Assembly (NCBI GenBank): GCA_012862575.1 | Contig: BLSF01000018.1 | Coordinates: forward strand, 377,680-441,679 | DNA from: Parietichytrium sp. I65-24A | Lineage: Eukaryota > Sar > Bigyra > Thraustochytrida > Thraustochytriidae | Reading direction: 5' to 3' | Length of the DNA: 64,000 nucleotides | The notes under the pieces: model-generated | What the model saw: the letters and a program-made list of their open reading frames with translations, nothing else | The model's database searches: none | What the model was told of the DNA's origin: nothing | Program-made: the position numbers and the translations under genes | In this document: one piece after another, positions 1 to 64,000 of the stretch | How positions within the stretch are numbered: position 1 is the stretch's first letter | Layout of the letters: each line of letters begins with the position of its first letter

Positions 1-2325
1 GTACACGCATGATGGATCGGAGCTGGGCTTGTTTTTGGGGGGTGGGCAGAGTACGCCAATGCAACGATCCGTCCTCTTCACGTGGCCATCACCATCAGAC
101 TCGATCAAAACACCAACGACATCATGGTTTTCCTCAACGTCTGCCTTGTAAAGCTCCACCATCACCACGTCCAAGGCAGGGGGGGTGGAGTTGAAGGACT
201 CTTGAGCAGAGTTCTCGGTTGGGGTCTCGCTTCCCACATTGCGCTGCTTTCGTGCTTTGCTGCTTGTCATTATGGTGCTGATGTGCTGATCCTCGTCGCC
301 GTCTTCTGATCGAAGCATGTCAAGGTCCAGAGACTCAACCGTCAAGTGCATCGACTTGCGCCCTGTCTGGTAGTTTTCGACTCCTGCTATTGCAGCCCCA
401 AGCTTGATGCTCCCTGTACCAAAGTGCAAGAGATTGGCAAACTTATCGTTCTCGAGCAACCCGGTGGACTGGGCCCGAACTGAAAAGCCCTGGACCATAA
501 TGCTGATTGCTAGTACCGGTTTGGAAATTTCTCCTTCATCACGCGGATTCTCAGAGGCTCTCTCCTGCAAGAATTTGGGTGCAAGCTCGCAAATAGAGCA
601 GAATTCTTTGAAATCAATGGTCCCGTCGCTGTCCGCGTCAAACTTTTTGACGAGGTCAAATACAGCTGATGCACTGAGTACAGTTCCGCTGAGGGCTAGG
701 CCCAACTGAAGCTCCACAGCATCAATATTCCCGTCCTGGCTTTTGTCAATGGTTTGGAAAACTTTGCGGTATTGCCTTCTTCGCCGTTTTGGATCGTCGT
801 CGTCGTCCACGCCAAGGGCGTGCGAAAGCTGGTGAGCTGTGGTCATCAAAGTTTTAGTGTCATCTTCTTTGTCGCCCTCGGCTGATGTCCCTAGCGCCCA
901 TCCCACCCATGAGGACACTGTTGCTCTTCCCTTGGATATCATGGTTTTTTGCGCCTTTTCTAATCTCAAACGCTCTCGCTGTGTGACCATGGAGAGCGCA
1001 GTTGTCAGAAGCGATTCGACCGTGCTTAAGTGCAAGCGCATCTCGCAGCGCTCGAGCCAACTAAGATCTCTGAGGAGAAAGTCCAGACCAGACCGACAAT
1101 CTGGAATCTGGTCGCGCTTGGTATTGATTTTCGGGGGCGAAGTTCGCGAATCAGCGGACAATGACCCTTTCTCGATAATTTTTTCGTATACTCCAAAGCA
1201 ATCTCGTTGTTCACGCGAGGATAGACCAGTCTGCACTGAAGTTTCAAATTGCGTACGACACCATGCCTTCCAGTTTGCTTGTCTTGACAGGCTTTCGACA
1301 GCAAGGTTGATGGGAGCCATTTGAGCTGAAGAGATTGACACAGTCAAGGTGCTTACAAACACTTCGACGACTCCCAAGGTCGGCATCGGGTTCGAGGCCA
1401 GATTTACCGCTATGACAGACTCGATGTTGAACGGCTTTATAAGATGTACTTGAGGAGGCTCATGTCTCGGTGCCGAGCTAGCAAGGCTCGCTCGATCATT
1501 CCTGGAAAATTGTTGTTCAGACGAACTCCGCATGAAAACCTGGAAATTCTCCATTTGGAATTGCTTCCTGATAATACGTTTTGCGCTGCCTTGAACTGGA
1601 TGTACTGGTATTCCAGCAATTCTTGCAGTCTCCCCGGATGCTTTCTTCAGCAGACTAGTGAATTTGCCTCCTTTTCTTGACGGGCTTTGCTCTTGTTCGT
1701 CCTCCACCGTTTTGTTGATCTCCTCTGTGCGCACCTTTGGGTCTAAGTCAGTACTCTCCAGGTTTAATCTGTCAAATCGTATTCCAATGCTCCCGCTCCC
1801 GTTGGAGCCTTCAAAGTGATAGACGACCTCCACGTCCGCTACAGTCACCTCCAGGTTGTCCGCCACACGAACCGCGATCCGCTTGACCAAACTCATTATC
1901 GATGAGTCCTCTTTCTGCTCTGACAGACTTCCTTGCATGCCCGTAAGTTTGGTCTCCAAAGATTGCATAGCTGCGTCTCTGAGAGCGCGGATAGCAGCCA
2001 GTTTCTCGGCTTTCAGGGCTTCAAGCTCCACGCCTTCATCCCACTGATCCTCCGGCAGCTCCTCGAGCACGACATGGACGCCATCCACCTGCACTTGCAT
2101 CGCGTAGGTCGATGTGGACAGGAGTTGGAGCGGCGACACTTTCACGTGCACTGACCGGAGTCTGCATTCTCGCACCCTCACCGGGAGGTTCCGAGGCACC
2201 ACTTCCGGCTTCAAGTGCAAGTCTCGCAGGCGGATATCACCGACCCCATTGGTTTCCACCGACCCCAGGTCAAAGAACGCTTCCAGCTGCCGCGTTACCA
2301 ATCGCGACACCAGCCCTTCGATCAT
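1..2325 (-). CDS. Chorein-N (VPS13/bridge-like lipid transfer) protein with EF-hands, N-terminal part
   Basis: The frame is open without a stop from the ATG at 2325 to the window edge (775 residues), so the C-terminus is missing. An in-frame stop (2335-2337) lies just upstream of the ATG, which fixes the start. The N-terminus (MIEGLVSRLVTRQLEAFFDL, then an alternating strand pattern to about residue 90) resembles the chorein domain that caps VPS13-type proteins, which move lipids between membranes at contact sites. Residues 527-538 and 563-574 (DADSDGTIDFKE) are two textbook EF-hand loops with acidic positions 1, 3 (or Ser), 5, 9 and Glu 12, implying calcium sensing. Human VPS13 proteins lack EF-hands there. 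Exact subfamily cannot be decided from the N-terminus. The call of a chorein family member is fairly sure; the lipid-bridge role is inferred. Confidence 0.72.
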   Translation of the reverse strand, partial: MIEGLVSRLVTRQLEAFFDLGSVETNGVGDIRLRDLHLKPEVVPRNLPVRVRECRLRSVHVKVSPLQLLSTSTYAMQVQVDGVHVVLEELPEDQWDEGVELEALKAEKLAAIRALRDAAMQSLETKLTGMQGSLSEQKEDSSIMSLVKRIAVRVADNLEVTVADVEVVYHFEGSNGSGSIGIRFDRLNLESTDLDPKVRTEEINKTVEDEQEQSPSRKGGKFTSLLKKASGETARIAGIPVHPVQGSAKRIIRKQFQMENFQVFMRSSSEQQFSRNDRASLASSAPRHEPPQVHLIKPFNIESVIAVNLASNPMPTLGVVEVFVSTLTVSISSAQMAPINLAVESLSRQANWKAWCRTQFETSVQTGLSSREQRDCFGVYEKIIEKGSLSADSRTSPPKINTKRDQIPDCRSGLDFLLRDLSWLERCEMRLHLSTVESLLTTALSMVTQRERLRLEKAQKTMISKGRATVSSWVGWALGTSAEGDKEDDTKTLMTTAHQLSHALGVDDDDDPKRRRRQYRKVFQTIDKSQDGNIDAVELQLGLALSGTVLSASAVFDLVKKFDADSDGTIDFKEFCSICELAPKFLQERASENPRDEGEISKPVLAISIMVQGFSVRAQSTGLLENDKFANLLHFGTGSIKLGAAIAGVENYQTGRKSMHLTVESLDLDMLRSEDGDEDQHISTIMTSSKARKQRNVGSETPTENSAQESFNSTPPALDVVMVELYKADVEENHDVVGVLIESDGDGHVKRTDRCIGVLCPPPKNKPSSDPSCVY

Positions 2326-4317
2326 CTTGCGAGCTTAATTCCTGATCGACACCGTTTCCCGCCGACGTTTCGCCCAACAAACAAGTCGTGCGCTGGCAAG
2401 CTCCAGCTCCAGCTCCAGCTCTCTTGCGACACTCGACACTCGACGTTTGTTGCGTTGGCCGCGACCGAAATTCTGAGTGCTTGGCTTCCAAAATTCAACC
2501 CTGGCGCGCCAGAATACTGAGCGGCGCTCACGCTTTTCGCGTTCCCACGTCCTGTTTCGCGCTTGCTTGCCGTGCTTGCAGTACTTGCCGTACTTGCCGT
2601 ACTTGCCGTACTTGCCGTGCATGAAGCTCTTCGTTGATCTATCTATCTATCTGTATTCTGAATTCTGAATTCCGCAGCACTCAGAGTACTGACAGTGAGT
2701 ACGGAGTGCCACACATCAGGGTCCTGTACTTCTTTCTGTGTCTTCTGTGCCTCGAAACCACTGTAAGCATCTGTAAGCATCTGTAAGCGCGCGAGTGTCA
2801 ACTCAGTCAACTCCGTATGCATGCCCGGAACTGCAATGGTGGAGAGTGCGGAGACTACTCGCTGTAAGCATAGCGTGCCACTGATGCGGACTTTGGAAGC
2901 CAGGGCGCAAGCTGGCCAAGCGATCGCAAGCGTCTCCAAGGGTACTGAGTACCAGGCACATGCGGGCAATGCGGATAAAGCGGGCTGGCTTTTCACAGTT
3001 CACAGTCAGAACAGAACCCATTCATAAGTTTATTCAGTGTCAAATCTTTGCAACTTTGCAGCTGCCAGCTGACTGTATCCGAGTAGGGTTGAGCCTTTTC
3101 CTTTTTTTTTCATGACAATGACAATGACAATGATGAACAGCACTTGCGCAACTGTGGTGCAAATGCTGGGTGCTGGGTATGAGTACTGAACACTGGGCAC
3201 TGTATACAGTAACACAACCACTGCTGTTGCTCTCTCTGTCTATCTCTGTCTTTCGCAGTCGCATTTCGCATTTCGCATTTCGCATTCGCATTCGCATGGT
3301 CTCGCCCCGCCGCTCATGAGATGATGACTGACGGACCACTCAAACCAATGTTGCCCGCAGACGCCGGGTCTGGTAGCAGCAAGTTTCGCCTCGCCATATT
3401 TTGTCTGCACCTGTCACGCATCCCATCCCGGTGAAATTACTGGTATCTCCAATAAGGGACTCGAGTACAGCCCCCAGCGACTGGATCTTCCGTCCAGCTC
3501 TAGTAGCTAGCAGCTAGCTGTGTTCAGGGGTAGGGTGATACTTGATGGTAAGTGTGGGTTAGTGGACAGGTGTGCTAAGTTTGCTGTTTGCTGGAGAGGC
3601 AGAAAAATTCCAATGGAAATGACGTCATATGTAAGGGTAATCAACACGTGGCATAGACAATGACGGCAACTCGTAGCCTGATTCGTAAGATCCACTGCTT
3701 TGAGCTACTCATCATTCTGCGATGTTCAGTTCCTAACGACGATCTGTTAATACACACTACGCCTCTCTCCAAATTCGCCAACTCAAGTCTCACACCAAAA
3801 GATAAACTCTCACTAGCCCCACGCCCTCCCCCCTCCCCTCCACGGAAGAACAAAGCGATCAGTTCCTCGCTCGGAACACATCCAGATTCCCCAACTCGAG
3901 GAGAACAATCGAACAGCTCCCCCGAACACCAGGGAACATCCTCGCGGCGGCCTATCGCTCGGTTAACGATCGGAGTAGCAGTGCGGGACGAAGGCGAAGG
4001 AAGCGAGAAGCGACTAAGTAGCGCGCTGAGAGTGAGCGAGTTAGTTAGTGAGTTAATTAGTTAGTGAGTTAGTGAGCAACGATGAGCAACGGAGCCAACG
4101 TGAAAAGATGTGAAAAGAGAGAGAGAGACAGAGAGAGAGAGAGCAAGACGAGAGAGAGCGTTTGGGAGTAGCGGAAGAGAGTGCGGTGTGAGACAAGTTG
4201 GAGTCTCTGGCGCAAGTAAAAGTTATCTTTGCGTGTTCGACTGTTTTTGTTGTGAAAGCCTGACGTTGTTGCGGATCATACATAGGTTGGAGAAAGTGAG
4301 AAAGGGAGAAAGAGAGG
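2326..4317. other. Intergenic, shared 5' region of chorein gene and proteasome beta5
   Basis: The two flanking genes diverge, so both promoters should lie here. I see no convincing gene. The stretch holds short tandem repeats: TACTTGCCG x4 at 2582-2617, CTGTAAGCAT about x3 at 2761-2788, ATTTCGC-type repeats at 3262-3297, GTTAGTGA-like repeats at 4031-4078 and a GA-rich tract at 4110-4160. Reading frames over 100 codons on both strands (2643-2996 -, 3660-4064 +) are compositionally simple and overlap the repeats. Confidence 0.6.
2582..2617. repeat. 9-bp tandem repeat (TACTTGCCG x4)
   Basis: Four perfect consecutive copies of TACTTGCCG, about 250 bases upstream of the chorein gene start. A simple minisatellite; no function is evident. 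Confidence 0.9.
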
Positions 4318-5154
4318 ATGGATCTTCTGTCGGCACCGAAGAAAGGGCTGTTCAAGGACTCGTTCGCGAAGGAGAGCCTGCCAGGAGGGTTTGGAGCAGA
4401 TGAGCTCAAGTTTGAGCTTCCAGGAGTGCAAAACCCTGCGGAGTTTGTGTCGTCACACTTTAGCCCTGGGACTTACGAGGACAATGGCGCCAGGCTCAAG
4501 TTCTCCAAGGGGACCACCACTCTGGCGTTCATCTACAAGGGCGGCGTGATCGTGTCAGTAGACTCGCGCGCGTCGCAGGGGTCGTACATTGGGTCGCAGA
4601 CCGTGAAGAAGGTCATCGAGATCAACCCGTACCTGCTCGGAACGATGGCAGGAGGTGCTGCTGACTGCTTGTTCTGGGAACGCAACTTGGGGATCCAATG
4701 CAGGATGTACGAGCTGCGCAACAAGGAGCGTATTTCCGTCGCCGCGGCGTCCAAACTCCTTGCAAACACAATGAACTACTACAAGGGAATGGGCTTGTCT
4801 ATGGGAACCATGATCACAGGCTGGGACAAGAACGGGCCACAGCTCTTTTACGTAGACAATGATGGCACTCGTTTGCGCGCAGATGCCGATAAGCCATACT
4901 TTGCGGTTGGTTCTGGAGGTACCTTTGCTTACGGTGTATTGGATACCAGCTATCGGTTCGATCTTACTGATGAGGAGGCCATCGAGCTGGGCAAGCGAGC
5001 TATTTACCACGCAACCTACCGTGACGCATTTAGTGGAGGTGTAAATAACGTTTACCACGTCAAAGAAAACGGATGGGTTCATGTATTTTCTGGAGATACA
5101 TACGGGCACCACGACAAATACAGTGCAGAGCGCGCTGCAGCGGCAAACCCATAA
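4318..5154 (+). CDS. PSMB5: 20S proteasome subunit beta type-5
   Basis: Encodes the chymotrypsin-like catalytic subunit of the 20S proteasome core. The 278-residue precursor has a propeptide of about 65 residues ending in Gly65; cleavage would expose Thr66 as mature Thr1 in [11 protein letters not shown]. In mature numbering Asp17, Arg19 (VDSRAS) and Lys33 (VKK) are all in place, so the active site is intact. The core motifs [10 protein letters not shown] and [14 protein letters not shown] are nearly identical to animal and fungal beta5. The frame has no intron and starts at the ATG at 4318; the whole protein has the usual family length. A GA-rich leader precedes it. Identification is very secure. 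Confidence 0.98.
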
Positions 5155-5748
5155 GCTGTCTTGCACAGAGGCAAGCTCTCGTGCACGACATTTCAGTAAC
5201 CTTTTTCCATTCAAAAACAGCACTTACCTATCGTCTCTTTTATTGACCGACCTCTCTTCTCCTCCTCTTCTTTATGCCAGACGGCTATCCGAAAGCCCGT
5301 TAAATATGGTGCGTGCGTAGCTGTAGAGCGCTCACAATGCCCTGCATCCGCGACCATAGCGTGACAATTCCACCAGCTAGCCGCCTGCCTGCCTAAACTG
5401 CAAATCGAAACTAAAAGCAACCGGGGCGCATGGACGGTCTCATCGTAGTTCCCGGAAATGTCGAGAAGCGGAACGATCTCGTGGAGCAATTCGTCAAGCA
5501 CGAAGGCCGGGGTCGAACTGGAACAACATTTTAACTGAATTCTAAATTGTGGTTTCGGAAAAATTTCACAAGAGCGGGTGGGTGATTCATAGCTCGATCA
5601 ATTTAGAAATTATCAATCAAGAGGGGGCGATCACAACAATCGCTCGAGCTAGATCGTTCAGAAGTTTAACCTTACATTGTAGCTTTGTCGGCCCAAGGAT
5701 ACAAAAAATCAACGAGCTGCATGGTTTCTCAAAGGTAATAAACATGCC
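5155..5748. other. Convergent 3' region between proteasome beta5 and kaptin
   Basis: The two genes end toward each other, so this should hold both 3' UTRs. A 96-codon minus-strand frame (5211-5501) contains a protein-like stretch (VLDELLHEIVPLLDISGNY) but no family I recognise; I do not call it a gene. Confidence 0.5.
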
Positions 5749-7953
5749 TCATGCGGCTCCTTGAGTTGAGGTCATATCGGAAGAGCCCAGTTTGGCGAGC
5801 TCCTGCAAATGCTCCAAAGAGAGCTGGATGGTATCTGCCGCTTGATGCAAGTCCGGCTGCAGGATGTGCACCCCTTTCAGCGTATTGACGACGAGTTCAT
5901 CAACACCGTCTTGGTTGAAGTCCCCAGACTCCACAGAGAAGATCGGGTAAGCAAACTGGCGCTCCCATGATTGCACATACCTCGCCTCGCGATTGACTGT
6001 GTCCGTAGAAACGGATTCGGACAAAGATTCTCCCTCCTCGACCGCCCTGTACGCAAGTAATTGTTGTCCATAGGTTCCAAAGACAACTTCATCACGGCCG
6101 TCCCAGTTTAAGTCTGCAACTTTGCAGCAGAGTACGCTATCATGCTGAGTTGAATTTGGCAACACGTCCGGGGATCCCAGAGTCAGATCATTCGCATTCG
6201 TGCCGTCTCCCACTGTACAGGTCATTGCGGCGGCGAAGCCTATGCTTCCGCCAATAAGAACATCAACAGAGTCTGCCGAGTTGGGATGCTGGAGAAGACC
6301 CAGGCTAGGAAGCGAGCCATTGAGTTTTGTCGAAGCCATGCTTCCTTTTGTCTGTGAGTCTTTTGCGACAACTCGGACGACCCCGTCCTCGCAGGTCGCA
6401 GCAAACAACTGCTTACCTTTGGGTGAGCCAGCGAGAACATGTGACTGAAAGCACAGCACGGGGGCAGTCAAGCCAGAAAACTCCGGAAGCGGCGTCATGA
6501 ATGACTCCAGCGCCTCAAAGCGGGCGTCGGAAAATCCTCTCTGCCCTATGCCACTGTCAGATATGGCACCGTCCGATTGGCCCCTTGGCGGTAGCCCGAT
6601 CCGTGGGATGCTTCCCTCGTGGTCGTCATCCGGACGACTCTGTAAGCTCGAGGGCGAAAATCCTGAAGACGAATTAGAGTCACTTCGCGATCGAGACTTT
6701 CCCGAGTCAGAATGCGAAGAGGACGAGGAGGCGGATGAGGATGGCGACCCGGAAGAGGAGGATGACTTTCTTCCCGAAGAGGCCCCAGAGACTTTTGAAG
6801 CTGAAGAACGAGACTTTTTGGAAGGAGAGGATGACCCGGATGAATTTGATGCCGAGTCGCTCGAGGAGCCTGACGATGATTTTCTGGAGGAGCGTCGGGA
6901 ACCGTTGGAGCCGGAAGTGGCGCGCTCTCTACCCCTAGGCCGTCGTGGAGAATCTTCTCGGGCAACTGCAGATCCCGCCGAACTACTGCCCAGAGAGTTG
7001 GCGCGATCGGGTCTCTTCTCATCGCCTTTGCTGCCTACCAAAACGGTCTCTCCAGTCCGTGGCAAGACACTAAAACTGGATGAGGGCTGATAGTTGGCCT
7101 CCTCAAAGTCAGTATAGCTCCTCGAAGAGGAGGAGATCATGTCGCTGCGACGTTGTTTCACGAAATGCAGCCTTTTATCGCTGCCACTTACGACAAGATA
7201 GTTTTCGGCCGCCTCATTTGATTTCGAGAGAATGGGCGAGTAACCCAAGCTGAGCGGCGTGAATGGTAGATCTAAGACTTGCGCTTTGCACTGCGTGATG
7301 GTCCCAAGATCTAAAACGTCACCTCGGTCCATAGAACGTTGACCAATGGTAGAATAGATGTGAAGAAAACATTTAGGATTCTCGCTCTGCATCCCTGGCA
7401 GAGCTCCGAAAACAGAAGCGGACTCTATGGAGTCTTTGCGAGTACCTTGAGGCCGTTGTGCTGTCTCTCCGCCAGTCAAGTAGCTTGAATACGGCTGGGT
7501 GCCAGTCTTGTGCCCTGGCCGTGTTAGCGACGTGAATGAGAATGCCTGCGCAGAGGTGAACGAAGACGGCGTCATGGGTGGGGAGTGTACCGATAATCCA
7601 GCATGCCCGTTCCCGTTCCCACTTCCAGTCTGGCTCGGCACGAGGTAGTAAGCTACAGCAATAACAGGTTGATCTTCCGCGGCGCGATTCGAATAATAAT
7701 CATATGTCCCGCTCGCGCCTTGCGCCACGTATCCGGCCAGGGTCAATATTTCTGCTTCCTCTGGCACTCCCATGAGCGGCATCTCTTGTAAGCTGAACTT
7801 TCCCCATTCCGAGCCCAGTGACAGCAGGTGGTTTCTGCTCGCAATCAGCAGCCTTTGTAGCCCGCAATACTCAAAATTAGACACATTAAAAACGTGCGCA
7901 GTCTTCGACAGCTCCCAAAACTGCAACTCGTGATACTCCACATCGCGCACCAT
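5749..7953 (-). CDS. KPTN: Kaptin homologue (KICSTOR-type, FG-GAP repeats)
   Basis: 734 residues, single exon, ATG at 7953. Kaptin is a beta-propeller protein first described as actin-associated and later as a subunit of KICSTOR, which anchors GATOR1 to lysosomes and restrains mTORC1 when amino acids are scarce. The C-terminal third matches kaptin closely: DSVLCCKVADLNWDGRDEVV around residue 610, then GTYGQQLLAYR, a second FG-GAP-like DFNQDGVDELVVN near residue 680, and TLKGVHILQPDL. The N-terminus shows propeller-like strands. Residues about 314-438 form a Ser/Arg/Lys-rich low-complexity insertion absent from the human protein, which explains most of the extra length (human about 436). The other KICSTOR subunits are not in the window, so complex membership is inferred. 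Confidence 0.82.
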   Translation of the reverse strand: MVRDVEYHELQFWELSKTAHVFNVSNFEYCGLQRLLIASRNHLLSLGSEWGKFSLQEMPLMGVPEEAEILTLAGYVAQGASGTYDYYSNRAAEDQPVIAVAYYLVPSQTGSGNGNGHAGLSVHSPPMTPSSFTSAQAFSFTSLTRPGHKTGTQPYSSYLTGGETAQRPQGTRKDSIESASVFGALPGMQSENPKCFLHIYSTIGQRSMDRGDVLDLGTITQCKAQVLDLPFTPLSLGYSPILSKSNEAAENYLVVSGSDKRLHFVKQRRSDMISSSSRSYTDFEEANYQPSSSFSVLPRTGETVLVGSKGDEKRPDRANSLGSSSAGSAVAREDSPRRPRGRERATSGSNGSRRSSRKSSSGSSSDSASNSSGSSSPSKKSRSSASKVSGASSGRKSSSSSGSPSSSASSSSSHSDSGKSRSRSDSNSSSGFSPSSLQSRPDDDHEGSIPRIGLPPRGQSDGAISDSGIGQRGFSDARFEALESFMTPLPEFSGLTAPVLCFQSHVLAGSPKGKQLFAATCEDGVVRVVAKDSQTKGSMASTKLNGSLPSLGLLQHPNSADSVDVLIGGSIGFAAAMTCTVGDGTNANDLTLGSPDVLPNSTQHDSVLCCKVADLNWDGRDEVVFGTYGQQLLAYRAVEEGESLSESVSTDTVNREARYVQSWERQFAYPIFSVESGDFNQDGVDELVVNTLKGVHILQPDLHQAADTIQLSLEHLQELAKLGSSDMTSTQGAA

Positions 7954-8754
7954 TTCGCCTCTCCTGCGACACGGAAGCTTTGGCAGCGCCCCGAAATCTC
8001 ACTTCTCTGCCTCGCGGGTTGGCCGCCCACTCGGTCCCAACTCCAGCTCCAGCTCTAGCTTCAGCTCCCGCGAGTCACGAGTTGACTTTGGCCGCTCGCT
8101 CTCAGATACTTTTCAGTAAATCGCTCTGTGTGACATGTGTGACGACGATCAGAGGCAAATTTGCCGCCTTCACACAGCTTGGGCATTATCGGGTTTTAGC
8201 AATTAACAGTAAAGCTATCACAGCCAGCCTGAAATGGCCTGCTTATAGATTGATTGACTGTGAAAACGAGAACGAGGATGAGAGCGCAGTGAAGCGAAAT
8301 ATTACTTTTTTGAAGAATCGTGGGTGTTTTAAGACGTTCCGAGCCTCACTTGAGCTGTGTTCTCTGTTGACCTTAGTGATTGATTGATTAATTGATTGAA
8401 GAAACGCCATCGGAAGAGTGTGGCAGGTGGTGCATGGTTCGCGAAGACTAAAACCCTGAGCTCCAAGCACTTGGGAGTCGGATATCTTGCGCACACTGCT
8501 ACATCGAAACGATCTACCACGCATAGCGCGGGCGTTGGGGCGCGTTTGAAGCCATTCAGAAGCATGTTCTTATGAACGTGAACCGTGTCTCAGACGATCA
8601 CAAACACAAACTAAGGCGGGCACTTCGCATTTCAAGTAAGGGAACCACCAGAAGTTGTTGAACATCGCTTGCTTGAAGAGCTGCCCAGCCGGCTAACAGG
8701 AGAAGAGAAAGTGCGCTTAGCGACCTCTCTTTTTCACTCTTTTTCTCTCTAAAT
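7954..8754. other. Intergenic between SYF2 3' end and kaptin 5' end
   Basis: Holds the kaptin promoter side and the SYF2 3' UTR. No gene seen. A TTGA-rich run (gattgattgattaattgattg) lies at 8379-8398. Confidence 0.55.
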
Positions 8755-9657
8755 TTACAACGCTGTACCGCGCTCAAGGTTCTCGCGCAATTCGACAGTG
8801 TATTTACCCAACTTTTTGTCAATGTAGCGGTTGTATCTCTCGTTCGCCGCGTTAATTCCGGAGATGTCTTGTTCGTCCAGCCTGCCTTTTCCTTCTTTGC
8901 GGTCTTTTTCGAGTTTGGTGACCATCTCAGCAACACGGTCTTTCGCTTCTGACGATACAGCGCTAGACTCAGCATCTCCGTAATTGAGAGCAGTGTGGGT
9001 GACCGACGCAGCACCGGACTGTGCGCTGCGGCTGCCCTTGGTCGCTTTGTCGAGCATTTCAAGTTTCTTGTTGTATGATCGGAAGTGAGTTTCTGGGTTG
9101 GAAAAGTGAGCATCTCGGGCGGCAAGCGCGGCCTCCTCCTTCTTCTGAATTTTGTTGTACTTTTGCTGGGCTTCTGCTGCAGTCTCAAGCAGATACTCTT
9201 TGCCAGACCTGGCACCAATCTGCTCCAACTTGCGTTTGTGCGCCTCCTTCTTCTCCTCCGCCTGTTGCTTATCAGAAGCTCGCTTTGCGAGGTTCGCCCC
9301 TGCGCTGCGATGCTCTTCCAGAATCCCCTCCTGATTCTCCAGCCTTGCCTGTATCTTTCGCTTTTTGAGCTCCTGAAACTTGGTCAATCTGGAGCTTGCC
9401 TTTTCGCTTTTGCCTGCCATTTTCTCCAGCAACTTTGCGTTTCTCTCGTCCAGCTTCTCCTGCGCCTTTCTCCGAGCTTCCCCGTCTTCGTAGAACGCAT
9501 CAGGCATCGCCGTCGTAGGCACCGGGAAGCTCATGCCGGCCGACGCTTTCTGCACAATATCGCGTTCCTTCGCAGCGCGCGCATTTTGCTTTTCCATGAG
9601 CTGCACCACCTCCTCTTCCGTGCGCTTTGCCGAGGTGGCATCTCCGTCGCCCTCCAT
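8755..9657 (-). CDS. SYF2: Pre-mRNA-splicing factor SYF2
   Basis: 300 residues, one exon, ATG at 9657. SYF2 belongs to the Prp19-associated (NTC) group that joins the activated spliceosome and contacts the U2/U6 RNA core. The protein is almost all charged helix, typical for the family. The C-terminal segment is diagnostic: INAANERYNRYIDKKLGKY followed by TVELRENLERGTAL lines up with human INERNAKFNKKAERFYGKY and TAEIKQNLERGTAV. The middle GARSGKEYLLETAAEAQQKY matches the region that precedes it in other SYF2 proteins. It is somewhat longer than human SYF2 (243) through an N-terminal extension. It shares an upstream region with TRAPPC12. Confidence 0.9.
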   Translation of the reverse strand: MEGDGDATSAKRTEEEVVQLMEKQNARAAKERDIVQKASAGMSFPVPTTAMPDAFYEDGEARRKAQEKLDERNAKLLEKMAGKSEKASSRLTKFQELKKRKIQARLENQEGILEEHRSAGANLAKRASDKQQAEEKKEAHKRKLEQIGARSGKEYLLETAAEAQQKYNKIQKKEEAALAARDAHFSNPETHFRSYNKKLEMLDKATKGSRSAQSGAASVTHTALNYGDAESSAVSSEAKDRVAEMVTKLEKDRKEGKGRLDEQDISGINAANERYNRYIDKKLGKYTVELRENLERGTAL

Positions 9658-10525
9658 ATCTCAACGCTCGCCACCGACTGTGGCAAATATGTTGTACTAT
9701 AAATTATCAACTATCTCTTTCTTTCAAGACGACGGGACGTTCAACTTGGCTCTCCAATTGCAGACTGGCATGGGAACAAACAAACTCTGATGAACCTGCA
9801 CCAGTAGCCACAGTGCGCAATGTGGAAAGTGTGGGAGTCTCTTTCTCTTGTCTTGTTCAATCGATTGACTGTCTATGTCTTGACTGTTTTTGCACTCACC
9901 TACTCACCATACTCACCTGCCCATCAGTCATGCTTAGTCATGCTCACAGTCAGTCATGCTACAGTCACCACTTTTCGCATTTTTTCTCTCAATCTCTCGA
10001 ATAGAATACTTCTTGATCACGCGAAAACACTATACGCGGGTATTCACGACTACTATACGCTCCGAGAGTTCGTTCCAACTGGCATGGAAATAAGTTAGTC
10101 TGAATTCAGTAAGAATAATCTATGAGCGATTGAGACAGCGCTATAACCGGCTAACCGGGTAATTAAACCACGCCGGGTAGGCTCCTATTCATATTCTAGA
10201 TAATGGAGTAGTAGACGGTGGATGAAGGTCTAAAAAGTGCCACACTCTTGTGCTTGTTCGCTGCTGATTGACAATGAGTTGTATGAGTTGATTGAGGTTG
10301 ATTGATTGATCAATTAGATCGATTGATGTGATTGATGACAGTGAGTTGATTGATTGATCGATTGATTGTGGATTTGGCTATGTTTGACTCGAACGCAGAA
10401 GGGGTTTGGAGACAGCCAGCGGCATGAGAGCTGAGGGATAGAGTTGGCGGCAACCTGAGGAGGACAGGGAAGCGCGGTGAGCGCTGGCAAAAACGCAGGA
10501 GACGCGCACGTTGTGCTCAGACACC
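9658..10525. other. Divergent promoter region of SYF2 and TRAPPC12
   Basis: 868 bases between two diverging starts. No gene seen. The TRAPPC12 side contains a TTGA/TGAT-rich microsatellite at about 10286-10370. Confidence 0.6.
10286..10370. repeat. Interrupted TTGA microsatellite
   Basis: A run of imperfect TTGA/GATT units about 155 bases upstream of the TRAPPC12 start. The same tetranucleotide recurs in several other intergenic stretches of this window. Confidence 0.85.
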
Positions 10526-11680
10526 ATGATTTACCAGGCAACAGCCGCCGGGGAAACCCAGGATGAGCGCATAGTGAGGGTTTTCGGGACTGGACCAGGG
10601 ATCTATAGCCCCCGAAGCGGGGACGACCTCATGCGCGAGGTGGAAGGTGTGGCCACGGAGCGCGAGGCGATGAACTGCTTGTGCGCATGGACGTGGGAAG
10701 GCTGCGTGGAAGCGGTTGTGGACGTTCTAGGACGGGGATCAGCTTTGACGAGCTCGCCATGCTTCAAGATATTGCATGCGGCGCTGCTGATGAAGCTCAA
10801 TTTCACGAAGGAGGCAACAGAAATTGTGGAGCAGCTGCAAAAGAGCAAGGTTGTGGCCGCGAGAGTGCTGTGTGCGATGGTTCCCTTCAAATGGAACGAA
10901 CGGTCAACCGCTGTAGACATGCTTTATAAAATATTGGATGGGCTGGACACGAGTCAAGGAATGCTGGACGTGTTCGGGTCCCCACTCGATGAACCCGGAA
11001 GGTTGCACTGGCGGAAACGGGTGACCGGCCTGCTAATATCGTGCTACACATATACGAATGATTACCTCCTCGCAATGGATCTTTGTGATAAAGCATTGCG
11101 AGAAGCTGCTGGGAACGAAAAAACTTCAATCCTGCTCCTGCTGGCTCGCATTCGACTGCAGATTGGAGATGTGGACGCTGCCAAGTTGATTGTTCACGAC
11201 TTGAAAAGCGAAATGGCTAGCATGACCGTCTCAGAGCAGTGGGCCACCGAGCTACTCGATGGCCTTGTGCATTATGCAAGCTCGCAATTCGCTGTTGCAG
11301 CAGATCTGTTTGAGCGGCTGCAACGCGCTGTGTTAGAGCAATCTGGAGGGAGCGTTCGGGATCCAAATGACGTCGTACTAGACACGATTCATGGGTGTTT
11401 CGACTCACATGTGGCCCTTGCAGTCACACTTTCCAACAATCTAGCCCTTTGCCAGCTGAACTTATCCAACCTCCCAAAAGCCATTGAAACCCTGGAAGCA
11501 TGCATCCGGGCCAACCCATTCCAAAACCTCAACCGATCCCTCGTTTTCAATTTATGCACCATGCACGATCTGGCAAAGCCTAAAGAGCAGAGCCACCAGG
11601 CCAAGGATGATTTGCGACGCCTCGCAGAGATGCTTGGCATACTCGGAAGATTCACCCTCTCTGCCGACTTCCGCCTTTGA
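10526..11680 (+). CDS. TRAPPC12: TRAPP complex subunit 12 homologue (TPR protein)
   Basis: TRAPPC12 is a tetratricopeptide-repeat subunit of the metazoan TRAPPIII complex, a Rab1 exchange factor acting in ER-Golgi traffic and autophagy. The frame runs further upstream with no ATG; the first ATG is at 10526 (MIYQATAAGETQDERIV), giving 384 residues. Helix-turn-helix TPR-like repeats fill residues about 170-370. The C-terminal block NNLALCQLNLSNLPKAIETL followed by RSLVFNLCTMHDL matches the TRAPPC12 signature (NNKAVCLLYLGRLKDALRTLE then SVLFNLTTMYEL). It is shorter than the human protein (735), lacking the long disordered N-terminal half. A generic TPR protein is the alternative, but the C-terminal match favours TRAPPC12. 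Confidence 0.82.
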   Translation: MIYQATAAGETQDERIVRVFGTGPGIYSPRSGDDLMREVEGVATEREAMNCLCAWTWEGCVEAVVDVLGRGSALTSSPCFKILHAALLMKLNFTKEATEIVEQLQKSKVVAARVLCAMVPFKWNERSTAVDMLYKILDGLDTSQGMLDVFGSPLDEPGRLHWRKRVTGLLISCYTYTNDYLLAMDLCDKALREAAGNEKTSILLLLARIRLQIGDVDAAKLIVHDLKSEMASMTVSEQWATELLDGLVHYASSQFAVAADLFERLQRAVLEQSGGSVRDPNDVVLDTIHGCFDSHVALAVTLSNNLALCQLNLSNLPKAIETLEACIRANPFQNLNRSLVFNLCTMHDLAKPKEQSHQAKDDLRRLAEMLGILGRFTLSADFRL

Positions 11681-12390
11681 AATTCCAACAGCACAGGGAT
11701 GCACATAATCGAACCTGATCTATTTTGTTTTTACTCAGAAGAGGCGTTTTGGTGGAAGTTTAGGGCGCCAACAGTCGTTGCCCAGGTGCTATACGAGTGA
11801 TCCACTGGAAGCTAATTTGCAAAGGTCCACCCTTGTACTTACGAACACCCTCTTGCGAGGCGTTCAAAGCGGAGAGCAAACTTAAAAGTATTCGAGGCTG
11901 CACTCACAGTCACTCACTCACTCAGCCAGCCTATTGTATGGCTCAACTGTATAATCTAGATCTTACTTACCGGTACTTGACTTTCTTGCTATCTTAACTT
12001 TCTTACCTTCCTCCGAATTCTCACCGAGCCATGCGAGTTCTCATCACTCCCACAGCATGCAGTCTCAACCTGGCTATGAATCTGGATCGCGGCGTTTTGA
12101 TTTGTGAGACAATGAGAGCCTCGGCCCTCAACTCTGCGAAACACCGCGGTCAATTCCCGAATGGCTCTTCCAATCTCACTTTCAAAATCAGTCCATTTTC
12201 TATTGTAGCAACTGTAGCAACCATTGCACCTAACGAGGTGCGCACGGCAGATTCTAGTGACGGAGGGACCAAAGGGTTGCATGAAGATTGGTTTGACTAG
12301 CAGTTTGCACAAGCTCAGGCGATCCCACTAACATGGCTAGCGGAACTGACTTTAATGCTGTGCGCTAGCACCATGGCTGCTCAGTAAGAA
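11681..12390. other. Intergenic after TRAPPC12
   Basis: 3' flank of TRAPPC12. A 107-codon minus frame (11989-12312) and an overlapping 89-codon plus frame (12031-12300) are both moderately protein-like, but neither has a recognisable motif; left uncalled. Confidence 0.4.
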
Positions 12391-12462
12391 TTTTATTTGG
12401 GAGTGTACACAGGTTATGCGTATCTACAGGACCTTAACATAGCATGAGTATTTAACCGAAGA

Positions 12463-12842
12463 TTACCGTACAACTAGCTTCACAATGGAAGTCCCACAGG
12501 CAACCTTAGGGGCAGCGAATAGCCGGATAATAAGACTTCGGACAGGGGGCAGTAGGGAAAAATTGAGTAGCTTTGCCATCCCATCAATCACAGTTACTGT
12601 AAGAGCTTCGTGGATGGCGTCAGTGTGGCTGGCATGGCATGCCTCATTCCACTGCCATTGCATGATCGAAATCTAAAAATTTTTAGGAGAAGTTAGACAC
12701 AAAGCAAAAGAAGTGCTGTATGTACTCGCTGCCAGTTCTGATAATCTGCTGAGATGCGCACCGAGAGTTGCTCCACTCTTTGAACCTTGAAATGGTGCCT
12801 TGTACTGGCAGTGCTGTCCATTGGTATCGGGAACGAGCGCAT
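12463..12842 (-). CDS. Candidate small two-exon gene, function unknown
   Basis: Reading the minus strand, an ATG at 12842 opens 39 codons (to 12726). They are followed by a plausible 53-base intron (12725-12673), then 69 codons and a stop at 12463, giving 108 residues. The intron begins GTACAT, has a CTAAC branch-point-like element and a pyrimidine-rich end TTTTTAG. It lies in phase 0, and splicing removes an in-frame stop. A polyadenylation-like AATAAA (minus strand, 12397-12392) follows the stop by about 66 bases. The predicted product has a hydrophobic second half (LLNFSLLPPVRSLIIRLFAA) but matches no family I know. The call rests on the coincidence of start, splice signals, stop and polyA signal, and remains tentative. 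Confidence 0.35.
12673..12725 (-). other. Candidate 53-base intron
   Basis: GTACAT donor (12725 downward), CTAAC element and TTTTTAG acceptor on the minus strand, within the candidate 108-residue gene at 12463-12842. Confidence 0.38.
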
Positions 12843-13663
12843 TTCAACCGATTCGCTCACTCACTCGCTCATTCACGCACTCGCTCACAGTCAATGTCCA
12901 GTCACAGTTCAGTCAACACAGACTGAAGTGTCAATTTTGGAAGAGCAGTTTCGCCACCGCAAATCATTTTAGCATGAACTTTTGTGTGGCTGGCAAGACG
13001 AAAGAAAGCGGGTCGCGAGAGAGAGCCTGAGCCTGAGAGTGACTTTGATACTAAAGGTTCGTGCGTGCAAACCGCGTTCACGGACGTTCACGGCGTGGTC
13101 CGCTGGAAACGCGCTTGTGACCTATTGGACTGCGAAACTCTAGTACTCGCGAATTGTGGACCAAAGTTCCAGCCTTTGAGGACCTCCTACTTCCCCTCTT
13201 CACATTTTCCCACTCACCCCCAGTCAGGGGTGTGCCTGTGAGCAGGAGTGCTACGTGCTAGGTCACTGCGTTTTTAATCAAGATCATCAAAGGCCTCTCG
13301 CCGGTTTCGCTCACTGAGTAGCTCGCCGTGACTGAAAGACCAACGAGGTTGCTCACAATTCCCGAGACTCTCCTAGGCGTGCCGTAACCTGTTGCGCTCT
13401 CCGCTGCTCGAGGTGCCTGCGAGCGTGAATAGCATTTTGGAAACTGGAGTGACCGGAGCAGTTGCGTAGGAAAGGGTCTCTCGTGTGGTCTTGAAGGAAT
13501 AGCGCACCAGACACTCTCCGTGAGAAAACGCCGTTCAAGAGGTGGCTGTGGTGGGGACTCGGAGTTGAAGAGCAGAGTGTCTCCAGAGGCTGCCAGCGAA
13601 AACGTTTGACTTTGGTTTTGAATATCAGACCAGGCGAAGGACGCTCTGGTGTGAAACTTGGAG
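12843..13663. other. Upstream region of the bZIP gene
   Basis: 5' flank of the bZIP gene. GCTCACTCACTCGCTC-type repeats occur at 12856-12892. A 163-codon minus-strand frame (13353-13844) overlaps the bZIP start in antisense and is regarded as a shadow. Confidence 0.5.
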
Positions 13664-15124
13664 ATGAAGTCCGGGGAGATGGGTCACGTGTACGACACCG
13701 CCTTGGAGAATATGGATGTCGAGCTCTACCCGGTCGCAGCATCGGCTGGGTTCCGTAGCGGCGGGCTGGGCGTGTTTCGTAGCGGGCTGGGCGGCTTGGA
13801 GGCCCACGACAGCGAAGAGGAGAGAGAACATCAGAGACCCACACGTTTCGGTTCGAGGACTGACACTTCGTCGATCATAGATGAGCGGAGCTCGGCGACA
13901 GCTCCAATACTTCACGGTGGGGAAATTGCCGGGGTTGACAAACGGCAAAAGAGGGAAAAGAACTCTCTTAAATGCAAAAGATTTCGCGAAAAAAGGAAGC
14001 AGGAGGCCGCGGACCTTCGCACAAGGAATAAAGCAATCGAAACGGAAAAAGACATACTCTTATCGAAGATTGCCGAGCTTCAGACAGAGCTCTCCTCCCT
14101 CCGCGGTGGAGGTAGCTCAAACCTCGAGCTGGAGAATGAACTTCTTCGTCGGGAGATCCAGCAGTACAAATTTTTCCTGCGCGATATAATTCGTGCCACT
14201 CACGCTGCACCACTTTCCACTCCAGAAGAAAAATATAGACTCCTTCATGCTGGACTAAGAGCAGGCATCGGCCAAGCCACGGGTCTCGCCTACACAAGCG
14301 CAATGGATCCAACCTGGAAAGTGGGTCAGCCATTTATGATCGGAAGGTTTTCAGCGTCCTATAAATATCAATACATGCCTCTGGGGATAGACCACAAGTC
14401 AGCCAAACGTATAAACCTTCGCATCGAGATAAAGGATATCCCACTCGCGTCCGACTGTGTCATCAGGGCTTTTTACAGGTGCAAAGCCGATGAGGATTAC
14501 ATTAACAAGCAGTTTTCCCGATACTTCCCCCATGACAGAATGCGAACAGTGGAAAATATTACCAGAGCACAAATCGGGGATGTGCAAGTAGCGGAAGAAG
14601 AAAAAAGCTCTATGGACGTCATGCGAGTTCGCGGTGGTTTGCCCGATCAGGATGCCGATGAGATCAAAGAGCTTATTTACGTTACCGCAACGGAAGAAAT
14701 TGATATCCATCCAAGTCTCATGAGCAACGACAGCCCTGGCGGCGAGCGCACAAAAGACGACCTTGTCAAAGGACATGTCCTCGTCCTGACATCCTCCGTT
14801 ACGAAGAACGTGCCTTCTCTACTTTCTGACGATAAACAAATTGTGCGGGTTGAGACCCCCTGTTTACAGTCACAAGTATGCTACCCGGAACCCACGTGCC
14901 CGAGCAAGTCAAGAAACATCTTCGTCCTTTCCTTTCCAATAAACGACGACCATTACGGCTCGGTGTGGGGAAATATCGCTCCGACTGTGGAGCAAGGTGT
15001 ACTGAATGTTGCGTACTGCGAATTCCTGGCATATCACTTCAACGCGCTCATAGAGCCGCTTCTTCCCACTTTGTCAAATTATTCGGCGTCAGGAACTCCC
15101 TTCGATGGATTTTCAGACTTCTGA
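13664..15124 (+). CDS. bZIP transcription factor with a large C-terminal domain
   Basis: The first ATG in the frame is at 13664 (MKSGEMGHVYDT), giving 486 residues. Residues about 93-118 (KRQKREKNSLKCKRFREKRK) form a basic region with the N-x7-R spacing of DNA-contacting bZIP proteins. A leucine/isoleucine heptad zipper follows to about residue 170, broken by a short Gly/Ser stretch. The usual two alanines after the invariant Asn are replaced by Lys and Cys. The C-terminal ~290 residues look like a mixed alpha/beta fold, with an ending (VLNVAYCEFLAYHFNALIEP) reminiscent of START-like domains; that is only an impression. It probably acts as a dimeric nuclear regulator; targets are unknown. No intron. 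Confidence 0.75.
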   Translation: MKSGEMGHVYDTALENMDVELYPVAASAGFRSGGLGVFRSGLGGLEAHDSEEEREHQRPTRFGSRTDTSSIIDERSSATAPILHGGEIAGVDKRQKREKNSLKCKRFREKRKQEAADLRTRNKAIETEKDILLSKIAELQTELSSLRGGGSSNLELENELLRREIQQYKFFLRDIIRATHAAPLSTPEEKYRLLHAGLRAGIGQATGLAYTSAMDPTWKVGQPFMIGRFSASYKYQYMPLGIDHKSAKRINLRIEIKDIPLASDCVIRAFYRCKADEDYINKQFSRYFPHDRMRTVENITRAQIGDVQVAEEEKSSMDVMRVRGGLPDQDADEIKELIYVTATEEIDIHPSLMSNDSPGGERTKDDLVKGHVLVLTSSVTKNVPSLLSDDKQIVRVETPCLQSQVCYPEPTCPSKSRNIFVLSFPINDDHYGSVWGNIAPTVEQGVLNVAYCEFLAYHFNALIEPLLPTLSNYSASGTPFDGFSDF

Positions 15125-16170
15125 TGTCATCTCACTCACCTTTCACACGGAAAAATAGGATCACCAATTGTGCGGAGGGAGACTACTTTAGGATGCGGCT
15201 TTTAACGCTTCGGACCAACACGTTCATTCATTGTGACGCAATTGAACGAAACACAACCTCCCTTCCTCCTCCACATGTTGAGGCTTTGCAAATACGCTGG
15301 CTGACTTTGACTCCAAGCGCGCTTCGATGAGAAAAGCAAGACTGAACGAACCTGCCACAGGAGCTCTTGGAAACTCCGAAATCGACTGCCCCGAGGCTCG
15401 AGCCAATTCCAACCGCTTTCCGAGTTGAACTAAGAATCCAAGATGCAGCTTTTCAGTCTTTCGGAAAAAACAGGAAACAGAATTCAGAATTTCAGAATTA
15501 TCATAATTAACGTAAATCAATCAAGAGACGTGCTTCTTTCCTCCTCTTCCATCTCTTCACTTTCTTCACTTCCACCAAACCAAATCAATACGCACTCGCG
15601 TATGTACCAATAAAGGCAAACTAACAGTCGCAACAGTAAACTTAGCGCTAGCAACAGGCTCCCCACACCATCTATCCTTACCTTGGCATCTTAGTCTCGA
15701 TCAGTCAATCAATCAATCAATCAATCAATCGACTTTCATCAACGTCTCATCTCAGTAATCTCAGTCAAACAACTTGCTCAAAACTAGCTCTGAGCGAGCA
15801 TGCCCGTATAGTACGCGGGGCACATTGGACACGAGCGATACACAGAGTACGCAGTATCACAGTATCACAGTCTCGCAGACAGACAGCGTTCCAGCTGTCC
15901 CACAGTGCACAATCCCAGCGGCCGGGGAGGCAGGCGTCGTGTGTTCGAAAGTTGCAGGTCGCATCCTTGAGCAGAGCGAGCGTTCGCTCTTCGTTCTTCC
16001 GCGGGGCGAGGGACGCTGGAGAAACAGCTCGGGAAGAGACAGAGCCGCCGGGTGATGGTCGCAAGGCATAGGTGAGCAGCGGTTCGGCAGACCCGCTTTC
16101 GAGCTTTGCGGAGGCGTGCTGAGAGCTTGGCATCATAGAAAAGGGGACAATAAAAAGACACGAGGTGGGA
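15125..16170. other. Intergenic between bZIP and polycystin genes
   Basis: Holds the bZIP 3' UTR and the polycystin promoter. An AATAAA lies at 15609-15614. A pure TCAA microsatellite is at 15704-15730. No gene seen; the 202-codon minus frame (15765-16373) overlaps the polycystin start in antisense and lacks motifs. Confidence 0.55.
15704..15730. repeat. TCAA (TTGA on the other strand) microsatellite
   Basis: Six to seven consecutive TCAA units, about 440 bases upstream of the polycystin start. Confidence 0.9.
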
Positions 16171-19100
16171 ATGGCGTCCCGGTCTGCGGCTGCAGAGGCG
16201 CTGGGGCGTGCAGTGGACTCGGCGCAAGAGCAGCTGCGGATTTTAAGGTCACAATTGGCGGCTGCTGGCCAGCGCACAGCCGCTGTTCGCGAATGGCTAG
16301 CGGAGGATGATTTCAACGGGGATATCGCGGATTTGAGCAAAGCGCCTGCTCTGCCACCCCCGCCAATGGCCAAGGATGAGTCGGCGCGAAAGATGGGGAT
16401 GACGGACAGTGGCTACGAAACGAGACTGGATGCCGTTGCTGCGGCCGTGTCGCGGAGCGTTGGGCAGGATGGGAGTATCGAACGGCTCGGTGTAACGGCC
16501 GCCCTCAAGGGCGCCGCCATGAATAAGGCTCGGCCAAATGCAGCTGCAGCGGCTCAAGTCACTGGCTTGCGGGACATGGCAGGTCATCCATTCAGGCTGA
16601 CGGTGTTTGGCGGACCGAACGCCGCTGTGCGCTGCGCTATGAATGTCGACGAGAGCGTGACATTCTTTGATGCGATGCGTTACGTATGTGAATATTTTGA
16701 CCTTGACCAGACCGAGTATCAGCTGCAGGCATGCCATTCTAGCGGAACAGACGTCTATTTACCATACGTTTACGGCCGCAAAGAGAAGGTCGTGAGAGCA
16801 CTCGAAAATTTAAAGTTCGATGCGTCCCATGGCTTTGGGTGCAGTGGGGACGTGGAATCTCCGTATGCCAGAGAGCCGTTTTTACTGCCACCATTATACC
16901 TTGTTCACGTTACAAAGTTAAATTTCCAGGACGGCGCCTCCTGGAAAGCCGATCGCCATATGGGGCAGTCGGCTGGGCCAGATGACGACAATACCGAGAT
17001 CATCGATTTTACTCTCAAGGTGAAGCGACTTTTTCGCCTACAGGTGCTTGCAGATGCGCGGCTCTGGCAGCCTGAACTGGATGATGCCTCAACCTCCTCT
17101 CTCGATTTTGAGCATTTCATCAAAGTTGTTCACGAGTTTTTCGAGGGGTACTTTTTCGAGCGTCAAGCTCTTTCGATACTATTCCACGAGGAGGCAATCG
17201 ACCTGCCCCCTCTCCTAGGAAGCAAAACAAATGCTTCTGAACCAAGGATCTACCTGGACGGTTGCATTAACGCGATCGCTGCGCTAGAGCGAAGCCGAGC
17301 AGGCACTTCATTCACCATGGCGAAGGAGAAAACTCCCCTCTCTAGATCACTGTCAACCTCGTCTTTGATGGAGACAAGTTCTGCGGTGTTACCAGCTAGC
17401 AGCGTGTTCGAGTGGATTTTGCAAGTGGGCAGATCACATGCCTCGGACAATGACGATGGCCCAAGCTATCTCAACATTGAGTCGAGGCACATAAACATGG
17501 AAATCTTCAAAAAGGCCATCCTAACTGCGCTACCTGCGAATCAAGACACAGTGAGAGTGTGGTGGACTAGATTCTTTGGGCCACTTAGCTCCACGATTGA
17601 CAGTGTAAGCTTCGAGAATGGCTGGGGGGAGTTCGCCAAGGTTCCGTGCGGTCCGACAGTTAGCTCGCACCAGCTATATGCCCCCTTTACACAAGCAGAG
17701 TCCGTCGGAAACGTTCTGAAGAGAGCTATTGCGCAGCATGAGCTGCAAAGCGATTATCACACCTTCGACATTGGCGAAAAGAAGTCTAGCTTCTTCATTG
17801 GGTGCGTCGATTTCGCTGTCGCTCTCATCGCAATTGCTATGGCCTATGGTGTAGTATTTTCTTACTTTCAGCCTGCGAAACTGAGTGCTATTTCTCGAGC
17901 ATTTGAGCGAGAGCTCGTTCAGCGTGAGTTGTACTGTCTCAACACTACAGAGGTGTTACATACAAGTGTGCTCACCCCTGAGGCGTACCAGACGACATAT
18001 TTCTCAGATATTGATAGCACAGGATGCCTGTGGGGCTTTGTTTTGGGTCCGGTATACCAGCTCTTCTTCAATGCCGCATTTGCGTCGAGCGAGAGTTCTG
18101 CCGATGGGTATATCTCCATCCTTTCTTACTACCGGAGCAATCCGTCGTCGGTTTCGATGCGCTTGCTAAGAGTGAAACCATACGAGTGCTCGAGTTACAT
18201 GGAGGAGTCAACGACGTGCTTTTTGTCGTATGATATGTCCAGTCGAGCCACGGAGGCAATCCGTTACAACCAGACTACGCCGCTCGTCGGCGATCGTAAT
18301 TATTCCACGACGTTCACCTGGAGTGAATTTCCTTACTTGGATTCTATACAGGGGAGGTTTGGAACATACGACGGCTCTGGCTACATGCACAACTTTGGAG
18401 TCATGAACACCTCTACTTCTCTGTCTCAAGATGAGAGAATGGATCAAGCCATGACCAACTGGATAAACGACATCATAAATCTGATCAGCCTGAACTGGAT
18501 CGATCCTCAAACCAGAGCGATCGTGATAACTCTCGGACTCGTTAGCCTCGATGGCGAGATGTGGACCAACATTGATTTTCTGGTCGAGATTTCAGCATCG
18601 ACAAGGATTTCAACGTCCTATCGCATAAGGTCCTTTAACCCGAACACTTCGTTGGACTCTTCGTTTACCGTGGCCTCCTTCCTGCGGACTATCCTCTTGA
18701 TCATTCTCCTGGTAAACCTCATCATCCAGACAAACCTAAGGGGAGATTTTTTGGGCCTGAATAGCAAGCCTGCAAGCGTCGACACAACGTTGGCGAGCGA
18801 TGCAGACGTCAGCGGTAACTCCTTCGCCGGGCTCGCAAATGGCGGCCAATCTCTTGCGTCGACGGACTTTAACGGAATCAGTTTGGTCACCGGCCCGGCT
18901 ATTTCGTCGTCCCATGAAAAGAAAAAGGGTTTCGCCAAGAAGTTTGCCTCGAGAATGCAACGTATTTTTAAATCGTACAGGTTGCTCTACGATCTCGTGC
19001 TCGTTTTTTGGGTATCAGTGTGTATTGCAGCCGCGTCGCGCTTCAGCCGGTCTCCAGATCTCGTTGATTTCACCGGCACCAAATTTTCGGAATCTTGGAA

Positions 19101-19926
19101 CGCGGTGGATATTCTGGACGCATATTACCTTACTGCCTCGTTTGACGCAGTTTTGATCGTTTTACTGAGCGTCAAGCTTCTGGTGTTCTTCAAGCTGACG
19201 CGTCCAGAGCTTTCAGTATTCGCAGATGTCTTGCGATCGAGTGCGCCTTACTTATTCAGAGTGGTTTTGCTCGTGTTTCCGACTATGGTTGCCTTCTCTA
19301 TTTGCTTGCTGTTCTCTTATCCAGATCGTCAGAGAACGTTTCTGTCGGTGTTTTCGCACCTTGAGTTGGGCATGTTTGGCATGGGTTTGCAGCCCTTGAA
19401 TGCTCTGGAGTCTGCGGATAGAGCAACCCGTATCATTATCTACCTCTTGGCCGCACTTTTTAACCTCTTTGTGGTGCTGCAAATGTACGGATTGGTTCTC
19501 GCCATTTTCCACTATTTTTACGTGTACCACCATGCCCCGCTTCAGCGAAAGCTCGCCCAGGAAACTACTGGATACGGCCTCACCCGTAAATTGTACAACG
19601 CGTTGAAGTCGACATCGACATCTGGAATTGGGGCTTCTAGCTTGGATTCGTCATTGTTTCGGACAAAGTCCACGCATGGCAAACAGGACAGCAAAAACGC
19701 AACCTTCGTACAGACCAAATTACGTCCCGGTGACGAACCTCGAGATCGTTGGCCAAGCTATTCCTCCAATCACTACGAGTACGACGACGTTGGTGGTGCG
19801 GAGCCCGCCGATGTGCCCGATGCACTGCGACGGCGATCCTCAAAGTACCAGCTGTCACAGCAAAACTCTTTCCGCGGAATCCAGCTTAGAACAAGCTTTT
19901 CCGAGACAAAGTCTCCTCTTATTTAG
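16171..19926 (+). CDS. Polycystin-type TRP (TRPP/PKD2-like) cation channel
   Basis: 1251 residues in one exon; the first ATG of the frame is at 16171 (MASRSAAAEAL). Predicted segments: S1 about 540-567, a large extracellular polycystin (TOP) domain about 570-830, S2 834-855, S3 936-955, S4 983-1007, S5 1027-1048, pore 1060-1075 and S6 1087-1118. The extracellular domain carries the family hallmark LNWIDPQTRAIVITLGL near 772-788, like NNWLDRGTRAVF in PKD2. The pore reads LELGMFGMGLQ, so the filter acid of PKD2 (LGD) appears to be absent. An insertion of about 80 residues separates S2 and S3, and the ~530-residue N-terminal cytosolic part is unusually long, with a possible ubiquitin/RA-like stretch at about 135-190. 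No C-terminal EF-hand is seen. A mucolipin is the less likely alternative. Confidence 0.85.
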   Translation: MASRSAAAEALGRAVDSAQEQLRILRSQLAAAGQRTAAVREWLAEDDFNGDIADLSKAPALPPPPMAKDESARKMGMTDSGYETRLDAVAAAVSRSVGQDGSIERLGVTAALKGAAMNKARPNAAAAAQVTGLRDMAGHPFRLTVFGGPNAAVRCAMNVDESVTFFDAMRYVCEYFDLDQTEYQLQACHSSGTDVYLPYVYGRKEKVVRALENLKFDASHGFGCSGDVESPYAREPFLLPPLYLVHVTKLNFQDGASWKADRHMGQSAGPDDDNTEIIDFTLKVKRLFRLQVLADARLWQPELDDASTSSLDFEHFIKVVHEFFEGYFFERQALSILFHEEAIDLPPLLGSKTNASEPRIYLDGCINAIAALERSRAGTSFTMAKEKTPLSRSLSTSSLMETSSAVLPASSVFEWILQVGRSHASDNDDGPSYLNIESRHINMEIFKKAILTALPANQDTVRVWWTRFFGPLSSTIDSVSFENGWGEFAKVPCGPTVSSHQLYAPFTQAESVGNVLKRAIAQHELQSDYHTFDIGEKKSSFFIGCVDFAVALIAIAMAYGVVFSYFQPAKLSAISRAFERELVQRELYCLNTTEVLHTSVLTPEAYQTTYFSDIDSTGCLWGFVLGPVYQLFFNAAFASSESSADGYISILSYYRSNPSSVSMRLLRVKPYECSSYMEESTTCFLSYDMSSRATEAIRYNQTTPLVGDRNYSTTFTWSEFPYLDSIQGRFGTYDGSGYMHNFGVMNTSTSLSQDERMDQAMTNWINDIINLISLNWIDPQTRAIVITLGLVSLDGEMWTNIDFLVEISASTRISTSYRIRSFNPNTSLDSSFTVASFLRTILLIILLVNLIIQTNLRGDFLGLNSKPASVDTTLASDADVSGNSFAGLANGGQSLASTDFNGISLVTGPAISSSHEKKKGFAKKFASRMQRIFKSYRLLYDLVLVFWVSVCIAAASRFSRSPDLVDFTGTKFSESWNAVDILDAYYLTASFDAVLIVLLSVKLLVFFKLTRPELSVFADVLRSSAPYLFRVVLLVFPTMVAFSICLLFSYPDRQRTFLSVFSHLELGMFGMGLQPLNALESADRATRIIIYLLAALFNLFVVLQMYGLVLAIFHYFYVYHHAPLQRKLAQETTGYGLTRKLYNALKSTSTSGIGASSLDSSLFRTKSTHGKQDSKNATFVQTKLRPGDEPRDRWPSYSSNHYEYDDVGGAEPADVPDALRRRSSKYQLSQQNSFRGIQLRTSFSETKSPLI

Positions 19927-19969
19927 TCCGAGCCGCACCACGGTCGCCGCATGTTTGCCGAGAACGCTC

Positions 19970-19975
19970 AATAAA
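19970..19975 (+). terminator. Polyadenylation signal of the polycystin gene
   Basis: AATAAA 44 bases after the polycystin stop codon; a second AATAAA lies further on, near 20021. Confidence 0.45.
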
Positions 19976-20673
19976 ACTTTCATGCGGCGTCTTGCTCGAC
20001 CTTTGGACTTTTGTGTGAAATAAAAATCATAACCTACTTTTTGGTTCGCTGCAGTCTGAGATTTGCACTCGGTCCCTCTGGGCGTAAGGAACCGGCGCGT
20101 GAAAGTTTCACATGAAACTTATGAACTCACTGGCACTGGCACTCCACTGTCACTGCACTGCACTGGCACTGGCAGAGACTGATGTTAACGGATAGCCACG
20201 GCTACTAGTCAGCTAACACATTAGTACACACTTTATACCCGACTGTGTCTGATATTATCGATGGAATAGAAGCATTGCGAATTGACCAGTATATACCATA
20301 AAACCCACATCCCTCGTAGATAGGCGGTTATTACCGAACTTTGAGGTAGCGCTACTGCGTGCCGGATTTGCACGCCTTTAGCTACTAGATAGCTAGCTAG
20401 CTACTATCCTAGAACAGAGAAGCGTAATGGAGGGTAGAAAATGTATAGCGCGTGGTGGGAATCAATGTAATTTACAATGGTAATCACTCTTTTGCCACGT
20501 GCGCAGCAGATGTGCTCACATGTCAGTTCTCTGTGGGCTGGACGTTCACCGCCAATTTGCGAATCACAGAAGGCACCCGTCCGTGCGTGCACAGACAGAG
20601 GGAGAGGCAGCGCAGTACATCGCAGTGTAGTGCAGTGCAGTGCAGTGGTCGGTTGTCGTTGTCGTTGTCGGAG
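19976..20673. other. Intergenic before the DUF4954 gene
   Basis: About 0.7 kb with CACTG/CAGTG-type repeats (20130-20175 and 20620-20650). The frame of the next gene is open upstream to 20452, but its first suitable ATG is at 20674. Confidence 0.5.
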
Positions 20674-22915
20674 ATGATGAGCGCAGGGGAGGAGATCCAG
20701 CGGGTGTTGACGGCCTTTGGCGTGGCGTGCCAAGCGCAGGCGATGGTAAGCGCGTGCCAAGCGCTGAGTGGCGCTCAGATAGACGCGCTGGAGAGACAGG
20801 GGAACCGCGCAGGTGAGTTGACGGTGGCGTCCTGGCGGCGGGAGTGGAGCAGGTGGGTGGCTGACAATGTTTGTGCGCTCATGTGTGTGTGTGTGTGTGT
20901 GTTTGTGTTTGTGTGTGTTGATGGACGGGTAGTGCCTGGCTGGGATGAGGTGAAAGTGGCGCCGGATTGCGATGTCTCTCTGGTAAGGAACTGCACGTTT
21001 GTTGCGAGCGTGGTCATCGGAAAGCTGGCAGCCAGTGATGACCCGACAGGCCAAGGCTTACCAGCTGGTATCTATGGCTCGACGCTGCAGAACTGCGTGG
21101 TGTTCGGTGGATGCCGGATTTCTGTAAGTTTGTGCTGGCGCTGCTGAGGTACACTCTGCATGCAGAAAAGTGTGTTACTTACATTGATTGCGTTGCCCAT
21201 AGAACTGCGAGCTATTGCAAAACACCTTTGTGGGCGAGGGGGCTTACCTCGCCAAGTGCGGAATGATCACGAAAGAGAAGGCCGGCGCATTTGGAAACGG
21301 AATCTCAATTCCTGTTGCAGTCGGCAGTGGGGGCAGAGACGTTGCGGCGACTGCGTTTCTTGACCTAGACACTGCCGCGAGAGTGGCAGCTAACCGACAC
21401 GACAAATCGTTTCTGCATCAGCATGAGACTTCCGTGAAAGAATTTGTGGAGAAGGTGCAGTGCCGATGGAACATAATTTGCGAAGGGGCGCGAATAGAGG
21501 CAGCGAACAGGCTCTCGGACGTATTCATTGGGCCATTTGCCCGCGTAGAGAGTTCCCGGTGCGTTCAAACGACAATCCTATCGTCCAAGGATGAAGGAAG
21601 CATCGTGGAATACTGCGATCTGCGCAAAGCTCTGCTCCAACACAAGGTTCATGCGGACGGGGACAGTTACATCGAAAACTCCGTCATGATGACATGCAGC
21701 AGTGCGGAAAGACATGGCATCCTTATGGAGTCCATCCTTGGGCCGTACTCGGGCGTCGCCGAGGGAGAGATCTCTTCAAGTCTTGTGGGTCCATTTGTCG
21801 GATTTCATCATCAAGCTCTCTTGATTGCTTCTTACTGGCCTTCTGGAAGGGGAAATATCGGATATGGCGCAAACGTTGGAAGCAACCACACTGGAAAGGC
21901 GCCAGATCAGGAGCTCTGGCACGGAGAAGGCGTATTTTATGGACTCTCCACCGCCATCAAGTTTCCGAGTGACTTCTCTCATGCGCCATACTCTCTGGTT
22001 GCAACTGGAGTCACTACTCTGCCACAGAAAGTAACGATGCCTTTCTCGCTCATCTCAGCTCCCTCAAATACCGTCCCTAATTTGAGCACGGCAATTAATG
22101 AAATTTTCCCTGCCTGGGTCCTGAGCCAAAACATCTACTCCGTCCTGAGGAATGAACACAAGTTCAAGACTCGTGGCACAAAAAGCAAGCGAGTGCAGAT
22201 TGACTTTCGTATCTTCCGGCCGCTCACCATTGCTATGATGCGTAAAGCTCGCGACCAGCTTGCCAATCCGGCCGTTTCGAAGAAGGCAGTGTACACCGAC
22301 AAGGACTTTGCTGGTCTTGGAAAGAACTACATGACCAATGCTGGGAGGGAGGAGGCTGTGGCCACCTACACTTACTTCCTGTTGTACTACGCGGTCTACC
22401 AAGGCCTTTGGCCGCGGCTTGCAGGCGTCACATCCGATCAAGAGCTTCGAGAATTAGCGGTTCGCTGCGCTCAAGAGATTGAATCCGCGTCGGCATCTTA
22501 CAGCGGGTCCGAGCCTGAGGATGACTATACCTTCACCGGTTGCCGGCTCAGCGGCTCCGCAAGCGTGCACGATAGTTTCGACGAGTGGCGCCTACAGTGC
22601 ACAATCATGAAGAACGAAGCACCGCGTGTCCTTGGTGAAATAGTCGGAGACCATCCAAACGAGAAAACCAGATTGATAATTGCGCTGCTGGAATGGCTGA
22701 GGGTTGCGAAACAGGCAATTGCAAAGGATGCGATGGAGAGTAAAAAGAAAGACGAGGTTAGAGGCAGTAAAATCATCCCGGGGTACATGGATGCCCATGG
22801 CAGTGTTGAGAGCGATGACGGCCTAGTACTTCGTGAGCGCAAAGAGGCGAATGAGTTGGCAGATCAGGTCTCGCAACAGATCCAGGCGCTGCATAGATTG
22901 GCTTCGAGACTATAG
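20674..22915 (+). CDS. DUF4954-family left-handed beta-helix protein, three exons
   Basis: Spliced exons 20674-20812, 20933-21123 and 21203-22915 give 680 residues. Exon 1 ends ...QGNRA and joins in phase to VPGWDEVKV, restoring the family pattern L..EI..L..QG..A.DW..I.V. The central part is hexapeptide-repeat-like, with the strongly conserved block SSLVGPFVGFHHQALLIA (near 300), NIGYGANVGSNHTGKAPDQE (near 330) and FSHAPYSLVATGVTTLPQK. These match DUF4954 proteins that I know mainly from Bacteroidetes; the fold resembles sugar-nucleotide acyl- or nucleotidyltransferase beta-helices, but no reaction is established. It lies downstream of, and codirectional with, the polycystin gene. It is one of two intron-bearing genes called here. 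Its bacterial affinity suggests old lateral transfer followed by intron gain; that is inference. Confidence 0.8.
20813..20932 (+). other. Intron 1 of the DUF4954 gene, with GT microsatellite
   Basis: GTGAGT donor, ...GGGTAG acceptor, 120 bases (a multiple of three, open in frame). It contains a GT run at 20883-20920. Removal is supported by homology rather than by a stop codon. Confidence 0.72.
20883..20920 (+). repeat. GT microsatellite inside intron 1
   Basis: Alternating GT with a few GTTTGT variants, sitting just before the intron 1 acceptor. Confidence 0.9.
21124..21202 (+). other. Intron 2 of the DUF4954 gene
   Basis: GTAAGT donor and CCCATAG acceptor, 79 bases, phase 0. It contains an in-frame stop, so splicing is needed to join exons 2 and 3. 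Confidence 0.85.
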
Positions 22916-23022
22916 ACTTTGGCTGCTTTCTCCTTTAGCTTGAAAACATCTGGCTGGATTTTTGTTTACAACTTTCAATCCTCTCACGGCAGAGGTGTTA
23001 CTCGAACATAATGATTAAAACA

Positions 23023-23028
23023 AATAAA
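23023..23028 (+). terminator. Polyadenylation signal of the DUF4954 gene
   Basis: AATAAA about 108 bases after the stop codon, in the short convergent gap before the CnoX-like gene. Confidence 0.4.
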
Positions 23029-23141
23029 TGTGCATCAATTTCACTCAGAGTCTCGATGCAAAAAAAAGCAGGCGCAAACGGATACAAGAGAGGACAGAGG
23101 GGCGAAGAAAAAGAAGAAAATATTTCGGCATTTTTGCTCGC

Positions 23142-24272
23142 TCACATCATAAAGTTGGCAAGTCGACGTCTGTAGCGCTTTGTAAGATCGTGGCCATTTC
23201 CCAAGGCTTCAAACATGTTGAAGAGCAGCTTGCGAGCAGCACCGTCCTGAAAGTTTCTGTCGGCCTTGACGATTTGCAGAGCTTCTTCGGCGGCTTCCTC
23301 GTGTCTCTCGCTGGCCATGAGTCCTTCCGCCAGCTTGAGACGCTCCTCCAGCGAGAGAGTCTCCTTGCGAGCAAGCATGTCGTCGAGGTCGGTACCGCTC
23401 TCCTTGTTGGCCTCGGCGAGCTTGAAGGCGGCCTTCACCGAGACAATCTCGGGCTCCTTGTCGAACTTGCTGTAGTCCGCGGCGATGTGGTCAATAAGAG
23501 CTTTGGCGCTGTCAAAGTCCTTTTGCTGCAGTGCGCATCTCACGAGACCAGCGCACGAGAGCGCCTTGACCTTCTCCACGCGAGTGGCTTCCTCGCCCTC
23601 AAAGTCATCCATTGGGATGTCCGCAAGCTGCCTGAGTATCTGTGTTACATTCTCCACTGGCGCGCTCTTAGCCGCGAGACCCTCCATGGCCTGCTTGAGT
23701 AGCATCTCCGCCTGCTGCACTGGGTCCTTTCCTGCGCCCGCTCCATTGTCATCCTTGGCGGCCATCACCGCGCGGTCCACGAACTCCTTCACTACATTCG
23801 CCGGCTGTGCCCCAATAAACTGGTCCAGCAGCCTACCTTTGTACACTGCCATCACCGTCGGCAGACTTTTGATCTGCAGCGACTGCGCCAGCTGCGGGTT
23901 CTTGTCCGTGTCCAGCTTGGCCATGACCACCTTTCCACCGTGCGAGCGCACCACCTTCTCGAGCATCGGTCCCAGCGTCTTGCACGGCCCGCACCACTCC
24001 GCGTGGCAGTCCAGCACCACTGGCACTGGCGACTGCATCACCTTGCTCTGGAACGTGCTCGCCGTCACGTCAAACACTGGGTCCGCCGACCCCGCGCTGG
24101 CCAGCCACCGACGCCACCCGCCCGCACCTCGGAAAGAATCCGCGACATCTGGCTTGGTCGCGCCTGCGCTCGCGCGTGAGATCGCCGATGGCGCGATTGA
24201 GCGTCTGCCCACGCTGCCGAGACCGCCAGCGCTGCGGACCAGATGCCGCCAGGCGCCTGCACCGAGAAGCAT
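23142..24272 (-). CDS. CnoX/YbbN-type thioredoxin with TPR tail, probably mitochondrial
   Basis: 376 residues, ATG at 24272, one exon. The first ~45 residues are rich in Arg, Ala and Ser and nearly free of acids, as expected for a mitochondrial presequence. A thioredoxin domain follows (about 65-175) with the redox motif W93-CGPC-97 and the cis-Pro loop SLPTV. The C-terminal TPR-like region ends ARKLLFNMFEALGNGHDLTK, then RYRRRLANFMM, which is the typical end of bacterial CnoX (YbbN), a chaperone-redox protein that hands clients to GroEL. Many alpha-proteobacterial members keep CGPC, so a mitochondrial inheritance is attractive; E. coli has lost it. Likely role: protecting matrix proteins from oxidation and supplying Hsp60. 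Confidence 0.85.
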   Translation of the reverse strand: MLLGAGAWRHLVRSAGGLGSVGRRSIAPSAISRASAGATKPDVADSFRGAGGWRRWLASAGSADPVFDVTASTFQSKVMQSPVPVVLDCHAEWCGPCKTLGPMLEKVVRSHGGKVVMAKLDTDKNPQLAQSLQIKSLPTVMAVYKGRLLDQFIGAQPANVVKEFVDRAVMAAKDDNGAGAGKDPVQQAEMLLKQAMEGLAAKSAPVENVTQILRQLADIPMDDFEGEEATRVEKVKALSCAGLVRCALQQKDFDSAKALIDHIAADYSKFDKEPEIVSVKAAFKLAEANKESGTDLDDMLARKETLSLEERLKLAEGLMASERHEEAAEEALQIVKADRNFQDGAARKLLFNMFEALGNGHDLTKRYRRRLANFMM

Positions 24273-24285
24273 CGCGATCGAGCAC

Positions 24286-24310
24286 CTAATTCACTAATTC
24301 ACTAATTCAC
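24286..24310. repeat. 8-bp tandem repeat (CTAATTCA x3) upstream of the CnoX-like start
   Basis: Three perfect copies beginning 14 bases upstream of the ATG at 24272, so probably within the 5' leader or core promoter. Confidence 0.85.
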
Positions 24311-24540
24311 TATATGCGCACGCCCACGCCAGAGACACACACTTCCTTCCTTGTCTCTGTCTTTGTCTCTGTCTTTGTCTCTGTTTCTGTCTCTGTTTCT
24401 GCGAGGACAGAAGCAGACAGAAGGAATGAATGAGATGGAGGAGAGTGGTGCATGGGGAGATTTTGCCCGGAGGCTAGGCGGGAAGGTAGCCGCGCGGTAG
24501 GAGTGCGGGCCTGTCGAGCGTCACCTCCAACATTCTCAAC

Positions 24541-24583
24541 ATTGATTGATTGTTGATTGATTGATTGTTGATTGATTGATTGA
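24541..24583. repeat. TTGA microsatellite
   Basis: Runs of ATTG/TTGA broken by TGTTGA, about 270 bases upstream of the CnoX-like start. Confidence 0.9.
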
Positions 24584-25214
24584 CAGTGAGTGAGTGAATG
24601 TGGATGTGAAGTTGAAGGTGAATGAGGCATGCTGAGACTTTCGCGAGAGGATCCTAGAGTACCGCGGGGTGATGCGAGCTGAGATTGTGAGTGTACATCA
24701 GTAGTACACAAGTCACACATCGCGTGGCCCGACTTGTGATCTACTACTACATATTGTGTGATGAATGCGACGGTGAATTGGGAGGGAAGTGGCCAAACAG
24801 AATGAATATTTCAATGTCCCATTCGATGCCGCCGCTGCGGTGAGGGAAGGCGTGCTGCGGTGAGTTGTCCGTGCGCACTGGCAGTATCCCTTGGCTGAAG
24901 TTTTGTTGAAGAATCCTCGGCCGATCGCGTCTATGTGTGGTCGGGCCTGGAGAGCTGCTACTCCGTTCCTGCTCGAAAGTTTGCCGCAAATGTTGTCGGG
25001 CTACGACTTGAGCGGAATGAAATAATAGACAAAAGGTAAAGCGTGCTTTTGGATGCGTCGTATGCGGTTCTCGTGCAGCAGACGCAATTCGTTTTACCAG
25101 TTTTTCAAGCATCCAGTTCGAAAGTGGAGATGAGACGAGAGCGCGTTCGAACAAACATCTTTTCTGCAGACCCATTTGTTACACAGATTGGTATATTGCT
25201 TAGAACCTTACTTT

Positions 25215-27077
25215 TCACAATTCTACTGTTTCACGATCATCAGGACTGGACACGGTTGGAGAGGATGGAGGACTCTCGTGGACGTTGACTGGACTCGGAG
25301 GGTCTGGATTGGACGTCTCTTGAACACGAGACTCATCTTCTTCCGCAAGCTCATCCGGAAAGACATCTTGCGCCCCCGCAAGCGCTCGGTTCTCCCGAAT
25401 CACCTCTTTCAAGTCGCGGAGGATGAGGTCTAGGTTGGATGTACTAACTCGGGAGCGTAGGGCCGCGGACCGTGAGGAGATATCCCGCGAGTTGTTCTCC
25501 AGCTTTGCTGTCTCTTGAGCAAGCTCGATGAGCTCGTCAAAGAAGACACGAAGATCATGCAGGTGCTGATAAGCTTTTGCGCTGGTCGGGTCGCCATGGT
25601 TGGTCTCAGAAAAATGGAAGATAACTTCGTCGGCCACAAGCTCTGCACGCTTCATTTTCTCGGATGCGATGTTGATGCTGTGTTGTACCCTGTGAATGTC
25701 CTCAATGACTCGCTTTATCTCCTTATCCTGTTTCCTCACCTGCTTTATAATATCCAAGATTCTTTTGGTGTACATGTTTCGCGGCATCTGATCGCCTACT
25801 CTTTCCAGCGCGGCTTCCAGTACCTGTATGCGCTCTTCCTGAGTTGCCACGAGCTTTACCGTGGACTTCATTTGCTCTTGCATCTCGCGGGTTTTGACGT
25901 CTTTCCGACGTATGTCTGCTTCTAGCCTCCGCTGAGCCTGGCTAGCGATGTGTATCTGGTCTTCAAGCTCGCTCTTGTGAGCTATCCACTCTGTGTTTAG
26001 CAACAAGAGCTTCTCCCGAGATTTCTCCACACTAGACTCCAATGACTTTATGTTCTCAGCAGCATTAGGGAGCATTTCGAGCACCTTGCGGTTCACCTTA
26101 TACCTAAATTCCAGCTCGTTTTGGTCGACCTTGAGAGCATCAAGTTGCTCCTTGGCACTCGCTTCTCTGCTTTGGTATTCCTGAACCTCTGCTTTGCAAG
26201 TTCGAAATGCATCTTTCGCTTGCTTTATCTGAGCTCTAATTTCGTCGAGTTTTGCAACGTCGCCTTGCGCGGTACACTCATCTTGTGGCGGAGCCTTAAC
26301 TTCAGAAGAGATCTGGAGCTCGGCTAATGGCTTTATTAAAGGCATCTCGTCATCTGGCTTCGTGGTTCTTGGCTGAGACACAGACTCCATATACTTGGAC
26401 CGGACGAGTTTTTCAAAAGGCTTGTCACTCTTGTGCGAGCTCTCGACAGAGGTTTTAAAGAGCCGCGCGAGCCGAGTTCGTCGATAAGATGCTTCACTTC
26501 GGGCTGGAATCGCACCGACCTCAGGATCTAAGACCTGAATACTCTCTATAACAGAAGGTACTAGCTTTGACCTCCACTTCTGCTGAGCGCCTGGCTGGTC
26601 AATGGCCAGCACTGGGCTTTTGTCTGACAAAGGGATGGTCGAAAAATCCCAGGGGTTAATTTCGGCAAAGCTCGGTTTCCTGGTGTCGTTCACCCACATG
26701 TGCAAGGCTTTCGCAAGAGCTGGCCCGGTCGCGTGCTTGACCTTCTGCGGCCTATCTAGATAGACATTTGCCGCCGCAATCTCAGTGAGCAGGGATAGAA
26801 TCTCCCTCACTGAAGTCTCACTTGGATACAATAGCTCGTGAAATTCCACGACGCGCCCAGCCGCCTCCGCCGACGGCGTCCTACTCAGTGCTTCGGCGAG
26901 CGCCCCGCAAGCTTTCTGCCTCGCCGGTACGCTACTGATCCTGCCCACATCCACGTCGGCACCAAGCGCCCGAGCCACACATTTGCAGAGCAGCGCCCCA
27001 TCCACCTGGCTCAAGCCCACCGCCTCGCCGCTCCCATCGCGCAACGTTCGCTCCAATATCTCGTCGGCAAACTCCAT
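25215..27077 (-). CDS. CCDC22: CCDC22 homologue (CCC complex subunit)
   Basis: 620 residues, ATG at 27077 (MEFADEILERTLRDG), single exon. CCDC22 pairs with CCDC93 in the CCC (COMMD-CCDC22-CCDC93) complex, which with Retriever and WASH returns membrane proteins from endosomes to the surface. The N-terminal ~115 residues fit the calponin-homology-like NN-CH domain, including FHELLYPSE, like the human FLYPSE. A linker follows, then coiled coils from about 270 to 570. The most diagnostic part is PRNMYTKRILDIIKQVRKQD near 435-455 and the following helix, which match human PRDVSRLAYTQRILEIVGNIRKQ. The acidic, Pro/Ser-rich tail is not conserved. The partners CCDC93 and the COMMDs are not in the window. 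Confidence 0.9.
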   Translation of the reverse strand: MEFADEILERTLRDGSGEAVGLSQVDGALLCKCVARALGADVDVGRISSVPARQKACGALAEALSRTPSAEAAGRVVEFHELLYPSETSVREILSLLTEIAAANVYLDRPQKVKHATGPALAKALHMWVNDTRKPSFAEINPWDFSTIPLSDKSPVLAIDQPGAQQKWRSKLVPSVIESIQVLDPEVGAIPARSEASYRRTRLARLFKTSVESSHKSDKPFEKLVRSKYMESVSQPRTTKPDDEMPLIKPLAELQISSEVKAPPQDECTAQGDVAKLDEIRAQIKQAKDAFRTCKAEVQEYQSREASAKEQLDALKVDQNELEFRYKVNRKVLEMLPNAAENIKSLESSVEKSREKLLLLNTEWIAHKSELEDQIHIASQAQRRLEADIRRKDVKTREMQEQMKSTVKLVATQEERIQVLEAALERVGDQMPRNMYTKRILDIIKQVRKQDKEIKRVIEDIHRVQHSINIASEKMKRAELVADEVIFHFSETNHGDPTSAKAYQHLHDLRVFFDELIELAQETAKLENNSRDISSRSAALRSRVSTSNLDLILRDLKEVIRENRALAGAQDVFPDELAEEDESRVQETSNPDPPSPVNVHESPPSSPTVSSPDDRETVEL

Positions 27078-27093
27078 CTACTACCCCTTACCT

Positions 27094-27706
27094 TTACCCA
27101 CACAACTTGAACGAAACCGCACCGCGCGCACCCTTTTCGTATGCCTCCAAGTACTCCAAGTCTTCGATCTGAGAAATGGTGAGCTGCAAATCACGATCTC
27201 CAAACTCGCTCGAGAGGTAGTACTCGGATAGCGCGCAGTAGAGTTCCGGCTTGATCTGAGGTATTGGGATTATTGGGAACGCTTTCCGACTGCCACATGA
27301 GGCCTTCATTGGCCGTGCAATACTTTAGTGAACGCGCTCGCAAGGTCAAGGATGGGGAAATGTGCTCGTCCGAGACCGCGAGCATGTACAGTTCATGTTG
27401 AACTTTGAGTTTCTCGAGATCTTCCCGTGAACCCAACAGTAGAAAAGTCTCGATAAGAGACGCTGGGAACCGCGTCGGAGCCACGTCGGGATCTTTAGGG
27501 GTGAAAAAACCGTTTTGGACGAGCAGCATGTCATTTTGTGCGCGTGCGTGATATGTGCTTTGAGAATCGGTAATCAAGTTCAAAAGTCGAAACCACATGC
27601 ATCTTCTACATGCGCAATGTTCACCAGACAATCTCCATGTCTGGAACTCGGACGCGAAATGAGCGTTTAGTCGAAAGATCCTTGCAAAAGCACCGCGAGC
27701 GCACAA
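27094..27706 (-). pseudogene. Gene fragment, weakly SET/Rubisco-LSMT-like, frame change at about 27270
   Basis: Two adjoining minus-strand frames look coding. The first (27706-27191) has NDMLLVQNGFFTPKDPD, resembling the NDELL..YGF.L..NP step after a SET domain in LSMT-type lysine methyltransferases, then a helical region. The second (27309-27094) encodes IKPELYCALSEYYLSSEFGD and more, ending 17 bases before the CCDC22 ATG. The join needs either a 25-base intron (GTTCCC...CCTCAG, exactly the right length mod 3) or a true frameshift. No SET core with its NHS motif is found upstream, so this is probably the tail of a decayed or incompletely visible gene. Family assignment is weak. Confidence 0.35.
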
Positions 27707-30135
27707 CCAAAATCGCAGAGTGTCTATGCCGTAGGATCTTTATCAAGACCTGGATATCACCCGTCTACACGCGCAACTTTCATCTTCGTCCTGGCCTGAC
27801 CGAGAGCCGAGATTTTGCTACTCAGAGCAGCGCAACGAGAAGACGGTTTCCGTTTCTTTGTCAGGATCGTCTGAGGGCATATGTATGGAAAAAATTCATT
27901 TCCAAACGCATTCGATTGTGGGCGACGTGTGTATTCGTGCAATCTCTCAGGGTAGTGACTCTGTCCGAACGAGAGGGTGATGGTTTCCCGATGGTGGTTT
28001 CAACCTCTCTCTTTCTTTCCCTCTGCCAATCCATTGTGATCATTGTCAGTCAGCCTGTCTGTCAATCTGAAGGCACGCACAAAGTGAACGCGCAATGTCA
28101 CATTTGCGCAAGGAAGAGCGCGAGCTGGCGATAGAGAAACTCCGTGTCTTCACTGTCAACATGGTCTGTGACTGCTATTTTTAAATTTAAAATTCTAATT
28201 TTCAGACATCAAATCCCTTCGTTACGAGTCGTGTTGAAGGTGTTGAAGGAAAGATTCTCGCTGTCAATTGGTCGTCCACGTTCGTGTAACATAACGTCCA
28301 GCTGTCAAGACTCGGGACAATCACTACAGTACAGTGTCTTCATTATGCAGCTTGCTAATACTCTTACATCAAAGTTGTCCGTTACAACTGGCCAGCCTTC
28401 ATTCCAAAGGCTAAGGCTAGGGTAGGATGTCCTAATGCAGCCGTTCGTTTCCTTCGAGACCGGACCATCTCGGAGCAAGTCATAATTATCGACAGAGAAC
28501 TGTAATTGACAGTGAGTGCGAGTGCGAGTCAGCCATGAACGGATTGGTCAGTTTATGTCCAGGGTTCAAAGCTTGGAGAGAACTTTATTTAAAAAACTCA
28601 AACTAAACAGTGAGCGCAGGTTACACAGAATCCACAAACGCTCTCAGCTAACAACTCACAACTCACAATCCACGCTCGCAGCAACAGAGACGCGCGGAAA
28701 AGAAAATGTGTCTCAGTCTATTGGACATTGGGGAGGAGTTGTCTCTTTGAGACCGTTTGGGATCGAAAGACGCTGCACTGGCGCATAGACACTTGCAGTG
28801 GATGCCCGCTACCGCCCACGTCGTTCATTCGACTGATTTCAATTTGATTGATTGATTGATTCATTCATTCATTTGATAAAATTGATTCATTTGACTCGAT
28901 TTGATGTGATTTGATGTGATTTGCAACTGCTGCAATTGCGACAGCAACAGCTCAGGACAACCGCACCACAAAACACAAGTCGAAGCGAGACAAGACAAGA
29001 CGAGACAAGACGAGACAAGACGGGACGTGGGCAGGAGGTTGGGGTGAGTGAGTGAGTGAGTGAGTGACCGAAGAGACGCAATAGCGGACAACTACATCGA
29101 CCAGAGGGAGGGGGAGAGAGACTCTGAGAGGGAAAGAAAGAAAGCAAGCTGCGGCTGAGTACTTGCAATTGCAGAGAACTGTTCAACAGGCGGGGTGGCA
29201 CTACCAGAACAAACCGCAGCAGGACATTGCAGTCAGCACCGGTGCCCGTGGCTAGTCAGTGAGTGCTTCCTCATAACCTGCAACCTGGAACGATTCAGTA
29301 CGGCGAGTCACTCTGCAGTCAGTACTGGCCAACTCTTCGAATAACGCGCTCGCAAGCTCAAGCTATCTCAAGCTCAAGCTCAATCTACGAGGCTACGAGT
29401 TACAGGGTTACACGGGTTACAGCGGCTCCGTATGGCTCCGTGCTATTGAGTACAGACTGTACAGACTGTGAGTCACGGTAAACACTCACTCAGCGGCACT
29501 GAGTATCACTGAGTAGCAGCGCCAAGTACAGTTGCAAGTAGTGTGTTTGGGCGTTTTGACTGCTCGCTTGCCTGACTTGCCTGACTTGCCTACCTTGGCC
29601 CAATACAAAGAGACGGTAGCAAGCGGCAATTATTGAGTAAGCCAGCGGCAAGCGGCAAGCGGCAACCAGCAAGCAGCAAGCGGTGAGCGGCGTCGCAAGT
29701 CAAGTCGCCATCGCGCAACGTGCGCGAGCGTGGCTAGCAGCTAGGCAGGTCTCTGTCTCGGTGAGGTGTTCGAACCTCGGAACCTCGGTGCAGTCAGTAC
29801 CTTGCCTGCCTATGTGCCTGTCTGCTGGGTCTGCTGGCGCGATAGCAGGCTGGAAGGAGGAGGACCCTGAAGAAGGCGCCAAGCGATACGCGGTAGGTGC
29901 TCGAAATCTGCGAGGACGAGGCGGGGCAAGTGGCGCGAACAACGGGCCGAAGGGGCGGGACGCGGGGTAGAGTGTCTGGCACGGGGACTGGTTTCCCGTG
30001 CGCAACTCGGAGTCGTGTTCGGGAAACATTCTCGTATTCTGAGGCGCGGAGGGGCAGGTAGTGCGAGGCCCTCGGGCTCCCGGCGCCGACGGCACTCGGT
30101 GCTGGCCACCTGGCCAGAAGCGCACAAGTGCCACG
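27707..30135. other. Intergenic upstream of the tetra-repeat channel
   Basis: 2.4 kb without a convincing gene. It contains a TTGA-type run at about 28843-28872, AGACAAGACG repeats at 28985-29028, GTGA repeats at 29045-29067, and CTTGCCTGA and AGCGGCA repeats at 29570-29680. The channel frame is open upstream of its first ATG. Confidence 0.5.
28985..29067. repeat. Adjacent GACAAGACGA and GTGA tandem repeats
   Basis: Imperfect AGACAAGACG units followed by a pure GAGT/GTGA run; about 1.1 kb upstream of the channel start. Confidence 0.8.
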
Positions 30136-33100
30136 ATGACGGAGGAACGAAAGGCGAATTTCAGGGATCAGAGGCTTCAAAGCGTGTTTTTCAGCAGCAC
30201 CCCGTCGACCAAGAGGAGGACTGTTTTCCACCCACTCAGACTGCTGGGGCTGAAGCAAAGCGCGAGCGCGGGCGACGAGGAGGAGCAACGGCGGCAGAGC
30301 ATCATTCGCAGAGTTGAGAGCATCTCTTCGTCGATATCAGAACATGCTCTTCCTTCGCCGTCCTCCAAGCGGATGCGGCGGTCAACGGGTGGCAGGGTGC
30401 ACCCAGCATCACACACCAACATGAAGCCGTCCGACGTTTTGAACACATTTGACGGGTCGCTCGACACTAAGCGACTCAAAGTACGACACGACTCGCGACT
30501 TTCGGTTGCCAGCGATATTGTCTTCTGGGTAGCGTGTATGACAGCGTTGGTCTTGGGGCCAACTCTGTTTTTCTTCCCTTATGACTTTCTCGACGCGAGC
30601 GATGATTCTGACTCAAATCTGAGCTCCTGGCCGCAGATCTGTGCGGTCTGCAACCTGGTGGAGTGTATTTTTGCCCTTAGAGTGTATCTTCGAGCAATTC
30701 ATATTCTTCCAGAGCACGGGCCATTTGAGTGGGCCGGGCCGGTCTGCCTCAATTACGTATTCTCGCGGAAATTCATCACAGATGTTGCACTTGCAATTCC
30801 ACTTTTGACGATCGCCATCTCCAAGTGCAGCTATCCGACGCTCATTTTTGGGTGCGTGCTTCGGTTTGCATTGCTATTGAAGAGGGAGATAATATTGATA
30901 CCCTTGACGAAGTTGCGGCCCTCAGATAGCGCTTCGAAGAGCTATACTCTGGACTTGTCCCTTTTGGTTCTGAAAATATTGCTCTTCGCCTACCTGTTGG
31001 CGTCGGGGTTTTACTACGTGTCATACCGGGACATGAAAAACGGGGCGAGTTATCTGAATGTGACACTTTATTCGGACAATGCCGAGGATTCTCCTGACGA
31101 GGATCTCAGCACCCTAAATTTTTCGTTCAAAGCTGCCAACACAACAGCTGACCTGCTGACATCTCTGTATTTTGCAATCCAAACTCTGTACACTGTAGGA
31201 TACGGTGACGTTATTCCTCTCACCGTCGCACAAATCCCGTTCACTCTAATCTGTATATTTTTCGGAACCGTCGTGCATGCCTTGGTGATCGCGCAAATGT
31301 CCTCCCTTTTAAACAACTTTGACGTGACCGCAGCCCATTTCAAGGAAAAAATGGAGTCCATACACAGGTATTTGCGAGCGCGCAATATTTCTAGCACCAA
31401 CAAGCTGAAGGTCCGGGAATATTTTGCTTTTTTGTGGGATCGACAAAGGGGCAAGCTGGAGAGCTCAATTCTGCAACTTTTGCCGCCAAGTCTTCGGGAG
31501 AAGATTAATAACGGTCGTCGACAAGCGGTGCTTAATGTCCACATGTTTCAGGGCCGGGACCTAGCCTTTGTTGACTCTCTTGTGGCAGCCTTGCAACCCG
31601 AGCTTTTGAACTATGGAGATTTTCTTTGCGTGCGGAGCAATATCGTGGATTGCATGTGGTTTCTTTCAGATGGCGAGTTGTGTGTTCTTTCGCCAGGTGC
31701 TGGCGACGGGTTCGAGGAGGAGAGCTCTGTGATGACACCTATGAACAAGAATAAGAAGACAGAGGTCTTTTCTCGTTCTACCGCAAATGTGAAATCGAAG
31801 TTTGTGCCACGCTTTAAAACTCGCAGGCCAAAGGGACAGGCGCAAAGCTGCACGATAGAGGTGATTGTTCCAGGCGAGAAGGGATTCTACGGGGAGGAGA
31901 TTTTATTTAACGACAATGCTGTCCACCGGTTTTCAGTCGTTGCTTCTCGAGTGTGTGAGCTCCAGCGACTTGACGTAACAGTTTTCAACGACGTAATTGC
32001 TGTGTTCCGCGCTTATCTGGGCGAAAGTGATCATCCAGAATTGGTCGAGGAAAATTCCTATTCCTCTCTCCAGTCTGACATGACATATAGTGATTCTGGG
32101 GCAGGAAAAAGCAGTAAAAGCGTGGTTCAAAAAGAAAGCTCAAAGCTTCAGATTCTCACGGATGTTGCGCCTAGCGGTCTGCAATTGAAGCCGAGTGGGC
32201 CAGGGGCAGGTTTTCGGCCGAGAAGGGGATCTGCTTCGACTGAATTCATTAAAGATCTCCGCGATACGATGGACGATAGCTGCATTAACGACATTGTGCA
32301 GTCAAGCACTCTGATGCGGGCGCCAAGCCAGCTCTTAAAAATACGGAGTGAGAGCAAGGACATAGCTGCGCAAAATTCGCCCACATCTTCTCGCTCACGC
32401 AGAAAAGCACGCAAACGCCGAAGATCGGCAATTAAAGCAACCGATTTGGGGAATATTTTGAGCGCAATTCCAGCACGTATCAATGTAAGTGTGCTCGATG
32501 ACATTATGCAGGCTCGTATCTTGACCCAGGATCCAGGGGTTCTGGCGTCTGTGCAGAGTTGGGTCGAGCGCGAAAGGAGGCGCGAAGATACGCAAAAAGC
32601 GCTCGCCAAAAAGGCCAAGAAAGGAACAACTTTTCTCAGCTTTGGGAGGCAAAGCATTGCTCAGACTACTCGAGCAGTTTTGCCGAATCTAAAGCGCAAG
32701 ATAAACCAATGGTTTGACCACGCTGCCGACATTCTCGACACTCCGGTCCTCAAAGTGGTATACTTGTTTCTGGTGCTAATTTCGGTCCTTGTGTACTGCG
32801 TATTCCCGCCCCTCATGCTGGCCCTCTTCAAAAATGGAGGTGAGGTTGATGTCGGGCTTTACTTGGGGTGCTGGTTCCTCTGTGACTGGATTTATTTCTC
32901 CAGCGTTCTACTCCTGCCTCCTCATCAGGAAAGGAGCTTGATGTCTACTGCAGAGAGCAGCACCCAAGGTCGTGGCCAAACCGCGTCCGCGCGGCACGGG
33001 AATATCAGGCACACTCTGAGCGACAATATTTCGAGGCGAGGCATGTTTCCGGGGATTTCCAACGCGGTTCTTTTGCTGCTCTCGTTGACGGCGAATTTCC

Positions 33101-36100
33101 TCAGCTTTACAGGCACCGAAACCTGGCACCTGTACCTCCGTTTGCCATTTTCCTTTCTGCTCTACCGTCTCGTTGCCGAGGATTTGCCCCGCGTTGCTAT
33201 CTACGTCAAGTTTTTGCGTCGGCTCAACACGATCCAGATGCTCGCTTTGCAGGTTGCAATCGCGATGATGACTTGTATCCACTGGTTTACGTGCGCGTGG
33301 GTCACGTTGGAGCGCGATGATTATATTCACGGGTTGTATTGGGTCCTGGTGACCGTCACGACGGTAGGCTTTGGGGACATAAAACCTAGCATGGATTCGT
33401 CAAAAGCGTTTACCCTTGTTGTAATTGTTTTCGGAGCCACCATGTATGCAGGGTTTGTTTCGACACTCGCAGCCATGACGCGGAGTGGAGAGGGCTCCCC
33501 CCCCGCGGTTGAGCACTTTGGTGACTGTTGCCGGCACTACCTCACTCAAAAGTCGTTCCCGCCCAAACTGGTCGACGACTGCCAAGCATACCTCGAATAT
33601 GCTGCAGTGAACTACCTCCGGCTAGAGGAGATGTCCACGTTGTCCAAGACATTTCCCAAATCGTTGCAAGAGCGGCTATTGACGGAGATATTGTCGGAGA
33701 GATTTCTAAAGAGCTCAAAATTCTTTAACACGTGCCCAAAAGCATTCTTAAATGCGCTAGCCCTGCAGATGAGAAAGCAAACCTTCCCAACTGGAACGCT
33801 TATCACATGTGGTTATAAATCTGGTCAGAAGAACCAAAAGGCCGCATTGTATGATCGTGGGGTGAATGACTGCTTCATCTACTTGGAGTTTGGCGAGGCA
33901 GAAATTCTCTCAAGCAGCGGAGCCGCAGTTGGCAAAGTGGAACAAGGCTCTGGCTTTGCTCCCTTGGCTCTGTTCGAGCCGCTCAAGCAAGAGCTCATGC
34001 TCCGTGCTACAACGACATGCGAAGTATGGGTACTTGATGTGTTTTCGTTTCATAAAGTTTTGCGAGACTTTGGAAAATCGAAATCCGATAACATGGACTC
34101 GCCCTCCCTATTTTCCAACGAGGTATCGAGTCCGGAGACGGTCCACGAACTTAAGGCTCTTCACAGCAACGGGTCGATCGATACAGCGCAGCTAAGAATG
34201 AATTTGTACAATCGCGCTCTTGAGTTATCACAGGATACTGGCAAGATCGCGAAGAATTTGAACAACGCAAAGCTCAATAAGCTTATGCTCGCAGCAGAGG
34301 TTGAGGGGGAGGATGACTCCGCGAAGCTGGACAAAGGGGTGTTCCTGCCTTCCTCTCGAGTTCAGCTCGGTTGGCAGATGATCGTCTTAGGTGCAACATG
34401 TTACAATCTCGCCAGTGCGTCATACAGAGTGGGAATCTCTTATGGCTATCTCACTGGTAGCTCAATTTTCTTCACGACGGATTGGTTTGCCGACATTGTC
34501 TTCATCGCAGACATATACCTGCACTTCCGACACTTCGCCACGGAAAAGAATGGCATTGTCGAGGGCCGAAGAGCAAACTTTAGCCGTGAGTACCTGCACA
34601 AGGCGTTCAAATTTGATCTCTTCGCTGCTCTCCCGCTGTCTATGCTTGCAGGAATGATGATAGGATTCAACACCCTTCCAGTGACAATTTACTCTCTTCT
34701 CCGCTTGCCAACATTTGTCAAAATATACAGAACAGGGATCTGGCTTGGGATCTTGCAAGACCTCGTTCCAGTGCGGAAAGATTTTGTTACGCTGGTGGCG
34801 TTGCTGTTCATCATCCTCATGTGTGCCCATTGCGCAGGCTGCTTCTTTCTTGGCATGGCGAGATGGAACCTATCCACTGGCTCTAATAGCTCCTGGGCCA
34901 CGAGTCCATTTTCTGGCGATGACGTCTTGTTGGTCGAAGTGGATGGAGTCTACCAACGTAAAAACAATACGTACCCAAGATCTGTGTACTGGGCGATGAC
35001 TGTGATCACCACTGTCGGATACGGGGACTACACAGGAGTCACGGACAGTGAGATAGTGTACACGATTGTTTTACTCATAGCCGGGGGATTTCTCTACGCT
35101 CTGATTTTGAATAGTTTGGAAGAAATCATTGCGCATTCGGACATTAGCTCGATCCTCTTTCAGCGAAAAATAGACAACATAAATGCGTATATGAGTCACA
35201 GGGCCCTGCCAAAGGAGATCTCTCAACGCGTGCTCGCATATTACAATGTTTTATGGCTGCGCCAAAAGGGCGTGGAAGAAATTTGGATCCAAGAGAACCT
35301 TCCTTTGCCTCTACGGAGGCAGATTCGTGTCGAAGCTATAGGAGAGCGAGGACTGAACAATTTTCCGCTGTTTAATAGCTGGGACTGTGTCGAGGAGCTG
35401 GTGGACTTGTTGCGACCAGCAACTTTATTGGATGGTTCGATCATTTTCCTTCAGGAAGAGTTAATTTTCAAGTGCTTCTTCGTGTGCAGCGGCAAAGTGG
35501 AATATCTGTCTGGAGACGGCGGTAAAGTTTATACATCGTTTTCTGCAGGGGATTTATTTGGAGAAGTCCAGTTCTTCTTTGGTGAGCCCACAGAGTGCAT
35601 TGCAAGGGCAAAGGAGCTCACAGATATCTACATTCTGCATCGCGTTGACTTTGATATGTTTGTGCAGCAGCGTCCAGCTCTCTCGGAGAGGTACGAATCG
35701 GATCTGGCCAGCATTGAGCACGACTTGAGACGGAAAGGCTCTCTGGAAGCGTTTACCAAGAACCTCAACAAAGCGAAGGTTAACAAGTTCTTTTCCGAGG
35801 AAGTGAAGCGGGGTAGGGAGGGTGTGTGGTCTGGATCAGCATTAATTCCCGCATCAGACCTTCGCCGCAGACTGTGGGACATTCTTGTGATGGCAATTGC
35901 AGTCTACATGTTTGTCACAATCCCATTTCGCGGGGCGTTTCTCCGTCAAGCGGTTCTCTCCGCTGATCGGGCGTCAGAGATGAACAGCCAGTCCTTTAGG
36001 CCATGGGATGTGTTTGCAGATTTCGTGTTGATAGCGGACGCGGTCTTTCGAGCGCTATTTTTCTGTGCGATGAAAGGAGGGATGGTCTTGACCTCGCGCC

Positions 36101-38319
36101 GAGATGTGAGGAAGCATTATGTGCGCTCCTCCTTGCTTCTGGATTTGATTATGATGTTCCCAGCCGACTACTTTGTGGCTTTCAATGTGGTTCAGGTGAG
36201 CGGATCGCGAGCAGCCTGGGTGGGCCTGCTTCGGGGTTTTAGGTTGCTAGTTGGTTTGAGATTTCTTTCACTACTCAACTCTATGCAGAGTTTTGTGGCC
36301 GAGCGAGGCATCATTTTGAGTTCTGGATATTATCAGATTATCCGTATGACGTTTGTTGGAGCTGGAATGGTTCACCTTATCGCATGCGCAAACTGCATGC
36401 TGAGCCAAAGGTATCTGAACATACTTCCCGAAGGATATGCGCCCATTGATGCATACGCTCTATGTTTGTACTGGGCGATGTACACGATTACAACGGTAGG
36501 GTACGGCAATGTTCCTGTCGACGCCCCGATCTTTTCGATTTTTTGCATGGTCTTTGGGGCGTTTCTGTGTGACGCTGGAGTGACTGCGACGTTGACCAAC
36601 ATCTACTCGAATCAAGACTGCAAAGCGAGCGAGGCGAAGAGGAAGAGTGTTAGTGTCAAGCAGTATTTGACAACCCACCACATTGCTTCAAAGACAAAGA
36701 AGGAGGTGCTTGCGTACATGGATTTCCGGCAAAAAGCTCTCGATAGTTTGGACGAAAGAGAAATCCTAAGCGAGTCAAATTTGCCATGGAATTTTCGAAA
36801 TGAGATCGCAATGCACGCAGCGCTGCATGCCGTCCCTGACCTAGGGAGACATCCGCTTTTTGCAGGACTTTCTGTGGGGCTCTTACAAACTTTAAGCCTT
36901 ATGTTGACGCCAGTGCTGCTTCCGCAAAAGCAAGTTTTGCTCGCCTCCGCAAGTAAAACCGCGAAAAGCCCTCCAAAACTCGGGAAGCAGAATACATTTT
37001 TCTCCTTTGCAAAGGAAGCTTCACAGTCTTTCAAACCTTTGCAGCGCTTCCAGCGAGGAAACCGTTCGAAAACCTATCAGACGGGATCTTTGAACACCTC
37101 GTCAGCTGCTAATGACAGTGCAGTGTCAAACTCGGCAGCCATCTCGGTGCCCGAGCACAGCGCCATTCCAATCTTGGAAGCGGATAACTTCCAGGCGTTG
37201 AATACCCTGGAGTTTCTTCGAGTGGCCCACTTGGAGGATCTGGGGCAGTCGTTGTTTCACGCGTCGTTTGCGAATGTTGGGCACAATCGATTTCCTCTGT
37301 TTGAAGCAGAAGAGAACATTTACTTTCTGTCACATGGGTCTGTACTCGTGACCTCCCTAGGCGGAAAGTTCGCCAAGGTCATTCGGCGCGGGGTGATTTC
37401 GAAAGCGAGTGGGCTGGACTCAGCGCGAACGCTGACTCATTGCGAAGCATTCGTGCTAGACATTAACCAGTACAACATCTTGTGCCAGTACAGCGGCCGG
37501 ATTGGAAGTATCTACGATACGTTCGAAGAGCTTCTTGAAGATCCGATCGGTTTCCACTATGTGGAGGCGTTCCTTCGAGACAGGAAACACGGAGTATTTC
37601 TTTCTGACCTTCAATTCTGGAAGGAGTGCAAAGAGTACGAAAACAACCCCACTACGTTTGCAGCCAGGAGCATATATGAGAACTTTGTGAAGCAGGAAAG
37701 CAATTCGGCCATCGTTGGACTGGAGATGGGAGTGATCGACAAACTGTCGCAGGGTTTGGATTCAGGAGACAAAGGCTTGTTCGCCGCGTCTCGTGTAGAG
37801 ATTTTTAGCCGTCTGTCCCATGCTGTAAAGCCCCGGTTCCTCGCGAGCGCTGAGTTTGTCGAGCTGTTAAGAGCAAAAGAGGAGGGAGTAGAGTTTCAAC
37901 CGGCTCCTGACACCTTCTCGTCAGTCGCTTTGAAGCGAGCCAACAGTGCCTCGCGGTCAACGGCGATTTTAGAGGTGATTCCAAGTCTTACACATGAACG
38001 GAGAACGGTTGTGACGACAGACTTGTCTGGTTTTGACAGAGAAGCAAGAGTCGCGCCAATGAAGATTGTGCGCGAGGAGTTTGGCGCAGACGCAGACTTG
38101 GAAGAGGAACCCGAGGAAGACCTCGATGCAGGGTTCGAAAAGTTGGTAGAGGAGGCGGAAGCAGAGACGCACGAGTTAGAGGAGTCTGACTTGAGCGAGG
38201 GGCTCCAGATGCACGGGCAAGTAGCTGCCGTTGCAAATGGAGGGTCAGAGGAAGGAAATTCTTTATATTTGGAAGAACTGCTCGATGTTCATAAGACTGA
38301 CGTCACGAAGGCAGATTGA
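30136..38319 (+). CDS. Four-repeat CNBD-type K+ channel (CNGK-like) with C-terminal RGS domain
   Basis: 2727 residues in one exon; first ATG at 30136 (MTEERKANFRDQ). Four complete 6TM-pore units sit in one chain, with filters GYGD 355-358, GFGD 1078-1081, GYGD 1628-1631 and GYGN 2122-2125. Each is followed by a C-linker and a cyclic-nucleotide-binding-like domain (about 470-625, 1199-1309, 1739-1849, 2239-2452). CNBD 1 and 3 keep recognisable phosphate-binding cassettes (GFYGEE, LFGEVQ); 2 and 4 look degenerate. S4 segments carry few basic residues, suggesting weak voltage sensing. This plan matches CNGK, the pseudotetrameric K+ channel of sea urchin and fish sperm. Residues about 2461-2580 then form an RGS domain (FEELLEDPIGFHYVEAFL, LQFWKECKEYENN, RFLASAEFVELL), followed by an acidic tail. 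It probably acts in the plasma or flagellar membrane, linking cyclic nucleotides and G proteins to K+ flux. Confidence 0.9.
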   Translation: MTEERKANFRDQRLQSVFFSSTPSTKRRTVFHPLRLLGLKQSASAGDEEEQRRQSIIRRVESISSSISEHALPSPSSKRMRRSTGGRVHPASHTNMKPSDVLNTFDGSLDTKRLKVRHDSRLSVASDIVFWVACMTALVLGPTLFFFPYDFLDASDDSDSNLSSWPQICAVCNLVECIFALRVYLRAIHILPEHGPFEWAGPVCLNYVFSRKFITDVALAIPLLTIAISKCSYPTLIFGCVLRFALLLKREIILIPLTKLRPSDSASKSYTLDLSLLVLKILLFAYLLASGFYYVSYRDMKNGASYLNVTLYSDNAEDSPDEDLSTLNFSFKAANTTADLLTSLYFAIQTLYTVGYGDVIPLTVAQIPFTLICIFFGTVVHALVIAQMSSLLNNFDVTAAHFKEKMESIHRYLRARNISSTNKLKVREYFAFLWDRQRGKLESSILQLLPPSLREKINNGRRQAVLNVHMFQGRDLAFVDSLVAALQPELLNYGDFLCVRSNIVDCMWFLSDGELCVLSPGAGDGFEEESSVMTPMNKNKKTEVFSRSTANVKSKFVPRFKTRRPKGQAQSCTIEVIVPGEKGFYGEEILFNDNAVHRFSVVASRVCELQRLDVTVFNDVIAVFRAYLGESDHPELVEENSYSSLQSDMTYSDSGAGKSSKSVVQKESSKLQILTDVAPSGLQLKPSGPGAGFRPRRGSASTEFIKDLRDTMDDSCINDIVQSSTLMRAPSQLLKIRSESKDIAAQNSPTSSRSRRKARKRRRSAIKATDLGNILSAIPARINVSVLDDIMQARILTQDPGVLASVQSWVERERRREDTQKALAKKAKKGTTFLSFGRQSIAQTTRAVLPNLKRKINQWFDHAADILDTPVLKVVYLFLVLISVLVYCVFPPLMLALFKNGGEVDVGLYLGCWFLCDWIYFSSVLLLPPHQERSLMSTAESSTQGRGQTASARHGNIRHTLSDNISRRGMFPGISNAVLLLLSLTANFLSFTGTETWHLYLRLPFSFLLYRLVAEDLPRVAIYVKFLRRLNTIQMLALQVAIAMMTCIHWFTCAWVTLERDDYIHGLYWVLVTVTTVGFGDIKPSMDSSKAFTLVVIVFGATMYAGFVSTLAAMTRSGEGSPPAVEHFGDCCRHYLTQKSFPPKLVDDCQAYLEYAAVNYLRLEEMSTLSKTFPKSLQERLLTEILSERFLKSSKFFNTCPKAFLNALALQMRKQTFPTGTLITCGYKSGQKNQKAALYDRGVNDCFIYLEFGEAEILSSSGAAVGKVEQGSGFAPLALFEPLKQELMLRATTTCEVWVLDVFSFHKVLRDFGKSKSDNMDSPSLFSNEVSSPETVHELKALHSNGSIDTAQLRMNLYNRALELSQDTGKIAKNLNNAKLNKLMLAAEVEGEDDSAKLDKGVFLPSSRVQLGWQMIVLGATCYNLASASYRVGISYGYLTGSSIFFTTDWFADIVFIADIYLHFRHFATEKNGIVEGRRANFSREYLHKAFKFDLFAALPLSMLAGMMIGFNTLPVTIYSLLRLPTFVKIYRTGIWLGILQDLVPVRKDFVTLVALLFIILMCAHCAGCFFLGMARWNLSTGSNSSWATSPFSGDDVLLVEVDGVYQRKNNTYPRSVYWAMTVITTVGYGDYTGVTDSEIVYTIVLLIAGGFLYALILNSLEEIIAHSDISSILFQRKIDNINAYMSHRALPKEISQRVLAYYNVLWLRQKGVEEIWIQENLPLPLRRQIRVEAIGERGLNNFPLFNSWDCVEELVDLLRPATLLDGSIIFLQEELIFKCFFVCSGKVEYLSGDGGKVYTSFSAGDLFGEVQFFFGEPTECIARAKELTDIYILHRVDFDMFVQQRPALSERYESDLASIEHDLRRKGSLEAFTKNLNKAKVNKFFSEEVKRGREGVWSGSALIPASDLRRRLWDILVMAIAVYMFVTIPFRGAFLRQAVLSADRASEMNSQSFRPWDVFADFVLIADAVFRALFFCAMKGGMVLTSRRDVRKHYVRSSLLLDLIMMFPADYFVAFNVVQVSGSRAAWVGLLRGFRLLVGLRFLSLLNSMQSFVAERGIILSSGYYQIIRMTFVGAGMVHLIACANCMLSQRYLNILPEGYAPIDAYALCLYWAMYTITTVGYGNVPVDAPIFSIFCMVFGAFLCDAGVTATLTNIYSNQDCKASEAKRKSVSVKQYLTTHHIASKTKKEVLAYMDFRQKALDSLDEREILSESNLPWNFRNEIAMHAALHAVPDLGRHPLFAGLSVGLLQTLSLMLTPVLLPQKQVLLASASKTAKSPPKLGKQNTFFSFAKEASQSFKPLQRFQRGNRSKTYQTGSLNTSSAANDSAVSNSAAISVPEHSAIPILEADNFQALNTLEFLRVAHLEDLGQSLFHASFANVGHNRFPLFEAEENIYFLSHGSVLVTSLGGKFAKVIRRGVISKASGLDSARTLTHCEAFVLDINQYNILCQYSGRIGSIYDTFEELLEDPIGFHYVEAFLRDRKHGVFLSDLQFWKECKEYENNPTTFAARSIYENFVKQESNSAIVGLEMGVIDKLSQGLDSGDKGLFAASRVEIFSRLSHAVKPRFLASAEFVELLRAKEEGVEFQPAPDTFSSVALKRANSASRSTAILEVIPSLTHERRTVVTTDLSGFDREARVAPMKIVREEFGADADLEEEPEEDLDAGFEKLVEEAEAETHELEESDLSEGLQMHGQVAAVANGGSEEGNSLYLEELLDVHKTDVTKAD

Positions 38320-38343
38320 TGTTCAATTAGCTGTCTCCTTTGG

Positions 38344-38349
38344 AATAAA
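38344..38349 (+). terminator. Polyadenylation signal of the tetra-repeat channel
   Basis: AATAAA 25 bases after the channel stop codon. Confidence 0.45.
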
Positions 38350-38740
38350 GAGAGCATTCCTACCAGTACCAGTACATAAGTGTTTGCAAAAAAGGAGGAC
38401 TTTTTTTCTTCGATTTTCGTCTTTGCACACTTTGCGCGTTGCAATGCGTTGGGAAGACGCTTTCGCCCAATCCTTGCAGCATTCAAAAACTTCCATCCAG
38501 GTGATCCAAATCAAATAAATTGACATATTCATTTGTTTCGTTGTTTCGTAAAAGTCTAAGTACAAGTTTTATGATACACAGATCGGCCGGGTCGGAATAC
38601 AATACAGCAACACAATTCAGCTTCAGTGCAGAGAGGATGCGCGTGAATAAACCTTTTTGTCTCCTTTGTCAATTAGAGTACAAGCGCAGACGAAACACCC
38701 GCAATGACCTCGTCTACGCGGCGGAGTTCCGTTCGCTTAT
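38350..38740. other. Convergent 3' region
   Basis: Between the channel end and the 99-residue gene end; no gene seen. Confidence 0.5.
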
Positions 38741-39040
38741 TTACAAGAACTGCGACAGACGCTCTTCCCACTTGTGCGTGTCCTGGCCAATCAGAGACAG
38801 CGCAAGGAGGATTTCATTGAGCCTGTCGTTGCTCTGCACGCCTCCATATGGCCTCGTGAGCAACGCGTTCAAGTACTGTCCCAGCACGCCTTCCTGCAGC
38901 TTATCTTCGAACACATCAATGTAAAAAGCCACCCGCGGGCTACATCTGCTTCCCACCGTTGGGCTCATTGGGCTCTTGACGGCACCTGTTTCGCCCGCAA
39001 CATCGGGAACTTCCGACTCTGGTTTCTGCGACGCCACCAT
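38741..39040 (-). CDS. Small 99-residue protein, unknown function
   Basis: The frame is open further upstream (to 39562), but that part is repetitive and basic; the ATG at 39040 (MVASQKPESEVPDV) gives a compact 99-residue protein. The first 32 residues look disordered. Residues 34-99 look like a folded helical unit (SPRVAFYIDVFEDKLQEG, then LGQYLNALLTRPYGGVQ and LNEILLALSLIGQD), ending KWEERLSQFL. I do not recognise the family. It lies convergent to the channel gene. The contrast in composition between the two parts of the frame is the main reason for choosing this start. Confidence 0.5.
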   Translation of the reverse strand: MVASQKPESEVPDVAGETGAVKSPMSPTVGSRCSPRVAFYIDVFEDKLQEGVLGQYLNALLTRPYGGVQSNDRLNEILLALSLIGQDTHKWEERLSQFL

Positions 39041-42000
39041 CTCGCTCTTTCTGTTCCTCTGTTCTGTTCTGTTCTCGGTGGGCCTGAGTTTCCGGTTTGC
39101 TGCTCGCTCTGTTTCAACTTTCAACTTGGACCCGACCCTGGCACGCTCAGGCTTACACCGGCACACTCTCAGTACTGTACTGACAGTGACTACTGGACAA
39201 GCCGCGGTCACCGTCGCCAATTCGACAACTCGACAACCCACAATACTCCAAATTCCGTATGCCTGGCCTACCTCCCAAGTACAGTTCGCACACGCGCGCC
39301 CCCCTTCTCTCTGTCTCTCTTTCTCTGTCACACTGTATTCACACCAAGGGCTTTGTGATTGGCTTAACAAGTGGCGTGGCAGCACGCGAGCTTGGACGCG
39401 TGTCTTGCGAATAGAGCGCTCACTTGCTCGTGTATTTTGTATTTGTATTTGTTTTTGTCTTTGTAAACTGAGATATGTGAATTTTGATAGTTTTGATGTG
39501 ATTGTGATTTGGGTTTGCAACTTTTCCAACTCGTCCATGCGCCGCCGGGTCCTATGCCGCATCTACGCCACCGCCTAATCAGCGAGTGGTCGCCCCTCTC
39601 TCTCACTCTCTGTGTCAACACCATGATCCCCGGGGTTCTACTGGTAGGGATTAGATAGAGGTAGGACCCCGTGGAGAAACTGTCGGGTTGCCGGGGATGT
39701 GGTAGCGGGTGGGCATAAGTGGTGCTAAGGGTTGGCGTGGACGTTCCAGCGGGCACTTGATTGCCACTCTGTGGGGGGATAGAGTATGCAGTAGATGTGA
39801 GTAGCCCTGCAGTTTGTTTTTGTTTTTGTTCTTGTCTTTGTTCCGAGGAGAAAGTGGGAAAAAAAGCGATGAAGTTGTGGGAGCCCCAACCAACTACTCA
39901 ACTAGGTTGTCACTTTCCTTCCTTCCTTCCTCCTTCCCATCGTCGTCCCTCACAACTCTCCAACTTTGAGCAGTCTCTCGTTCCTACTGAGAGAGCCTTG
40001 CCGGCGATTTTCGTTGGGGTGCTCTCAGTAAATAGTAAATCAATCGAACAAACCTCCAAGGAAACTCCTAACAAAGCGCCACGCCGCCCTCCCGCCACTA
40101 TGCTCTGCTATCTCTCTGGTAGGACATGTTAGGACCTGAAAAGTGAAAAGAAGGGAGAAAGAGATGGCATGAGGCTAGCCGGGCTCAGTAGCCGAGTCTA
40201 TTAATAGACTGAGTGGGGGTAAGAGGCTTTAGCAGCAGGACTCGAACAAATCGTCGCGCCACTTCAGTGTGAGTAGGCTATAGTTTCGCCTGACGAATCG
40301 GTGTGAAGCAGCTAGCAGCGTCCAAAGTTCCAACTCAGCAGATGATGAGCGACGCAAGTTGCCTCCAAAGCGTAGGAGCCTTTATGGAAGTCCTAGGACG
40401 CGGAGAGAAGAGCAGGTTCAGTTCGACCTGAAGGAGTAGCACCTGAAAGGGAGAATTGCTAAGAGTGTCGCTGGTGAGTCTTGAGCTGGATGAAAAGGAA
40501 TGGAAACCACACTTTTGAAGGCAATGACAGCACAGACGGTGTAAGCCAAGCTAAAGTTGAGTGGAACTGTTAATTTAGAGATGGAGTTTGAATGATAAAA
40601 TCAACTTGCTCCGTCCTGACTTTGAAGTTGGCGATCTTTGCCGCACGTTGCTCGAGGAGTTTCGTCTCGCTGACCGTTTGTACGACTGGTTCTCAAGAAG
40701 AACGCAAACGAATTCGGAGCTGATAATTGAGCATTAATTGGCCGCTAGACCCTTGGTTGCTCTCTTTGAATTCAAATTTACTGCGACAGGCAACTTCCAC
40801 CAGTCGGGAAGGCAGTAGAGTCGGTAATTTTCTGCTGCGATCGCTACTGTACCTCTACCCTAAATAATAAGAGAGGACGAATGTTTCGGTCTTCTGCAGC
40901 TTCTGCGAATACAGAACAGAAAGAAGTGCAGTCAGCACTCGAAGACTGCAGTCAAGATTATTATCTCCCATATCTTCCATCCTGCTGATTGGTTTGAATC
41001 CTCGAGGGAGTTTCCGGTTTTTAATTTTCAATTGAACATGATTCTGATCTTGGATGTGATCAGTTGTTGACCCACAGCGAACGCTCTCAAGTCTTTCTCG
41101 CCATCAGCTGCCATCACGAAATTGGGCTGTCATCTGGAGAAGAGAAACAAGAGAGAAGGAAGAGCGGAGGGGGAGGGGGGGACAAGATGTTTCAATTCTT
41201 TCAGAATCAGGATCATTCCATTTCGTTCACACATGGAGACAGACGTTCGATTCAAAGATCTGTGGAACGCCCGGCGTCCTTCGACCGCCCGCGACTATAT
41301 AATTCGGGCGTGGTTCAAATCGCTGAGCGGTGCGAATAGTGTAGTCGATGTTGCTTTCGTAAAAGTTCAGATGCAATCTTGCCGGCCCAGGCCCATCGAC
41401 AGTTACAGTTTATGAAATTTTAGAATTTAGAATCTACATGTTGATCGATGTTCAAGCAAGTTGCGGAAGTCTCTGCCTCTTGGCGCCTGTCTGTCTGTCT
41501 CTCTCTCTCTCTGCCACCAACCATGACTTGCGAGGAGAGGCGGATTGGAAATCGCCAAAATATTCCAAAGTTCAAGTCACAGTCGACCCAGAACTCCGCT
41601 CGCAGAGCTCGCAGTTACATTTCAAATACCCGTACTAGTCCCGGTACCGGTCGACCGTCTCTACCGTACCTAGACTACTGTGACATGCTCGCACTTGATT
41701 CCTCGCTCGGTGGGGCCGCGATTGGAGGGGGGCTTCGGAGTCCGAAAAGAGTGCTGCTCCACCACTCCACGACTCCAAGCAGCACACTTGTGCGATAGGT
41801 CCGAACTTTCTCCGCATGGAGATTTTTGAAGCTTAGATCTCAGCGTTTGGAGTGAAGCGTACGGAGAGGCTGCGATATTTTCTCAATTCCAACAATTTCC
41901 AAGTTCCAAAATATTTCGAAAACAACAATCAGTCATCAGTATCCTCCATCCGTTCCCTGTGGCTACTGGTAGCCTCTGGCCAGCTGTAGCTGTAAGTGTA

Positions 42001-43956
42001 CGTACAGTAATAGTACTAATACTAACGTCGGTCGCGCTGAATGAATGTCTTTTCCGATTGGCTTATTAGCGCCATTAGTAATCGACAGTAGAAGTTGCGA
42101 CACATTCTGAGGGAGGACGCGAATCACACCCAGCGTTCCACCCTAACCATGTGCTAAGGGAATTCCTTACTCGCAGTTTTTTCCAATGCTGATCCTGGTA
42201 GTGCTCTAGCTTTAGAGTCATGTAAGTTTAGCTGTGTTGATGATTCTCCTGGCGTTGTCATTCTTCGAATGAACTTGGCAGACATTTTTGAACGATTCTG
42301 GAATTTGGAAACGTATTGCATGGACAGACAGTGACTTGAGGAGTTCTGACTGCTACGTGGCTTGTCCTACTAAAGTACCACTGATTGGGCTATGCAGCTG
42401 CTGTGAGAGAGGAAACTTGTACCAAGCTTATCACTCAGATAGAATTGAGCCGGTGCGAGGTAAAGTGCGATCCGCGCTTTTCCCGTCGACTACTGTTTAT
42501 CATAATCGACTATAGTTTCCCGAGGTGATTGTTGCTCCACCGTAGAAAGAGAAATCTATGTTCACAAGAACTTGATCCACTGCCAATGCAAACCAAGCAA
42601 GTCTTTTCCGAATCGTTATATCGTTCCAAAAAAAGTTTGCTCTTTACATGGCAAAAATAGCAGAGGGGATGGTTGAATTTTCGGGTTTCGAAAAAAAGTT
42701 AGAATAGGCCACACAGGGAATCTACGTTTTCAAAATCAAATATCTGATCCCAGCTCTTTGAATTTGGTGTTGTGATCAAGTTGAGACCGTATGCAGCGAG
42801 TCTTGCGGCCCGGACGAATCGTTTTGACACGAACGGTCTGCTTACCGCCGGACCGGCCGGGTCAAAACTTGATTGGGGCTCGAATTAAAACACGTCAGCG
42901 ATTGAGAGCGAGAGCGCGGAGCACAGAGTCCAGACCCATTCTCCTCGCGTCTTAAATTTTTGAGATGCCAGCGCATCATGAATGAACAAGGCTCTCAAAC
43001 TACGAGTATCATGGGATCCGTTTTTGAGATGCCAGACTTGCCAGACAATCAAGGCCCTATTTCTCTCCTTTAAAAGCGATTGATCCTCCCCAGATGTCGA
43101 CAACCTCTCAGAGTCACCTTGCATCAGTAAAGCGGGGTGGAAAGCGGAGGAGCTGTACTTTGCTCACGAATACTTCTCTGTTCCTGAATGTTCCCTAGCT
43201 CGCAATCCTTGGCGCACGCACTGAAAAGGTGTGCAAACCCCCCACCCCTACTGCATCCGCATAATCACTCCTAGTCTGCACACCTTTTTTCTCTGTTGCT
43301 TCCTATCGTTTCATGGTCATACCAGTAGGAAACACAAGGCCTACCCTACCAATGCGTACTGCTACCGCCTCGCCTAACACCTGCCGTAAAACGGCAGATG
43401 TGCATCTGGAGTAACAGTCAGGAGGAGTCCCACCCAAAAAGCATACATACACTGTAACCTTCCCTTAGCTTATACTAACTCCTAACCCACAAATTACTAG
43501 CGAGAGTAATAGTACTCGAAGTAGATGTCAGGGCAATACAATACACACGCACTACACATGCATTATTCTATCCTAAGCTTACTGTGCCAAAAAAGCGGTC
43601 CAAAAACAAGAGCAACAAAAGCGAACAAAATAGCGACGACGTCTCGACTATCCTTGACTGTGACTTGCGCGAGGAGCGGACTTGACGTCAAGTCATCTGA
43701 ACTGCGAATTCTGAAACTCTGAATTCTGATACAATCTATCGGTGTATGTCTTGGCGCGTATGAAAGGGAACACCACACCGTGACCAAAATACCAACGCCG
43801 TATTGCAAAAGTCCGGCGGCTTGGCCCATTCTCACATTCTCAAATTCTCACACAGACGAGTGCAAGCAGGGGACGGAGCGGGACAAGGCGCTTAGGTTAG
43901 GACCTGTGATGCCACTTGGACGCGGCGGCTTTGAAGCAGCACAGACCGAGTAGCGC
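39041..43956. other. Nearly 5 kb without a recognisable gene
   Basis: The longest gene-free stretch of the window. Frames of 60-120 codons occur on both strands (for example 41448-41798 + and 42885-43124 -), but none shows a motif, and several overlap simple sequence such as the TC run at 41500-41513. An imperfect duplication with TTTTGAGATGCCAG occurs at 42957 and 43021. I cannot exclude short-exon genes or noncoding RNAs. Confidence 0.5.
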
Positions 43957-45156
43957 ATGAAGGGCTGGAGATGGAGCGCCACGGCCCAGGCAGCGCTGGT
44001 GGTGCTGGGCATGGAGAACTTTGCACGGGCGGACGAGTGCGATGTGTACGGGTACGCTCCAGAGTTCTTAGGAGAATGGGCTCGCCAAAATCCCCGAGGA
44101 AGCTGCAGCGGACACGGAGCGTGCGTGCAGAGCAGGTGCATCTGCGAGGAAGGGTGGACTGGGCGAAGTGATATCATCAACACAGAGGGGCTGGACTGCC
44201 AGATCAATGAGAGCACCATCAGATATTTGTGGATTACTACAATGGTGGTGTCTGTGCTGCACTTCTTGTACGGGCTTCCTCAGCTTGTGAAGATGCTCAT
44301 CTCATATCGCCAAATACGGCGAAGGAGAACTCTCATTGGGTCTCAGGCCAGACTTCGAGACGACAAAGGCCTACTTGCAAACCTGATTTATGTCGGAGTC
44401 TGCTTTCCAACGCTCCTCGCAGCATGCATTCTTAAAATAATACGACCACAGGAGAGGCTTGGGTTCACCTGGCCCTTCACAATCTTGTTCGCCATCTGCA
44501 AAACCGGCTTGTACACCTCCATGCACTTTTATCACCCAGCCCTAATGGATAGTATTCTGCGCGGCGAGCCCAGATTACACTACGTGGCCAACATCGCGAC
44601 CAAGATCAATTCCGCGATCACATTTGTTGCGGCGCTGATGGGGTTTCTTCCCTTTTTGTGCTTTCTTTCGGACGATCCTCTTGGTCCTGTGAATCTCACA
44701 GTCTGGTACGTCTTAGTGGGAACAACAGCTTTGCAGCTTTTTTTGCTCCTGATGCTAGTCATCTGGATCCATCACGAGGTTTTCCCCGTGCTTGATAACG
44801 CATACAGTCTCACCGGCGCAAGCTCGATCCACAGAATGAAGAAAGGGCTCATAAAGGTTCGTCGGGACTCCGTTTTCCAATGCATCATACAGGGAGTGGT
44901 GTACACTGCCTTCGCTATCATTCCGTTCTTGTTCAACAAGCATGACTACTTATTGCCGATGGGCTGGATTGCATACACGGTAATCGGCGCGAAAATTAGC
45001 CTCTTTGCCATCTCGACGCCGGTGGCGAGCAGCCAGAATACCATGCACAAAAGCTCATTCTTTTCTTCCATGCCAGCCAAACCGAGCAACTTCTCCAACA
45101 TTGCCGTGCCCACAGCCCATTCTTTCCCGACCTTTGCTTCAGCCGACGACGATTGA
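43957..45156 (+). CDS. EGF-like seven-transmembrane protein, unknown
   Basis: 399 residues, ATG at 43957. The N-terminus fits a signal peptide (to about residue 25). Next comes one EGF-like module (CSGHGACVQSRCICEEGW, about 49-66), then seven hydrophobic segments at about 88-114, 142-164, 168-193, 217-238, 247-273, 304-325 and 331-352, and a Ser-rich tail. The layout (outside EGF module, seven helices, short inside tail) is receptor-like, but no GPCR family motif (DRY, NPxxY) is evident, so I call it only a 7TM protein. It sits 374 bases upstream of, and codirectional with, the next gene. The topology is inferred by eye. Confidence 0.7.
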   Translation: MKGWRWSATAQAALVVLGMENFARADECDVYGYAPEFLGEWARQNPRGSCSGHGACVQSRCICEEGWTGRSDIINTEGLDCQINESTIRYLWITTMVVSVLHFLYGLPQLVKMLISYRQIRRRRTLIGSQARLRDDKGLLANLIYVGVCFPTLLAACILKIIRPQERLGFTWPFTILFAICKTGLYTSMHFYHPALMDSILRGEPRLHYVANIATKINSAITFVAALMGFLPFLCFLSDDPLGPVNLTVWYVLVGTTALQLFLLLMLVIWIHHEVFPVLDNAYSLTGASSIHRMKKGLIKVRRDSVFQCIIQGVVYTAFAIIPFLFNKHDYLLPMGWIAYTVIGAKISLFAISTPVASSQNTMHKSSFFSSMPAKPSNFSNIAVPTAHSFPTFASADDD

Positions 45157-45530
45157 CGGACTGATTGACTGATTGACTTACCAATTGACCAACTGACTGA
45201 CTGACTAATTCACCTCTTCGCACTCCCGGTGAACGGATGCTGGTCAACAACGAATGATGTGTGTTCCATCATAGCAGCCCCGAAAGTTAACCTGGCTCTT
45301 GTTCAGACGCCGCGTCTCCCATTTCTCACTCGTCTTGTTCATTAAACCCTTTCGCATACCATAATTCATGTTCATGTTCTCCACAATACACTCACAACAC
45401 CGTCACTTTACAATAGATAGCCGTTGAAGGCCTACCTCTCCCCTATCCAATACATTAACATCACCCTCAACTCCTCTCTCTCCCCGGCAGCTGTTATTGC
45501 TCAGACACAGAGAAAGCGTACTCGCTGCGT
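45157..45530. other. Short intergenic with GACTGATT-type repeats
   Basis: TGACTGATTGACTGATTGAC-like repeats at 45158-45208 directly after the 7TM stop; otherwise nothing noted. Confidence 0.55.
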
Positions 45531-47729
45531 ATGCCACGGCGCGGACCGGTAACGAGATGCTATCCGACGCTGAGAGGTCACAGTGAGCAAAAGCCACCGG
45601 GCTTGGCTTGGGAGATGGCGCAGGACGCAGCGCAGGCGGCGAGGCGGCAGGAAGAGGCCCGCGTGAAGAAGTTGGAGATGGGCACGAAGGCGCGCCAGGA
45701 GTTCAAAAGGTCGCTGAGGCTGAAAGGACTCAAGGGCGAGAGGAGGAGAGCCACAGAAGCTCTTTTAGAATCCTTTCAGCCTGCGCGCAAAGGAAGTGTG
45801 CCTGTGAAACACAAGGAGACTGCCGTGGTCAATGCAACAGATGACCTGGCGCAGCAAGGGGCCAAGCCGGACGCAGAAAATGGCAGACAGAAGGGGCAAC
45901 AGGAACAGAAGCAACAACAACAACAACAACAACAGGAACAGCAAAAAGCGTCCCCTCAGAACAAAGTTGCGAATCAGAATGTTTCAAAGAGTCCAGGGCC
46001 GGAGGGCAGTGCGAAGGAGCAGGAAAAATGCAAGGTTGCACAGGAAGCCGCGTCAGAGGAGCTTGCCATTGGGGAGACTAGAGGGCGGCACCTGACTTGT
46101 GAGACTCAATTTGGGGATATGAAACAATATGGCAAGGACTTTCTTGATAGTTCGACCATTGGCAACAACATCTTGAGCGAGGAGCTGCGCGAGCTGTTGG
46201 ATTCACCGACTTTTGCAAACAGGAAGGAATTCGTCGCTCCTTCTGTAAATTACGCTGTGCACGACACAAGACATCAAATGGTGACGTTCGAGTCGCTGGT
46301 GAAGGACGACCCCGATGAATTCTTTCGGCTTCTAGCCGAAACGTTGAAACATCGACGCAATCAGAAACGTCAAGACGACACAAACCGGAGTCCGACGTCA
46401 GCAAGTCGGGATCCTCAAACTGAAGAGGAGCAATCATCACCATCTCCCGAGTCGCCCAAACGTAACGTATTTTCGCAGTTCGAGCTCAAGTTGGATAAAG
46501 CCATAGGAAAAATCACTGGCGGAAGCACCCAAAGAGATCTCACGGCTACCAAGTACTGGAGTGGATGGACAATAAAGCGAGTGGTGCAGAGGAGAAAAAA
46601 TATTGTGCTCATGCTAGAAGAGCAAATGAAGCGCCTGACGGAACCCCAGAGCGAGGATGATGCGATGCCGCAGCGCCCGACAAAGTCGATTGTCGCAGGC
46701 AAAGGCGCTTGGCAGAGGACACACAGCAGGCTGGAATCTTGCCCTTCAGCAGCTTCGATTAGTTCGAGTCGATCCTTACGCAAGACGACAAAACAGAGAC
46801 TAGAGGACACAAACCGACAAATTCAAAGCCTGCGACAGGCTGTTGAGCGAGCAAAAGTAGCTGCCCGGAAGGCGGAGATGGAAGCGAATAGGCAGTTTGA
46901 GATGGTGGATGCTGCCAATAAGAAGGCTGGGTCAAAGGACAGAAATAAATTCCTGCACCGCGCCACAAAATCTGTTCGCCTCTCCACGCCTATTCCAGAG
47001 CACGTCGTGAGAAGACACCCACGTCTCATCACAAGCGCTAGATCAGAGAAGCCAGTATCCGGGAAGCCGGCTGCCGAGAAATCCTCGATACCGAAAAGAC
47101 CAATCTCGGCTGGCAGAGTTTCTGGTCGCCGACCTAACGTCACCACTCGAGCTCAAGGTTTTGTGAAGCGGAGTCAGGAAGAGCACCGCTCCTCCAAGAA
47201 TAAGAAGCACGCCACCATCAAGCATTACACCAAGCCGATCACGAAAGCATCGGAGTGTGACATTGTCGAGTACCTGGGCAAGATCGACGAGCCTAAATTT
47301 GATGGCGAGGAGCTTTACTCACCTTGTGGGACAGTAGACTGGATCAGCTATGCGGTGGAGCAGAACCGAGGAGAATCGAAGCCACGGAGGCCGATTTCAG
47401 CAGCTCCTGCGAGAACTTCGTCGAGGCCATCATCATCCCGACGCAGACCGACAACTGCGACGGCTGTAAGAACAGAAAGGCAAGAGCCTTTCACGGAAGA
47501 ACCTAAGTTTACCAACTTTTTGCGGGCAAAGTCCCATGCTGTGAATGGGAGTGAGCATGTAGAGGACTACACCGACCAACTCGAGACCTTGCGATCGAAT
47601 GACCCTGAGACGATTAATGCCAGAGTAAACAGCAAAGTTCAGGAGCACCTCGATTTAATTATGAGATACATGCGCGAGCCCGCGAATGCTGCATATAGTA
47701 ACCACGTTTTATTTCCCACAGAGACCTGA
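45531..47729 (+). CDS. Basic coiled-coil/disordered protein, unknown
   Basis: 732 residues from the ATG at 45531; an internal ATG at 45615 (MAQDAAQAARRQEEARVK) is an alternative start. The sequence is rich in Arg, Lys, Gln, Glu and Ser. It has a poly-Gln run from CAA/CAG codons at 45914-45943, helical coiled-coil stretches near 430-475 (TKQRLEDTNRQIQSLRQAVE) and a short aromatic patch TKYWSGWTIKRVVQRRKNI. Repeated RPISA-type patches (KRPISAGRVSGRR, RRPISAAPARTSSR) resemble those in many flagellar or axonemal proteins, but this is compositional, not homology. No enzyme motif. A microtubule- or flagellum-associated protein is a guess. Confidence 0.6.
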   Translation: MPRRGPVTRCYPTLRGHSEQKPPGLAWEMAQDAAQAARRQEEARVKKLEMGTKARQEFKRSLRLKGLKGERRRATEALLESFQPARKGSVPVKHKETAVVNATDDLAQQGAKPDAENGRQKGQQEQKQQQQQQQQEQQKASPQNKVANQNVSKSPGPEGSAKEQEKCKVAQEAASEELAIGETRGRHLTCETQFGDMKQYGKDFLDSSTIGNNILSEELRELLDSPTFANRKEFVAPSVNYAVHDTRHQMVTFESLVKDDPDEFFRLLAETLKHRRNQKRQDDTNRSPTSASRDPQTEEEQSSPSPESPKRNVFSQFELKLDKAIGKITGGSTQRDLTATKYWSGWTIKRVVQRRKNIVLMLEEQMKRLTEPQSEDDAMPQRPTKSIVAGKGAWQRTHSRLESCPSAASISSSRSLRKTTKQRLEDTNRQIQSLRQAVERAKVAARKAEMEANRQFEMVDAANKKAGSKDRNKFLHRATKSVRLSTPIPEHVVRRHPRLITSARSEKPVSGKPAAEKSSIPKRPISAGRVSGRRPNVTTRAQGFVKRSQEEHRSSKNKKHATIKHYTKPITKASECDIVEYLGKIDEPKFDGEELYSPCGTVDWISYAVEQNRGESKPRRPISAAPARTSSRPSSSRRRPTTATAVRTERQEPFTEEPKFTNFLRAKSHAVNGSEHVEDYTDQLETLRSNDPETINARVNSKVQEHLDLIMRYMREPANAAYSNHVLFPTET

Positions 47730-48123
47730 ATGCACTCTGTTCGCATGCTTTCTCCTAACAATTAATGACCATTTAAATCACTTCGCAAGTCAATTACTTA
47801 TTCATCCAAGTTCAGAAAGACAGTTGGTCGGATCAGCGATATTAAAAAATGAGGAATATTTCGGCTTGAAATCAAATACTATAGTGTGTGGGGTTGGGCG
47901 AATGCGTAATACCTACCCTCAACGCTCCCCCAAATCGATCGAGACGGTCTTTATCCCTCTTACTTGTCTTTACGACGTTGCAAAAGCAAACGCATAAGAA
48001 TATTAATCAGTCTCCCAGACTTCGTTCGCTTCGTGTTTCTCAACATGCTGTTGCTTGAAACTTTCGTGACATATATTTACGAATTGTAGAAGGTGTGGAG
48101 CTAGTCTAGCTCCAGTAGTTGTG
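47730..48123. other. Convergent 3' region
   Basis: AT-rich gap between two convergent stops; no gene seen. Confidence 0.55.
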
Positions 48124-49824
48124 TTACTTATCCTCCTCACTGAGATCAATGACGATGGACTTGAGCTTCGACTCGGCCTTGGAAAGCGCTTTCCCCGCCT
48201 GCTCTGTCGAAGAACGCGACATCACAGGTGAATTTTCGGGCAAAGGATTGCGCAACTCACCAGACTCCTCTTCTCGACTAGGCACGCTCAATTCAGCTGC
48301 AAACAATCCACTACTTGGCACTCCGTGACCCCCACTCGCGTCTTCCTTTGTATCAAGCACATCTGCCGCAAATCGGATGGTCTCCGTAGAATCAGACCCG
48401 TTCTCCCTCGGAACCATGACTTCGGACTTTGAGAGCGCTTCAGACGGTGTATAGTCAACGTTTTTGGAGAGAGAAATGTCTTCCTCTGCGAATGAGTTGG
48501 AAGGCAGGGCACTTTCACTTGTGGGACTCCCGGAAGTTTGCAGTGATCCAGACACCGCTTCGCTGGTCCCGGAAGATTTCTCGCCTCCCTGCTGCGCAGG
48601 AGAGGCTGAGGGTTTTGCCGGGGCCGTCTTTGCAGAGTCTTTCTGTTGGTTCTTTTGGTTCTTCTCTTTACGCAGGCTCGCCATCGCCTCGTCAATATTG
48701 ACCATGTCCTTCTTGGCTCTCCCCCCGCCAAGAAATCCTGGAATAAAGGTTGACGTGATGGCCCCCCAGATAGCATCTCCCGCCTTTGAGTGAAGGTCTG
48801 GTTCACCAAGGACTGAGTTAATCCAAGTGACGGCATGTTTTGCCACCTGTGGGTCGTTCAAGATCATGTGTGTCGTGTCCGTCCCAAGTTGCACAACAGT
48901 GGTTCGAAACGTCTCTGAATTCATCACGTGCTGGAAGAACTCTGCCGTCAACTGCTGTGAGTACTCGTCCTCGTACAAACCTTGAAAGAGATTTCGCAGG
49001 GCGTCTTTGGTCGTTGGTTTCTGCAGAACCTGCTGCAAGAAGGTACTAGCCTGATCGACAAACTCGGGGGCAGTTAAAATTCGGACGAAAAGGTCGTGCA
49101 GCATGGACTTGGTTTCTTCGCGAGCGGCTACACTTGCTAATAGATCGATCACGGCTCGCCGAGTATGCTCGCGCTCGAGGAGCTGGTTGAGAAACTCTGT
49201 AGTCAGCCTTAATGCATGCTCATCGTTTAAAAGCTGATAGACAACACCCTGGGCCAGGTTTTGAGCTTCACGCTGGACACTTTCGTCTCCAAGCGTCCTG
49301 CTGGTGATGTCCGCGCTTGTGGTTCCAAACCACCATTTTACGTCATCACGATATGCATAGAGCAGAATACCGCTCACTGTCGCAAACCCTGCTGTCCAGC
49401 GCAGCGTGTGGTATTCCTTGTACTGCATCGAAGAATCTAGCCTTCTTATTGTGTCTCGAAGGGTTTCGTACGATTGCGCTTGCCCGGGTGATAACTTGCC
49501 CTCCATTAATTTACCTGGCCCGAGTCTGGAATACGTCCCAGATAGGTCCTCCAAGATATTCCGTAGCCGATCGAAAGTGTCGTTCACAAATTGATCCAGC
49601 TTTGCCCGCCATTCGGGAAACGCGGTGCCGCTATCTTCCTTGCCGTACTGAGCGTTTTCGTTCTTGCTTTCTTGTGTTGGCCGCTTCCTCTGCCCTTTCG
49701 CCAGCTCGCCACGCCCCTTCGCGTTTCCTGGCGTACAAAGTTTCCGAAACTGGGCTTCCGACCAAGACCTTGCCCAACGCCGCCCATGATTTCCGCCGCG
49801 AGTCATAGCAATCCGGCACTGCAT
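48124..49824 (-). CDS. Probable mitochondrial helical-repeat membrane protein, unknown
   Basis: The first ATG of the frame is at 49824 (MQCRIAMTRGGNHGRRWARS), giving 566 residues; a second ATG six codons later is possible. The N-terminus is basic and free of acids for about 20 residues, like a mitochondrial presequence. One probable membrane segment lies near 140-160 (WTAGFATVSGILLYAY). After it come four to five degenerate helical repeats of about 35 residues (LTTEFLNQLLERE, LHDLFVRILTAPEF, LRNLFQGLYEDE, FFQHVMNSETF), each with an L-x3-FL/LF core. The last ~170 residues are low-complexity and Ser/Glu-rich. I do not recognise the family; targeting is inferred from composition only. Confidence 0.65.
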   Translation of the reverse strand: MQCRIAMTRGGNHGRRWARSWSEAQFRKLCTPGNAKGRGELAKGQRKRPTQESKNENAQYGKEDSGTAFPEWRAKLDQFVNDTFDRLRNILEDLSGTYSRLGPGKLMEGKLSPGQAQSYETLRDTIRRLDSSMQYKEYHTLRWTAGFATVSGILLYAYRDDVKWWFGTTSADITSRTLGDESVQREAQNLAQGVVYQLLNDEHALRLTTEFLNQLLEREHTRRAVIDLLASVAAREETKSMLHDLFVRILTAPEFVDQASTFLQQVLQKPTTKDALRNLFQGLYEDEYSQQLTAEFFQHVMNSETFRTTVVQLGTDTTHMILNDPQVAKHAVTWINSVLGEPDLHSKAGDAIWGAITSTFIPGFLGGGRAKKDMVNIDEAMASLRKEKNQKNQQKDSAKTAPAKPSASPAQQGGEKSSGTSEAVSGSLQTSGSPTSESALPSNSFAEEDISLSKNVDYTPSEALSKSEVMVPRENGSDSTETIRFAADVLDTKEDASGGHGVPSSGLFAAELSVPSREEESGELRNPLPENSPVMSRSSTEQAGKALSKAESKLKSIVIDLSEEDK

Positions 49825-51226
49825 CCTGCTCTTCCGGGGTCCAAATGAACTCACAGTCAATCACCCGACAAAATTTAGCCAATCTGTCCCCAATCGTCCG
49901 TGTCCAATTCCGACTTTCTAGCTCTCAGGGTCAGTCACTCAAGCGCCGGTGGTATTATGTACAACCTAGTCTTTTCGTCACCGAAAGATCGACGATAGAG
50001 TTGCAGTCCTCGCTCGCATAAGCACTACAGGAAAATCCACTTCAATCGATGGCTCAGACAAACAAACAAACAAATAAACCACACTTTTCTACACCGCTAC
50101 ACCGCTACACCTGTAAGCTTGTACACCTCGCCGCTGTGCGACAGCTCTTCGCCAGTGTCCCCGGGGCCCGTGCCGTTTCTAACGGATTTCCTGTGCCGTT
50201 TCTAACGGATTTTAAACGACAATTTGGCGCGCAACCAGCCGCTGTTTCAGTGAGTCAGTGAGTCGCGCAACAAAACTTGACGAGGTGAAGCTCTAACTAT
50301 GAACGCTTTCTTCTTCTCTTTCGCTCTCTCCCACCTTCTTCCTTCTTCCTTCTTCCTCTTCGCGTACCGCGTACCGCGTACTGCCGCTCACTCGTTCAGC
50401 GCGCGAGCTGGCAGCCGGCTGCTGAACCGTGTACGCGGACGATATTTGCGCGGGATTTTCTTGCCGCGTGCGAGGATTTGGCTCACAGCTAGACAGCCGG
50501 GTTCGGTGGCAGACGCACGAGGCAGTCGAAGGGTGTGGACCGGGGAGGAGGTAGGTGTAGATATGGAAGGAGTAGAACGACGGGGTGCGATGTGTACAAG
50601 ACCTCGTGCGACTGTGATCAGAGAGCTGGCGTGAGAGAACCGTAGCGCCGCAGAGAGAGAACCCGGGTTCTGAACGGGTTCTTGGTTCTTGTCATCGGCC
50701 AATCACTTGGATATTAGCAACCAGAAGGTTGAAAAAAAACGCAGGTATTCCTTTTTGTTGCGATGACGACTGCATCCAAAGTATACTATAGTTTACCTTA
50801 AGGTGTCGCCGTAGACTCCATCTACCTTCTACGGTAGCTGGCGGAACCCATCGACGGTAAGAGTCTCCAATCATCCAATCATCCTCATGATTGCGGTATA
50901 TCTTCAACGGAGGCGACGACCCGAGCAAATCAGCACCGTAATCAATTATTGATCGTCATATCTGTTCCTAAAATCCATCCCGAGCACCGACACATATCAG
51001 CCTCGCCTTTCGGTGCAGTCAGTCAACTCCAGACTCTCCAGACAAACACATCTACTCCAATCCATAATCACAAGAACCCATCTCCCCTCAAGAACCCACT
51101 CTCGCGCCACCTTCTCGACCAACACACAAACGGACTCGAGCGGACCCGCGCGGACACACCACAAGGCCCAACGCACTCAGTCCCATCCGTCCCATTCGTC
51201 CCATTCGTCCCATTCCCACCGGTACG
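49825..51226. other. Divergent promoter region
   Basis: 1.4 kb between diverging starts; no gene seen. A TCCCATTCG-type 9-bp repeat (51181-51216) directly precedes the next ATG. Confidence 0.55.
51181..51216. repeat. 9-bp tandem repeat (TCCCATTCG-type) upstream of a start codon
   Basis: About four copies ending 11 bases before the ATG at 51227, so likely in the 5' leader. Confidence 0.85.
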
Positions 51227-51712
51227 ATGCTGCTGTCCCGCGCCTGTGCGCGCTCGCTGGCTAGTGCGCGCTTTGGCGTGGCGCGTGGTGCCGGTGCGCG
51301 CAAGTGTGGGGCGGTGAGAGGGTACGCGGCGAGGACGAGCGCGAAGACAGAGACAAAGACAGAGACAGAGAAGGGGAAGAGCAGCGGCGGAGGGATGCAG
51401 ATAGCGCTGGTGTCGCTGTGCTTTGCGCTGGGGCTGCAGGTGGCGCAGGCGCAGAGGGACAAGAAGGCGGCGGAGCACAAGATGGCGGAGATGGAGAAGG
51501 TGCACGTGAACAAGGAGGACGTGTTCGAGGAGATTCGCGAGGAGCTGCGGAAGAGCGAGTGGGCCAAGGAGCTCGTGGAGGAGATGGGGGTGGCCGACTC
51601 GAAGGACGGCAAGATGGCGGCCATGCTGAGGTCGAGGGTGCTCACCGTCATTGATAACTATTCACTGCTCAGTCTGGGACAGAAGGAGGACCTTGCGGCG
51701 CCTGGCGAATGA
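51227..51712 (+). CDS. Small probable mitochondrial membrane protein, unknown
   Basis: 161 residues, ATG at 51227. The first ~40 residues (MLLSRACARSLASARFGVAR...) are Arg/Ala/Ser-rich without acids, a strong presequence-like profile. A single hydrophobic segment follows (MQIALVSLCFALGLQVAQA, about 57-75), then a charged helical tail. The layout of presequence, one membrane pass and coiled tail fits a small inner-membrane subunit or assembly factor, but no family is recognised. A TETKTETEK repeat lies just before the membrane segment. Confidence 0.65.
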   Translation: MLLSRACARSLASARFGVARGAGARKCGAVRGYAARTSAKTETKTETEKGKSSGGGMQIALVSLCFALGLQVAQAQRDKKAAEHKMAEMEKVHVNKEDVFEEIREELRKSEWAKELVEEMGVADSKDGKMAAMLRSRVLTVIDNYSLLSLGQKEDLAAPGE

Positions 51713-52231
51713 GCTCTCTGGCTCGCAGAGTTTCCCAACACACTAATTATGAATTTAGCACCTTTTGGTTATTTGCCTGCTTGTTCTTTCTCTTTTTCTT
51801 TCTTTCTTTCCGAGATTGCCATGGTGTTCAGCCTGTGGTCTGCGTCCAGACCCACCTCGTCTATTTATGTCGCTGCAAAGCGACCTGACGAGCAGGAGCT
51901 CAAGGCTATTGATGATTCTTCTTGCTATTCCTGCGCCAAAAAGGAGAACGATCACGTCTTGGCAGCATTTACGCACTGCTTCACAATTTCGGAACATGTT
52001 GTTCATGAATGGCAAGTCGTCAAATAGCACACAGCGAATGGGAGCGCTTCTGCTCTTCTTTCATCTGAGCTAGCCTAGCTAGTCTAGAGAGTCTTTACTT
52101 TCAGCTTTTACTGCTTTTTTACAGTTAATTCAATTGAAAATGTCTGAGAGCAAAAAAATGTTCTGTATCCCAGTACCGCGTCTATACTCGTCAAAGTGGG
52201 CTGGCTGGAATGGCAAGCTAGGTTGAAGAGT
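51713..52231. other. Convergent 3' region between small mitochondrial gene and VPS11
   Basis: About 0.5 kb; no convincing gene on either strand. Confidence 0.5.
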
Positions 52232-55200
52232 CTACCCGAAAGGGTTTGTAGAAGCGCCAGCTCTTCTTGGTTCGCCCGCAACTCCTTGCGGTCTCTTTTG
52301 TGTACCAAAGGCAGAGTCTATCGTAGCAGAGCTTCGCCTGGTCTGTAGCGCTTCCTCTCCAAATTGAAACCCTTCGAACCTTGAGAGCAGCGGAGAACCA
52401 CTGAGCTTGCTCTGAGGCTGATCCGTTTCGAAGAGGCACTTGGAAAAGTACTCAGCGATCGTTGCGAACCCATCGGAGGAAATTTCCAGCTGGTTAAAAA
52501 ACTCTTCGTCCACGTTTGCGGCGTTCTGCTGCAGCTTTTGGATGATGTCGGCAACGGAGTTTTGCTCCGCAATGCACTTCGGGTCCTCCAGAGCCTTGTT
52601 CGATGGAGCCGGACCATTTGTCCGCGCAGTAAACACAGCAGCGGTATCAGCAGCAATGCTGCCTCCAGGCAGACTGGAAATGTTGTAAGAATTGCCGGAC
52701 AGAAAGTGTACTGTTGGCAGCTCCAACGGAGCCCCAGTCAAGTTGCACTTGGTGCTGGTGAAGACTTTAGGCATCGTACGAAGTTCGTGTATCTCTCGCT
52801 TCATATTTTCAGTATCATCGCGAAGGTGCTTGATGGCACTGTTGTGCTCGTCAATCATTTGCTGGGAATTAGTCAGCTGGCTCATAATATATGGCCGGAT
52901 AGTACTCAAAGGAATGGCGGGATTCTTGGCGAGAATCTCGATAGCAACCAAGGGTGGGAGAATCCGCTGGCGCTCAATATGGTGAAGTACCTCCTGAATC
53001 TCGCGTTCGTTTACGCCGTCCTTTTCCTGTGCAAAGTACATGAGCACCTGGACCCACAAATTAGGATCCTTTGAGCCATACGTTTTACACTTGGCGAGGA
53101 CGGAGGCGCTGTCTCCAATCTCCATGTAGTGGCGCATGAGCATATGGTACATCTGCAGCCTCTCGAATAGGAAAAGCTGCCCCTTGCGAAAACCGTTTGA
53201 TTGAACAAGGACGAGAGCCTGGTGCGAGTCGTACTGCGCTGCAGGGTTTTTCAGAATTGCCAACGCCTGCTGCTCTGCAGCGAGGCGCTTTGCCTCGTCG
53301 GGCTGGTTTTTCACGACGGTTTGAGACAAAACGAGCTCTAGCAACGTGTTCCACACTAACGGCGAAGCGTGCACTCCGCCATCGGTCTCGACTACGCTTT
53401 GAAGAAAGGTGAGCAGAAATTTGGGGTGGTCCACAAAAGTATGTATAAACTCCTCCGCGTTGGGGTGCACCTCGCTGACCGCCTTGCTGCTATCCTTCAT
53501 CCACTCTCCTGGGGCGCAGCAGAGTCTAATGATTGCTGCAGTTGTTTCTTGGGGAAGCGTATCAACCAGCGTCTTACCGTGCACCACCAAGTACTCCTTC
53601 GCCTCGTGGGGCATCAGCTCCCGCAAGAAATCTAGCGCCTTAACAAAGTCGTTTTGGTCATCCATTAGCACCTCGAGGTAGAGCCGGTGCTCCTCGTGAT
53701 CCCGCGCTAATAACAGGGCTTGCTCAAAGTAACCTGAAGCACGCAAAACAGTCACTGCCGCTTGAACATCGATACTGGCCGTGATTCTTGGGTTGCGCAC
53801 GAAGGCCGCCAACTTCAATTCGTTCTTTTGTTTGGTATAGCAGTTCAACAACAAGGTGGTGTGGTCGCCAGTTGGTTTCATTTGAGGGTGGTTGTGCAAA
53901 GCCTCCAGATACTGCGTGAGGTTTTCGATCCGCTGCGAGTCCAAGTACCTCCGAATGACGTAAGATGGCTCAATGTGGCCGATGGTCCTGCAGTACTGGG
54001 TCATCGCGTCGTCGTAGTTACCCTTGGCGTAGAGGTGGTCGCCGTACATTTTGTAAATATCCATGACCTGACCGTCGGAGCAGTCCGAGGCGGCGGCGAG
54101 AGATATGGCGGAGGGATACAGATTTCGTCGAAACAAGTCGTCCAGCTTGGTCTGAGTGTCCTTCTCCTTAAGTACGAAAAGGCGTTGCGTGGTGGTGAAG
54201 ATAAGGAGCTTGTTCCACTGCCGAGCGAGAAACTCGACCTGGCCCATCTCCTCTCGCTGGAGAGTAAAGCTGACCGCGATAAACTTGCTGCGGAAGTCGT
54301 AAAGCTGCACCACATCGTTCGCCTCTTCTCTGGACGCCGCAGGGGTCTCCGCGGAGTTGTCGGTTGCCTGGCTCACTACCACCAGATAGTCCTTGTACCA
54401 CATGAGTTTCGATTTGTCCCCCATCACCGCGTACACCGACCCGGGGTCTTCAGGAGAAAAGAACTCTACGCGATCAGACTTTCCGAGCACGAATTGCGCT
54501 TTGCGGTCTTTCGTCTCGGACACCATTCCCAAGCCCTGCGCAGTCACAGGCCTTGCAACGCAACAGCAGCCCAGCGGACATCCCTCGGAGTCCAGCTCCG
54601 GGCCAGGCTCTACATCGCCAAGACGGGCCGATTTTGTAAACGCAGCGCGGCCCGCGGTCGCCACCGCATTCGTGTGGTAGGAGCGCAAATTCTTCTCGGT
54701 GGCCACCCAGAGCCACACTGTGCCGTCCGATTTCGAGCTAAACCCAACACCTGTGACCAGCGTTCTGCCAACGTGCTTGAACGTCTGAAGTGTCGTGTAA
54801 ACGAGCCCTTTGTCTTGCAGCAGGGTCGCGGAGGAGTTCACCATTGGCGCTGCCGGGGGCGCTGCTGCAGACGCAGTGGAGCCTCGGCTGCCAGCTCCTG
54901 AACTCGAAGCACCAGCGGCCCCAACCCCAACGCCTGAGCTGTTAAGATTTGAAGTCGCCGCAGCAGAACCGAGCATTCCAGAGGCGGGCACAGCATTGTG
55001 CATGGCCGCCGACGCGCCCGCGATATGCTGTATCTCGCTGTTGATTAGGCTCGCGAGTGACGAGTGCGCCGTCTGAGCGTACGGGTCCGCGCGGATGAGC
55101 AGCACATTGCCGTCGCTGAATCCTATGGCCATCTGCGCGAGGTCCTCCGTGACGTCCAGGCACGTGAGCCACGGCCACTCAAAGTGCGGCTCACGCGGGC

Positions 55201-55660
55201 CGTCGCCTGCCCAGTACGGCTTGCTCTTCTCCTTGGCCAGCGCTGCTCCCAGCACAAACGCACGAGCCAGCTCCACCGTAACCTGCCCCGACCTGCTGCT
55301 GCGGGCCACGCGCCATATCTTGACCACGCTCTCCAGCGTCGTGGCCCCGCCTCCGCCTCCGCCGCCGCCTCTCTGCGGCCCGTCGCCCACTGTCACCACC
55401 ACGCCGCGCGATTTGAGCTGGTGCACCAGATTCACTCGCCGCGAGTGCGCGCGCACCCTGGCCGCCACGCCCAGGTCGCGATCCAGGAGCTCCAGCCCGC
55501 CCTCGCTCGTCCCCGCAGCCAACAGACCGCTGCCCCCGCCGCTCGCGCAGCACAGACGCCCTTCGCCAGCCGCACCCTCGGCCTCCTCGGCCTCCGCAAC
55601 AACGCCGCCGCGCCGCACGACGCCCTCGCCTGTCGCGAAGAAGTTGAACCGCTTCAGCAT
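52232..55660 (-). CDS. VPS11: VPS11, CORVET/HOPS core subunit
   Basis: 1142 residues, one exon, ATG at 55660 (MLKRFNFFATGEG). VPS11 is the shared core of the CORVET and HOPS tethering complexes, which bridge endosomes and lysosomes before fusion. The N-terminal ~400 residues are propeller-like. The middle is alpha-solenoid, including MYGDHLYAKGNYDDAMTQY and VIRRYLDSQRIENLTQYLEAL, both characteristic of VPS11. The C-terminus keeps LELPTVHFLSGNSYN (near 980) and the following EEFFNQLEISSDGFATIAEYF, which match human LELPSVHFLCGHSFH and the helix after it. The RING metal ligands are largely gone: C-x2-C reads CNLT and HFLCGH reads HFLSGN. A low-complexity insertion lies around 245-275. Identification is secure. 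Confidence 0.92.
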   Translation of the reverse strand: MLKRFNFFATGEGVVRRGGVVAEAEEAEGAAGEGRLCCASGGGSGLLAAGTSEGGLELLDRDLGVAARVRAHSRRVNLVHQLKSRGVVVTVGDGPQRGGGGGGGGATTLESVVKIWRVARSSRSGQVTVELARAFVLGAALAKEKSKPYWAGDGPREPHFEWPWLTCLDVTEDLAQMAIGFSDGNVLLIRADPYAQTAHSSLASLINSEIQHIAGASAAMHNAVPASGMLGSAAATSNLNSSGVGVGAAGASSSGAGSRGSTASAAAPPAAPMVNSSATLLQDKGLVYTTLQTFKHVGRTLVTGVGFSSKSDGTVWLWVATEKNLRSYHTNAVATAGRAAFTKSARLGDVEPGPELDSEGCPLGCCCVARPVTAQGLGMVSETKDRKAQFVLGKSDRVEFFSPEDPGSVYAVMGDKSKLMWYKDYLVVVSQATDNSAETPAASREEANDVVQLYDFRSKFIAVSFTLQREEMGQVEFLARQWNKLLIFTTTQRLFVLKEKDTQTKLDDLFRRNLYPSAISLAAASDCSDGQVMDIYKMYGDHLYAKGNYDDAMTQYCRTIGHIEPSYVIRRYLDSQRIENLTQYLEALHNHPQMKPTGDHTTLLLNCYTKQKNELKLAAFVRNPRITASIDVQAAVTVLRASGYFEQALLLARDHEEHRLYLEVLMDDQNDFVKALDFLRELMPHEAKEYLVVHGKTLVDTLPQETTAAIIRLCCAPGEWMKDSSKAVSEVHPNAEEFIHTFVDHPKFLLTFLQSVVETDGGVHASPLVWNTLLELVLSQTVVKNQPDEAKRLAAEQQALAILKNPAAQYDSHQALVLVQSNGFRKGQLFLFERLQMYHMLMRHYMEIGDSASVLAKCKTYGSKDPNLWVQVLMYFAQEKDGVNEREIQEVLHHIERQRILPPLVAIEILAKNPAIPLSTIRPYIMSQLTNSQQMIDEHNSAIKHLRDDTENMKREIHELRTMPKVFTSTKCNLTGAPLELPTVHFLSGNSYNISSLPGGSIAADTAAVFTARTNGPAPSNKALEDPKCIAEQNSVADIIQKLQQNAANVDEEFFNQLEISSDGFATIAEYFSKCLFETDQPQSKLSGSPLLSRFEGFQFGEEALQTRRSSATIDSAFGTQKRPQGVAGEPRRAGASTNPFG

Positions 55661-55664
55661 ACTG

Positions 55665-55712
55665 CCTGATCACCTGATCACCTGATCACCTGATCACCTG
55701 ATCACCTGATCA
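55665..55712. repeat. 8-bp tandem repeat (CCTGATCA x6) just upstream of VPS11
   Basis: Six perfect copies, each with the palindrome TGATCA, ending only four bases before the VPS11 ATG. It is therefore almost certainly in the transcribed leader or core promoter. Confidence 0.92.
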
Positions 55713-56320
55713 CCTGCCGAGGCCGCGGAGGACGTGCCACTCCGCCTTGCTCTGGCTCTGGCTCTTACTTTGCTTTGCTTACTTTGCTTACTTTGACCTC
55801 TTGGTATCTCTTGGTATCTCTTGGGAGATCTTGCGGGTCAAGGATGGTCAAGGATGGTCAAGGATGGTCAAGGTATACCAAGTTACCGAGTTGGATCATA
55901 GAGGGAATAGAGGGTAAGAGATAGGGAGATAGGAGATAGAGTGGATCTTTCCCTTGGAGTTTATAGAACTTGCATGGTTTCACACTGCGGCAGGAGCGAG
56001 CGAAGGTGTCTATGGCAAACTGTGATGGCGAGAACCAGCGCCGTGAAAGGCAGGTGCGAGTGCGAGTGCGAGTGCGAATGCGAATGCAAGTGGAAATGGA
56101 AATGAAAGTGCCGGCCTTTAACATCGCAGCTGACTTTGTTTCGAGGGACGATGGAAGAGGCGATGGTGAACGGGGGAGAGGGAACAGGGGAAAACAGATA
56201 AATCGGTTCGATGGAGTTCGACTCGAGTGCCGGTTGGGGCTTGGGCTTTTACGCGCCTGGGTTTGGTTCACGGGGGATGGATCAGAATTCAGAATTCAGA
56301 ATGCACATTCACATCAAGTA
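55713..56320. other. Intergenic between VPS11 and the first sulfotransferase-like gene
   Basis: Contains AGGATGGTCA x3-4 at 55841-55872 and GTGCGA/GCGAAT repeats at 56056-56100. No gene seen. Confidence 0.55.
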
Positions 56321-57826
56321 TCAAGTAGGTGGGTACAGAGAATCTCGCGGCGAGGAAACATTGAATGGCTGTGTCGCGCAGGAGCCGAAGCGACGCCAAG
56401 GCTGGTGTTGCGAGGTAATGTCGTAGCCGAAAACGGAAAATGCACGCATGATCTCGGGCACGCCCTGGACCTGGTGCGCGAGCTCCACAAAGCGCTCTTC
56501 GTTCGGCCACTTGCGGCCAGAGTATGAATGGCGGTGTGGCACAAAGTTGGCGCTGATAAAGTCGGTCGAGATGCGCTCGCGCACTTCGGCAGGAGATATC
56601 CCGAGGAAACCGCCAAGCCTTTCGTAGCATTCGCTATGGACATCCACGACATCTTCGATGCGAACGATCATGTACTGCTCTGGGCTCAATGCTTGCGCAG
56701 CCCATGTGTAAATTTCAAGATTCAAATTTGCCCAAAACTTCAGTCTTGCCACGGGGTTCTTCGGGCAACGGGCACCGTCAAAGTACGCGCTGCACAGACT
56801 ATTGTACATGTTCTGGTTCCGGACACCCAGCGCAACATCCCTGCCATCCCGAATGACATGCACAAACTTGAACTGCGAGCCAAACGCAGCTTTGAAGAAT
56901 GGAAGCATCATCGCCGTGCGAGGATGCTTGAACCCAAAAAGACGTCTCGGCGACAGCGCCGGCTCGACTCTCAGATCCTGTGCGACGTGGCTTTGCATGC
57001 TTCGAACAATCTTTCCGACAAACTGCAACCCGCACTGCCAGATGGTGCTGTTCTTCACTGCGTCTTCCGAGTATGTGACTTGGTGCAGATGTTTCGCGAT
57101 CCAACTATAGACAAAGTAGGAGCCCGCAGTTTTGAGGCCGCCTCCCTCTTGCTCGCAAACTCTCATCGGGACCTTGCTCATGAAAACGTGAGAATCAAGG
57201 GCCCTCGTTGCAGTCATTGGGATATTTGCGTGGTCATAGAACCCCAAGTCGACGCCAAGACGCGACAGGAGCATGTGCACCCCCCTCGTTCCAGAATCCC
57301 CGATTCCACCAACGAGTATAGGACCTGGGTTCTCAGGGCCCATCCCTTGTAACGCTAATCCGATTTGTGTTTTCGCCTCTTGGAAACAATCTCCATGCGC
57401 GACGGCTACCTCATTCGCTCGAAGGCGGCTGGAGTGTTCGCCGACATCTCTCTGGCTCAACGGAGTCTGCCGGGGCTTTCTGGCTGGCGGAGTACTTGTT
57501 TCGTTGTTTTCTACAGTACGAGGAGCCACTGTATGGCCTCGTTGGACGCTCCCCAAGGCAATGGACACGTCCTCCACATTTATACGTACCAAAGCTGAAC
57601 ATGTCAGCCACACCGCAATTGCAAGGATCAATATGCCTATTCTCAAACAAAATATCCTTCTTGCATGGGCCAAAATACCTTGAACAGCTTCTTCGCTGCT
57701 TCTCGGGGAAGAAGACTTGCGGAGTCGTCTCCAAACATTCTCAGTGCTCGCATTCTCATCTGCACTCAGGGGCAAGGACTCGGCAACATAGAGCTGAAAA
57801 TCTGTCTTCCGTGTTCTGTTCGCCAT
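56321..57826 (-). CDS. Sulfotransferase-like type II membrane protein (paralogue 1)
   Basis: 501 residues, ATG at 57826. One hydrophobic segment near 62-82 (FCLRIGILILAIAVWLTCSA) after a basic cytosolic stub predicts a type II Golgi protein. The catalytic region starts with GGIGDSGTRGVH (about 172-183), the place of the 5'-phosphosulfate loop, and includes FKFVHVIRDGRDVALG (about 317-332), the classic 3'-phosphate signature of PAPS-dependent sulfotransferases. Probable role: sulfating glycans or glycoproteins of the cell coat. The acceptor is unknown. It lies just downstream of a close paralogue in the same orientation. Confidence 0.78.
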   Translation of the reverse strand: MANRTRKTDFQLYVAESLPLSADENASTENVWRRLRKSSSPRSSEEAVQGILAHARRIFCLRIGILILAIAVWLTCSALVRINVEDVSIALGSVQRGHTVAPRTVENNETSTPPARKPRQTPLSQRDVGEHSSRLRANEVAVAHGDCFQEAKTQIGLALQGMGPENPGPILVGGIGDSGTRGVHMLLSRLGVDLGFYDHANIPMTATRALDSHVFMSKVPMRVCEQEGGGLKTAGSYFVYSWIAKHLHQVTYSEDAVKNSTIWQCGLQFVGKIVRSMQSHVAQDLRVEPALSPRRLFGFKHPRTAMMLPFFKAAFGSQFKFVHVIRDGRDVALGVRNQNMYNSLCSAYFDGARCPKNPVARLKFWANLNLEIYTWAAQALSPEQYMIVRIEDVVDVHSECYERLGGFLGISPAEVRERISTDFISANFVPHRHSYSGRKWPNEERFVELAHQVQGVPEIMRAFSVFGYDITSQHQPWRRFGSCATQPFNVSSPRDSLYPPT

Positions 57827-58952
57827 TTTTCCCGATCTGACCTATATACTGAACCGCCCTGCATCGCCAGCGCTTTCCCTCGCGCCCTCGCTCCGCCTCC
57901 GCAGTTTTTCTTATACCCGTATCGTTCCGAAATGGGGGTCTGCGCGGTGAGACCGAATTGGATTTTGCCACCTGCTAGCGCCGACAGCAGTGCGCGCCTT
58001 TCCTGATCTTCATCGAGATGCAAACAAGCGTAGCTGATTTCGGTGTGCACCATGTGGGGTAATGTCTGGAGTAAGCTTAGCGCCATCAGAGTCTTCAAGT
58101 TGTGAATCGCGTCACGTGAAGATCCGTATGCTACTAGTGGCGTTGACAAATCAGTAGAAGCGAACATCGTAGAGAGACCAAAAGGGTCACGCAACTAACC
58201 CAAATCATTTCGATGTCTTTTGTAAGCGAGTCTATGAGAAGATACCGGCGGAAAGGTCTGAAGCTTGTTCCGTATCTGTACGAGTTCAATACCCGTACCG
58301 GTACTTGCTTGTCAATCAAAGCTGCTGGGCTCGGATGGGCTCGGATCGCGACGCGTCGATTGACTCCATTGATGACAACATGCGACTGCGAGTTGCACCT
58401 CTGAATGAGAGCAGCCTATGACCAACATCGACGAAGTGATACGACTGTAACTCTTGGCTTGGGAGGATGTCTTCGGTTGAGAGATGTTGAGACGCTGTTT
58501 CGGTACTTCACACGAAATTCCAAAGCGAAACTTTCTATTCGAAGCACGTGATGTGGGGCAAGAGGGGCAAGGTAAGCTTACATGCAGTAACATGGGCGAG
58601 TCAAGCAGCGGTGCGGTGGGAAGCTGCCGAAACAAGTTCGGTGTCCAACCTATCATGGTACTCAGAGTCAGTAATGACTGATACGGTGACGTGACAGTAA
58701 ACTTGAATATGGGGCTTCTCAGGGCATTTCAAGTCCGAAACCGAGGAGACTGGGTGGCCGTCAATGACGCACGCGTTCGCAACGTTGCTCGCTAGTTTGT
58801 CATTATCTCCCGCCCTCATAGCTCCTCAGGATGAAAGAAAGCCACCTGATAGAAAAGAACAGTGCGAGCAAGCAGGCTAAGCTGGCCATGAGGAAGGTGA
58901 CAATTGCTTATGCATTTTTACATGATCAAAAATGTTAAATTTACAAGGTACT
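57827..58952. other. Intergenic between the two sulfotransferase-like paralogues
   Basis: 1.1 kb; no further copy or gene recognised. A 142-codon minus frame (57766-58194) runs into the first paralogue's start in another frame and has no motif. Confidence 0.5.
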
Positions 58953-60341
58953 TTACTGCGAGGGCTGTCGGACGCAAGTTCCAACTCTCTCCCAAGGTCT
59001 TTTCGCGGTCAGACGGTACCCAAAGAGATCAAAGACCCTCTTCACGCTTGGAAGCTTGCGGCTAGTGTCACTAAACTGAAAAGAATCATCATCGTCCCAC
59101 TTTTGGCCAAAGTAGCTGTCTCTGTGCGATGCGAACGTAGTCTGAAAGTATTCTGGATTCATAACGCCGTTCGCTGTGGCCGAGTCTATTTTTAAAAAGT
59201 TTGCGAGGCCGCGGATACATTCCAGGCGGCCGTCCATGAGGTCTTCAATTCGGATAGCATAGTATTGGTCTGGGCCAAGGTTTTCGCCTGCCCACTGATA
59301 GACCTCTTCATTCATCTTTGCCCAGAACTGCAATCGTTCAACTAGTGATCTGCCACAATTCCGACCAAAGTACCAGCTGCATAAGGACCGATACATCTTT
59401 TTGTTGCCCCCGTTCGCAACATCGCGACCGTCGCGGATCACGTGCACGAACTTGAACTTGCTTCCCAATGCAGCTTTGAAGAAGGGTAATACTAGGCAGG
59501 TTCGGGGGTGCTTGAATCCGTATCTTAAATGTGGCGACAAACCCGTATCCACCTTTGCATCCTGCCTCACCTGATTTTGCATAGCCTGTGTGATCTTTCC
59601 AACGAATTGCAAACCTGTGTACCAAACAGTATCGTTGTTGATCGACTGCTCGTCGTATCCAATACTGTGAGTTTTCTTTAGCGCGTATTTGTACAAGAAA
59701 TGTGAGTTGCTGTGTTTTATCTCTCCCCCATCTTTGTCGCAAAGTTTGATAGACGTTCGATTCATGAACGCATACGAGTCGTACGAACTCTTCACGCTAT
59801 TTGGAATCCCTGGATACCCGTAATATCCCAGATCAACGTTCCACCGCGAGAGTAAAATTTGCAGTCCACGCGTCCCAGAGTCCCCAATCCCGCCGATCAC
59901 TACTGGCCCTGTTTCATCCGCGCCAATGCCTTCTAATGCAAGGTCTACGTTTCTCCTGGCCTCCTCAAAACAGTCGCCACCAAGAACAGGGATTCGTTCG
60001 GCCGACACGTACACATTGGCGTCGATAGGCCGAATCTCGGGGGCAAAGTCGCCCGATGAAGATGAGGAGTCTGCGCTGCTGTCATCGTAAGCGCTTTCCT
60101 CGTCCCGGTCTGCACTGTGCTTACTTCCTCCCAACCCCAGCGAGCCGCGAATGCCCATGGGCCCACCGTCGTCCAGCGCAACTGGCCTCGAGATTACGTG
60201 CAGAAGAAACACCACCCCTACAACTGGGAGCAACCCCAACCATTTTCTGAATCCACCCAAGCGGTCCATCTCCGCATACTCGTCGACTTGACTGACGAGC
60301 TTCTCTCGTTCCCAAAGCTTGTCCTCGCTCAAACGCCTCAT
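58953..60341 (-). CDS. Sulfotransferase-like type II membrane protein (paralogue 2)
   Basis: The first ATG of the frame is at 60341 (MRRLSEDKLWERE), giving 462 residues. A hydrophobic segment lies near 34-50 (WLGLLPVVGVVFLLHVI), then a Ser/Asp-rich stem. GGIGDSGTRGLQ (about 149-160) and FKFVHVIRDGRDVANG (about 293-308) repeat the two nucleotide-binding signatures of paralogue 1. Other shared blocks include GLQFVGKITQAMQ, GFKHPRTCLVLPFFKAA and YYAIRIEDLMD. The N-terminal membrane and stem regions have diverged completely. Tandem duplication is the simplest origin. Substrate unknown. Confidence 0.78.
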   Translation of the reverse strand: MRRLSEDKLWEREKLVSQVDEYAEMDRLGGFRKWLGLLPVVGVVFLLHVISRPVALDDGGPMGIRGSLGLGGSKHSADRDEESAYDDSSADSSSSSGDFAPEIRPIDANVYVSAERIPVLGGDCFEEARRNVDLALEGIGADETGPVVIGGIGDSGTRGLQILLSRWNVDLGYYGYPGIPNSVKSSYDSYAFMNRTSIKLCDKDGGEIKHSNSHFLYKYALKKTHSIGYDEQSINNDTVWYTGLQFVGKITQAMQNQVRQDAKVDTGLSPHLRYGFKHPRTCLVLPFFKAALGSKFKFVHVIRDGRDVANGGNKKMYRSLCSWYFGRNCGRSLVERLQFWAKMNEEVYQWAGENLGPDQYYAIRIEDLMDGRLECIRGLANFLKIDSATANGVMNPEYFQTTFASHRDSYFGQKWDDDDSFQFSDTSRKLPSVKRVFDLFGYRLTAKRPWERVGTCVRQPSQ

Positions 60342-62310
60342 CTCATCCCCGTGCGCCACGAGTCGCACGCTGTGCTTACGTAGGCGAACACCTCAACTCG
60401 CTTCGGCTCTCCACAGCGCGTATCTCTTTCCTCCTCCGGCACACCCTACGACCCAGATCGATTTGACGGTATTTCTCGGCCGTAACCTGATGGACAAAGC
60501 TGCAAGAAACAACAATCCGCGAATCCCAGCTCTCCCTCAAAGCTTTCGATCAAATTTCAGTTCACGTGTTCCTTCCAGGCAAGGTTTTGTTGTTGGCTAC
60601 TGACTGTGATCTGACCACACAGACAAGAGTCAAGAGATAGCAAGATAACAACACAACAAGAGATAAGAGATAAGACCAGTGGTGCACCAACGCCAGTCAC
60701 CGGTCGTGTAGAAGCCGCACTATTGAGCGCCTCCCTCTTTGCTCGCCCAATCGAATTCTACCCCTACCGCACACCCCTAGCCAGCGTTAACCCCCACTCC
60801 TGAGGAACGCTTCTGCGGAACGCTTCCAGCTGGGGTTGGTCCCAGTTCTGCAGTGCAGTGCAGTGGAGTGCCTGCCGCGTGACACGCCCGCCTTGCACAA
60901 GTCCGCGCCCTGCTTGTCTGCTTGTCTGTCTGCCTGCCTGCCCGCCCGCCTTGCTTGCCTCGCGCCGCGGGTCCGTGCTCCAGAGACCTACTGCTGAAAT
61001 GCAATCTTTTCTCTCTCCGCAGCACATGCATACATGTACTGCAATACTGCAACAACACGAAGCAAATAAGCAAATGCAGTGAACGTGTGAAAAACGGGAG
61101 ATCGCTACGGTTGTCTAATGTAAACCATAATGCTCACGATATTGGCACTCAAACGGTAGCGGGTATTAGTGCCTGGCATAAGCCGCGGTGGTAGTGCTTT
61201 GCAAAACGTCTGGAGGTAGCGGAGGCTATTGATGTCGGTAGCGGAGAGGTGCTATGTGGGTACTGCGAACGTTGCTAAAGACAGAAGGACTGGTGTTTAT
61301 GGTAGATGCTCCTAGACGCTGAAGAAACTGGCCGGTAACTCGAATGTCTTCGACCTGTGGTTTATGGTATACACGGCATAGGGATTTCGAAGGTCAAAAA
61401 GTACTACTGACTGTTGCATGGAGTACAGTACCGTCGGTGGAATACTCTCGCTAGTAATTTGTTGGGGGTATTCTTAACTCATTTATAGCCCAATCGATAA
61501 GGTGCTTGTGGGTATTCTCGATCGTACTCCACTGAACTACGGGATCGAATTCTCACGCTTGGCAAGTATAGGAGCTTCCTATAATCAGCCTTACGTGGTT
61601 CAGCAATTTTCTCTTGAGACTGGAATGGTCTCGTATCTCGTTGTGAGTCAAACAACAAAAAAATGAATGAACGAAGAAATTGACTTGTGACTTTTGATTG
61701 ATCAAGATCATTCTTGAAAAAGGCTTCAGAAACTTCAGAACTCGCTTTCAGAGCGAAGAAAGTGGTCCGAAGTCAGTTCATGATTCAGGAGTTGTCGATA
61801 ATTCTCCTCACCTGCACGCTTCTTCATGCGGATCATGCGGATCGTTCGAATGCGTTGGAAGATGAGCGCTACTAGGCTAGTGAGGCGACTTGACAGTGAA
61901 TACTTATCATCACCATCATGACGAATGTGTTGTTTTTGGTTGCGGGTGAGGAAGGAAGGAAGGAAACGAGTTGGGATAGTTGCGATGCCGAGCTTTGCGG
62001 AGACTCTCAGACTCGGACGACATTGTCCTGCATGACAAGGTACGGTACCACATGAGTTGCTGCGAAATCGATGAACTTCGAAAAGTGCTGTGTCAAGTGC
62101 TGGCTGATAATGACAGGCAACAGCGTCCAAAGGGGTCCGTCCACCCCTATGGTTTAACTCTTACGGTAGGTAGGGTGGGAAAGTGAAAGCCTTGAGGTGC
62201 AAGTGGCTAAAGTGCTTCATGAAAAGGAGATAGATACGAATACATCCCAGTATTAGAAATTTAGAATTCAAAGTCAGGACACACCATTGTTCAGATTTCA
62301 ATCATAGATT
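60342..62310. other. Intergenic before the calpain-like gene end
   Basis: About 2 kb. Simple repeats (GCAGT at 60850-60870, CTGCCTG at 60917-60945). Frames of 80-131 codons (for example 61735-62130 -) show no recognisable domain. Confidence 0.5.
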
Positions 62311-64000
62311 CTATAAGATGGGTTCTGCTTGAGGCGGGTCTTGATCGTTCGACAAGACATTGTTGATATCGTTGCCTGTCGCGAGAGTAGAGTCCTCGCC
62401 GCGAAATGCGGCCATGCTTTGCTGAAGGCGTTTTCTACCGGAATTGTTCTTTTCGTCTCCATCCTCGTCATCCGAGAAAAATTCGTCGTCTCGAAGAACC
62501 GCAAGAACTGTTTGGAGGTCGATGTCAAATCGCTTGTGAAGGACGTCATTGATCTTTGCAATGGCTCTTTCCGACTTTTGGTCCAATCGGTCCTTCAATT
62601 TCCCGAGCGCAACAATTGCGCGATCGGCCTTCGCTGCAATCTTCCGCTTCAGTTTCTCCCTCCTGTTTTTTGGAGGTGCAAGTACAGGAGATGCAACTTG
62701 CGTTTGTATGACCTCTTCAGTTTCCGGTTTAGGATACAACTGGGCAACATTGATGGCAAAACTCGAGTCTATTCGAATACTAAAAGACCCCTCAAGATTC
62801 TTGTCGTACGTGGCGACGAGAAGGATATAACACCCTGGCTCGCTCATTGTCACATTGAGATGCTTCTCGTAAGCTCGATCCGGGGATCCGGCCCAAGCAA
62901 CGAGCGTTTTGCTCGAGAGCACGCGCGCTCGGCGCACGTGTCGGAGCCGCGAGCCTTCCGTGCGCAAGAGCAAAATTGTGAATGGCTGAGGCTCTTGAAC
63001 CATCTGACCATCAGCGTCCACCTGGGATACCTTGATGTGAATATCCACTGGCCGCTGAATATCGAGGACCCATTGCGGGTTCCGCTGAAGCTTCCCATCC
63101 GCATTATGCTTATTTGGCAGTCCACCGCAAGTTCGATCTTTTTGACTCCACTGACCATTTAGATGTACATGCCTCCATATCCTTGGATCGTGGTAGTGGC
63201 AGACATACAAACTACGAAACGACAAGAGAAAATCACTATAACTCATCCAGAACGTTCCGTCGTCCTCGTTCTGGGTCAAGCCAAGTTTTTTCTTCAATCT
63301 CGAAGTCCACAGGGGAGAATTGTCGCCCCAGTCCCCTTTCCATTCACTGGTTGCTGAAGGTGGGTTTCGCAGTTGTATTAGGTAGTGCGAGTCGACCTTG
63401 CGCACTTGGTATATTGCATAAACTTGTCCAAACACGAGTCCGCTGTCGAGCAGCTCGGCGCTGGCAGCATTGTTAGCGACAGTGCCGCAGCCCATTAGAA
63501 AACCATTCTGCGAGAATCGCACGAGCTTCTCCCACAGACGCGCTCGGGCCGCACCTTGCGAAGCTTGGAGCAAAAAGATCTCTTCGGAATGATAGCCAGT
63601 GAGAGTCTTCAATGCATGGTGAACGTATCCGTTCTCAAGCATTGTGTAAGTCCCATAATATTTGGCGTATGCCTTCTCCAGGATGGAGACCCACATCTCC
63701 TCCAGGCGAATACTATAGCTGCAGGCAACTCCGGCATTTTTCTCAGTCACGTACGGATCGTGCAGGACGGGGAATTTATCGTCAACAATGACCAGCTCCC
63801 ACTGAGAGTTCTTGTACAACCTAACGGCATACGCTCCCAAGTCATTTCGAGACTTCGTGATGAACAAATTGTCTATGAGAGGGTCCACTTCGTCGTCTCC
63901 TACGGAACCAGATGCAGCGAGAATGGCAACGGCCGAGAGAAACCAACCGTTGTGAAGAATGCCCTGGAAAACATCGTCGGGATCCGTTCCGCCGGAGAAG
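62311..64000 (-). CDS. Calpain-like pseudoprotease, C-terminal part
   Basis: The frame runs off the right edge, so the N-terminus is missing; 562 residues are visible. The order of blocks is that of a calpain protease core: QGILHNGWFLSAVAILA at the edge, then KFPVLHDPYV, WVSILEKAYAKYYG, MGCGT, LRNPPSATSEWKGDWGDNS and DDGTFWMSYSDFLLSF, followed by a beta-sandwich (domain III-like). Where active calpains have GDCWFL this protein has HNGWFL, so the catalytic Cys is Gly. Where they have GHAYSV it has GQVYAI, so His is Gln. The Asn of RNPWG is kept but the Trp is Pro. It should not cleave peptides. The C-terminal ~110 residues are basic then acidic, without penta-EF-hands. A regulatory or scaffold role is likely. 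Confidence 0.85.
   Translation of the reverse strand, partial: FSGGTDPDDVFQGILHNGWFLSAVAILAASGSVGDDEVDPLIDNLFITKSRNDLGAYAVRLYKNSQWELVIVDDKFPVLHDPYVTEKNAGVACSYSIRLEEMWVSILEKAYAKYYGTYTMLENGYVHHALKTLTGYHSEEIFLLQASQGAARARLWEKLVRFSQNGFLMGCGTVANNAASAELLDSGLVFGQVYAIYQVRKVDSHYLIQLRNPPSATSEWKGDWGDNSPLWTSRLKKKLGLTQNEDDGTFWMSYSDFLLSFRSLYVCHYHDPRIWRHVHLNGQWSQKDRTCGGLPNKHNADGKLQRNPQWVLDIQRPVDIHIKVSQVDADGQMVQEPQPFTILLLRTEGSRLRHVRRARVLSSKTLVAWAGSPDRAYEKHLNVTMSEPGCYILLVATYDKNLEGSFSIRIDSSFAINVAQLYPKPETEEVIQTQVASPVLAPPKNRREKLKRKIAAKADRAIVALGKLKDRLDQKSERAIAKINDVLHKRFDIDLQTVLAVLRDDEFFSDDEDGDEKNNSGRKRLQQSMAAFRGEDSTLATGNDINNVLSNDQDPPQAEPIL

Follow-up and report, generated by a model that had tools for sequence, protein, structure and literature searches.

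A single uninterrupted open reading frame in the window, the 64-kb stretch of DNA that we analyzed, was predicted to encode four K+ channel repeats followed by an RGS domain in one chain of 2,727 aa. The frame lies on the forward strand and runs from an ATG at 30136 to a TGA at 38317 to 38319. We read its product as a CNGK-like single-chain K+ channel in which the RGS fold would lie close to the gating ring and dock or sense a partner, rather than act as a classical GAP, and we give this reading a probability of about 50%. The features are the following:

30136 to 38319, + strand: ORF of a four-repeat CNBD-type K+ channel with a C-terminal RGS domain (ORF, Pfam, codon score).
30496 to 32055, + strand: repeat 1, residues ~121 to 640, a channel unit with a TVGYGD filter (31192 to 31209), a C-linker, and a weak CNBD with an insert (Pfam, PDB search, alignment).
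32722 to 34155, + strand: repeat 2, residues ~863 to 1340, a channel unit with a TVGFGD filter, a C-linker, and a CNBD under the Pfam cutoff (Pfam, PDB search, alignment).
34333 to 35745, + strand: repeat 3, residues ~1400 to 1870, the best conserved repeat, with a TVGYGD filter and a CNBD over the Pfam cutoff (35431 to 35670) (Pfam, PDB search, alignment).
35848 to 37521, + strand: repeat 4, residues ~1905 to 2462, a channel unit with a TVGYGN filter, a C-linker, and a degenerate, split CNBD without the FGE motif (Pfam, PDB search, alignment).
37522 to 37860, + strand: RGS domain, residues 2463 to 2575, with the core positions kept and the equivalents of RGS4 Asn88, Asn128, and Asp163 replaced (Pfam, PDB search, alignment).
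37891 to 38316, + strand: acidic C-terminal tail, residues 2586 to 2727, 25% D+E and 8% K+R (composition).
38344 to 38349, + strand: AATAAA, a possible polyadenylation signal 24 nt past the stop (motif).

The search of the whole protein against Pfam revealed PF07885 in four stretches (128.1 bits) and PF00520 in four stretches (107.7 bits). When the repeats were searched as separate pieces, PF07885 was over its cutoff in all four and PF00520 in three, repeat 2 scoring 18.0 bits against a cutoff of 25. Every repeat carried a selectivity filter of the K+ type (TVGYGD, TVGFGD, TVGYGD, and TVGYGN, at residues 355, 1078, 1628, and 2122, respectively). Among solved structures, the 5v4s channel, which we take to be LliK and bacterial in origin, came out on top for repeats 1 (E = 7.6e-29), 2 (E = 1.5e-19), and 4 (E = 1.4e-15), and SthK was the best PDB match of repeat 3 (best stretch in the whole-protein search). 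The two Pfam families and the filters thus support a predicted pore of the K+ type with four repeats per chain, as the sequence-only reading of this DNA had proposed. The hydropathy scan flagged most of the 24 expected transmembrane segments and missed the S1 of the third repeat and the S4 of the second, so that the description of the units as 6TM relies on the family match. The S4 stretches, with hand-chosen bounds, contained three to five basic residues each, and strong voltage gating is therefore not obvious. Two K+ channel models of NCBIfam also matched, both far under their own cutoffs.

The four repeats are far from alike. They were pairwise 18 to 28% identical over the pore and C-linker and were separated by linkers of 216, 71, and 41 residues (bounds hand-chosen). 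Each of them was closer to an outgroup, 5v4s or CNGA2 (26 to 34% identity), than to any of its sisters (23 to 28% at best), which leaves a recent internal duplication unsupported. The repeats may stem from an old duplication or from the fusion of distinct channel units. In a tree of seven sequences, with no CNGK among them, three pairings of the repeats fell within 1.1 log-likelihood units, and the pairing of 1 with 3 and of 2 with 4, as would be expected under shared ancestry with animal and choanoflagellate CNGK, did not stand out.

The C-terminal match of the predicted protein to the RGS family is far beyond chance. PF00615 covered residues 2463 to 2575 (46.9 bits, cutoff of 23.9, E = 4.2e-12), bearing out the RGS box that had been noticed at about residues 2461 to 2580. 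RGS2 was the best match in a phmmer search of the PDB (E = 1.4e-7); of the 28 distinct sequences listed, 26 were named RGS or GAIP, one was CG5036, which is labeled as an RGS domain in the Foldseek listing, and one was uncharacterized. Seventeen columns were invariant between the box and RGS2, 12, and 14. Models of the RGS part built from the single sequence with two choices of boundaries had mean pLDDT values of 43 and 50 and contained 9 and 7 helices, where the RGS bundle has nine. In Foldseek searches with these low-confidence models, RGS chains took rows 1 to 3 of 28 and rows 1 to 13 and 15 of 34, with E values of 0.6 or worse, TM scores of about 0.24 to 0.33, and an rmsd of at least 11 Å, which amounts to no structural match, the models being poor.

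The box has nevertheless lost most of the RGS4 contact residues that we compared. Eight contact positions, all mapped via RGS14 motifs, were compared, and one was identical; this count includes five positions whose labels (Glu87, Leu159, Ser164, Asp130, and Arg167) we presume to be those of RGS4. At the equivalents of Glu87, Leu159, and Ser164, the box carries Ser, Arg, and Val, Asp130 is changed to Glu, and Arg167 is kept. The remaining three, Asn128, Asn88, and Asp163, are given in an excerpt of PMC8252600 as the contacts critical for GTPase acceleration, and they are replaced by Gly, Asp, and Ala, respectively, in all three MAFFT modes. Because it no longer has residues described as necessary to speed up GTP hydrolysis, the box is most likely a docking or sensing site and not a classical GAP, which disfavors the earlier idea that it shuts off G-protein signaling. 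The companion suggestion, recruitment of Gα subunits to the channel, may hold. Mammalian contacts are an imperfect guide, however: RGS2 carries Asn at the Asp163 position in our alignment and is selective for Gαq (PMC7572916, in part), so their loss need not mean loss of function, and the organism's own Gα may have changed as well.

Two other functions of the box have to be weighed here. It may be an RGS fold that does not bind Gα at all and serves as a plain scaffold for another protein or just caps the fourth CNBD structurally. The RGS fold of axin is such a scaffold. Seven of the eight contact positions are not identical, yet the 17 invariant columns are kept, in keeping with this explanation; no partner is known, and the sequence gives no preference for it over Gα binding. 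We consider it a minority possibility, and it overlaps the branch of our own reading in which the box recognizes a partner other than Gα. Alternatively, the box could be a working GAP with which the channel switches off nearby Gα, as first proposed. In favor of this, both Pfam and phmmer assign it to the RGS family, it retains the equivalent of Arg167 and has Glu for Asp130, and protist 7TM-RGS proteins are GAPs for their own Gα subunits, according to the part of PMC9283941 that we consulted. The replacement of all three critical residues and of the Glu87, Leu159, and Ser164 equivalents, with a single contact position identical among the eight (five of them with presumed labels), makes this unlikely.

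The CNBDs are also eroded. Four such domains had been proposed; alignable remnants are indeed present in all four repeats, but when these were searched as separate pieces, PF00027 was over its cutoff only in repeat 3 (41.8 versus 27.5 bits). It stayed under the cutoff in repeats 1 and 2 (15.7 and 19.6 bits), and repeat 4 gave no PF00027 match in Pfam. The phosphate-binding cassettes were compared by aligning the four repeats with SthK and 5v4s in two MAFFT modes. The Gly-Glu pair of the cassette was present in repeats 1 and 3 and missing from repeats 2 and 4, and the position of the cassette Arg was occupied in both modes by His, Gln, Thr, and Gly in repeats 1 to 4, respectively, and thus by Arg in none. 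Repeat 1 (YGE...HRFS) has an Arg one residue past this position, and a shift of register could rescue it; repeat 2 reads FAP...QEL, and repeat 3 keeps FGE. The CNBD of repeat 1 contains an insert of 45 residues (31714 to 31848), and that of repeat 4 is split by one of 117 residues (36940 to 37290), with bounds set by eye in both cases. In-frame introns were not favored as an explanation of these inserts: of the 18 and 5 loose GT-AG pairs that they contained, not one had a GTAAG, GTGAG, or GTATG donor.

Because the cassette is incomplete in all the repeats, simple gating by cGMP or another cyclic nucleotide is doubtful. The label "CNG-type" given by the sequence-only reading therefore holds for the CNBD-type channel plan and much less for the gating. 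In the CNGK literature, as excerpted from PMC4749565, the third CNBD of the sea urchin channel is thought to be the only working one, and repeat 2 of the zebrafish channel is without the conserved Arg. An ordinary cGMP-gated channel of the CNGK type, with the RGS part incidental, would fit the overall plan, and the best CNBD here is likewise in the third repeat, with FGE kept. In that very repeat, however, the cassette Arg is changed to Thr, and a full cassette is found in none of the four. We regard this explanation as improbable, although it is compatible with the others.

The degenerate CNBD of repeat 4 bears on the position of the RGS box. The cyclic-nucleotide binding site is formed by β-strands 5 to 8, the cassette, and helix C (PMC7576140, in excerpt). 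In repeat 4, the last strand ends with CEAFVLD (residue 2442), leaving 20 residues before the RGS match starts at 2463, a gap that in our reading fits helix B and hardly helix C. The alignment behind this placement is short, concerns a degenerate CNBD, and has gaps that differ between the two MAFFT modes. If the RGS box does start at the expected place of helix C in the fourth CNBD, any partner of the box would sit near the gating ring.

Our preferred reading, the channel with a docking or sensing RGS module, would then work as follows. One polypeptide would form one K+-conducting pore, a pseudotetramer on the plan of animal CNGK. The CNBD-like domains would assemble into a gating ring on the intracellular side, for the most part not operated by ligands, with repeat 1 or 3 at most still sensing nucleotides. 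The RGS box would dock or sense activated Gα or another partner, thereby tuning or placing the channel. We model this role on RGS-containing effectors such as the amoebal RGS-RhoGEFs. In the portions of the reports consulted, EhRGS-RhoGEF binds EhGα1 selectively when the latter is activated, as an effector-side sensor of Gα in a protist (PMC3499586), and the RGS-RhoGEF of Naegleria shows state-selective binding but GAP activity too (PMC9283941). A bolder version, in which activated Gα directly gates or tunes the K+ channel by way of an integral RGS domain that lacks catalytic activity and takes the place of helix C in the fourth CNBD, is rather unlikely. The term "one-polypeptide receptor-to-K+ module," which had been suggested for this protein, overreaches, since its four Pfam families at E values up to 1 include no receptor domain.

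The continuity of the frame was assessed with a codon-usage score trained on 12 other ORFs of the window and computed in 300-nt segments for the six frames. The frame of the ORF ranked first of the six in all 27 consecutive segments from 30136 to 38235, including the RGS box and the tail, and the score was negative in the segment containing the stop. The same frame also ranked first, weakly, just 5' of the ATG (29836 to 30135), leaving the start of the ORF unfixed by this score, and again at 39136 to 39435, where the score was negative. The junction between channel and RGS box showed neither a stop nor a change of frame, and the coding score did not fall there, which puts the RGS part in the frame of the channel, barring an undetected assembly error. 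The AATAAA at 38344 would be compatible with a transcript that takes in the RGS part. The ORF, the Pfam repeats, the filters, the codon score, and the RGS matches agree on one frame carrying four channel units and a C-terminal RGS domain, as originally described. The fusion is known from one genomic sequence, but its creation from two adjacent genes by a sequencing or assembly error is very improbable given the unbroken junction, and the intron scan, confined to the CNBD1 and CNBD4 inserts, gave no strong donor.

The rest of the window encodes a variety of other proteins. A polycystin-type channel (16165 to 19926, + strand; PF20519, E = 1.3e-8) is found ~10 kb upstream, placing two large channel genes near each other. 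Two adjacent sulfotransferase-like genes (56321 to 57826 and 58953 to 60368, both − strand; PF13469, the first just under the cutoff) look alike by eye and are perhaps a tandem duplicate. A thioredoxin is fused to a TPR_20 domain at 23142 to 24272 (− strand), an arrangement known from bacterial YbbN-type proteins. The large protein at 1 to 2325 (− strand), which runs past the window edge, has an EF-hand pair and an N terminus that resembles VPS13, with no such Pfam match at an E value of 0.001. Two long ORFs, at 45531 to 47729 (+ strand, 732 aa) and 48124 to 49860 (− strand, 578 aa), had no Pfam match at the same threshold. Other genes encode proteasome, VPS11, SYF2, and CCDC22 proteins, which together with the polycystin mark the DNA as eukaryotic, and the 64 kb contained no Rfam family at the gathering score and no tRNA.

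We found no channel-RGS fusion among the matches listed in open-licence literature, as far as titles and the openings of abstracts tell. Relatives of the RGS box or of the channel were also absent from viral and prokaryotic contig collections, whose composition means that this says little on eukaryotes. If expressed as predicted, the protein would join a K+ conductance and a fold of G-protein signaling in one chain, and membrane voltage and G-protein signaling may thus meet in a single molecule. Were it directly gated by Gα, it would be a G-protein-gated K+ channel that reads Gα and not Gβγ, with no need for a separate effector.

Among known systems, the closest in plan are the CNGK channels of sea urchin, fish, and choanoflagellates, which also have four 6TM-CNBD repeats per chain and GYG or GFG filters for K+ (PMC4749565 and PMC7576140, both in part). 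They differ from the protein described here, in which the linkers are unequal, the CNBDs are degenerate and in two repeats enlarged by an insert, and the channel is followed by an RGS domain. The excerpt of PMC6259924 describes the CNGK repeats as nearly identical, with equally short linkers and without evident specialization, a description that does not fit four unequal repeats with 18 to 28% identity and linkers of 216, 71, and 41 residues. Moreover, in the third CNBD, the cyclic-nucleotide-competent one of sea urchin, the cassette Arg is here replaced by Thr. Given the divergent repeats, the unequal linkers, the missing Arg of repeat 3, and the lack of a favored repeat pairing, we place the protein on the CNGK plan, but we do not file it as a member of the CNGK family.

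In a 2020 survey (PMC7576140, as excerpted), four-repeat CNGK channels were confined to metazoans and choanoflagellates, while two-repeat channels occurred in dinoflagellates, oomycetes, and chlorarachniophytes; no tandem channel was found in labyrinthulomycetes. If the organism is a stramenopile, four-repeat CNBD K+ channels would also occur beyond animals and choanoflagellates. The two-repeat protist channels share the tandem plan, and some have partly eroded CNBDs (PMC7576140, same excerpt), but they have two repeats instead of four, and the term RGS has no occurrence in that article. SthK and the 5v4s channel, the best solved-structure matches of the repeats, are single-repeat channels with intact cassette residues. 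On the side of the RGS domain, the RGS-RhoGEF effectors and 7TM-RGS proteins of amoebae, plants, and other protists likewise fuse an RGS domain to a signaling or membrane module, and the parts of PMC9283941 and PMC3499586 consulted report that these domains bind Gα and that several are GAPs. Their fusion partner is a RhoGEF or a 7TM protein, whereas here it is an ion channel.
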